Assembly: GCF_042242105.1 (NCBI RefSeq) | Contig: NC_092032.1 | Coordinates: 7,048,415 to 7,112,414 of the forward strand | Length of the DNA stretch: 64,000 nt | From: Pempheris klunzingeri | Lineage: Eukaryota > Chordata > Actinopteri > Acropomatiformes > Pempheridae | Reading direction: 5' to 3' | Shown: piece after piece, positions 1 through 64,000 of the stretch | How the letters are laid out: every line of letters starts with the position of its first letter | How positions within the stretch are numbered: position 1 is the first letter of the stretch | The notes under the pieces: model-generated | Seen by the model: only the letters and a program-made list of their open reading frames with translations | Databases searched by the model: none | Told to the model about the DNA's origin: nothing | Position numbers and translations under genes: made by a program

Positions 1-2929
1 TTATCGTTTGTTAATGTTACAATCTAAATGTTCATAGTTATACTGTATGCTGAGGGGTCTCCTCTGATGAGAGTAAGCCCCCACCTACACTTAAAATGTC
101 ATGTATGATGATGATGATGATGATTGTTTGCCAGTAAAGACAACAGACAGTATTGACTTTCTCAAGAGCTTTCAGAGCACTTACCAGTGATTAACTGAGC
201 CATCCACACCAGAATTGAATAACATTATAAACATTGATTTAAAGGTACATTCTCCACCACTGAATATCTCCTAATAAAATCAGTATACATTATCTATACT
301 TTAATGCGCACTAGAGCAAAGCCTTCACTGGTTGGCTACGGCGCAGCCTTGTTACCTTGGTGACGGAATAAAAGGTCAGTTCGCTCATTTCGCTCACAAG
401 TGAGGTCCAACAGAATCGTTTCTCTGCAAACGTCTGCATCAACGCCACTGTACATAAAGTAACGCATGTCATCGCAATGACACGGCAGAACAAACCAGTT
501 CGAGCGCGTTACGATGCACTGGAATCGTAAATGGGAGGCTGCGGTGCCTTGTTCCGACGCGGCATGCATGGCTGCAGTAATGTGCTGTTTACACACTGAC
601 AGGTGTAATCCTTTCTTCAAAATGAATCAAAGAGGGCAGCCAAGCCACACTAACTCAGGGGAAGTGATCGTGGGATTCGCAAGCTGTGTCTCATACTGCA
701 TGCTAATAACCTGCAGTATGTTTGTGCATATTGGCAGGTAAATATAGTGAGTACACAGTATAAAAGTAAGGAAGACATCATAGGACATCATACCCAAGAG
801 TGTGGATATGGATTAGAGAGGAGGAGAGTCTATGTGTGTGGTGAGAGTCACATACACGTAGAGATCCATTAACGTCTTTTAACACTTCACCACATCACTT
901 AAAGTGGTTACACCTCACTTATCTTTGACCTAGTCTCATTTACTACCAAGTATCTAAAATTTCAGTAACCATGACAATCCCACAATGGGCTTTACTCCTC
1001 GGTAATTACACTTAAATACCTCATCTGAACCAACTCTCCTCCTATAAAATGTGCAAAAATTGTTAAATTGTCCTAAAAGTAGCATGTTAACATGTAACTC
1101 CAGAGTCCGGAGGGGGGGGGCGGTCTTATTCCACATGAGCCAAAGGAAAATGAAGACGTTCTCTCTGTCTCACACTATCTCTCTCCAACTTTTGTCTTTG
1201 TCTTTGCGAGTGAGGGTGAAGCCTTTGAAGCCTGCTGTAGGGAGTGCTCACTCTTGCTTGACATCACAGCATTTTGGTCTCAGCTTGATAAAATATACAT
1301 ATGTACCATGTAAAATGTATAATGGTATTCTCTAAGTGTGTGTACAAATGTCATACACCTGCCAGGGTCCCAAGGAGTCAAATTCAGGTCAGTTTGCCAA
1401 CTGAAAGACACCTGCTGCATAAATGTGGCAGTCATCTTTTCACACGGATACAGTTTGTCGTATATGTGCCTTACAACAGGCTCTGGCTTAATTAAGCACT
1501 GGTGTATCAGCAGTGGTTCTCTGTGTGTACATACACTCTGAGCTATGCCTGCTGGCTTGCTACATGCAGTCTAATGTTACTGTATTCTGCATTATATTCA
1601 AATAAACAGATAATTAATTCATAAATGTATTAATTAAGCCTTCATGGCACCTCAGTGTCGGGTTGTCTTCTCGTTTTTCTCTGTATTGATGTACTTTGTT
1701 GCTTTGTGAAAGACTTTCTGAGCTCATTAAAGAAAGACCTGACTTTTCATACTGTCTCTCTCTCAGTTTCACTTTACAAAACTGAAGAACAGGCGTCAAA
1801 GTCTTTGAAGGCGGCTCTATTAAGACCAATGTGGGGTATTTTAGCTGTTTGAGGAGAGAAGCGGCTTTTCTCCTCATTGTGTCTGACATCTCAGTGCTTT
1901 GGTGTGAGCTCGATCGGGGGCATGTTTAGTTTCACTTCCTTCCTCTATTCCATTTCCTGATTTCCTGTGCACGTTGAGCCTCGCGGCTGGTCTGTGTGAG
2001 AGGCTTTCGGCTGCTGGCGGGTTCGCAACAATTTTGCTCACCCTGAATCCGCAGCTTATAATCCTGTGTCATGGAAAACACGGCAACAGTAGGCTTAACA
2101 AGTCAGGGGTGTCAGGGCACATTTCAAGATTTAAATTTCAATCAGATGATATAATTATACACATTTGAACCCGGGCATGACCTTGGTTTTAGGTGTTTGA
2201 GCAGTTGTTTGTGTGTTTGAACTGAATCTATCAATGGCTGTCTCATAAAACCCCATACACGGAGCGTCCTTGTGTCCTTGCTACCAACTCATACGAGCAC
2301 TGTTTGGAATATATTTGCAGTCTTCTCAGTAAAAACTAAGATTCAGCAGAACGCCCGTCCAAATGTTTCAAGAAACAGAAGGATGGAAAGACTGCATGCT
2401 GCATGTTTGACCACATGGTTGGTACGTTGCGCCATGACAAGCAATCCAAAGTTCCTCTTGCTGATTTTCACAGAGAGACAAAAAATAACTACTGATTATG
2501 TGGTGTTATATGGTAGAAAAGCAAAATGCCGCCATTACTGTGGTTGTGCTGTGTCTAGACTATGTAATTGGTTCATTGCAGCCCTTTAAAACAATGATCA
2601 AAGAGGGTGACCATTTGGCTTTACGCTGACCTTAAGCCCCGTCACTTTGAGCTCATCATTTAAAACAGTTATGGCACACACACACAACCTGTGCATCGTT
2701 CTTCATTTTCCATCATAAGAGGGGCTACAGCGCACATCAACTAATTTCATCAGTAAATAGACTGATCCAAACCACGCTTAGTTAGTTTGCTGGATCTTTC
2801 TTGCCCTAATATGAGCCCATTTCTGAATAAAACTGACTCGCTACATGGCCTATAAAAATCTCTGAAGCACAATTAATGTAGCAGCCCGTCCTGATGCCAA
2901 CATCACACATGTGAACTCTCCAGAGCTTC

Positions 2930-3290
2930 TGGTGCATTGTGCTTTAATTACACGGCTACTGTAACTCCAGCGCAGCGGGCGAGCCCTTCAGGGCCCTTTA
3001 TCTCCTCGGAGATGCGTCTATGGAGGCCAGACAGGCTCTTTGTAGTCCTGTCCCACCACTGCCTTTGTCTTTCCATCTCATGGGTCCCATGGGTGAGGCC
3101 ACAGTTGCGTCCCATGTGTTATTACCAGCCAATGATAAAGTAGCTGCCACGGCCCTCATGAATTATGCAGGGGGGAAAGGGAAGCAACTCCGCCCTCAGT
3201 TATGCAAATTAAACTTTGGGGAGACAGAGGGAGGAAAGTTGCTGAGGGTTGGGGGGCATGGGGGAGTGTTGACGCCCATTTTTTAGTTGA
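2930..3290. promoter_or_regulatory. candidate conserved non-coding element in vav3 intron 1
   Basis: This block is richer in GC and more complex than its surroundings. It contains a POU octamer-type site (ATGCAAAT, about 3203-3210) close to ATGAATTATGCA (about 3158-3169). It has no believable coding frame. A lymphoid or neural enhancer of vav3 is possible, but this is inference from composition and motifs only. Confidence 0.25.
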
Positions 3291-3823
3291 ACGGTTACAT
3301 GCTCGTAGAGGGAGTTGGTATCCGGCATCACGCCGTGTGAATGTGTGTGAAAGGGGATGCCATGAATCATGAGCTACTGATACACGAATGAAGTAGTACA
3401 GCTCCAGATAAAAGTATTTAATATTCATAGTAATCATTCACTATTAATCACAACAGTAAGTGAATAGGCAGGTCATGGGAGTTAAAGCTGCGCCTGATGG
3501 GGACAGGAAGTGATGCACAATAGGCAAACTACATTAGGCGTATTACATGAGCAGTTACCATGATTGATCAGGGAACGAGAGGAGTACCTCAAGCTTCAGC
3601 AAGAAAAATAATTCACATTAGACACACAATTTATGTAGCAGGTGACTTCTGGGAAATGCAGTCTAAGAACACTGTAGTAACGATGGAACGACCGTGAGCG
3701 TGAGCATGCACGTGCTCACACCTACTACTAATGTTTATTTACCAAATGCAGCTTCATCACTGCCTCAGTGTGAGTAAGCCAGCAAGTCATGCATAAAACA
3801 AACTCAGCCTATAAATAACCCAG

Positions 3824-3888
3824 TCTGGGCCAGGCCAGTCTGGGCCAGGCTAGGCCAGGCCAGGGCAGGGCAGACCGGGCCAGGCACG
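3824..3888 (+). repeat. GGCCAG-type minisatellite
   Basis: Short degenerate tandem copies of 'gtctgggccaggcca' and 'gggcagggcaga' are seen directly. There are about four to six imperfect units of 5-15 bases. It lies in the presumed vav3 intron 1 and has no coding potential. Confidence 0.7.
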
Positions 3889-5529
3889 GAGCATAAGAAT
3901 GGTTCCAAACCTTCTTCACATGGCAGCTCCATTATATGTCATTATGTCATGACTGACAGCAAACACTGACTTATCAGAGATTGTTTTGGTGCTTCTAACA
4001 GTAAATGGACCAATCAGCTTCTCCTCTTACAGCCCAAATCTAGTTTCCTCTGAAATCTCCGAGTAAACAGATCCTTAGACGGTTGATTCTCACTGCCAAT
4101 GATGTCATTAAAATCCTATATGTTTTTTTTCATATTGGCCACCTGACCTGAAGTAGAACAGTGGATACCCAATTAGATTGTGAAAGAACAGTAACTGCAT
4201 ATCATATTGACTGTCCCATTGTGACTTTGAGTTCGAAGGGCTTATTTTCCAGGAAACAAGCCTAATCTGATAGTACTGATATTCAAACCTTGATCGCCAT
4301 CATCAACCTTGATGCATCAGATGAAAGCATAGCGGCATCTATTACAGAGTGACATACTGTAGTCTGCGTGGGTGTCAGTGTTACTGGTACAGTCTAATTT
4401 TGACAGCAGGTCTGCGGCCTCGGTAGGTGAGTGTCTACCTCACTGTGTGTTGTCACTGAGCCAGACATCCAGATTCAGTAAGGCGAATATTAATCTGGCC
4501 GTGGCTCCGGCTGTCCTGTTATTGAAGCAGATGGTATCTGACAAACAGGAGCCACATGGCCACAGCTCTCTGTCTCTCTATCAAAAATTAAAAAGCAAAA
4601 AAACAAACCAAAATCAGGAGATTTTCTTCCCTTGATTGCCTTCGTTCCTTCATATTACCAGACAAGTCACACAAACAGCTTATTTACTTATATCCTCAAT
4701 AAAAAGGTATTGTAATAAAATACTTGGTTATTTCTACATGTTGTTAATCCTGTGTGATAAATCCACTTCTCTGATCAGGATGGACCATAACAAAGCCTCA
4801 TCACCACTTAAGCAAGCTTTGTCTCCTGTGTACCTACATCACCTATAGAGGGCACATTGAAGAGTTCTGTGTACATAACGGTTCAGTGTTGGCCAACATT
4901 GACTCCAAGTCACTGTAAGTAACTTCCACAGCAGAGTTGAGTACAAGAGTCAAAGAAAGTCGGGGTGTTTGTCATTTTCGCTCACTGTATGACTTCTATG
5001 CCACCAAGTTTGGTCCCAATCGATGGACACCAAACTCCGGCTAATTCTTTGGCAATTGAGCGTTTCCTCATTCACTGTCAAAAATACTCACGTCACAAAG
5101 CAGCAATGAAAAGCTGCAGACAGTGACAAAGATCATGTTTTTTCTTCGGCATGTATTTCACACACAAGCACGGACTTAAAGGAATAAAATTCCAACTAAT
5201 ATAATTTGCTGAGTTCTTATTTGTAACGTTCTCCCGCTACCAAAACATACTGTGGGGGCGGTGGCTAGCGGTTTAACCAAGATTTTAAAAAGTTACAATT
5301 TGCTTAAAACCAATGGTCAATTTGTGGATTTTCTCATGCCGAATTTCATATGAAGCTATTTCCGTTCAGAATAAGCCAGAGTCATGTATTGATAGGTATT
5401 CTGTTTTTGTCGTGAAGCACGGAAACTGTAAATTAGCATAATTCTTACGAAGTCTGGTTGTACCCTGTCACCAACGACTTGTAGTTTGGCGAGCGAGCGG
5501 GGAAAGTGGTGCCTACTGCCGTGTCTTAC

Positions 5530-5736
5530 CTGTGACATTTGCGGTCGGAGGTTGATTTCCTTTAGGTTGATGGTCTGGGATCGCAGGTTGTTGAGCAGAT
5601 GGCACAGGAGGACTCCATCCCGGAGGGTTTGGGCCAAGTCAAATACCTGTGCAGACTCCCATGTAACCCGGTGGTTCGCTGGAAGCACCTTGCAGTTAAT
5701 TAACCACAGCGCGCATTGCCTCCAATACTCCATCAT
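5530..5736 (-). CDS. vav3: Vav3 guanine nucleotide exchange factor, first coding exon
   Basis: This exon encodes 69 residues, the first half of the calponin-homology domain of a Vav-family Rho/Rac exchange factor, which signals downstream of antigen and growth-factor receptors. Marks include [35 protein letters not shown] and INLRPQMSQ. The reading [11 protein letters not shown] and [13 protein letters not shown] fits VAV3 better than VAV1 or VAV2. The exon ends at a clean donor (CAG|GTAAGA, minus strand) in phase 0. Two ATGs stand side by side (5736 and 5733). The second has a purine at -3 and G at +4 and aligns with the usual MEPW/MEQW start, so it may be the real one. The remaining exons (acidic, DH, PH, C1, SH3-SH2-SH3) lie left of the window. 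The choice between teleost paralogues vav3a and vav3b is not possible here. Confidence 0.93.
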
Positions 5737-5967
5737 TATTCTGACTTCGGCCGGGCGAGCTTTGAGAAAAATGTGTTGTTATATGAGCAAGTGAAAGTGC
5801 TGACGGCTCGGCGGTCTTAAATCGTGTCCATGTTCTATCCGCCAACTGTAAAAGCCGATGAAAACGGAACTGTAGCGGAGGGCTGGTGGGGATGCAGGGG
5901 GCTGCTCCACGGATGACAGTCCGGCGTACTGAGCTGAGGCTGTGGATGGAGCGCACCCTGCACTGCA

Positions 5968-5970
5968 CTC

Positions 5971-5997
<27 letters not shown>
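5968..5997 (+). repeat. (CT)n microsatellite
   Basis: About 15 CT units, which are GA on the vav3 coding strand, lie about 230 bases upstream of the start codon. Confidence 0.95.
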
Positions 5998-6001
<4 letters not shown>

Positions 6002-6096
6002 TCTCACAACTGTCTCTCTTCCCTCCCCCTCACCCAGATCTTCACCTCTTCCGCTTGCCACCCATAGGCTCGTTGTGCGCTACATGAAATTACAGC

Positions 6097-6135
6097 AAAG
6101 AAAGAAAGAAAGAAAGAAAGAAAGAAAAAAAAAAA
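6097..6135 (+). repeat. (AAAG)n microsatellite with poly-A end
   Basis: Seven or so AAAG units run into a short A tract. The tract is purine-rich on the plus strand, the opposite of the nearby (CT)n tract. Confidence 0.95.
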
Positions 6136-7589
6136 GCACTCATTAGTGCAAACCAACCCAGACTGCAGTGAAAAAAACATACGTGTATTAAATCATTTTT
6201 ACAGCCAATATCATCATGCATCACGCCAAAGTTCTCTATCCCAGCTGCACAGGCAGTATAATATATTAATTAATTAATGATTAAACCACAGAAGTTCATC
6301 TCTCTGAGACACAGACCCACTTTATTCATCAAAGCGCCACTGTTATATTTTGGGTTTTTTTAAAAATATGATGATAGTTATTTTGGCTGTGGTCATAGTG
6401 CATGACTCAACCCCCTGAAAGTCTTAATATGGACTATAATAGGCAGAATGTAATATATAGCTCATTAGTCACCGTGAGATCAAGTGTAGTTTAATGAAAT
6501 CTGTGTCGTGTGTTCAGTAAAATGCTGTCTAAGTTATACACATATCTTCTGGGGTGTCTAGCATAAGCAGTACTACAATATGAATAAATTGTATGTAATG
6601 TGACACATGGTTTCATGGTTGACATGTACATGTTCTGTATTTGCTTTATATTTGTAGGTATGGATGAATGGTTGCATGTTCTTGTTCAGTGATGCATTTC
6701 AGGTGTGTTTTTTTTTTTACCAGAATCCTTTTTTCATTTGCATGAGTGAACCATCAGGTTTGGGATGTGGGATTAAGCATGTGTTATCTACATGCTACTT
6801 TTCTTTTTTCTTATTCTGAAGAGGTTTTGGTTTAGAGTAGGATTGATGGAGCTGTAATTCTGTTCTCATCACAGACTGACAATAAGTTGGATTTGCCACT
6901 TTATTGGCGTGTCATTTGGATTTCGTGGTTTTCAGACTCACTGAAATAGAATTTTGAGGCCATTGTGTTTTCTTATTTTAAAAAAGAGGGGGATGTTGGA
7001 CAGTGCACGGCGGTACATCGGTTTAGGAGGGGAAGCAGTTTGAGTTGCGTTTCCTGACTGGGTTTTTCCCAGTAAGCCTACACAATAGTGATGAAGTCTT
7101 ATTCATGAGTTTCTCTATACAGTCAGTACAAAGAACATAAAGCGCCTATTTTGGCTTCCTCTTGTTCCTCCTTTTTCTCTGTCCTACCAAGTGGGCTCAC
7201 TAATTGTCCCATCCAAAATATGGCCAATGAAAGACCAATTAGGTCTTTTTCCTCTTTCTAAAACTATTTCCACTTTCAAACTATTCTCCCTGCCATTGTT
7301 TCTTCTTTTTCAGAGAAGGTAAACACAACTACTTCTGTTTTAACTACTTCCATGCTAACATGGCATCACGCATTTACAATGATTCAATGATTTACAACGA
7401 AGAGGCGATATATATGCTGTGATAATAAAACAGTAATGTGTAATGTGCTTTTATGGCATGGAGAACAAAGCTTGTATTTTCACGACAGTATTTTCATACA
7501 GATGTATTGCAGGAATGCCCCAAGAAAGAGGCAAACCATGCATTAAAACATACTCATTCTAAAAGGGCAAACGTTAACATTTCTAACAT

Positions 7590-7790
7590 TTTCATCCTGC
7601 AATTGCATAACGCTGCTAATCATCGCGCTGGGAGCATGATTGGCATGACAGAGCCAATATATTCTCTAAGTGAAGCAGGGTTTATCGTTTATTGCTTCTG
7701 TCTGAATAAAATGAGTCCTCTCCTCAGATTCTGCTGCGTGCTGCCTGCTCTGGTTGGACTTATGAGCATCAAATTAAATGTTTGAATTTG
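7590..7790. promoter_or_regulatory. possible conserved non-coding element
   Basis: The block has dense non-repetitive sequence with GCAATTGCATAACG, a TTGGC...GCCAA pair spaced by eight bases, and a TGAATAAAATGAGTCCTC segment. The look is of a vertebrate non-coding conserved block, but no alignment was possible. Confidence 0.2.
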
Positions 7791-8599
7791 CACAGTAATG
7801 GGAATGGAATAGGATGTAGGGTATTACAGGACGTGCAAAATGCTTTTGCTCTGTCTTGTATATTATGTAGCCTTATAGTTTGTGCCCAAAACACGCAGAC
7901 TGAAGAATGTCAAATAGTAGACTATCACTGTGAAGTAGCACTTGAGCAATTAAGCCCCAACGTATCTGGTGGAGCTGAAGACTGCAGTGCCTCCAGGCAT
8001 GAATGTGAGGCAACCTGCAATACAATTCAGATTGGCACAAGTTTTTTATTGATCCCTGTCGAGCTATTAGTTAAACAAAAAGCAAAAGGCTGCAAAAAGA
8101 CTGCAGAGTAAACGGGATTATCTGATGTGCAAAATGTGATTCAGTCATCAGAACAACATAACATCCCAGAAAGACATGACGAAAGTGGAGCATTCTAAAT
8201 TTATTACAAAAATGTACGCATTATATAACGAAGACAGGAATGTGAGAGGATGGGAAATCCAATATGTGAAAACTCTCTGTACAGCACAGGATTTGCAGGG
8301 ATGTGCTGGTAATCACATTAACTGCTTTATGAGGTCGCTCTTATAGTATATGAAGATATGATGGAAGATAAGAGCAGAGGAACTTCACATCTACAGGGAT
8401 ATTCTTTTACACATAGAAATAAGATTCACAGGGGCGTTAAGATTTGCCGAGAATCAGTACAATGCAAAGAATGTATGTCGGTGAATCATGAAGGGTGCAT
8501 TTACATACAATGACTGAATGCAGGCCTGTGCAAACAATGCTGTGCTTCTCCACTTCTTCTCTTCATATCTGTGCAGACGACTTGGAGGAATGTCAAAAG

Positions 8600-8930
8600 A
8601 GTAGACATGTCAACTCTCCTACTCCTTTGTTCATCCACAGTGCATTCAAATCAAGACTGATGAGGAGTGGAGGGAGTTTATGTGGCTCAATTGTGAGCTT
8701 TCCAGCTTTGTCTTCCACTGGCCGCACACTGGATGCCACGGATGGCATAGCGCAGATGACAGGAGAGGTGGCCAGAGGCCGGACGCTGGTGTAGCTCTCA
8801 TCACCCTTCTCCTCTTACAGCCTCCTCTCCCGGAGAAGAAGGCCAGCCACGCGGCCAGGCAATTATCAGCATTCTGCTGATTAATGCCGTACAGGGACCG
8901 AGCGGAAACACATAAACACGACAAGCGCTA
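8600..8930. promoter_or_regulatory. candidate conserved non-coding element with palindromic core
   Basis: A GC-rich block lies in AT-rich surroundings upstream of vav3. Its core at 8865-8881 is an inverted repeat, ATCAGCA-ttc-TGCTGAT, flanked by AATT and TTAAT (homeodomain-like). No coding frame is convincing. A role as an enhancer is inference. Confidence 0.3.
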
Positions 8931-9359
8931 AAACATGTGGTATTCTTTGAGGATGACACTCTTGCATTTGGGAAATTGCAATGCTCTCGGTTCTTTAGCA
9001 CAATGTTCCCATAATCCAATAATGCGAACCATTCATGGTGTTTTTGTTAGTAACGCTGCATCAAAATATGTCATTACTGCCTCACATTTTTAGTCAACGC
9101 ACACATGAATAATTCACGTGTTTCTAGGTTATTTCAACTGGAATATGACTAGAATTTCAAGGTAATGACAAACCATGTGAGCTTCAAAGAAACAGCATGA
9201 TTATGTCTGGGTACATATGGCAGATGAGATCTAACTGCTAGAGCTTTTTTTCACTGTCACAGTACATAATTAAAGTGCATCAGCAATCAAATGAGAGATA
9301 AACATTCATTGAGTCACTAACGTTAAGCCAATAAAAGAAGATGGGACATGATAAGAGGG

Positions 9360-10012
9360 TTTACCATGTCTGCTATGTTAGTGTTACTGTGTTAGCATTC
9401 TAGCATTTGCTAATTAGCACAAAACACAAAGTACAGCGGAGCCTGATGGGAGTGTCATTAGTTTTGCAGGTATTTGATCTGTACTCTTGTCTTTGAGACT
9501 TTAACATTTTGACCTGATGATGTTGTTTGATAAAAAGTTATTCTCAGTCATCCTGCAGAGGACATGAATGCCTGTCCCTAATTCCAAGGAAATCCATCCA
9601 ATAGTTGTTAAGGTATATCACTAAAAACCAAACAGTTCAACCTACTAGTGGTGTCAGAGAAAAGGTTAGAGGTTCACAAAGGTCATAGAATCTTTCCTCT
9701 GGGGACCATGAATGTCTGTATCAAATGCCACGGGAATCCATCTAAGAGTGGCTGCGAAATTTCACTTTGGACCAAAGTGGTGGATCGACTAACTGGAGAC
9801 AATGCCATCCGTACAGCCGTGCTGTTTGCAATGACATTTTGTACATGACATTGGCACTAACGTACATGGTCGCCACAGGATGAATCATAATGACTTAGAT
9901 GATCCCCTTACTTTTCATCATCAGGTCAAAACCTCAACATAGCATTGTCATATTATTAGCATTTAGCTCACTCAGTACAGCCGTTACAGAGCCGTTGGAA
10001 TGGCTGTAAACA
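9360..10012 (+). repeat. interspersed teleost repeat (GTTAGCATGCTAAC / 'ccaaagtggtgga' family)
   Basis: The copy shows the usual landmarks of a common teleost repeat whose Repbase name I cannot give. These are 'tgttagcattctagcattt', 'cattagttttgcaggtattt', two tandem versions of 'catgaatg.ctgt..c.aat', 'gaatccatc' and 'ggaccaaagtggtgga'. The two internal units near 9555-9640 and 9690-9800 are diverged from each other, so the copy is old. A further fragment of the same family (tagcatttagctcac) closes it near 9955-10005. Confidence 0.6.
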
Positions 10013-10159
10013 CATAGTCGTGCTGATTCATTTTGCAGGTTACTGTCGTATCTGTTGATTTTGCCCAAGAAAGAAGAGAAAGAAAGACCCAAAAAGATAA
10101 AAGAAGATTAAAAAAAACACATAAAAGGGTAAATGCCCTCCTTGTTGCACATTTATTAC

Positions 10160-10460
10160 TTTGCAAGTTCTGTCCTCAGATAACAGAATGGCATGCTGCC
10201 CACTCCCCACTGTCCTGCCAGATGATCAAAGCCCCTAAAGCTCAGCAGCCCCCGAACATGCAGGCACTGCCACATTGTCCGCACTCCATCAATATCGTCT
10301 TGCAATTCTGCCAGGCTGTAATTTACGGAGCTTCAGCCTGCTCATTGTGTCACTTGATCTGGTGACAGTGGCTGATCTATTTGTGCAGCTCTTTTATCCC
10401 CTCTGTGAAGGGCATGTTATCTCCTTGCCAGAGAAAGCAAATGCTCTCCATTTCCTGTAG
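10160..10460. promoter_or_regulatory. candidate conserved non-coding element
   Basis: About 300 bases of complex sequence of balanced composition are set in AT-rich DNA, for example the stretch 10260-10400 around 'ttgtccgcactcc' and 'ggtgacagtggctgatc'. An open frame crosses it but shows no protein family signal. I treat it as non-coding. Confidence 0.25.
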
Positions 10461-12345
10461 ATTTTCTCTATGAACATGTATCTCCCAGCTGTACCTGACA
10501 CTTGTATTTACACACATTTAAATGTGATGTTTTTCACTCTGTCATTTCATACTCCTCCCATTCATATTTTTCTCCTATTGATTGCTTCCTTTCAGTAAGT
10601 ATGTCTTTGTACATAAAGCTATTCTAAACATACAGCAGCATAAATACCGTCAGTTTTCTATAACATGACCGTAGCACAGAGGCAACACTGAAGGTGACCA
10701 TAGTGGCTTCTGTTCATTGTTTTCTAACTGCTATTGATTGTTTGACCCCACTCATAGCACTATATTTTGCTGGTTTAGGAGCCCAGAGGAGAAATCAATG
10801 GCCTGGGATACCCATGAGAGGCCTGGGATAAGTGAAGTGCGGCCAGGCCTTGCAGGGTTTCATCAGAGTTGGAACGGTGGAGTAGATCAGCTGGGGAACC
10901 ATCAGGATGCAGGCAATGGAGTGGAAGATATACAGAGAGAGAGCATGATCAATTAAAATGACAAAGAGAGTCTTTGAAAGTTATTTCAGCATATAGTAAT
11001 TTTCCCTCTGGGGTTGCAGTAGAGTTTAAGTGCAAATTAACTGATAAATTAAATGTTTAACCTTCGAGGAATTTAATGAATATGTTAGCAGTTTTATTAG
11101 AACTGTCACAGTCGGCCACACGCACAAACAGTCCATATGGCTGGAGACCCAAGCTCAGTGGGTGAAGGGGGGTGAGCCACAGTCTGTAGAGATCCTCAGA
11201 AACCCAGCAAAGCAGAACTGTTACCTCCAGCTTCAGACTGGATATCCAGAAGCATCAGAAGAAGCAAGATGCTGAGTTAGATCAATACATTTGTAAGCAA
11301 CTGTACAAAAACCTGCTTATTGTATTCTCTTGATGCTTCTTTGATTGTTAAGGTTGAAATCTCTAAACCTTACCTAAAAACAGTGTTTTTACTTCCATCT
11401 TATCATCTCCACGGCTAATACAACACAAAATGTTTTTTTCTTGGTTTGCCATTGGTGTAGCTTATCACCGGGCTCATAGTGCCCTCCCCTCGTCAGAAAA
11501 CGGACACAGAGACGGTGTTTTACCATACTTCAAGCTGCATTCTAAAAGGTGAAGACAAGGCTCTGAGGTAAGGATAAACAAGTCTGCACTGACAACAAAT
11601 ATAATTTAGCGCTTCATTATGCTGCACCACATTGTTTCAAGGACTTCTTCGATATTTGATGATTAATTAATGAATTAAAAGATGCATTCATGAATATTCC
11701 AAGTATATTCCAAGTATATTCCAAAATAACAGGAGAAAATCACAAAATGTGTCCTCTCTAAGGTTAAAATGTCTTGAATGCATTAGAACAACTGAATCGT
11801 TTTAACAGATGTCATATGATCAAATATAGTTAATGCTGTGTTGCATCAGTTTACATTGTAACTTGTTTTTTCTAGGAAAATAAATGGTAGGAAACTCCAC
11901 AAAGACACGCTTGATTCCACAATGAGAATTTATCAAAAGGAACAATATGACTTCTCTATGTGGTAACACTGAATGTTGCATTAATCAGTTTGAATGTTCA
12001 ATTACAAGTCAATGTATAAAAGTATTTTGGTCAGTAACCACATTAGATCATTTCCAACAACAACAATGAGCTGTATTTCTATAATCAGTGATTAAAATTG
12101 CAGTCATTCATTTGAAGTGGCAGCCTTTTTAACCCTCCAGAGTCTTGGGGTAAAATGGCCGTTTTTTACTACTTTTCATTTTACCTTTGTGTTTCCCATT
12201 AAAACTGTTTAGCTTGCTTTCTTTGTGCTTGTGTCTTTGATGCCAACGGGCGGTCCGAGACTCTGAAGAGTTAAAGGTTATGTGTAAATATATGCCATGA
12301 AATCCTCACATTATTTCTTGATGCTTCTGTCTGAAATGAGAGCAG

Positions 12346-14845
12346 ATGGCCCTGACTTTGGCAGACAGAGCCATTGGGGCCGTTATTGGGGCAGCAGTGG
12401 CAGATGCAGCCGGTAAGATAAACTGTGTGACACTGATGCTGGGACTGAGATACTTACAACAACAGAGCTTTCCATCTAACAAACTAAATCTGCTTCCTTC
12501 AGTTCCCATATCCCAGTAATTCATAGGCTGTTGCCTGTTTTGAGCTTCCACTGTTTCATGTTATGCACTTGTTTGATTTTAAGTGTCACAATTCTCCACT
12601 ATTTGCAATTGAATTTCTTTAGGGTGTTTCTCTAGGGTGCTTGTTAGGTGTTATACAATATGAACAGTGCTTTCTTGAGTGTTGCATGGAGGCATTATCA
12701 GGAGCATTATCTATCAGCAACATGTGCACATGTTGATAAAGTGCATGGGAGGTTCCCTAACTTGTATAAGTCATGATGACTTCACACTTAATGTCATGAA
12801 AGCTCAGTTTCTGCAACAGCTGCACTGATACACCGAAAATTGTAATTTATTTTCACTACAACATCATTGTTAACGCACTGTGTAATGATGTGGGACAGTA
12901 ACTAACACGTGATTCATGTTTAGATTCTGCATCATTCAACATGTATTTCCCTTTCCATGACATCTATTATCGACAGACTGTATATACAGGAGGTCAGGTC
13001 ATACCCAAAAACAAAACTATTGAATGTTCCACTATTTTTCTCCCTCTTTTTGTGTGTGTGTTCCCCACCCATACAGCCCAGCCCATGCACTGGATCTACA
13101 ATCCAGACAGGCTCAAAGAAGTCCTCTCCGATCTGGAGCCCTGTCCTGAGTTTCGGCCTCAGTCAGCGAACCCTTTCTACCGCAGGACGACTGGCGAGCA
13201 GACCTGCTATGGAGACCAGGCATACGTCCTGCTGGAGTCACTGAGCCAGTGTGGAGGTGGGCCCGCTGAACCGTATCCATAACAGACAGCAACTAGTAGG
13301 ATATGTGTCATATGTTAACATGACACTCTCAGTGCCTGCTCACATGTTAAAGCACTGTTCAATCATTAGAAAAGTTACCCTGTTCAAGATTGTGATTACT
13401 GATTATACAATTATCACTACATTTCCCATAAATACAGTCATTTCCTATGTCGCATAATGAGGAATTTAAAGGTCCCCCAAATTTGAAGATTTACCTTTTG
13501 ACTTTACTAGGTTGTATTGACTTCCTGGAGTCTCTACTGGTTAATATGACAAGATTCTCAGCCAAGAAATATCTCAAAACATAAATACACTTGTGTAGCA
13601 TTTAAACATACAAGATTAATGTGTTAATTTGTGATGTTTGGAGGTGCTGGCAGACACATTTTGTTACTTTTTGACCTCGTTAGCTGTTTCCAGTTTTCAT
13701 GCCAAGCCCAGGAAAAAGGTCTCCTGGCTGTAACTTCATATTTAACAGACTGACATGAGACCAGTACCAATCTTCTCATCTAACTCTTGACACAAAAGTG
13801 AACAAGCTCTTCATGCTAAGCTAAGTCTATAAGTGAATTTCCCAGAATGCTGAACTTTCGCACCACCTTTAAGAGATCATTATTTTGCATGACGTAAAGT
13901 TTATACAAGATGATGTCACATAAATGTGCTTGAAACAAATGGCATGCATTGCTCCTCAGATCACAGAGAAACGTAAAAATGATTGTTTTCTAAAAATCGT
14001 GTCAGCAGACGTAAATGTTGAAGACTTGACGAAGCGCATCTACAAGTTCTTTGGCTCAGGAACAGTGTACGACCTGCCTCTCAATGATCCCTACAGGAAG
14101 AAAGGAGGTACTGTACCTGTCCAGCTTTTATGTAACTGTGCATCTCGCCAAGCAACATGTCAGTTTTATTATGTCCATATGTGTTAATCATCAGCTAAAC
14201 TCTAACTCTAAAAGGATGTGAGAGGTTCTGTTTCTGTCTGATAATACCGTGCATATCGTTTTTCCTCCTTGCTGATGGGGAACTCCCTTTCCATGAAAAT
14301 ATTCCATACAGCCAGACTTCCCTGTTTTCTGTTATTTGATACTTTTTTACTGTCAGAATATCGTATAAATATAGTGCTACTGTAAGTCACAGCACATGGC
14401 GCCACTGGGAATGGTAAACAGCAGACAGTTTTATGACCTAGAATAATATAACAAGAGCTGTGTCATCGTCATGGCCAGCGATAGCAATCATGACAAAGCA
14501 GACACAGAAAAGAGCTCCACCTACAGAAACAAACTGCATCAACAGAAAGTTCAAGGAAATGTCTCTAAAACTCTGTTGCATGGTTTGTCGTTTAGTCCTA
14601 CTTCTCTGATTCTGTTTTCACCATAGGCAATGAGGAAGAAGCTGTCAAATAAAAATTTTCCAATGCAATGTAGCCGTTTGTTACATTTGTTAGGTCCCAA
14701 AGCCGTCCTCCCCATTGATGGCCCGTGGAGAAACGGGAGCCTGAAAGCTTTCATCAGAAATGTGGATGCCGACAAAGAAGAAACTGGTAAGGATCACAGA
14801 TTATAAGTGCATGAAACCCTCCCCAGACTTTTTTAGTTTTTGTAA

Positions 14846-14882
<37 letters not shown>

Positions 14883-17800
14883 TTTTAAGGCTGCGATGTG
14901 GACTGCCAGATGGACGGTGTCACTAAGCTGGCTCCGGTGGTGGCCATGTTTGCTGGCCGACCTGAGATGCTGGAAAAAGTGGAGAAAGCCATACGGGTGA
15001 CTCAGAACAATGACATGTGTGTGGCTGTGACGCTGGCTGCAGCAAGGTAAGAAATGCAGGCGTTCTAAAGAACCTGATAAACTTTTGGTCCAGCACAGTG
15101 GTCATTAGGATGTTTTTAAAGGAGTGAAGAAAGGGGCAGTGCTGAACCTTTGTTTGTCTTTCTAACTTTGTTAGGTTTTTGGAGCATTTCATTCTGAACG
15201 GTCCAGATCCCAATGCTCTGGATGCAGTTCTAGCTCAGCTGAATGACCCGAAGAGACAGAACCCTCAGGAGCTGGATCGGGCTGTCATTGGTAAGGCTAC
15301 CAGGACATGTGTCTTCAAAGGTTTATTTCTAATTTAATAGTATATTATGACAAAATACACGTTTTTCTTTCTTGCTGAGAGTTACACGAGAAGACCTCTA
15401 TAATAACTATCTGTTAAATATGAAGCTGTGTCTGGGGTTGATTAGCGTAGCTTAGCATAAAGACTGGATGCAGAGGGAAACCTACTAGCACTCCTAAATC
15501 TGGTCTCAGAACCAGACGGTACTAGGACCAGTTTTATGGTGATTATGGTGTAGTTGGCACCAAGACTTTCTTTTCTTGGTCATTTTAGCATAACTTTACA
15601 AACGATATCTACATGTGAATGCAGATAAATGGAAATAAAGCCCAGTAAAAAACATTGGGTACTGAGATTACATTTTGGTCAATGTGTGGACCATGACTGG
15701 TCAGTACAACTTGGACTACGAATGGACCACAAAAAGAAACCAGAAGGCTTAAGATACCACAATCTTGTCCCTTGCCTACAGATCCTGCGTCCATATGCAG
15801 GTATCTGTTTATAGAGATAACCATGAACCCAAAAGCTGTTGTTTTACACCTCAGCTTTTACATGGATTAAACAAGCAAGATATAAGGTGTTAATTAGTGA
15901 GGTATAGATAACAGAGTCAGGAAAGCTGTTTCCCTTTGCTGTAACTGGGTCTGTAATTGAGCTAATCAGCGCTGGCTCTGGTTTCATGTTTAATCGGCAG
16001 GTGCTATCAACCATCTCATCAAACTCGCCACAAGGAAACAAATAAGTGTATTTTCCAAAATGTTGAACTAAATGGTACTAAAAGTTCAAACTAAAACTAA
16101 AAGCTAAAACTGACTCCAGGCTCCGGCTCCAGACTGAGAGGTGTTATTCTCCTCATTTAACCGTGTGAAGTTATGTATGTATGATTCCTGGAATGTGGAT
16201 TCATTTATTTACTAGTAGTAATGTGAGAACACCTGCAGCTGGTAGCAACCTTTACAGTGTATGTGCCACTGTATCCCATCATCCTTCCCTAAAACAAGCA
16301 GGCAAAATACAACACAAAAACATGCAGGTCTTATGGGAACTGTAGTGAGAAATGCAAGAAACTCAAAATGCTGCGTGCAGGAACACGACCATCTTTAAGG
16401 AAATCATAGCGTTTGCCTTTCTAAATCAAAGAATAATGTTACAAGATATTTAATGTGTGTTATGTGAGTAATCAGCCACATTAAGCCAGCTCCAGTGTCT
16501 AAATGTTGTATATTTTCTCTCTCTTCCTGTATCTCTGCTGAAGCGCATATCCACCAGGTGAAGGACAACCTAGCCAAGACATCCCAACAGCTCGTACCTG
16601 CTGTGTTCACAAACACATGAGGTAAGCCAGTGGATGGCAGCAGGATTCAGGTCTGTTGACTTGGCACAGCTTGCAATACCCTTCCTGTCAGTATATCCGT
16701 TAGTAGGTCCTCCAGCCTTTGATCTGTTGACTTATGGTCTCCCTCCTCCTTCCTTTTCATTTCCCCCTACCCGCTGAGTGGAGTGTCTCAGGTTTTACTG
16801 GGCTAAAAGGTTAATCTACATGTGAAGTGTTCTGCTGGCGATATCCACTCAAGTGCCAACTTGAACTGTAAAATTAATGTGCAAAAGTAAAACAAATTCT
16901 GGTGTTTTTCGGGGCACAGTGACGAACGTATGACATTTATTGGCAGTGTGGGAACACCTAAAAAGTCTGGATCATTTATATTTAACATTTAACAGATCAG
17001 CAATCAAGCTCCTACTAAATCTGTGTTTGTGTCTAGCCCTGCCTGGTGCGTTCCAGGGAGCGCTTCATGGAGTCCTGAAGCTGAAGCAGCTGGATGAAGC
17101 AGTCAGGGACACCATGCGCTGCGGGGGATGCACCGCCAGCCGAGCCTCCTTCATTGGAGCCTGTTTTGGGGCACAGGTACTGAAGGAATGTGGCTCTAGG
17201 ACACAAACAGCAGTCATTAGACACCGACATTGTTTTGGTGGGAATCAGGAGGAGTCTCCTGGCTGCATTTTTAAAGAGCATCATTCATTTAAGAAGTTTT
17301 CTTGTTAAACTTAGTGTCTATTCCTAGACACTGATTTGAGGAAGAGGTGTTTTGATTTTGTATTGGGCAATGCTGTGGATTAGAAGCCCCCAAGTTACTG
17401 TGGATTTATTCATTTAGAGCATACAGGGTATCAATAAAATACGTCCTATTGCATGGAAGTTCAAGGGAGACAAATGATTAGAAAATACAGGGTTCATAAT
17501 TTTGTGTTTAAAGGAGACACAGAAACAAATTACACGGTCAGTTTTACTGTAAGAACCTTTTTCATAATTACAGGGTACAATATCAATATTACAAGGCAGG
17601 AACAGTGAGGTAACCATCTTAACAATGAAATTATATTATATTATATTATATTATATTATATTATATTATATCATATCATATCATATCATATCATATCATA
17701 TCATATCATATCATATCATATCATATCATATCATATCATATCATATCACATCATATTATATTATATTATATTATCATTTATTAACTTTTTCAAATGGAGT

Positions 17801-18281
17801 ACCTATTGTTATAAATATAGTTTTTCTATATTAAGTGTAAAAAGCCATAATTTGACTCCTTTTCATAGCAAAGCAGAGATGAAAATGCACATAGGTCAAG
17901 TCTGCAGGTAACCTTTCTGTACCTTATAAATACAACACTGTACATTGTTCTCATACTGTATCAGTAAAATATTACAGGAACAACATTGCAAAGTGTGATG
18001 CTCACCCACATTTTACACTCTGCAGCATTTACTGTATCAGACAGACAGCAGCACTTCAAACGCTTCCTTTTGCATCTTGGTGTTGTCTGTTCGATGAGCT
18101 TGACAGTGAGCTCAGATATTGTGAAAGCTCTGTGCTTCCTGTGATGCTTTCAGCCGTCGTCTTGATGTGTTTTCAGACCGGTGTCCAGGGAATCCCCGAG
18201 TCCTGGAGGACGAGGACACTCAGATACCCTCTGCTGTTGGAGCTTGCCGAAAATATGGTCCAAAAAAGTCAGCGAATGTAG
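12346..18281 (+). CDS. selenoj: Selenoprotein J (J1-crystallin / ADP-ribosylglycohydrolase-like)
   Basis: There are nine coding exons: 12346-12412, 13077-13256, 14006-14107, 14694-14786, 14890-15046, 15175-15290, 16544-16621, 17037-17176, 18177-18281. All have GT-AG borders, the phases join, and the total is 346 codons (345 residues plus TAG) if one internal TGA is read through. The protein is of the J1-crystallin branch of the ADP-ribosylglycohydrolase fold. It opens with RAIGAVIGAAVADAAAQP and MHWIYN, then has YGDQAYVLLESL, GPWRNGS, MDGVTKLAPVVAMFAGRP, RVTQNND, and LPGAFQGALHGVL near the end. Residue 264 is TGA, where Cys stands in relatives, as expected for fish SelJ. The start ATG (12346) has an in-frame stop just upstream. 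An untranslated first exon further left is possible. The biochemical activity of SelJ is not settled. A structural or lens role and glycohydrolase activity have both been considered for the family. Confidence 0.92.
13505..13875 (+). repeat. teleost interspersed repeat, copy A (selenoj intron 2)
   Basis: Landmarks of a common teleost repeat are visible: 'gacttcctggagtctct', 'gctgtttccagttttcatgc', 'cttcatatttaacagactga', 'tcttctcatctaactct', 'tttcccagaatgctgaact'. I cannot name the family. It lies wholly between selenoj exons 2 and 3. Confidence 0.6.
14848..14881 (+). repeat. selenoj: (TG)17 tract abutting the exon 5 acceptor
   Basis: Seventeen perfect TG units are followed only by GTTTTAAG before selenoj exon 5 begins at 14890. 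The tract takes the place of most of the usual polypyrimidine stretch. Confidence 0.95.
15340..15480 (-). repeat. teleost interspersed repeat, copy B1 (selenoj intron 6)
   Basis: The segment contains 'ctgttaaatatgaagct' and 'tagcgtagcttagcataaag', the reverse complement of landmarks in copy A (13505-13875). It is therefore in the opposite orientation to copy A. Confidence 0.5.
15840..16070 (+). repeat. teleost interspersed repeat, copy B2 (selenoj intron 6)
   Basis: The segment runs 'ttttacatggattaaacaag', 'aaggtgttaattagtgagg', 'ccatctcatcaaactcg', 'gtattttccaaaatgttgaa'. It belongs to the same family as copies A and B1 and has copy A's orientation, so B1 and B2 face each other inside one intron. 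Confidence 0.5.
16618..16620 (+). other. selenoj: in-frame TGA, probable selenocysteine codon
   Basis: The frame of selenoj exon 7 reads VPAVFTNT-TGA-G and then splices after one base into exon 8, which continues A-LPGAFQGALHGVL. Conserved family sequence therefore runs on directly after the TGA. In J1-crystallin relatives this position is a Cys in a (N)C.LPG context. This is the classic sign of a Sec codon. The frame stays open on both sides, so decay is unlikely. Confidence 0.9.
17629..17775 (+). repeat. composite pentanucleotide array (ATATT)n-(ATATC)n-(ATATT)n
   Basis: About 29 five-base units lie in selenoj intron 8. The outer units are ATATT, and an inner block of about 19 units carries a T-to-C variant (ATATC). 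There is no non-repeat spacer, so it is a microsatellite and not a CRISPR array. Confidence 0.97.
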
Positions 18282-18565
18282 TTCAGCTTTGATTTTTGCA
18301 CAAAATGCAATTGTTTCATCACCTATCAAGTATTCATGGAGTGTGAATGAGACTTTCTCAAGTCACAGATGTGCTTTGACATGACAATCCATGACAGTCA
18401 CATTCTAAAGTCTCGGACTGAATGAAACTCGAAACCATTTGTTCTGTCAAAGCTGCATCATGTGAGAAAATGAAAGTCTGTGTAACGTATTTACATTGTG
18501 TTGAGGACATGAAAAACATTCATCCTCAGCAGCCTCAAATAAAGAACCTTTATGTTAACACATCT
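18282..18565 (+). other. selenoj: selenoj 3' UTR with poly(A) signal
   Basis: Sequence after the TAG stop runs to an AATAAA at 18538-18543. A SECIS element is required here (or just downstream, if a later poly(A) site is used) for Sec insertion. I tested the visible ATGA motifs (18347, 18379, 18391, 18422, 18470) for a stem with an apical AA and a distal GA and found none that fits well. A small hairpin (GAGG..ATGAA / TTCAT CCTC, about 18503-18527) is present but does not match the SECIS core. Confidence 0.6.
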
Positions 18566-20249
18566 GTATTGTTCCTTTATATTTTTCTTCCTAAGTGGAC
18601 AGCTGGGATTTCCTAGTCTCAGCAAACCTGCTTTGCCTTGATGAAAAAGTCATTTTGCTGAAGTGAAGTTTCTCCCACCCGCGAGTGCTTTGTGTTATTG
18701 TGAAGAGAAAGAGCAGATAGACACAGATTTACTAGTGTAACAACCGGAGACTGCAACCTATTCCTCCCTCGAAGGAGCTTTCAGCCTTCCAAAAAGTGCT
18801 GACTTCCATAATCGCGTGTTTAGAGCACCCACCCCAACAATTCTGAAAGTTGGCCAAGCAGAAAGCAAAGCCAGAGCCTTAATAGCTTTGACACAGTGTG
18901 GTTATAAAAAGTGCAGTGTGTAGGCTACTGTTGCAGCACATTAGCTGTTTTACAGCTTAAACTTGAAAAATGATAAATAGTTAGAGTTTTTTCAAGGTTT
19001 TCAACTGTAAATCAATATCTTTATGTAAACTGGTATTACATGTCGTCTTGGCAGTGCAATAAGAAACTGCGGTACGTGTGTGATGGGAAAACCCCACGTC
19101 CTTTTTCAGTCGTGTGGCCTAAACACAGCGTAGGAACAAAAGTGTGGCCGAAGACACCGTGGAGCCATTGTTTAGCTGAGCGAGAAGCTTGTAGCTGACA
19201 GTGCATTGGTAGCCTACAGAGGGGAAGTCATTTGATTTCGCTCTCTGCCTGACTTCCTCCCACACAGCAGGTAGCAGCCTCTGTCTGGCATAATTACATC
19301 CAGACCCGAAGAGTGTTTTTGTTTTTCCAAAATCTGCCAAAACCCGCTTCCTCAAGACATTTTCTAAGAAAAAGGAGAGGGTTGCAGAAGATATCATGTT
19401 GTAGAAATATTATCTTCACTGTGTCAGCATCACTACTCAGCATATATACCTGTAGCAAGCAAATAGTATTACAGGTCTGTTTCATGATGACGGGGTATAC
19501 AGTTGTTAGGAAAAAACATGTAAATCTCACACAATGGGAGCAAAGAGACAATATTCTAAAGCAGAGGACCTGAACAAGCTCTTTCTGGCTGTCTCCCATA
19601 ATAGCCTCACTTGTAGTCCAACCCAATTTGTACTTTAGCTCCATGATGTTCTGCTTTATGGTGACAAAGATCAACATCTATTATATTTTGTATTAGATGT
19701 TTAATCTTATACTGAATTTGTGTAGGTGGGTCAGATGTCTTAATGTGCTACTAAGGTACTATTTACTGTTGTTTCGTGTTGGAATAAAACAAGTGTTATT
19801 GTTGAATTTCACTGCAAAGTATTAATGCATTTTTGATACTTCCACCTTTTTGCATTAGGCTGGGGTGTTTGGATGTTGCAAAGCTCTACCCAGCAGATTT
19901 TCAACTAGTCACCACTTCTGCTAAAGGTTGATAATCAGATAAATGAGTCATTGTTCCAATATATCTGATACGTTTGGAGTTTTAAACTACAACGCTACAT
20001 CATGATATCAGTGGTAAGGGATCAGTGAGGGGGCGTGAGTCAAGGTAATGTGTCCTTATAGATAAGATTCTGTTCCTGTCATATAACCTGTGATATTTTT
20101 CAATCACCGTTTGCAGGGCAATCGACCGCAAACTATAGCGTCGCTTCTGAGGCTTCTGTTTGTGCGGTTCAATGTTATTCGTTGTCGCTTGAAAACATAT
20201 TTGACAATGATTTTTCCCACCAACTTTTTTCCATCTTCGGCGTCTGTCG
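18566..20249. other. intergenic, selenoj to sh3glb1
   Basis: No exon, RNA gene or clear mobile element was recognised. The two longer minus-strand frames around 19119-19677 have no family signal. Confidence 0.6.
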
Positions 20250-20456
20250 ATATGCGCATGCGCGACATTTTCTCTCAGCAATCAGAATTAGAGCGGAGAA
20301 GTGAATCATCTTGTTCGTACACTATCTTTGTCAGGCTCAACAGCTGGGTGGAACTCCGACAAAAAGTTGCTTCAATGACATTTTCTACAGGGATGGCAGT
20401 TAGACTGTGAAACAAGCCAGCTATTGCATCAAGAGTTGTATTTTCTCCGCTGTGCC
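20250..20456 (+). promoter_or_regulatory. sh3glb1: sh3glb1 promoter / 5' UTR with NRF1 motif
   Basis: A consensus NRF1 site, TGCGCATGCGCG, lies at 20253-20264, about 200 bases before the start codon. NRF1 sites are typical of TATA-less housekeeping promoters. No TATA box is evident. Confidence 0.6.
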
Positions 20457-23400
20457 ATGGATTTTAATGTTAAGCGGTTAGCCGCAGACGCCGGTACTTT
20501 CCTTAGCCGTGCGGTACAAGTAAGTTTGACCGTCTAGTTCGTGTTTGTCGTTTGTCGCTAATCGACGTTAGCTGCTAGCTCAACCAGTCAGGTAGCGTTA
20601 GCTCGTTTGCTAAACAGTTATTGTGTAGCTAAGCACCCGGCTATCACCTGGGAGAAAACTTTCTCTCCTGCAAAGTACTGACATATAAGTGGTTTTAAAC
20701 AGTGGCGGAGACCTCTCAGACTCTGTTATAGTAAACAGTTCAGCATAACCATCAAAGCAGGCCTCAGAAACCATTAGAGCTATCAACATTAGCCCGGCAG
20801 ATAACGTTCATTTAGTATGCTAATTGATGCTAACGGTTGTAAACAGCTTCTCTCAAACCCGTCCAACGTTTGTGTATCACCTTTAAGCCAAGTTTATGTT
20901 TATGTGCACACTCTAACCAGTGATTTTCTTTTAAGTTTACAGAAGAAAAATTTGGCCAGGCTGAGAAGACAGAGTTGGATGCCCATTTGGAGAACCTCTT
21001 GGTCAGAGCTGAGACCACCAAGCAATGGACGGAAAGGATAATGAAGCAGACAGAAGTGTTACTACAGCCCAACCCGAGTAAGGCCACACCTTTGACTCTG
21101 GACTGACAAACAAAATGCTGACATACTGGACCCCTTTTTCAGGGCAGTGCAGGGCAGGTACCCACCCTATGTTGCCCCCTGTATGGAGGATGTCACCACA
21201 CATATGTGTTACAGTTGAACCCAATATTTGGACATCAACAACTGCTGTAACATCAAATTACAGTTACTGACAGTTGATGTACTGTTTCTGGACTGAAGAT
21301 GACTCAGTGATTCAGGAAATGCCTGCGTCATTTAGGAGATGTACATGCCAGTAAGAAATGTCAGAAATGTTTAACGTCTTTAAGATGGTGGTTGGCGTAC
21401 ATCTGCAGGTAGGGTGTCGGTGAAGTCTGTAAGCTCAGCTGTGCATCTGCCTCAGCTCACACCACGACGCCATATAGCTGCATCACAAACAAGGACAGAG
21501 CAGCTGCTGGTTACAGTCTTGTGTAACACTCTTGGGTATGTTAAACTGCATTTGTTCTACTTATGCTATGTTCACGTGCAGCATACCACAGTTATGCCGA
21601 CTGTGATTGCCAGTGTTCGATCATCTGATGTGATCATATGAAACAGTTCTGATATTTTTCTGGCTATGGTCATTTTCATGGAAGCTTCTATTTTCCAAAT
21701 GGAAAGCAGGCTGTTTGGACGCACTGTCATAAAGTCAGTGCCTGCGTTTGGCTCCCTCACTGTAGTCTTATGACTTTGTAATTGAGTTTTCTTGTTGTGA
21801 TCTGCAGATGTCCGACTAGAGGAATTTGTGTATGAGAAACTGGAGAAAAAAGCCCCTACACGGATGAACAACCATGAGCTGCTGGGCCAGTCCATGATCG
21901 AGTCAGGAAATGAATTTGGTCCTGGAACTGCCTATGGTGAGTGATGCACTGAGCTGCCTGACGTACTGGGACCTCAACGAATATTCAACCCCGGCTTAAT
22001 TCTGGTAAACAATGGCTGTGCTTCAGATAAGTTTTATTCGTGGAGTTTATGTAGCTGATTCTTGTCACACAGTCCTCAAGTAAAGGCTTTTTGACAGTTT
22101 GTGGGGATTTGAGCGCCATCAGTCGCCATCTTTTATGGTCAATATCCACTTTGTATGTAGCCACACACCTCTCTGTCTTCTCCAGACTGAAGGCTAAAGC
22201 TTTCTGTGAGGCTGTGGCGCCACACTGTACAGTCCTCCCGTCCAGTGTTGTATTGGGAGTAAAGTTGTGTTTGTGCTGCCGACCATTACAGGAAATGCTC
22301 TGATAAAATGTGGAGAGACGGAGAAACAGATTGGTGGAGCAGAGCGGGAGTTGATCCAAAGTGCAGCCATCAACTTCCTGACGCCTTTCAGGAACTTTCT
22401 TGAGGGCGACTTCAAAACCATCCTGGTGAGTCGGAGCGCTGCCCGAAGGTCTTAAATCACTTTCACTTCTCACTGACCTTTGAACTTTTATCTGGAACTT
22501 ACTTTGAATACTACTGGCTGTAAATTGAAGACGATATAGTTTTGATAACGGTCCCTAGCATTTTACAGCCTTGATACTCAGAAATCATATTGAACTCTGT
22601 CCAATCCCCATATTGGACACGCTACACTTTTTAAAAAAAATCCCCAATTCAGTTCAGTTTCAGGGTCTAACTGATGTGTAATTCTGTATTGCCAAATGTT
22701 TTTATATTTGTTTTATATTTTCAAAATGAAAGCTCTTCTATGGTGGACCATACGACACCTGACATAGTCGTCTTTATTTTACTGTGTGCGCCTGTTTGAT
22801 GCTAATGTAGCTTCCACCATTAGACCATTTATCAAATGCATTCAAACATCCTGCACATGGAACATGTGGTTGTGCTTAAGAATCCTAATATTACTGCTCA
22901 TCCTCCATCTGCTGTAAAGTGAGTGATGACAGCAAATGCAAACCACTGAGCTCATCTGCAAGAAAACTGTGACAGTGTGAGATGCACAGAGCGGAGAATT
23001 CTAGTTTTTGAGGGTTTTACTGTGTTATGTGATTTGTGTCCAGAAAGAACGGAAGCTACTGCAGGTCAAACGTTTGGATTTGGATGCAGCCAAAACCAGG
23101 CTAAAGAAAGCCAGGATGGCCGATGCCAGAGCCGCAGTAAGTACACACATGCACACACACATACACACACACCATCATCTGCAGTGATTTTTTTGCATCT
23201 GGATGTCTTTGGGTTATTTTAATGCTGATTAATGAACAGTTTTAGTGCTTTTTCTGAAATCATTAGCCAAATTTCCTTTCCCAGGAAGAAAAGCTGTTGG
23301 GGCATATCCTACTGTCCCTCAGCCACACCAGTCATGACTGACACGCCAAATTGCACAACATGAAGCTGACCATTTTATCTCCTGTGACTTGCTTGCAGTC

Positions 23401-25078
23401 ACATGAGCAGCTATGGAAAGTTTAGACTTCCCTTTTTCTGGATAGTTTTTTTCGTGCCATGATGTTATTTTGACATCTGGATTGATTTTCTGTTTCTTTG
23501 GCATACCAGGGCTCCACGCTCACATTTATTTTTAAGGGCACCAGGGGCACACATGAAAGCGAAGGGGCACAGTTATAATTTTTCAGAAATAACACAAATG
23601 CTTCTTCCCTTTTTTTTAAAAAATTATTTAATATTAAGCATACAGTATTCATAAAATTCTGGGGCGTGACTAGGATATCACTCAAGAATTTTGAAGCATA
23701 AGTTACTGGGAACCTAACAAATGAAAGGGATGCAATGTACCTCAGGCATGCAAACAGCATCTCTTTTCAAACAGCATGGAGTTTTGTCAAAATGAATATT
23801 CACACATCCAGCTATCTCAGATATAGGTGTGTCAAAGTATCACTTCAGTTTTGAGAAAACAGATCTCACACTGTTGTTGCTCAGCATCATAATTTATTGA
23901 TCATAATAATGTTTCAGTCCCTCTGGACCTTTGTCAAGAGTATCTTAATCAGTTCTTACAGCAGTGATCTTAAAGAATAGTGCTCTGCCTGTTCTGTGTG
24001 CGCAGGTGTGGGGCAGTTATTCTCCTGTCGGAGTGTGTCTCAGTAACTGACTGTGGCATCCATCCACTACAGAGTCAAATCTGACAATCCAAACACCAAC
24101 AGGTCTTTACAGGCTTTTGAACTTAGGTTTGGGTCTTTATTCCAGGTGTTATAATTCAAGGAGTCAAGCATGTAGAAGCATCATACTTGTGTTGAAAACA
24201 TAGCATTAAGTTGGGGATTGAGGCTTTTAAACATCTTGAATACAGTTGAGGTCGTGCTGACGTGCAGGTTTTCATTCATGTCTCTCGTCCCAAAAGGGAT
24301 CTCGGATGTAATTCTAGCTGTAAAAGTTACAGATAGTCTGTCATGGCCCTCCCCGGCCAGACTGCCTCCTAGTTAACAATGTCTGAAGATGATATCTCTT
24401 ATGACTTCAGCACTGAGCCAAGACTTAGCTCGTTTATGACCAAATCCTTTCGGAAAAACATGTCCCCATCCTCCCACATCAAGAGGGGAACACTGATTGG
24501 TGTGCCAGTAAAAAAAAAAAAAAAAAAAGATAGATTAGACAAGTACTCAATTAAGCTGCTGATATTGTTCAACTACCAGAGGCAATATCACAAATCAGTG
24601 CGATGTAATGTCAGTCACAGTGGACTTTAAAACAATAGACAGTATCCCAGCAACACTGCTTGGCTGCAGTCCTCAGATCTAGAGTAAATTATTGGCCTTT
24701 GAGCACAATTTTCCAAAAATACAGGAAGAAACAATCTAGCTGAAACACAGTGCACTTAATTTTATTCTTCTTGGCTACTCAGAGCCAAGTTATCCCTGTA
24801 GCTTGTCTCATTAAATAGGCTTTTCCAAATAGCAGGGTTGTCTGGTGGTTATTGGCAGTCTAATGGTGTGTTTACTCTTTCCAAACGTGTGTCCTGTCAA
24901 CAATATCTGCAGAAACGTGTTCTCTCAGGAAAGAGTGGAGCATCACCCAAACACAGGAGTAGATTTCTGCACCAGTTCTGCACTGAGGCGCTTTGGTCAT
25001 GATGAGAAATGTTTATACGCTACATCGTCACTGTTCCTCCACCTTCTACCGAGTGTGCTTTTCTTAAAGCATGCCTCA

Positions 25079-25119
<41 letters not shown>

Positions 25120-28100
25120 ACACAGAGTGTAAGGATGTGTTGTATTGGCTGCGGCCGTGCAGCAGCTGTAGCTCTAACTACTGTGTCACTGTTTTCAAAA
25201 CGCAAAGCAGCAGATGTGAGCAGAGGAAGTGACAGAGGTGAGTGGAATGTTGGAGCTATCTTTTGAATTAAAAACACGCGCGCACACGCACACACCCACA
25301 CCAAACCCCTTGATAGCTGTGTCAACAGCTGCCGTCTATCCCTTTCTCTATCTCTTCCATGACACATACTGTGGGCACCTCATGGAAAACCTTGAACCCT
25401 TGTAGACGATTCGCACAAGAACCAAACACAGTAAATACCCTCCCTTCCTCCACACCTCTCTCTGTGGCTCTAATGTAAGCTGTAGACAGTGGAGCCATTG
25501 TCCCTGTCCGTCTAAGTTCCAGACCATATGTTTATTGGACTTTTTAGTAAGTCTCAACATGCCATTGTTGCAGCAGGTCTCTTATTGAATCTTTTGGCTC
25601 AATATGAGGAAAAGGAACCATTTCCCTTAGGACAGAAACATCATGTTCAGTGTGTGTCGCCATCTTTCCTTGATGTTTCTTTGCTGCCATGTCATGTTAA
25701 ATGCACACACACAGACGCTGGCATCATTTCTCTCGGCTGACTGAACCGTTCCTCTGTTCATTTCTATTTTTCAATACAGTTTTTGAACTAACTGGTGGTG
25801 TGGTGCTGTGTATGTTTAAATGAACTGGATTATATTCTTCCAAAGAGTTTTTAAAAATTTGCAAAGTATTTTATGTTTTTCCAGATGACAACCAGCTTTT
25901 GCCCATGGGACTCAAACACTGTATTGAAACACCAATAATATTGAATGTCAGAGGTGGCAGAACCCACTGGCCTCATTCTCAAAAAGAGGCCAATATCAGC
26001 AAACCCATTTGTCAGTCTGAAACATGCTCATTCACTCTTATGTGTATGTCCTCCGGTCTGTAAAGCACTGTGATTCCATGTATCCATAATAATCATGGAC
26101 TTGGGGGGTGTGATGATATATAAACTAGGTTTTTGTTCATTTTCAGGCAGAGCAGGAGTTGAGGATGACCCAGAGTGAGTTTGACCGTCAGGCAGAGATC
26201 ACCCGACTGCTGCTAGAGGGCGTCAGCAGCACCCACGTATGTCGCCAGGCTCAGCCCGGCTTCCACTCACAATCACCATTCAGTCATTAAACAAGTAGCA
26301 ACGAGGGATGTTTTTCTAATGGTTCTTGGCACCGGAAAAAGAATCTGGATCCTAGACTTCACCTAATGCAGTTCAAAATCAGATTTATTATTTTGCCACA
26401 TTGAACTATTCCTTCCAGCCTGAAACCAGTTTTGTTGTGTAAAATGGGCTGAGCTACCATTTAAGATAACAAAAGGTTGATTAGCGAAACATGTCTGTGT
26501 GGTTTGGCATCTTTTGGATTCTCATTTTGGAAAGCTTGAGTCAAACATGAAACCCATATAAAACCAGTGACACTTTGAGTGTGGCTCTCTCACTCCTCTC
26601 ATTATGCACTGCTAGGCACACCACCTACGCTGCTTGAATGACTTTGTGGAGGCCCAGACGACGTACTACGCACAGTGTTACCAGTACATGGTGGATCTCC
26701 AAAAGCAGCTGGGCAGGTGAAATACCACCCTGAGGTCACCTTCCATTCTCTCTGTCACCAACATCTCCTTTGGGTCCTAACTCTGGCATCACATTGCATG
26801 AGCTGGCATTGTTCCAGCAGATAACAGAATAGATTAATATGCTCTCACTGCAGGGAGCAGAAAGTCATCACAATCCTCGCTGTTATTTCCTGTTTCCTTT
26901 TAAAATACAAAAATAACTCTCCTGTCTTTAGAAATCCTTCCTGTAAACAAAAGTATGTCATCTGTTCTCGCCATCAGTCAGTGTGATAAAAGCAAAGCAG
27001 TTCAAGTTCATGTAGGTTTCATAGTTTTCAGCTTTCCGTAGAAAGAGGAAAGTGACTAAATGTGGCTTCAGTGTACTCAGGGATGAGGTCACAGAGAAGT
27101 CAACTTTAGCTGATATTTAAAGAGACAGAGAACACAGAATTGGACTGGTAAATACTGACTGCATCATTGTACTGAAGAACATTTAAGCACTCATCTCTGC
27201 TCCGGCGCTCACTGATCTCCCGTCTTCCCGCCAGTTTCCCCTCATCATTCTCCAACAACAACCAATCGTCTGTGTCAGGCGGGGCGAGCATCTCGGTGCC
27301 CACCATCCCAGTGTCCGCCTCCCTGCCCAGCGTGTCTGCGGGCCACGGCAGCTCCACGGCATCGGGCGGCTTCAGTGAATTGCGTAGCTCCAACAGCAGC
27401 CGCAAAGCCCGGGTGCTTTACGACTACGACGCTGCCAGCAGCAGCGAGCTTTCCCTGCTGGCTGATGAGGTGAGTGTGGAACAATTGTCTGTCTATCATA
27501 GCATCATTGTGGGGAACAACTAGAGGAGAAAAATTGAGGAAAGTTTAAGGAGGATTCCACTACTCGTTTATTTCTTTATTGCAGTTATTTTTTAATTAAC
27601 CTTTTAACCATCAAAATCAGGAAGCCTAGTCTAAAATTAACATGTTTGTGCTAACCGCATCATGGCCTGAAGCTCCAATGGAGCAGTTTCTGCTCAGCAG
27701 CCTCTGTTCAGTGACACATAAGCCACTCCCTTTCCTGGAAAACCACTGAACTGTCCATTACAAGCCTGTGGCTGACTAACAATGAACCAGCATTACCTCA
27801 CCGCTCTAATACTCACATTCACAAAAGTTTTCCAGTCAGCCCTTGCATTTCATGGGCCAGCTGTGTGGCCTGAACTGCCACTGATAATAACAGGATTTAT
27901 AACCAAGCATTTCATAAACGTGCTGTCTTTGATGAGCGGAAAACGGTCTGCAAAGCTGAAGAATGCTGCTAGAAGGACTGACGTGTAAAGTTTTGCTATG
28001 TCGGTAATGTAGCCATAGCCTGATTATAAGCAGCTATCACTGTGACATCACCTGTTAGTTTGTGGACTGCCGATTTGAAGCCTTTCAGCATTGTCAAAGT

Positions 28101-28127
28101 CATCATCTTGATTGTGGAGCCAAAAGC

Positions 28128-28159
<32 letters not shown>

Positions 28160-28668
28160 CCCTTGCCTTTGGTTGGTTAGGATAAAGCATGACCTAAATC
28201 TGATTGGTTAGTCACAAGGTTGTTCCGCCCTAAAACATAGCCTGCTTTAATTCACAAAATGGTCATCAGGCTGTGTTGAAAAAGACTTGAAACAATTGAG
28301 ACTATAAACTCATTAGGGAAATGTTTACTGAGGTAATAAATCAAGTAAGTGTCATTGACTTCCATACAATCAGATTTCTTTCTCCTGCCAGCGGAGTCAC
28401 ACTACTCTGGCCATCAGAAAGAATACAGGTTTTAGGCTTCACTTGTTCAGACTCAGAAGCTACATCCAATGTCAGCTTGGCAATGATAATGGATGATACA
28501 TTGTACCCCCGTAAACAGAAATTAAGGCTTAACATAACAAAGACCGTATCCATCCTCCAGGTGATCACAGTCAGCAGCGTCCCAGGCATGGATTCAGACT
28601 GGCTGATGGGTGAGCGAGGCAACCAGAAGGGCAAAGTGCCAATCACTTACCTGGAGCTGCTCAACTGA
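20457..28668 (+). CDS. sh3glb1: Endophilin B1 (SH3 domain GRB2-like, Bif-1)
   Basis: There are nine exons: 20457-20519, 20936-21077, 21808-21936, 22292-22425, 23044-23136, 26147-26236, 26616-26716, 27235-27469, 28561-28668. The phases close to 364 aa (human SH3GLB1 is 365). It is a membrane-bending protein of autophagy, endosome and mitochondrial outer-membrane dynamics, and a Bax and UVRAG partner in mammals. The N-BAR domain spans residues 1 to about 250 (MDFNVKRLAADAGTFLSRAV, ELDAHLENLL, QTEVLLQPNP, LTPFRNFLEGDFKT, SEFDRQAEITRLLLEG). A Ser/Gly/Asn-rich linker follows, and the SH3 domain is about 308-364 (KARVLYDYDA, MDSDWLMGERG, GKVPITYLELLN). The absence of the SH3GLB2 insertion and the LKKA/EQELR junction point to B1, not B2. 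Intron 5 is 3 kb, where mammals place alternative brain exons; I saw none. The start ATG has a good context (GCCATGG). Confidence 0.96.
25079..25114 (+). repeat. (CA)n microsatellite in sh3glb1 intron 5
   Basis: About 17 CA units. A second looser CA/CG-rich run lies at about 25274-25303. Confidence 0.95.
28130..28159 (+). repeat. poly-T tract in sh3glb1 intron 8
   Basis: About 30 consecutive T bases. No SINE body was recognised next to it. Confidence 0.9.
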
Positions 28669-29850
28669 GGCCCAGCGCCCCCAGTCCTCTGTAACCAGCT
28701 GTGATCTCATATTTATATTGTGTTGCAGGGACTTTCTCCTCCATTCAGTCAGTTTAGAGTGAGTGTTATTCCTATAAGAACGGAGTCTCAGTTTCAGCGC
28801 ACTCGAGCTGGAATGAACACATTTGAGTGGAGAGGAGATGGACCCCATTCCCTGATGTGTTTGTATGCAATTGCAGTACTTTTCTTAAAACCTGCTTCCA
28901 TGCCTTTGTGTTTGATGCCATGCAATCTGCAATATGTGCCACAATATCTCCCAAACTGTAACTTTGAGAAAAAAAAAAAAAAAAAAAATGTTTACAGCAT
29001 ATATCTCAGATGGTGACCTAAATGCTTTTGATGTTAGGACGTTTTCTCCTCCCTTATGGCTAATTGAAGTTATTCCAAGTAGTGATACAGTAGACGCCTC
29101 TTTTTTTAATTGCAAAAATGCACTTCATTTTGAAGTGGCGAGTGATGCAGATTATTTTTAAGTCTTATTTTATAACTGATAATCTTACAGTGCAGTGGCT
29201 GTACTGGTTATCCTCTATGAATCTTTTTTTTATTTTTAACGGTATCATATGTATTGTGCGTCAGGTTATTTGGCACAGAGCCTTACCGGACAGTGAGTAA
29301 AACGCATTGTTCCAGTACAATTGTGAGCGAGGCGGATTTAGACACGTTGTGACCTGCTGATGGCCAAGCAGTTCTCACACATCATTAAGTGCCTCTTGCA
29401 GTCAACCGCCTTTCTAAACACCAGTTGCCTTTTTTGCAGCTACACCAGCAGTATTGAGGCTGTCAATTCAGTCTTTCCTCTAATATTTCTATTTAAGTTA
29501 TTGAATTGGAAACCAGCAGAGGTTCATCAACCAGAGCATAGCTGGGATCTCTGATGAAATTATTCCTTTGTGTATTCTTCATAAATACATAATTTGTGAT
29601 ATGTTTATGGTCTGGTGTTGGTTGATTCGGTGCTTACTCTGAACAAAAGCAACGTTTTGCTTTTAACATGACCTGCATGTTTCATCAGTTTCCCCAAAAC
29701 ATGAATTTCAACTGAACTTTTCAACACAGATAAAAGTCTTGTTACGTTCTGGGAGATTAAAGTATATTATTACATGGCTGCTTTTTGTTTTGTGTGTAAC
29801 TGATAATAAGATGGCATACAATTGTTAAATAAATATACAACATGATGCAA
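28669..29850 (+). other. sh3glb1: sh3glb1 3' UTR with poly(A) signal
   Basis: AT-rich sequence after the TGA stop, with an A tract at about 28970-28987 and an AATAAA at 29828-29833. The extent is inferred from that signal; earlier ends are possible. Confidence 0.5.
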
Positions 29851-32800
29851 AGAAATGAGGAAATATTTCTTGTCTGTTTTGAGGTTGCCTTTTAATTACG
29901 GTGGTGCACATTTTCAGTGGTCACACAGCAGAATGCGGTTTTCACGGCTGGCTTCACTGTGTTCTTTTCATGATTCCTGTTGTAGCCACTAGAGGGCAGA
30001 ACAGGCAACATGATCAGTCTGTTGGTGGAGCGTGAAACCGAACTGGCTCCTCTGAGGGTACATACAACTGCACAAATGACCATCCAGTCTCTCTAAATCA
30101 GCTGAATCATGTGAGACTGGGACACGCCAAATTTAATGATGTCTGTAAAGCAGGGACACCTTTGAAAGCTTCCATTTTTAGACCCAGTGGAGAGATTTTT
30201 CTTTTTTATTACTAATTGAAAAATGTGAAATGCACAGCAGACAAAGGACAAAACTGAAACACACAAATAGTGTACAATCAAAAACCAACAGAAAAGAACT
30301 GGCTTGTTAAACCTTAAATGTTTTGCAGGTCTACAAAAAAATTTCTGATCCAGATGACCTTTCTAAGCCCCGGCTTTCAGGCCCAATGTCTCTCACTGGA
30401 TTGTGCTCTGCTGCCTATGTTGGTTTTTTTTAACCTAAGAACATCCTTATTTTAAACCAACTCTTAATATGGACACAAAGAGAATTTCATGAGCACAGGC
30501 AAAGAGTACATCCCCTCTACCCTGGGGTTGTTCTGGGCTCTCCCCAGTGGTTTTCACAGCTCCCACTGCTACAGTGCTTCCAGCTGTGAACCAGAAACAT
30601 ACAAATCCCTGGAAAATGACTCGTAATACTGACCCACTTTGATAGAACTTCTTCACGTGAAGATTATTTAAGGGGTAGGCATCCTATTTTTATACAGTAA
30701 CTTTGGCCTTGCTTGACCTTATGATCATGAGGGCACCTCTCCACAAAATGAGCCCATAAAACCTGCAGTGAATTGTTGTTTGTGTCCCCCACAATGTGAC
30801 GTTAGTCTTGAGGCAGCCACACAATTAGCAGCTGATATGAAGCACTTCCTGGCCAAACAATAAGTCCAGTGCAAAGCGCCCAAGCAGGAAGGGTTAAGAG
30901 GAAGTGGGGTTTTGCAAACCGCCTGCTGACTGCCTAAGATGCTGCCTGTAGATCAGCTTACACGGGACAAAAATTACATTTTCCAACACGCATCCGTCAA
31001 CGACTAACCTTTGGCCATTTAGCAACATAGGTTTTATGGGTGTAAAAGAGTGTATGTGTGTTAGTTTTTGACACAAATGGACACCAGACTGACGACGCTG
31101 ATCCTCATAAAGCTGTGAACATATGATTTCAGTTGTACAGTATTCTGCGTTCTGAAACCTGACACTCTCTCACATCTTTAACTAAAAATACTTACCCAGT
31201 TAGAAAACGCAAGCCTTAACCATCTCACACATCAGATGAGCCATTGTATGCCTGAGGAAAAACACTTCCTCTTTCATCAGTCCTTATGTTCTTTCATATG
31301 TTGCACAGAAAACAGTAAATATTTGTCGACATCTGCTATTTCGGGCTTCCTTAAAGTTCGCTTGACGTGCGAGGAGTTGCAAATATGGACCAAATGTCAG
31401 CTTTCTCGAACAAGGTCTTTCTTGTCACCACTACAGAGGATCCCGATGCCGAATAATACATGACACACTAGGCACTCCCACTTAGTGTTCGACAGCTACC
31501 AAGAAAGTGACAATTCTGGCCAAATGAGTTTGTTGGGGTGCGAAAGAAGACGGGTTATGTTTTTGTAGCCATGCTAGCAGCCAGGCTCTGTGAGATAGCA
31601 AAGCCAGTTGGTGCTCAACTCACCATCGTGCAGTCGTACAGAGCTGAGAATGGCTGCTGATCAATCATGCATTAATACCTCACCTCTTTCTCCGCAAACC
31701 AACTCACCCAAGATGCTCCACAGAATTGTAATAATATCATACAGTTCATAATCGACACCACAATTAGTCATCTTGGCACTTGTTCAGTGCAATCAGGGAC
31801 ATATTACCATTCACATAGCGCACGTGACCCACTTCTGGTATCATGTATGCAGATATGCAATATCCTGACTGTATATATAACTTAGATACCACAGTACGCA
31901 CCTGCTGACAGAATACAACTCAAATGAATCTCATTTGACCACTTCAAGTCAAATTTCACTTCTCCATTCTCATTTGCATTTATCTGTGAGAAGCTGTGAC
32001 CGCCACTTGAAAGGGAAAAACGCACTGGCACTGGCTCAGCTTGTTAAAGTAGTAATGTGGTGTATATTTGGGAGCTCACTTTGAGTGCGGAGCCCATAAC
32101 CACAGCTGGACTGTTTAGCAAAAACGAATCAGCTGCATGGATGTGTGTGCTGTGTTATGTGTGCACGACAAACTTGACTGGGCGCTGCAATGATTTGTAT
32201 GGCACGTATGTGGTCTCTTTGTTTCTCTCACCTCGCATGTCAAATCACAAAGTTTAGCTGCCGTGCTGTGCGAACGTCTTCTAACCTATATCATACTGAC
32301 TTGTCTTCTAACTTCTGACCTAATGTAGCTGAGTAGTCAGATCAAATTCCTCTTGGTCAACAATATGTGACCAGTTGCGAAGTGCCTTCCGCAAATGATG
32401 ATTTCTTGCACACAAGTCTTTCCTAATCCCTTCCCAATAATCAGACTCTTAAGCCAATTGTGTCAGAGCAGCAGCGGCTCTTTATCGCTCCAGGTCCACG
32501 TCATGCTTCCATTTTTCACACTTTTGATTTCTAACTTCATCATGGTTAAACATATTCAAACCAGAAACCTTCAAGTCACAGGCATATTTCTGTAGTTTTA
32601 ATCAACTGCTTTCCTGAGTTTCTTTGTTTCACTTTTTTGAACCAATTTGCATGCTCAGAAATAACTAACTAACTTTACTGTAGCTGGCTGACTGGGAACT
32701 TAATGTTGTAGAAGATATGTAAAAATGATTGGGTTTAGAGGCTTTGGCAAGGCCTCACTCCGATTTCTCTTTTTATGTTTCAACCACCATGACCTTGAGC

Positions 32801-33452
32801 ATCACCACAGTGGTATTTTGGTTACTTTCTGGTTAGGCCTCTGCACAGCTACACACAGATCTACCAGTCTTTGCACTCCTGAGCAACTATACACATACAC
32901 ACAAAGGAGGAGAAAAGCATTACCTTTATCTTTGGTGCAGCACAATGCTGGTGCTGCCCCTTGTGTGACGACGTAGTGTTAATGATGATGCATATTTGTG
33001 TAAATTTAATGGCCACTGCTTTTCTGCACATTAGAGTATATTAGCTAGCATGAATGTATGGGTCCAAAGCAACTCCTCATGAGTACAAACACACTGGAAT
33101 TTCATGTCAACGTTGCATCTGTGTGTCAGCAATGGGAAGGAAACCTCAAACCCCTCCTCTCTCACATACAGAACTGGGCAGTTGCTGCACATCTTAGCAA
33201 AACAGGAAATTTCATGTTTCCTCTGCTGCTTATAGCAACAGCTTGCATCACACAACTTCTGCATATGTTCACACACCCCCCCTCCCCCCCCTCCCACACA
33301 CACACAGCATGTCCCACCAAGTCCCACAAGAACGCAGCCACATTTTTACATCAGGTTATCAGGAGTGGGGTCTGGTTTTGAACCGCACTTCAACAGCAAT
33401 GTGAAAAAATTCTTTAGAATTGTTCCTTCATCAATTAAGACAATGAATTGAA
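29851..33452. other. intergenic, sh3glb1 to nrros
   Basis: No exon was recognised in 3.6 kb. A CTCF-like motif sits near the left end. A C-rich run (about 33275-33296) followed by a short CA repeat lies near 33297-33306. Confidence 0.6.
29986..29999 (+). promoter_or_regulatory. CTCF-like motif
   Basis: CCACTAGAGGGCAG matches the CTCF core consensus very well. It lies just past the sh3glb1 3' end. Such motifs also ride on SINEs, so binding is not certain. Confidence 0.5.
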
Positions 33453-33528
33453 TTTATTTCCAACATACATTCATTTTAATTTCTCAATAATATGTACAAA
33501 ATATGTTTTATTAAGGGTTTATAAAGTA
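33453..33528 (-). other. nrros: nrros 3' UTR end, two poly(A) signals
   Basis: On the minus strand AATAAA occurs at 33507-33512, only 16 bases past the stop codon, and again at 33453-33458. The 3' UTR is thus very short if either is used. Confidence 0.5.
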
Positions 33529-36500
33529 TCAGTAAGATGTAGGCTTCAAACACTTCTTTTTGATAGATTGTTGTAGCATTTTGGGCTTGAGGAGAACAAT
33601 AATCAAAATGCCCACAAAAGAAATACAGGCAGGTACAATAAGTAGAACATACCAAAATATAGATTCCCCGCCTTCCTCCCAACACAAAAATGAGTGGAAG
33701 TGTTCCACTCTGCATGTCGTTTGGAAGAGATCCTCACATATGATGTCTGACTGTTTGACCATATTGATTGTCTTTGTTGTTTCAAATGTCCTGAACCATT
33801 CAGTTTGGCAGCAGTTGAACGGATTTCCTGTGAGGAAAACTGTGCGCAGTTTCGGGGCTAATGCATTAGCCTGACCTACGGGAATAGTCGACAGTCTGTT
33901 GTCCCTCAAATCTAGCACTTTCAGGTCAAGACTTAGAAGTGAAGGGGGGAGATGGGCAAGAGAGTTCCTTGAAATGTTTAAAGACCTCAGATTTTGGAAA
34001 TGGGAGAAGTCAAAGTCTTGTATGTGAGTGTGTCCTAAACCTAAATGCTGTAACGTTCTGCTAAGACTTTGAATTGATTCTCGTACAATGAGGCCAGGGT
34101 TGTCGGAGAGTTCCAAGTGTGTTAGAGACAACCCAGAAAACGCAGACGACGGAATTCTTTCAAGGTTGCATCCCTTAAGGTAAAGCTGCCTTAAGGATGT
34201 AACGTTCTTCCAATCAACACAAGATGAGACTGTGTCTGTGCTGGTCTCCACTTCCTCAGGAAGGCAAATGTCAATGTTGTTATAACTGAGGTCTGCTGAC
34301 CTGAGGCTTGCCAATGAGGAAAACAATCCAGAGGGCAACCACTCGAGATCATTCAGGCTCAGGTTGAGGTATGTCAGATTGCCAAGGGTGGAAAGTGCAC
34401 CTTCATCTGCCACAATCTGTTTCAACCTGTTGTTGCTTAAGTCCAATTCATACAAGCTGCCAGAGAACTGTTCTAACGTTAGATTTAAGGTTTCCAGACA
34501 GTTTGTGCACATCTGAAGTCTGGACAGGGCAGGCATTTTCTGGATGAATCCCTGAGGGAAGTACTCCACCTGGTTTCTTCTTAGATCCAAAATCTCTATA
34601 GAGGAGATGTCACCGTGAAGGCTCTCGTCCCACAGCTTAGCCGTCACATTGCCCGCGTACTTCTTCATATTGTAGAAGTCAACAGTTGCAGTCAAGTTCT
34701 GTGATGTGGCGTTGTCTGCCAAGTGTGTGTAAAACCTAACATTGTTGTGGGATAGGTAAAGATTCTGCAAGTGGCTCTGGTTGGGCAAGAAAGGAAAGAA
34801 GAGCAGTTTATTATTTGATAGATCGAGTGTCTCCAGCTGGAAAGTGTCATTAAGGTCTTGTCTGGAGATGAACCACTCGATGAAGTTGTGGCTGGCGTTG
34901 AGGACCGTCAGCTGGGTCATGTGGAAGTCCGTCAGGCACGGCAGGTAGTTGAAGGCCAAGTTGAGCCGCTGGAGTTTGGGATTGCTGTCAAAGGCGGCAT
35001 CAATCTCGAAAATGATGTTCCTCTGCAGGTCGAGTTCTTTGAGTTGGTGAAGATCCTTGAACGAGGTTTCATCCAATCTCTGCAAGAGGTTTCCGGAAAG
35101 ATTGAGATACTCAAGGGATGTATGATTTTGGAGAAGAATGGCAACCATTTCGTCATCAAGCTTGTTCTCAGAGAGATCCAGAGCTCTGAGCCTGGGTATC
35201 ATCTTTAATGCATGGCTGGTTTCTTGGTAGCCAATATGAATATTGTTATTTGCTAAATTGAGGCTGTGTAACGACTTCAAGTCTTTAAAAGTGTTTGATT
35301 GTAATTTTGCCAAACTGTTACATGCTAAACTCAGGGTGTTTAACGAGGGGTAGCGTAGGAGAGAGTTGTCCTGTAGTGTTTGAATGTAATTGTAGTTGAG
35401 CTGAAGCTCCTCTATGTTGTATGGCAGTCCAGCAGGCACAAAGGTGAGCTTGGCATTGTTGCAGAGGGCTGATCTTTGTATCTGCAGAAAAAAAACAGAG
35501 AAATGTTTGGGCTTATTTTTTGCACTTTTATCCTTCAAAAAGCATGTTGATCTTGTCTGCTAATTATTTTTCTAGGTACAGGGGGAAAAAAACACAAGCC
35601 TGAATTTACTCCTTTGTGGGTTTATTTCAGTCAGCTTCCTTTTTTATTTATTTTTTATATCACTACTTCAGAATTTTTATATATTAACACGTTAACATTA
35701 GTTTTTTAGCTCTAGGGATGGCAATGATGTTCTTTCAGTCAGTTAGTCCACACTTTGGTCCAGAGTGAAATGGGAGCATACAGTATCTATGTTCCCAGGA
35801 TTCTATGGGTCCTTTGAACACCAGATCAATATCATTACCCTAACCCTGATTCTAGGATGTAGACTATGTGACAAGCAATAATAGGAAAGCTTTTGGAAAG
35901 TCAGATCAGAAAATGTTCAGTGTAGCTGGTCTAATTGTCTACCAAGATAGAAAATTGCATATTTAGGTGATTCAAACATAGATTGGTATACACCTATACA
36001 CCTTTATATGCTCTGATTTCCACAAGGTGTCCAGCAACGAAGAAGCATAAGCTACTTGGAGACAAAAACAAATTGAAGTGTAAAGAGGACACGTAGAAGA
36101 AGAATCATTTTTAATCAATAATCACATTGTTCTTTTAAACGACCAGGAAGCCAGACATAAAGTCTGCCATGTGTGTTATATTAAAGGAATGCAGACCTGA
36201 AGAACATAAGACCATTTTAGCATAGATTAGATGCCGTTAAATAACAGTAATAATCAGGTTCCTGGCAGATGGACTGAAATGACTCCTGATACATTTCCTG
36301 TAGCACAAACACGAGGTCAAAATTTCAGCTTGCCTTTTCATCAGCTTCAGTTGTGCTTTTCTTTAGTGCAAATGTTAGTATGCCAATAGGCTATGCTAAG
36401 ATGGTGAACCTGGTGAATATTATCTGTTGTCACTAGTGAGCATTTCAGCATGTTAATGTTAGCATTTAGCCTAAGGCACAGCTGTATTAAAGCTAGCGCG

Positions 36501-37333
36501 GCTGTAGGCTTAGGCTTGCTGCCCTCGTGATGACTGGCTGTGCACACATTTTCATCATTTACTAATTCATCATGACATAGAATTAGTTTTGCATGAGCAC
36601 TGCTCTTTAATTCACAGGGTCATATAAAAACATTCAATCATTCTAAAAAATATTAAACACTCCCTTTAGCCACATTAAAGGGATACTAGCAGACTGATAC
36701 AGTGATAAAAAAAAAGCCAATTTTCAACTGGCTTATGTTGAAATACATTGTGCATACTATATGCAAATGGACAATAAAAAGTGGATCATTTTGCTGTGAC
36801 TGACAAATAATTCTAACATTTCACACAGTGGAATATCAACTTTGACAGTAAACTTAATAAATGAATCACTTCCCGTTTTGCCTCCCAGATGAGGCAAAGT
36901 GGGAAATATCAGAGCACACAAAATGTCCCCACTAAATAAGTAATTTCCTGTAGGATGTTCACAGGAACATCTTTAGTCTGACCTTCCATATCATGCTTAC
37001 AGAACATCTGTGACACACTGAATGCTGCATTAGAGTATGATAGAGTACTAAGATGTATTGAAATTATTGAAATTGTACATCTGGCTTTGTCTACCAGCCA
37101 GCATTTCCTTCCTAAAACTAAATTAACACACCAAACCAAGCAGAACCCAAAAAACCCACATAAATGGCTCCACCTATGATCCTTGGTTCAAAGTGAAGGT
37201 GTGCTTTTAAAAGGTAGAGCTGAGTTCTTACCAGCTGGCATTGGCTGTGTTGTGGATGACTTAAGCCTGGGGTCAGGATCCTCCACATCAGCAACAAGCA
37301 AAGCAGGATGGGAGTGAGCCCGTGGACTGGCAT
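33529..37333 (-). CDS. nrros: Negative regulator of reactive oxygen species (LRRC33)
   Basis: There are two coding exons on the minus strand: 37232-37333 (34 codons: start and signal peptide, MPVHGLTPILLCLLLMW) and 33529-35481 (650 codons plus stop), joined in phase 0 for 684 aa (human NRROS 692). It is a type I membrane protein made of about 20 leucine-rich repeats. In mammals it tethers latent TGF-beta1 on microglia and macrophages and acts on NADPH oxidase in the ER. Landmarks are LKELDLQRNIIFEID, RLNLAFNYLPCL, FQLETLDLSNNKLLFFPFLP and the Cys-rich LRR cap (GNPFNCCQTEW). One membrane segment (about 641-665) precedes a 19-residue tail ending KKKCLKPTSY, close to the mammalian end. There is no TIR domain, which excludes a Toll-like receptor. 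Two Leu/Asn-rich halves flank a less regular middle, as in GARP and LRRC33, and the residue match favours LRRC33. Confidence 0.94.
35700..36545 (-). repeat. degenerate teleost interspersed repeat in nrros intron
   Basis: Read on the minus strand it shows diverged landmarks of the family seen at 9360-10012: 'gctaaatgctaacattaac' near 36450 and 'ttggtccagagtgaaa' with 'gccatccctagagct' (plus-strand 35711-35771). The middle is poorly preserved, so it could be two fragments. Confidence 0.4.
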
Positions 37334-38814
37334 CTTAACATCCTCACTGTTGATGAAAAAATGGAGGGCGTGAATCTCCCTGTCCACCATAAATGGATTA
37401 TCAGACTGGGGGACGGAGACAGCAGCCTGGCATTATGGTGCTGAAGCAGGTCGCAGGCCAGAGGAGCAGACTGGGGGCCGCATCAACGATCAGCTCTGAC
37501 AGCGTGGGTTACCTGATGTACTCCTGCCAAAAACGATTGTCACTTAATTTCTAATGTGTGAAAATTAGTGAAAAGCTGTTATTCAGTTGTAAGTAAAGGA
37601 TGCTTGTAGTTTTGAGCAACTATTCCTACCTGTTGTATCCTAACCTTATATCTGACTAACATGTGACAATGGTGCGTCCAGGTCTGGTGTCTTTCATAGC
37701 GGAGCAAAGTATTAATCCCATTATTCCACATGTCCACAACATGCAGCCCGTTTCTTAACAGAAATAATACAGTGGAATTAAATAACATGATAAATGTTTT
37801 GTATTTTGGATCCCATCTCAGCCTGACCTAAATGAGTGAATGTCGTCTCTAAAAAATATAATGTCATATTTTTATCCTGCGAACAGCAGCTCAATATTTT
37901 GACAAAATGTTCCAAAATTGTAATTCAAACCACCGTGTGACGCATATGTAACAACACCTTTTTGCCTTGCATGCACCTAATCTATGTATTTTAGGCGCCC
38001 CAGGATAGATATTGTTATGTGGTGAGTTATTATTAACAGCCCTCACAGTTTGTTTTTCATATAAACATTTTTCTTTTCTTTTTTCTTCTTTTAATCATTG
38101 TGTTCTTATCAATGTGCTGACAAAATAAGTACTTTAGCGTACCTGCATGACAGTAATTGACTACAGTGTTTTGTGCAACACTGACAATAGCACAATTCAG
38201 TGTCTGAAGTATATGCCTGTATGTTGGCCACAGAAGAGAAAAGCATTTCGCAGGATACTTCTTTCTCTTCTCTGAGCGTGGCTGGACATGATACAGCCAC
38301 TTTGTGATAAACCACCTTAATATGAGCCACACTTATATTGCATAAAGATTGCACCAATGTGCACCACAAGGTTTCCATTTGTCAGAGTAATGATGAAATG
38401 TGCAACATGTTTATATAAGTGAAGCTAGAAATCAGCATTATTATATCAAAATGACTTCGTGCCAGTTGATTTTCAGAATTTTTATTTTTTAATAATGGGC
38501 CATGCGTAATACAAGAGGTGTTAATCAAATGCAATACCAGTATTTTATATGCAACATTTCTAGATCTACATGCAGCAAACTTAACATTCTAAACACACTG
38601 TGTCCTTTTATGACATTGTTTCTACAAGAACCTTTAAGACATCCAATGCAGCATTGTGCACGTGATCAATAAGACATCTTGCTCAAACACACTAAAGATG
38701 AAATATGCTTAAAGTCCAGCTTATTTTAGATAAAGCATGCAGTTTGCTCCTTTTAGCGGTCAGGGTATCGGTGCAAACTGCACCACTAGATGAGTGCACA
38801 GTGCATTTACTTAC

Positions 38815-38960
38815 ACTGGTGGTTAGGTGTGGATTTCCCAAGCCACTGACGGTTGGTCCCCTGACCATATCGCTGGTTGACTCGTTGTTGCAGAGCGTGT
38901 TCTCAGCTGCCTTCCTCTGCTCTGACTGAAGCACTGCTGCCTCTTTTTACTATTCACGGA
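38815..38960 (-). other. nrros: possible nrros untranslated first exon
   Basis: On the minus strand a strong donor (CCAGT|GTAAGT) occurs at 38815/38814, preceded by sequence with GAGGAAG and AGAGGAAG, PU.1-like motifs that would suit a myeloid gene. A splice from here to an acceptor before 37333 would give a 5' leader. This is inference only. Confidence 0.3.
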
Positions 38961-39907
38961 AGCAGGCAGGCAAACGGAAACCAAGTCACATGGACAAGCT
39001 GCAATCAGAAAGAGGTTCTCAAGCCCGGGGCCACAGGAAGGCGAGTGCAGGCTCAACAGCTCTCAACCAACACAGCACAAGTATTTACTTCTGCTCACAA
39101 CCCCGTGACGCTCGTGTTCTCGCACAGGCAACTAAGGATGGTAGCACAACTGCTACCACAAAAACCCAACGAGAACACACCCTTCACACCCTCGGCTTGT
39201 TCTGATCAGCCAAACCATCTAGAGAGGAAACCACTCAACACACACACCCTTCCTGTCAGATTTTCGGCCTGTCACTGCAAAATCCATTACAAAACACTTG
39301 TACACACACATAATATGCAGTGATGTATTGGAGGGCCACAGTGTCTCTGTTCCAGATACCATATAACATAACTCAGAGAGTCTAGAAGAGGATTGATGGA
39401 TAGCACACAAACCTTAGCACTGCAGCATACCCCCAATGAGTAATGGAGACGTCCTTGACTGTTTTATTTTTAATACTGTTTTTACAACATGGTGACTTTA
39501 GCAACCAGGTATCTTTCTGAAGCACTATATTCTCTCTTTCTTGATGTCCAGCTGCTAAATGCATCAGTTCTCTCTGGTCTGTTGTTAAACTCCAGATGTT
39601 AACTTGTTTCTCCTTAATAGTCACCCGTTGGTGCAAGAATAGGGAATTGGGAATCAGGAAGTGATGGTGCCGTTCTTAATGAGTTGATTTGTTAGTTGTT
39701 CCTTCCTGTTTTCACACAGGACATCTCCAGCTCTCACTTCTGACTCTGTTATACGTCTGTGTGGCAACAAGATTTTTTCTGATTCCACGACTCCGTGTGG
39801 GAGGCAGGTGGATTTACTCGGCCGTGTGACACTCTTAACACTTTGTAAAACTTCTGTGTATCAACTGGTTGTAAATCATTTTCTTAAAGGCTCCCTGTGG
39901 ACTTATT

Positions 39908-39923
39908 GGCCGCAGGTGGCGCT
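39908..39923 (+). promoter_or_regulatory. CTCF-like motif
   Basis: GGCCGCAGGTGGCGCT resembles strong CTCF sites (CCNCNAGGTGGCGCT). It lies upstream of nrros on the side away from the 29986 motif. Confidence 0.45.
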
Positions 39924-41183
39924 ACGGAGCAATGTTTTTCTGAGGGTTTTCTTAGTGTTTTGCACACACGCGAGGATGCACACTGTGGGAGAAAGTGTCG
40001 TGTTTGTACTCTTCTTCGCTACTTCTGTGGCACCTTGCTGTTGTCCTCACCTGATAACTACACCATCCTCGCTGCACGCAGCGAAGACGGCTGAGCCACA
40101 CACCCTCGCACTGTTTCTCTCTCCAAGTGCTTGTTTTAATAAACCTCAAACATGTCAGACCTTTGTCCATTCTAATATCGCACTATTGATCGTTTCTTTA
40201 ACAATTTGGCATCATGGATATGACGAGAATTCTGGATGAGTAAACCTTTAAGAATGCTTACCTTCCTGATAGAGATGGAGAAGCACTTTTGTTTCTGATT
40301 GAATAACTGACAACTGTGAGCCTGTGAATTATCATTCAGGGCAACATGATTATGTGAGTGATGGATTAAAGGCAAAACATAACTAATAGTGATGAGAATT
40401 GACTGGCTGAGGATTTTGTTGCAGGTATTTGCAGTGAACCCAGTGTAATTCCACCAGTGAATGTGGACTTTGAATTGTGAACAGTTCCAATTCAGTCTGC
40501 TCTCCTCACAGGGAGGTTATTATAATAACCATTCCTTCATTACAGCTGAGAATTCAGCTGCATCACGCCACGGTGGAAATAACTTCATGAACTCTAATTG
40601 TTGATGCAAATTAAATTAATCAGCTCCTTTAGTAGAAGGATGAGGAATTTTATTTCTTCACATCAAATGAGTGAGTATCCTGATGACAGGAAGCTCTAAA
40701 TCAAAGAGAAAAAAATGGTTTGTGAATAAACGTTAAGCCCAAACAGTTCATGACTGACATTTTAATATCACACTATCAATAATTTCTTCAGCACACATGC
40801 ACAGGGTGACACACACAGTCCTCTTAGAGATGCAACACAATGCAACAAATACAGGGAAGAGGACTTTGAGCAAACAGGTTTTAAACAGGAAAATTCCTCA
40901 GGACACCAGAATGAGTGACCCTGTCTCCAGTGTTACCCCTGCAAGGTTAACTTTATATATATAAATCAGCATGTGAATCAGCTTGTGTCTGGACCTGCGC
41001 GGTGGTGTGGATGTGAGCAGCACAGTTCAGAGCTCTGGCCACGAGTATTTAATGTGTATTTCAGGACCTCAGGGTACATTTAGACAAAAACGCAGAATGA
41101 ACATTTGCATTCTATTTTTGAAGAGCTGCGGAGGTGGTGTGGCAGTTGGGGCGCAAAGTCCTGTGGGTGAGGTGGGAAGTGGG

Positions 41184-42158
41184 CAGGGATGGGCAGCAAT
41201 TCTGATAAATGTATTAAAAATACACATTTGAAATACAAATTTGTATTTAGCATTTTATGGAAATGGGTTTGTATTTTTTATCAAAATATTTTCATTTTCT
41301 GTATTAATGCTTTTTTAAAAATACTAAAAATAATTAACCTAAAACAGTCTGCATGATGACTTCACATATATGCAAACTGACGCACTGGAAATAGACCAGA
41401 CCTGCACATACTCCATACTATACATCATCTGTGTAAGATGACAAAGACTGTGGATGTCAGTGCAATGTGACTTGTGTTCAGAGTGGATTTTTGACAGGTT
41501 TGAATGCATTAACCCTTTCCTTTATAGACATGTCCAATAATTGTTTTGCATCCTTGAATGGTTGCGCTACCTGGATAAATTAAGGTTGACTCATCAGCTG
41601 TCTTGACCCTTCAGTCTTCCCCCGTCCAAGTGGATCAGTGCCCAACACACGGGCCAGGCTATGTGCTTGGAACTTGATGATGGTCTGGTAATTTTCCCAG
41701 GCTTCTTCAAGAGGCATGAAAATGTATGAAAAAGTGGATGCAACGTCCTGGTTGGTACATTTCTATCATGTATATGTATGTTATGTATATTATACATAAA
41801 AAACGATGTTATAGGATTATATAAGTTAGACTTTGTGTCAGCCACAGACTAGATGTGCTGTCATGTTATCTAACTGTACCTGTCCTATGTTTTATTTTTA
41901 TCTCACCAGATAATTTGAACAACGCTGTGGCCTACTGCACCATTTGGGTGCATGCTACAAAAATCTAGGCTATGTAGATAGTGAGGGGTTTATGAAATGA
42001 TTTCATGCTCCTTTGGAGATGTAATAAACTCTAGTTAATTATTAGTTCATACATTTCGTGGTTGCTATATTTTCTCGTTTGATTTAACACAAAACACATT
42101 GCTGTGTAATTTGAATCTTGTATCAAAATACATTCTCATTTATTTTTGCCTGTCTGTG
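41184..42158. mobile_element. hAT-like non-autonomous DNA transposon remnant
   Basis: The left end reads CAGGGATGGGCAG followed by AATACA/TGTATTT-rich sequence, as in teleost hAT elements. The right end reads 'tatcaaaatacatt' and TGCCTGTCTGTG, a diverged inverted copy of the left terminus (8 of 12 bases). Flanks (GAAGTGGG / GGTGTTGG) are a weak candidate for an 8-base target duplication. No transposase frame is visible. Confidence 0.4.
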
Positions 42159-42552
42159 GGTGTTGGCAGCTCATACCCTGCAGTAGGAAACAGCAATGAG
42201 GACTTACACATCCAGACATGAGGATGAATACTAGAATACTGAGGATTGTTATGTCTCAGCTTTAGAGGGTTTTAAAGTTTGCCCTTCACTTATTTGCTCA
42301 ACGGCAACACCCAGTAGATACACGTAATCCCTCTCTCCCCTAATATCTTTCTCTTTTTCTATTTTAAATACTTTTTTTTAATTTTACGCTTTAGTTTAAC
42401 TATAAGATCGAGTCCACTTTTGCAACATAATGAAAACATACAACATTTGCAAAAACCTGCTTCTGTTAGAGTACCCCTCCGCTCTTGACGGTTCATAAAG
42501 AAAATGACCTGGAGTGTCTGTGGTGTTTGCATAACATGCTTAAAGAGTATGG

Positions 42553-42566
42553 CTGCCCTCTTGTGG
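42553..42566 (-). promoter_or_regulatory. CTCF-like motif
   Basis: The minus strand reads CCACAAGAGGGCAG, one base from the CTCF core. It faces the motif at 39908. Confidence 0.35.
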
Positions 42567-45011
42567 AAAGAGGATATATTCTATCTGTATAACATGAACC
42601 TATCACTGCCTGAAGGTCAGGAATCAGTCCAGTTCTCTGGGCTCTGAGAGGAATTTTGGAAATTTCTGAGGGATGTTTTAAGTTCCTCTGAGATCTGGAA
42701 GTTATAATGGCCAAGTGTTTCTAATCATATTCAGGAATATCTAAAACCTGTATCATAGCACGCATGATGATATTCATTGTAACTTATTTATCATAACAAA
42801 GATGCATTGTGTGCACACTGATGTCTCATCTTGAATTTGAATTGAGCAGTAATTTAGGACAAAGCTCTGACACTGATAAAGTTTATCCTGCTGTATGAAA
42901 AGTGTAAAAACAACAAACACAGTAACGTCAAGATCAGTTCTGTTTTTTGTGAAAGTTTTCATGGGGTTACATAATCCATCTGAGAATGATGCATTCAAGT
43001 CTCTGTTTCTACCCCAGGAAATAGCACATCCTCAAGAAGGTTAGTCTAGCCCATGGGATTATATATTTACATAAGATTAATAGATGAAATAATAAATTAC
43101 CTACAATTTTCTATTATCTTTTTTTCTATTAGAGACATTTTAAATCATAGCCAGTTCTGGTGGTGCCAGTATTGCACTGATGTGAGGGAGCAAAGTCAGA
43201 CGTACACTCACTATAAATTCAGCAGCTCTTGCATGTTTGATGCTGCGCTAAATGCCTCAGACAGGCAGGCCGATAGACCGATTACACTTAGAGTCACTGA
43301 CCGACGGACAGGCTGTTAGAAGGATGAAGAAAGCAGAGACTGACATTGATGGGCAGACAGGTCAAAACAGACCTTCGGGGTCACAGCAGGACGGAGTGGC
43401 GGGGAACTAGAGATGCTCTGCGTTAGGAGATTCAAAGAAAAAGGGATGAATATGCAGGCATATGAAGGAGCTCTTAGCAGTGGCAGCACATACTGAATCA
43501 AGCGATAATCCTCTCCTACAGTGCAGAGATCATGCCACCATAGAACGCCGTGTCCACTTCTGTGATGTCTTTTCCTTTTATTTCCTGCTGATGAAGGTTG
43601 AGTTTCCGTAGGTGATGCACTTTGCTTTGTGCGTTTATCCACATTCTTGACTCGTGCTGATCAGATAATAACTGCTGATGTGGAGGCCTGAGATGTAGAA
43701 TGTACCTCTTCCTGTGAATGTGCTGAATGTGTGTGTCTGTGTGTGCGAGAGAAACCTCAGTATTTGCAATAAATGCTAACTGAATGTTCTGTTTTTGCGG
43801 TGACAGTCAGAGGTGTTGATTCAGGTTATTTTTAGGCCGTGCTTTGTGGTCTTGTCAAGGACAGATCCTGGCAGATGCTGACGTTCGGTTAGTGTTGCTC
43901 TGCTACTGGAGTTGTCCTCCTTTTGGCACATATTGCTATCATTTTAGGAGCCTTTTCCTGTAACTGTATTCTACACAGTTAAATGATACTCCTGCGACAA
44001 CACTGAAAACTCACTCATTAAAATGGTGATTTTCAGACATCTATGAACACTATTACATATTGCTAACTGATATTCCATCTAATGTGATGGATGTAAATAA
44101 AAGATAAACAAAAAAAAAACTGTGAGGCTGCATTTAGGCACAACAGTGTTTTGAGCTAAATGCTCACATGCTCCACTGGTGGTGGACTGATCATTATTCC
44201 AACATGGCTACCCTGTGTGCCCCACTGCTAATGAAAGAATTGTAAATGTACCTTACACTGACAGTACCTCGCATGAGTGGAGCCAAAATGGGACTTAACT
44301 CTGACAGTATAAATGGGTCTGACTGTAAAGTTAAACTTCATATGGAGCCTTATAACTTCCTGCTTTCTAAAATAGTAATGCTTTCAGCCTCAAATAGTTT
44401 TTATTGAGCCTCCCTTCAAGCTGTAACTGAAATATATTTCATTTTCTGCACTTCTATTGATTTAAGGGAAAGATGACTGCAAGCTGCTGATCCCCACTTT
44501 GTGGATACATGCAGTCCAACCCCTTGTCCTGATATGCACAGTCACTCTGAATGGTGCATACTACAAACTGCCCGTTACTGTGCAATTGATTTATTGCATA
44601 TTAGTAGTAATGGTCCATATAATGGTTAATCCTCTAGGCTAGATAGTGTTTGTGTGTGTTTTTCTTGTTCTTTGCTTCGTACTACTGAAGTTATATCATA
44701 TCACTGTCCTGTGGAAACCATCTACTGTGTCTCCAAAACAGATACAGTACTTGGCTTTCGCTGGACAGCATCAATATGCAGCATCCAGACTTGGGCTCAA
44801 GCCTCTATGAGATTCAGAGCTTTATTTAGACGCACAAGTCAATCTGCAGCCTTGTGTTTATATCCTCAAAAAAAAAACAAAATCGATGCCATTGGGCAGC
44901 TGTGCATAAGCAGACAAACAGACGGCCTGTGGTATAAAAGCCATCTGCGCTATGCACACATAAATACAAGCAGCAAACAATCCTTAATTCTAAGAGTGGC
45001 ACCATGTAGAC

Positions 45012-45829
45012 TTTATTTTCAGGCCTTTTAACCATACAGTATCTATAGTACCATAGATAAAACCGAGAAATAAATAGTGTGTGATAATACGGTAGCACAT
45101 TAAAAAGGACACACATTAATATGATACAAGTTTCCACCATGACTGGTTAGGTATTCCAAAATGGCAGATGTTATTGTCCATACATCAGAATCCATGCACA
45201 TGCATGACAGTAGTCCGCATGTCCTCTTGGTTTGCCTGTAGCAAAATATAACATTAGGTCACATTGATTTGGCATATCACCATTATACTCCAGTCATCGA
45301 TTATAGATAAACTGTATTACTCCATGAAGCTGTTTCCATGAACTCATACAACAGATAGCTATCAATACTAACTACTGTTTACCATTTAAAATTGTGACTT
45401 AAACTATTTGCAAACAGTTGGAAGAGTTTTGGCCTCATTCAAGCAGACATAAAATGTCAAGTAAGTCCTGAATTTCATGAAATTAAATAATATTTTCCTA
45501 TCCTGTGAATAAAACAGTCCAGCAGCTAAACTGTAAAAGTGGACACTTCCACGTTGATACAGAAACATGTTTATCACAGTTCCTACGCATTCCTTTTCCC
45601 TGTAGTTTGTCCAGTCCAAACACCGACTCCTCATGTTGAGCTGTAGTAGAAATGCCGACAGTTCTCTTTGTGTGTGCAAACAGAGTTATTCTGCTTTGAA
45701 GAAACGTGACCACTTGGCCTCCAAAACCTTTCTGAAATGCTGCCACAAACAGGGTCGTCTGCTGACACAACAAGTCCTGCACTCGCCAGCGGCCTCTTGG
45801 TTTGGATGGTGGCACGGGTTACTCTGCCT
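45012..45829 (-). other. fbxo45: fbxo45 3' UTR
   Basis: Runs from the stop codon to an AATAAA on the minus strand at 45012-45017. I saw no earlier signal, so the 3' UTR would be about 0.8 kb. Confidence 0.5.
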
Positions 45830-47805
45830 CTAGCCGTCCAGAGGTTTTCCCAGGTACACCATGGTGACTTCGGTGTTGCCGTACACTGCAGAGACAGCTG
45901 GGAACAGGCAGGCTTTGGGCAGTCCACGAAACGCTACTCCAAGAAACTCAAAACCCCTCTCGAAGGCTAACGTCTTGTCATCCATGTCTAGAATCACTCG
46001 TATTCTCTCCCCAATCTGTGGACACAAATACACATTGCTGGATTACAAAACTACCAAATATTAAATACAATCTTTGGAGACAACAGCAGAATTATCTCCA
46101 AAACTGTTGCAGTTAACAACTGGGTGATTAATTCCACAGGATATGAATAATATGCAGATTTGGCTCCAGATCCTACCTGATATTTTGGTGCATTATTGCA
46201 CTGTGGAAAGTTTCCATTGACCTCCCCATTATGGAGCAGGTTGTTATCGACCAGGTTCCAGCCCCAGCTCTGGTCATCACTGCCCAGCAGGGCGACGTAG
46301 CCCTGGCACTGCATGGACGCCCGCTTCGTGGCGATGCCTATCACCGCCACCGTGCCAAGGGGGCCTTCCCACCAGATCTCCCAGGCGTGCCTCCCTTCAG
46401 AGAAGCCAATCTTGCCACGTGCACCATCTGTGCTCTGGGCAATAGGGTTGCGGTGCAGGGTGAAGCCGTTTTTCTTCACGTAAACATTGCGGGAGCAGTC
46501 GTGGGAGCTCAGAGCATGTTGAAAGGCCTTGAGCTGTAGAGAATGATAAGATATGCACAACTGCTATAGTGACCAGACATTTAGGTAAGAAAGATCCTGT
46601 TGAAAAAATGTAAAAAAAAAAGAACAGAATTCATGACCTTAAGTGATCTCTCCAAAATTCTTCAAACAATGGTGTAAAAATGTCAAATTAGCATGTGTTG
46701 GGTGCTACATTTAAAAGCTCTCTTGTTGTTTTTGTTGGGAAACACATCCTTCTATATATAACATATATGCTTGCATAAACAAAGTGATACATGGCCATGG
46801 ACCTTGGCTCTTCCACCGTGCAAAGCTATTATAATTTGAGATAAATTAATCAATATCTTCCAATGATAGACACAAAAGAGATGTATAGCGGAAGCAAAAT
46901 TTTTAACTAAATTCAACTTAGAAGTGTGACATTTTCAAGCGCAGCGTGCGGTATACAACTGGATCAGTGGATCTCAAAATAAGGCCTGGGTGCTGAGGAA
47001 CTTCCACAGGACCCCATGGAAAATTTATCAACTACTTTATTTACTTCATGTTATCAATTTTCCTAAATTAGGTTTCACTTTGACTGGGCTTATTTCCCTG
47101 CACATGGTGCACACATCTATGCAATGATAAACATTAACAGTAACCTCACTATTGGCCCCCTGTAATATATGTGCACGGTCTGACTCAAAATAACCTCACA
47201 CCAAACCCCCTTTAAGAATCTACCTATTTAATTAGGGTTCTCAGCAAACACACACATTCATTTTGTATATTATTTTGAATGTGTTCGTAAAAGACTGGGT
47301 ATGAATCAGTGAGGTCATCTGGCAGGCAGTGTGGATTCATCCTGCGTTCAATTGACCACATTTTCAGTCACATTCCGTGAAGGTGTCTGCAAAACAAAGG
47401 TAGCACTAAACAGGCAGATTTTTGAATGGAGTCTGGTCCTCCCAAACCGAAAGAACAGCGGTATATTGGTAAACCTACTTTCCCCTTGTAGGTGGGCAGA
47501 TTGCACAGGATGTCAGACCGCATAGCTTCATCGCTCAAAGTCCGGTTGGAGAGGCTGCGCCACACCTCGCTGTTTTCATCCGCCAGAATATTGTTCCAGT
47601 GCCAGCAGACCAACGAGCATTGTATCAAGTCGGACAATTCTAAATAGGAGAAAATATGCTCCAGGACCCGAGCTGGCAACCTCCCGGCCACCCCTCCGCC
47701 TCCTCCGGCTGCAGCAGCGTAGGGAGAGCCGGCGGAGCTGCAACTGGCTGCCGCTGCTGCGCCCAGACTGGAGGAGCCTCCTCCTCCACCGGCCGCTCCA
47801 GACAT
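45830..47805 (-). CDS. fbxo45: F-box/SPRY domain-containing protein 1 (FBXO45)
   Basis: There are three exons on the minus strand: 47479-47805, 46177-46533, 45830-46015. All junctions are phase 0, and the product is 289 aa (human FBXO45 286). It is the substrate adaptor of an atypical PHR (MYCBP2)-SKP1 ubiquitin ligase needed for synapse formation and neuronal migration. Residues 1-41 are a low-complexity Gly/Ala/Ser stretch. The F-box is about 42-88 ([27 protein letters not shown]). The SPRY domain runs from about 113 to the end ([69 protein letters not shown]). The open frame extends upstream to a GTG codon at 47853, but eukaryotic initiation should use the ATG at 47805 (A at -3). Adjacency to nrros in the same order and strand matches human 3q29. 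Confidence 0.96.
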
Positions 47806-48540
47806 TATACCCCTGCTCTTTACCGACGACACCAGCCGACCGAAGAGGCTCACCTTACACCGCAGAATGATTCCTAATATAAGTTAAACAGCAACATTGT
47901 AACCATGAAATCTCATTTAGGTCGCACAAAAATCACAACAGTATGGACCCCACTCTTCCCAGTTCAATGGCTGAACAGAACGATGCGTCAAGGTCCTTAA
48001 AGAGCAAGTAGACTTATTGTGTTTGCTGTCAAAGACACATGGAAACTGATTTGTAGAGATGCTGATTATATTTGACTTTGGAGAAAATGCGCTAAATCCA
48101 GCGTTGATAAGTTTTTAGGTAAAGGAAAGCCCATGTAATAATCAAATAGATTTTATTTCCTGCAAGGACCACAGCGCAGACACAATAATGAGCTCACAGG
48201 GAACTGCTACAGTGTTGCGGTGAGAGGATATTGGACGGTTTACTGTTGCAATGTCAAAATGCAGCGACTGTATGGGGGAAACATCGTCTTAAAGGAACTG
48301 TCCTAAATAACAATGTCATTTATTACTTATGAATAAATTTATCTGGCCTGTTTGGGCACTTTAGTTTGATTGATACTCGTCTTACAGGCTGCATGTATTG
48401 AGGAAAATAAAATTAAACGCTTTGGTGTGTGAATACAAAAAATACTCATTACAAGACGAATATTAGTTATTTGTCAAAGCGAAGTGTAATAGTCCGTGTT
48501 TGCGGACCACGTGACACTACCCGGAAGTGACGCGGAGTGC
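47806..48540. promoter_or_regulatory. bidirectional promoter, fbxo45 / fam168b
   Basis: About 700 bases separate the fbxo45 start codon (minus) from the likely fam168b first exon (plus). It holds an E-box CACGTGAC (USF/TFE type) at 48508-48515 and a composite CCGGAAGTGACGC (ETS plus CRE-like) at 48521-48533. No TATA box is evident. The CpG content is higher near both genes than in the middle. Confidence 0.6.
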
Positions 48541-48649
48541 TCAAAAGAGTTCAGCAAAGCATCTGGGAGCAAAAACACCAGCTAGCTTAATTTCATTTTA
48601 CACCAGGAGACCAAAGGAGGAGACTATCAGACGGTCAAAACTGTTAACA
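48541..48649 (+). other. fam168b: fam168b untranslated first exon (probable)
   Basis: The sequence following the E-box/ETS cluster ends at a strong donor (TTAACA|GTAAGT, GT at 48650). The next acceptor that leads into the fam168b start codon is at 50118/50119. The exon's left edge is not defined. Confidence 0.45.
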
Positions 48650-49518
48650 GTAAGTTTTTTTGTCGGTCATTATCTGGGTAAGAAGAGTTGTGTGTTATCT
48701 GTGGTGTTGGGACGGGCCTTACTGCAGAGCACAGCTGCCTGGCTGCCTGCCTCCTGTGCTATGCGGCCTGTTGACAAGCTGCCCCCATCTGGCTGCTGCT
48801 GTCCGGGGACAGTCCAGTGGTTTTGCTCGGTCAGACAGGTGATTAGCAGGTCAGTGTTGCACATCGGCACCGACCTGCTAGGGGCGAACATGCTAAGCTA
48901 GCGGCTGGGCTGTGCAGCTGAGGAGGCTTGTGAGCTACGCTAGCTAATGATAACAAAGCCTCGTTCCGTTCACCTTTCAAAATTCTTCTGCTTTAAAGGT
49001 TGCCATCTTTATTTTTTGCCGTCAACACGTCCAGCGTCACCTTTTTAAGAAGAATGAACATCATCACCTTGTAATCGTTTAGAGCCACTGGGGATAAGCT
49101 TTACGCAGAACTTAATTAAAAACAAACATAAAAATCATTAACTTATTGAATTGCTTCACACTCTTCGCCCATGTCGCCTACTGCGTGTTTTAGTGAAAGA
49201 AAAGAATAAAAAGCATCCATGTTACAATATTTAATACAGCCGAATTATTGCTGTTCACTGTTTCGTGTGTTTTACAGTTTGAAAACGACATGAAAAAGAT
49301 TTGTTAATGATGTCGGGTATAAAAATAAAAATATACAATAGAGTTTGGTTCGTAGTTTTCCCTCCATGCCTTCATAAGATGCAAATATTATTTCTCTCTT
49401 GAAAATCATGTCGTGACAACCGTGGTTTCATTGTTGGAGCTCTACCTTAGTGGAACATCAAGTATTGAAGTAGTGCGTTGTAGCACACTTGGAAAGTGAT
49501 GTAATGGTGTTTTGATCA

Positions 49519-49533
49519 CCGCTGGGGGGCAGC
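49519..49533 (+). promoter_or_regulatory. CTCF-like motif in fam168b intron 1
   Basis: CCGCTGGGGGGCAGC is one base from the CCGCGNGGNGGCAG consensus. Whether it is bound is unknown. Confidence 0.4.
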
Positions 49534-50140
49534 ACAGAGGCACAGCTGTGCCCTGAGGGAACATATCAGGTTTTCCATTCCCTCTATGGTACAAATCAAC
49601 ACATTAAAAGAGGGAAATTCAAATTTGGATCGAGTAGTGCACCGTGTTAAATTATGTGTGTTTATATAAAACATGAGCCCAGCTCCCATGAAATGTTGGA
49701 ATTCCAATTATGTGCTGTAGTTACCTGAAAGATAAAGATGTGAATATCCGTGACGACTGTGACCCAGCAAGGTCATCCCCTATAAGTCACAGGCAGTCCT
49801 CACTGCTCTCCTCACTATGTAATTAGAAGTAATTCCTTCAACAAATCTGGTGTGCAAAGGTATGGTTTCATCCAAAGATATTCAGGAATCTTTTCTCAGT
49901 CAGTGTCCTTATATCTGCCAGTCATCTGGCACTATTATTTATCAGCAGCATCAGGGAAACGTCTACATTTCAGCATGCTCTGCTTTGTTTGCACTGCAGA
50001 AGATGCTCTGTAACAGGATGCGTTTGGTCAGGTTGGTGGACAGCTGTCAGTCGGCTCATCTCTGCATGTATTTTAAAATGCTCTGAAATTCTGAAGGTCT
50101 GTGCTTCTTTCATTGCAGCATCTGTGAGTAGGCGACCATA

Positions 50141-51314
50141 ATGAATCCAGTGTACAGCCCTGCATCAACAGGGGTCCCCTTCACCAATACTAAGGGCATT
50201 GGCTACCCAGGTAACCTAATGTTGATGTGTAATGGTTTAAGTACGTATTCTGGTAACACGTGACTACCCCCAAATAAAGAAAAGTAAAAAATACTGGGTT
50301 TTTTTATTCCGTTTTGGTAGCTGGAATTCCTGTTGGCTATGCAGCAGCTGCTCCAGCTTACACTACGGGTGTCTACGCAGGAGCTAACACAGCCTTCACT
50401 AGTGGTAAGAATAAAGACCTGCTGGATATTTCTCCATCCACACCCACTGACTGTACAGTTAATCACCACCATCAGCATTACTTAGTGTCCTCCTCCCACC
50501 CAGGCTATGCTCCAGGAACTCCTTTCAAAATGTCCTGCTCTCCCAACACGGGGACTGTCCCACCATACTCCTCCTCACCCAACCCTTACTCTGCTGCTGT
50601 TTACCCCGTCAGGAGCACCTACCCCCAACAGAACCCCTATGCACAGGTCAGTGCTTTTGTGTTGTTGACGGATGGCAGATTTTAACTCTTGGCTCTGGTA
50701 TTAAAGTGATCACAGATCAAACTTTGATTGCTTTACTAGGATTTGTCACATGTTTTGAGCTGTAACATTTTGTTTTGCTCTTCTGTGATCCAGGCGCTAA
50801 TACCTTCACAACAACAAGGCGCTTATTACACACAGCCGCTGTATGCTGCGCCACCTCATGTTATCCATCACACTACAGTGGTCCAGCCAAATGGGATGCC
50901 TGCGGCCATGTATGCCCCACCTATCCCCCCTGCCCGCCACAATGGCGTTGCCATGGGGATGGTTGCCGGCACCACCATGGCCATGTCAGCTGGTGAGCAT
51001 GACCTTCTGATTTATTATTTATGGTTTTCTATGTTTTGTAAAGGTACTAATTTGAAATGGAAAGAGTGCAAGACATGACCAGTTTGCTTTTGCAGCACAG
51101 TCTCAGTAAATCTGGGCCCCATTCTTTTCTATGGAAGCGGTTATTATATCATACACAGTTTCATATTTGTTCACCATTCTGGTGTCAACTGTGCTTCTCA
51201 GGAACTTTGTTGACAACTCCATCACCAGCTCCTGTTGCCCCCCACCAAGTTACGATGCCCACATATCGGACCCCCGGCACACCCAGCTACAGCTACGTGC
51301 CCCCACAGTGGTGA
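50141..51314 (+). CDS. fam168b: FAM168B (myelin-associated neurite-outgrowth inhibitor, MANI)
   Basis: There are five coding exons: 50141-50210 (exon begins 50119), 50321-50404, 50504-50646, 50794-50992, 51202-51314. They join in phase to 202 aa (human FAM168B 195). The protein is small, Pro/Tyr/Ala-rich and membrane-associated. In mammals it restrains neurite outgrowth and binds CDC27. Landmarks are [85 protein letters not shown] and the C-terminus YSYVPPQW. The AGIPVGY and [10 protein letters not shown] segments favour FAM168B over FAM168A. The extra length comes from ALIPSQQ at the start of the fourth coding exon, absent from the human protein. It could be skipped through a different acceptor, though none nearby is strong. 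Confidence 0.95.
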
Positions 51315-53115
51315 AGAGAGGGAAGCGTGAGTATATCGGTTGAAGATTTTTCCATAACACCAGTGTGTTTTATGTCTTATTACACACATTTGTTGAATAC
51401 TCGATTCTAATTGGTCTATTGCAGCATTCAAGGGTCTGTGGTTTCTGTATAGCAGACTGCTGCCATGAATAACAGACCGCTGCTGTGGACGCAGTTCTAA
51501 AATCATATGTTGTGTCAAATTGTTGATACAAATTTGTGTAATAAGCTCTACATGTGACCCTGCTCGCTTCACATCCCACAGTCTAAAACTTTCACTTAAA
51601 ACACACGCACACACACATTTAAAGCTCATATTTCTACATGTTGCTCTCCCTGCAGGTGAGAAGATGGTAGAAATGCATTCACACTCTACTCCAGTGTTTT
51701 TTGCTATCGGTGAGGACCTGCCCTGCCAGCGTCCGCAACCAGTTACTCTTCTTCCAGCATAATGTGAATCTAAAACCCTACTACATAGAAAGAGGCCCAT
51801 TTGGATAGGAGGGGGTGAAGAATAGGCCCATCCCCATGACCCCTCTCAATGGAATAAGGCTGCATTCCATGTCACACCCCAGCGCCAGCACCTCTACAAC
51901 CTGCTGCATATCTCACGTCAAACAGCAAAGCCTCCATGCAAACTTTTTTTGTGGACTGTCATGCGGGTTTTTATAGCTTAAACTCTTAAGCGATGAAAAG
52001 GGAGTTTGGAATTTATTTTTTTTTTAATTTGGGGGATACATATGATGTTGAATGCATGTGTATATATAGACATATGAAGTAATGCTAGCTCAATACCTGC
52101 TGTGACAGATGCAAAGTCAACAAAAGGCACACATCCAAAGGAACTAAAAAAGTAATAATCTGCAATGCTGAATCACCAGTGACCATGTCTTACATGTGAA
52201 AGAAGAAAAGACAAGAGATGTTTGTTCATGCAAAAACATACCTGCACAAACAAGTGCAGAACAAACTGTACTATTTCCACTGCTTTGTGTTTTGGTAAGT
52301 GATGCTAGGTTTTTATTATTTCTCTCAGTGATGCAGTGTATTCATTTTCTCTTACCATTTTTGTATTTTAGGAAAACGATGGGACTTTGAGTTTCTGCCT
52401 CTGACTGACGGCTATTTCAACACTTAATCATTCAAAGTGTTTTATTTTTCCTGCCCTGTCACACTTTAGGAAAGAGTGTCGACTTTTCCAGAAGTGTGAA
52501 GCGGCTTTTGTTTCCTGCTTGAAACTTTTTTGGGTGATATCAACGTTAAAGCTATTGACTTATTTTAGCCGGAAGTATTCTTGATGGGGAACAAGTTGAG
52601 AGAGTTGTTGAGAATCATTTGCACCCATTTAAGAGTTAAGAGAGTGAATGAGTAAGAACCGTGCTATGTGTGTGTGAGTGTGTCTCAAAGCGGATAAAAA
52701 TAGAAACCATTCAAAATGGTGCCATATAGTGCGACACGCCTAGAATATTCAACCTGTAACTCACAATAATCAATTTGTTCTTAGGTAGGTCTGAAGCACT
52801 ACATCATTAAATCACTGCTAACTATGGACATGTTAGGAACACATGATATTGTTAAACTCCATTTATGAATAGCACTACTGAAGCAAGGCACTAATTCAAA
52901 ACAGTTTGTAAAGATATCTGACCTTTTACATTGCTCGCTGTTTTACCTCAAGGTTCCAGGCTAAGACACCAATATCACTGTTACAGACATGCTTTTCTAT
53001 GTTGCCTCAGTCACCTCAGTTAAATAATCTGTTTTGTAAATGTTATTTTTGTGATTTGGGTTCATGTTTTGTATTCTTAAGAAAGACCAAAAATAAAAAG
53101 AAATAGAAGAATCAT
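51315..53115 (+). other. fam168b: fam168b 3' UTR
   Basis: A long AT-rich 3' UTR ends after AATAAA at 53092-53097. There are possible alternative last-exon signals near 51313-51770, but no coding continuation is convincing. Confidence 0.5.
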
Positions 53116-53699
53116 TTTTATTTCCCTTCATTGTGTCAGTTTGTACTTCCTGCCCTGCGAACAGTACACACAGTTGTGTGAGGAGCACAAATGATTTTAG
53201 GCAAATTTACATTCACATCCTCGTTCTTCACACACTCTACTGTTAGCTTGAAAGATGACATGCAATCAACCTGCAAAACAAGGACAACATAACACACAAG
53301 CCACCACATTACTGACTGACAGCCATGGTAACCAGTTAAAATGCTGTGATCCTGTGTGGCTACTGTGACGAGCATCACTGCTGCCCTGCTGTATATGAGT
53401 ACTCTGGAGCCCTTTAGAAACAAAGACTATATATCTTCTTTGAGAAAAGCATGTCATTGATTGTAAAAGACTTGATTTTAAATGGCTTCAGTTTATATGG
53501 AAAATAAAACTAAAAAAGATGGCACACATCCAACTCAAAATAGAAATAGAAACTGAACCATTACATTGACTGAAGAATAGTAAAGTAATGAAAACGGTTT
53601 TTTTCTTTAATGTCTCGGTTGATTGTTACATGACAGTCCTGTGTATTCAGTTCAGTAATGGAAGAAGCTTTTGAACAGGAGAGGGCGTCGAACATTTCA
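53116..53699. other. intergenic, fam168b to rbbp8
   Basis: Nothing recognised. The right end runs into a purine-rich tract. Confidence 0.5.
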
Positions 53700-53897
53700 G
53701 ATGAGCAGAAGAAGAAGAAGAAGCAGTAGCAGTAGAGGAAGAAGAGGAAGAGGAGGAGCTGACTTCCCAGCATGCATTTCGACGCGCGAATTCGGACTTT
53801 GTTCTAACGTTATTGACATGGCAGTAGTTTATTAGGCTACATTAGCCGGGAACATTCATCAAATACAAACCCCACCGCGTTTCTTGGACTCGTTGCT
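53700..53897 (+). promoter_or_regulatory. rbbp8: rbbp8 promoter and probable untranslated exon 1
   Basis: A GAA/GGA-rich tract (53705-53758) is followed by a ZNF143-type motif, TTCCCAGCATGCA, at 53764-53776 and a GACGCGCG run. A good donor (GTTGCT|GTAAGT, GT at 53898) could end an untranslated exon, with the acceptor before 54876 opening the exon that holds the start codon. Transcription start not defined. Confidence 0.5.
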
Positions 53898-54919
53898 GTA
53901 AGTCCTGTTCATGTTTAAAGGCGGCAGCTGTAATCTATGGGGCTAACGTCAGTGTGTGCAGTTACTTTGTTTACAGCCAGGCGAACAGTTTGAGTTAGCA
54001 CAGCGTTAAAACCTCCCATTATCTTTAGTTTCAAAGCAGAGGACATAAAAGACATTCAGCGTTTTTCTGTTGTGTAGTTTGTGCTCCGCTAGTATGATTA
54101 GTACAGAGTGCCAAGTGATGTGCTACTTAGTTAGCTAATATAGTCGTTAACTGGTGATTGTAAGACATGACAGACAGACTGGTGCTACCGATAAACAAAA
54201 GAACTGAAAAATGAGTAAAGGGCGGAGAAACGGTGAAATGAAGGACAGCTGTTGTAGCTGGACGGACAGGAGCGGAGTAAGGCTGAGCTTGTACGTGTTT
54301 TGTAATGTGTATTTTGCTGAACAGGAAAAGAAGAAGGTTTCATTTGTAACAACATATTGAATTGGCTTCTATTGGTGTATTGAAAATACGTAAAATACAT
54401 GATTTAATATGTTATTTATATATATTTCCCTCCAAGTTTAAACTTTTGGTTAAAACAAACAAACAAAAAAAGGTTCAACTATCTCAGTCTTCGGCTAAAA
54501 ACAAGTAAATCCAGTGTTTCGATGTGAGCTCAGTGTGTGAACGACTATATTTAATTTATGTCCCTCGTGACCACCCGTACTCGTGAGCAGTCGCTTGAGG
54601 AAAGAAGCTGCTTTGGTGTTTGCTAATAAATAAAGATATGTAATCAAACTGTAAAATGTTAATGCTGCACTCTGCTGTGATGGTGCTGCTTTGTGTCTTT
54701 TGCACTTATTCATTTTCTTGCTAGTAAAGTTGGAGATTGAAGTTGAAGAAATGAAGTTACCAGTATTTTCTATTTTATTTTGATACATTTTCTGAACAAG
54801 TATTTGTAGTTTCATAAGCAAATACAACAATATGTGTGTAAACATTTTTCTTCTTTCCCATGTGGTGTTTGGCAGGCAGCAGAAGGCCTGGCTGTGTTTT
54901 GGCAGTGAATGAATGGAGG

Positions 54920-61135
<6,216 letters not shown>

Positions 61136-61385
61136 AAAAAAAGTATGTATGTGAATTGGCCCATTTACAGAAAAAATGCTGTATATAAGAACAGGCTTGC
61201 TACTGTGATGAAACTCCAGTGGGCGTACAATGAAGCTCTGTTTTGTACAGCAACCTCATTAAGAATGTTCAGTCCTTGTCGTCTTAATGGTTTTTCAATT
61301 TAAAGTCTAATTTCAGTAGGTTGTTTGGTTTCGTGGATACTGAGTGTGCTCGATACGTTTTGAATAAATAAAAATGAACTGCAAG
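61136..61385 (+). other. rbbp8: rbbp8 3' UTR
   Basis: Short 3' UTR with AATAAA at 61363-61368. It ends about 120 bases from the opposing tmem241 poly(A) signal. Confidence 0.6.
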
Positions 61386-61488
61386 TCTATGGAGCGACAT
61401 AAATGTTCTGTAGTTCTTGATATAAGAGGATCACAAATGCAGTCTGCTAAAGAGCACGCTACAAGCACAGCATGTACACAAAGATAAC

Positions 61489-61612
61489 TTTATTTAGTCA
61501 GCATGAATGAGAAATTACAAAAATAACGTGAAAAAATAAAACATTTTCTAGAAAAGAAATCTCTTTAGGAAGTGCAAGTTTTGGGTTTATGTGGCGAACT
61601 GCAATGTTGTCA
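61489..61612 (-). other. tmem241: tmem241 3' UTR
   Basis: Minus-strand AATAAA at 61489-61494, about 120 bases past the stop codon. Confidence 0.55.
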
Positions 61613-64000
61613 TCACGACTGAGCTTCTGTGTCCGAGTACACCAGCAGGGCCTCTCCGACGTGACTGAGGACCACACTGTAACCACATGGGACAAATCAT
61701 TCATGACGGGTGACATGAAAAACAGTCATTTTTACACTTCAGTGCCTACAAGAGGCAGGTGAGGTGCTTACCAAATCAGAGCTGGAGCATTAACGTCCAC
61801 GTAGAAAATAAATGGGGAGAGGGACATGGCCGTAACCTGGAAGGAATTAATCATTTTACTTATTACAAATCACTCTGTATTTTAAAAGAAATAGACCAAA
61901 ATTTGAAAAAGAACATAGAAATATTCTAAACAATCACCTTTGACAAAAAAATCCAGACCCAAAAGTACTCGATGGACAATCCACTTTTCAGTTTGACTGT
62001 GACCAACAGCAACAAAAACCCCAGCAGTGCACTGTGAGACACACACACGGTCAACTATGAGGTTCGGTATCAACAATTTGTTTGTACTAACAATGTAAAC
62101 CTTTAAAGGATAATGGCTGATAGAAGTACTTTGCTAAATTAAGTGGTGAGCCTGAACGCATTGCTGGCCAGATGTAGACACACCTCCACGATGTTAATAT
62201 ATACTGTATATAAAAACAGTTTGAGACGAAAGCTACTTAAGAAGCTCTATTCAACGTACTGTGAAAACCTAAAAAGAACCTCACCTGGCACAGCAACCAC
62301 AGTGAAATGTGTGGGACTGAAGGGAGGGGAACTCCAAGGCAGCCATTAGGTCGCCTGTAGAGGGACAGAGAATGTAGATACCATGTTGGTTAAACTCATG
62401 ATTTACAACACAGGAGACCATGGGCCTCCTAACTAACAAACTGATAACATAAATGTTTGGAGACAATTCTAGGAACATAATCTACATTGGTTCGCAATAA
62501 GAAATGCATAGCATCACAGGCTCTTTCATACCTGTTGGGTGAGCAGCGATAGCCAGCAGCAGGACACTGTTATGTGAAGGTGGAAAAGGCTGAAATTAGT
62601 CATATCTGATGCTGCACTAGCCTGTCTGGATGCACAAGCAAATAACTTTACCTTTTAACTAATACTTCAGTAAAACAGGTTATAGATGTTTTGGTTTACT
62701 CAGAATATTGTCAGAAAGTATGCTATTTGTATGTAATGCCTCAATTCTGCACATCAACATGGAAAAGTCTTCAACCCCTAACTTGACTGACGTGCTCTTC
62801 CTGCAGACCTTCTGTTGCTATAATAGGATGTAACTCTGCGTGACTTCATAGAAAAAGGGGATGTGATTTTTTTTTTTTTTTTTTTGCTAACATTGACTCA
62901 TAGCATTACTTAAAAAGCTCCAGGGAAGGAAATAAACATGAGCGGACCATCTGTATGTTGCATCATGTTACTTTGGGACAGTAAACCCTTCTTAAAGAGC
63001 ACTTAATCTCTTAAATGAAAGAAAGTAAGAATTAAATGAGTGCAGGTCTATAGGTGTATGATACTAGTTGTATTCAAAACCATTTGGATCTTTCAAGCCA
63101 TTTTTTAAACCGACTTTCTCAGGAGTTGTGCTAGTTATGTATCAGTTCTGGTTATTTTGGATTATATTTTCTTACCTGAACAAGTAGTTGATGCACTGTT
63201 GTTCAAGGTCACTACAAGGAAAACAAAAAGAGTCTTCAATGATCTGTTTTTATAAGTATATTTCTACACTTCTACCATCAGCAGAGTGGTTTAACAACTT
63301 GAAGCTGAAATACGGCACCTGATGTTGTATGAGGAGCGGAGGTACAAATAATTAATAGTAGTAGGAGCGTTGATATCTTTATCAACGCTCCTACTACTAT
63401 TATCAACAATGCATTCATCATTGTGTTTAGACTTACCTCAAATTACTGGGTTTGTAGTGAACTTGAAACACTCTGTATGCACCTGAAAAATTCAATGATA
63501 TTCTTACATTTTCTATTGAAACATCTGGTAAATCTGTCATTTTCAGGGTGAAAACTGATTCTAATGATGCATATTTTGATGGGCAACTTGGCCATCTTGG
63601 TCATCAGATCATTCTAATCTAGGTGGCACCCATCTACTCTCACCCTCTAATGATTATGTGTCCTTCAATTATCTGAGGTGTTTCTCAAGGCTCAAACCTC
63701 GAGCCACTGATCTTGTCCTTTTGTAACATTATGTGAGCTATTATTGCTGACAGTGTAGCGTCTCTGCGTATTGTTAGACTTACCAACACAGAAGAGATGA
63801 CAGACAGCCCACAGGTAACCACTGTAGTCAAACTGCAAAACAGGCAAACATGTAAACAGAGTAAATTTGTTGTAGCAAATGACCCCAAAACACCTGTACT
63901 CTTCCTCCCAAGTATAGTCACAGAAAAGTTAGCGTTGTAATATTACCTGAGGATCATAGAGGGGGAGATTGATGGCTGAGAGCAGCATGAGACATATGCT
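61613..64000 (-). CDS. tmem241: TMEM241, nucleotide-sugar transporter-like membrane protein (3' part)
   Basis: There are nine exons on the minus strand: 63947-64000 (continues off the edge), 63784-63832, 63437-63482, 63176-63211, 62532-62566, 62285-62354, 61938-62031, 61772-61836, 61613-61676. They join in phase to 170 residues and TGA. The reading DYSGYLWAVCHLFCVGAYRV, SDLEQQCINYLFSVLLLAIA, AHPTGDLMAALEFP, LGFLLLLVTVKLKSGLS and LSHVGEALLVYSDTEAQS follows human TMEM241 closely to its C-terminus (296 aa in human). TMEM241 belongs to the SLC35/drug-metabolite transporter group and has been reported as a Golgi UDP-GlcNAc transporter. I take that role from memory. The visible part holds about four or five hydrophobic segments. 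Several exons are very short (35-49 bases), so gene finders may miss them. The gene is tail-to-tail with rbbp8. Confidence 0.92.
63353..63402. repeat. perfect 23-bp inverted repeat (hairpin) in tmem241 intron
   Basis: Arms 63353-63375 and 63380-63402 are perfectly complementary (AGTAGGAGCGTTGATA against TATCAACGCTCCTACT at the core) with a four-base loop TCTT. It lies in the short intron 63212-63436. Confidence 0.97.

Follow-up and report, generated by a model that had tools for sequence, protein, structure and literature searches.

The window, by which we mean the whole 64-kb stretch of DNA that was analysed, very likely carries an intact gene for selenoprotein J (SELENOJ) with nine coding exons, in which a TGA is read as selenocysteine (Sec) by means of a SECIS element in the 3' UTR. 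The coding part of this selenoprotein J-type gene occupies positions 12346–18281 of the plus strand and predicts a protein of 345 residues, with the putative Sec at residue 264. This reading draws on the coding frame, on the conservation of a protein domain on both sides of the TGA and on a hairpin downstream of the final stop codon.

The gene model was rebuilt from the window. Its nine exons, all on the plus strand, lie at 12346–12412 (exon 1, 67 nt), 13077–13256 (exon 2, 180 nt), 14006–14107 (exon 3, 102 nt), 14694–14786 (exon 4, 93 nt), 14890–15046 (exon 5, 157 nt), 15175–15290 (exon 6, 116 nt), 16544–16621 (exon 7, 78 nt), 17037–17176 (exon 8, 140 nt) and 18177–18281 (exon 9, 105 nt), the last of which includes the final TAG stop at 18279–18281. 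GT/AG borders are seen in all eight introns, and the joined exons give 1038 nt, that is 345 residues plus the TAG, with phases that close. The only internal stop in this frame is the TGA at 16618–16620 (+), codon 264, which is located in exon 7, one base 5' of the donor. Across the nine exons there is no second stop, frameshift or damaged splice site, and stop codons interrupt both alternative frames of exons 8 and 9 once these are joined. The nine exons closing in phase around a single TGA, as described in the initial annotation, are thus borne out. Exon 1 starts at its first ATG. An in-frame TGA lies just upstream, so this ATG is the first methionine within that reading; the bases preceding it end in AG, which makes an additional 5' exon possible. 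A tblastn search of the window with the conceptual protein returned ten matches, corresponding to the nine exons and a chance-level match at 30477 (E 2.9). No tandem duplicate (SelJ2) or other second copy of the gene was found in the 64 kb by this search. Two of the introns contain simple repeats: a pentanucleotide array with the consensus ATATC (27.8 copies, 17633–17771) in intron 8, and a TG array (14848–14881) in intron 4, near the acceptor of exon 5.

The conceptual protein as a whole matches the Pfam family PF03747 (ADP_ribosyl_GH) with an E-value of 1.2e-39 and 137.2 bits, the cut-off being 26.2, which places an ADP-ribosylglycohydrolase (J1-crystallin-like) domain, as expected of SELENOJ, in the product. 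When the 263 residues upstream of the TGA were searched alone, they matched profile positions 1–213 (E 6.8e-23), and the 81 residues downstream of it, also searched alone, matched profile positions 233–286 (E 4.6e-11). As the two parts match the profile separately and collinearly, the residues encoded downstream of the TGA are part of the same domain. Judged by these matches, the TGA interrupts one domain of which both halves are kept, the sequence that follows it is very probably coding, and the TGA stands in frame inside otherwise open, conserved coding sequence. A search of the protein against NCBIfam gave two weak matches, both far below the cut-offs.

In animals, a TGA codes for selenocysteine only when the mRNA carries a SECIS element. 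We found a SECIS-like hairpin at 18360–18460 (+), on the strand of the gene and about 100 nt past the final stop. It sits between the TAG and an AATAAA at 18538–18543 (+), the likely poly(A) signal. The SECIS core is opened by an AUGA (18391–18394), followed 12 nt later by AAA (18407–18409), with GA (18431–18432) on the opposite side and a long lower stem beneath. A short additional stem over the A's resembles the form-2 type of SECIS. The minimum-energy fold of 18360–18460 is SECIS-shaped and has an energy of −30.1 kcal/mol, compared with a mean of −19.06 (sd 3.23) for shuffled sequences, 1 of 200 of which folded as well. The initial annotation did not include this element, which is what gives the TGA its meaning.

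The support from Rfam is below threshold. No family matched anywhere in the 64-kb window at the gathering thresholds. A permissive scan gave a match to SECIS_1 at 18383–18443 (+) with 24.1 bits, the gathering score being 35. When 4 kb were scanned, this match had the best E-value (0.19) of five; in the scan of all 64 kb its E-value was 3.1, and it was the sole SECIS match among the nine listed (up to E 10), although four matches to unrelated families, taken as chance, ranked above it by E-value. The remaining permissive matches (four of five in the 4-kb scan and eight of nine in the 64-kb scan) are likewise under their gathering scores and are all taken as chance matches.

How often such a shape arises was assessed with a custom filter, composed when the fold of the candidate had already been seen. 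On the plus strand of the window, a single ATGA site out of 375 passes, and this is the hairpin at 18360–18460. On the minus strand 5 of 397 sites pass, and the one at 17068 (−26.8 kcal/mol) is as stable as the hairpin. Of 3730 sites in 640 kb of random sequence, 7 passed, a single one of these at −22 kcal/mol or lower. At this rate about 0.7 of the 375 sites would be expected to pass (0.1 when the energy limit is applied), so the single pass on the plus strand draws its significance from where it lies and not from the count. The interval between the stop codon and the AATAAA holds just six ATGA sites, for which about 0.01 passes are expected at the random rate. The shape of the hairpin by itself is no proof; its place and strand supply the weight. 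The element thus has the shape (core motifs and fold) and the place of a SECIS, but scores below the Rfam threshold.

Selenocysteine readthrough at the TGA (16618–16620) is well supported at the level of sequence, because the frame is intact, the domain is collinear on both sides and a SECIS-like element is present in the 3' UTR. The open frame, the two PF03747 halves and the hairpin therefore strengthen the earlier proposal that this TGA encodes Sec at residue 264. Only one of the printed alignments spans the Sec site, that with the relative MJ1187 discussed below, which is distant; the alignment is gapped there and shows no cysteine at the site. No homologue with cysteine at this position turned up in the collections searched (prokaryote contigs, plasmids, viral contigs and phages). 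We propose that the mRNA would consist of exons 1–9 with the SECIS hairpin in its 3' UTR, that a SECIS-binding protein and the Sec-tRNA machinery would lead the ribosome to insert selenocysteine at the UGA of exon 7, and that translation would then continue to the TAG at 18279–18281. The product would be a protein of the ADP-ribosylglycohydrolase family, presumably with loss of hydrolase activity.

The same observations bear on whether the gene might instead be decaying, with the TGA as a premature stop, or as a sequence error, in place of a sense codon of a homologue that has cysteine or another residue there and uses no selenium. The sub-threshold Rfam score speaks for such a gene. However, a decaying gene does not readily explain nine exons whose frame and splice sites are otherwise intact, nor a domain that continues past the TGA with an E-value of 4.6e-11, nor a SECIS-shaped hairpin at the expected place, and we consider it highly improbable. 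We rate slightly lower still the possibility that the TGA is a true stop and that the gene mainly yields either a truncated protein of 263 residues or a form lacking exon 7, whose symmetric 78 nt can be skipped to leave an open frame of 319 residues. Truncation would end the domain near profile position 213 of 287. It would also put the stop 141 nt upstream of the final exon–exon junction, where stops usually bring about nonsense-mediated decay. Neither truncation nor skipping accounts for the SECIS-like element.

Within the preferred selenoprotein reading, exon 7 deserves attention. It is 78 nt long and both its boundaries are in phase 1; skipping it therefore preserves the frame. Stops well before the last exon junction usually trigger nonsense-mediated decay. 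As the UGA, if taken as a stop, precedes the last junction by 141 nt, the mRNA should be open to this decay under selenium shortage; nonsense-mediated decay of selenoprotein mRNAs is discussed in PMC8881744. One could imagine exon 7 as a frame-neutral cassette under regulation, such that low selenium would lead to skipping, the UGA would be removed, a stable Sec-free SelJ of 319 residues would be made and the mRNA would escape decay. We regard this as a long shot. The symmetry of the exon also matters for annotation. It had been pointed out that gene callers would end the protein at the TGA or drop exons 8 and 9, and to these two failure modes a third has to be added, namely the skipping of exon 7 in favour of the open 319-residue frame.

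The founding paper on SelJ is reportedly that of Castellano et al. in PNAS in 2005. Like members of this family, the gene in the window encodes an ADP-ribosylglycohydrolase domain and has one in-frame TGA towards the C-terminal end; its 3' UTR holds a SECIS-like element, and it lies in a vertebrate gene neighbourhood. The name selenoprotein J, which rests on the domain, the TGA, the SECIS and the literature, is very probably correct. As to distribution, the initial annotation had described SelJ as patchy and mainly found in ray-finned fish. PMC3316567 confines SelJ to fishes among vertebrates and describes a duplicate, SelJ2, in medaka and stickleback. The family as a whole is wider: a table of PMC3473315 has one SelJ member in a column headed Bf, which we read as amphioxus, and several members in algae are given in PMC7539508. 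In zebrafish, Selenoj has been measured by mass spectrometry, and in sbp2 mutants all detectable selenoproteins except Txnrd1 fell, according to PMC8881744; selenoj is also named in a zebrafish neuron cluster in PMC11489432.

Annotation of the family is known to be poor in places. PMC12822975 states that <1% of SELENOE, SELENOL and SELENOJ genes are well annotated in Ensembl, and that in RefSeq 77% of vertebrate selenoprotein genes are right, the fish-specific families being no worse. Both the SelJ family and the poor state of its annotation in sources other than RefSeq have hence been published, and the present gene illustrates a known kind well. It can serve as a clear model case for a class of genes misannotated by several sources. 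A full gene model with its SECIS helps to correct such records, and involves no new kind of biology.

To the family PF03747, which includes ARH1/ARH3, DraG and MJ1187, the protein is alike over the whole domain. Active ADP-ribosyl hydrolases bind metal through the acidic residues of the TDD and GGDxD motifs. The conceptual protein aligns with MJ1187 (PDB 1t5j) with an E-value of 9.5e-10, and differs from it in lacking these residues: the GGDTDS of MJ1187 is replaced by GGCTAS (i-Evalue of the stretch 1.4e-05), and TDD by TCY, the latter less surely as it falls in a weak stretch (i-Evalue 2.8). With GGCTA in place of GGDTD, and TCY in the weak stretch, the acidic metal ligands of the two motifs are not found. 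Because acidic residues are missing at the positions aligned with GGDTD, and less surely with TDD, the protein is probably not a metal-dependent (canonical) ADP-ribosyl hydrolase. A redox-active or a structural (crystallin-like) role appears more likely. Loss of the acidic residue of GGD is also seen in the trypanosome protein mt-SAF23 (6sga), which has GGPVCQRS in its place; residues 281–340 of the window's protein align with it, and this alignment stops short of the Sec position. The role of mt-SAF23 is in mitoribosome assembly. The J1-crystallins of jellyfish belong, as we assume, to the same superfamily as the protein described here. In the literature searched, no paper was found that deals with J1-crystallin together with a selenoprotein. 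A review table (PMC11591929) lists SelJ as expressed in the lens of the eye in some fish and suggests a structural role.

Relatives were also sought with the conceptual protein itself. The prokaryote contigs gave ten pattern-matched stretches, none of which was confirmed (0/10), and no relative was found in the plasmids, viral contigs or phages searched. A second search used a degenerate DNA pattern in which PGxFQ is followed, after a gap of fixed length, by GGDN; the first motif and the gap came from the window's protein, and GGDN was added to them. This pattern matched ten stretches in the prokaryote contigs and one in the viral contigs. When the protein was run against these eleven loci with tblastn, no match resulted; 0/11 encode a relative, and they are taken as chance occurrences.

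The genes surrounding the selenoprotein J-type gene would fit a vertebrate, comprising vav3-like, lrrc33-like, BAR, F-box, SPRY and TCRP1/FAM168-like pieces. Taken with SelJ itself, this gene set suggests that the DNA very probably comes from a bony fish. On the strand opposite to the selenoprotein gene, a frame at 5356–5778 (−) holds a vav3-like first coding exon whose best PDB match is Vav-3 (E 1.5e-35); the remainder of this gene presumably lies further to the left. Downstream, at 20924–28668 (+), there is a BAR piece (E 7.8e-13) along with two SH3 pieces that fall below the Pfam cut-off, and by eye we take the region to resemble the endophilin B gene (sh3glb1). A long leucine-rich repeat exon at 33529–35559 (−) has LRRC33 as its best PDB match (E 4.3e-125) and is thus nrros-like. 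The lrrc33-like gene is adjoined by F-box and SPRY pieces at 45830–47883 (−), which by eye we presume to be fbxo45-like; of the two SPRY pieces, one is just under the cut-off.

The right-hand part of the window contains several further open frames. At 57264–60432 (+) there are several exon-like frames, perhaps of one gene; within it, the one frame searched, 57987–58376, matched nothing in Pfam or the PDB at E 0.01. Two frames at 55228–55673 (−) look like the last part of a reverse transcriptase of LINE type. Frames at 50278–51314 (+) appear fam168-like by eye, and the frame at 50740–51075 among them matches Pfam TCRP1 with an E-value of 2.2e-35.
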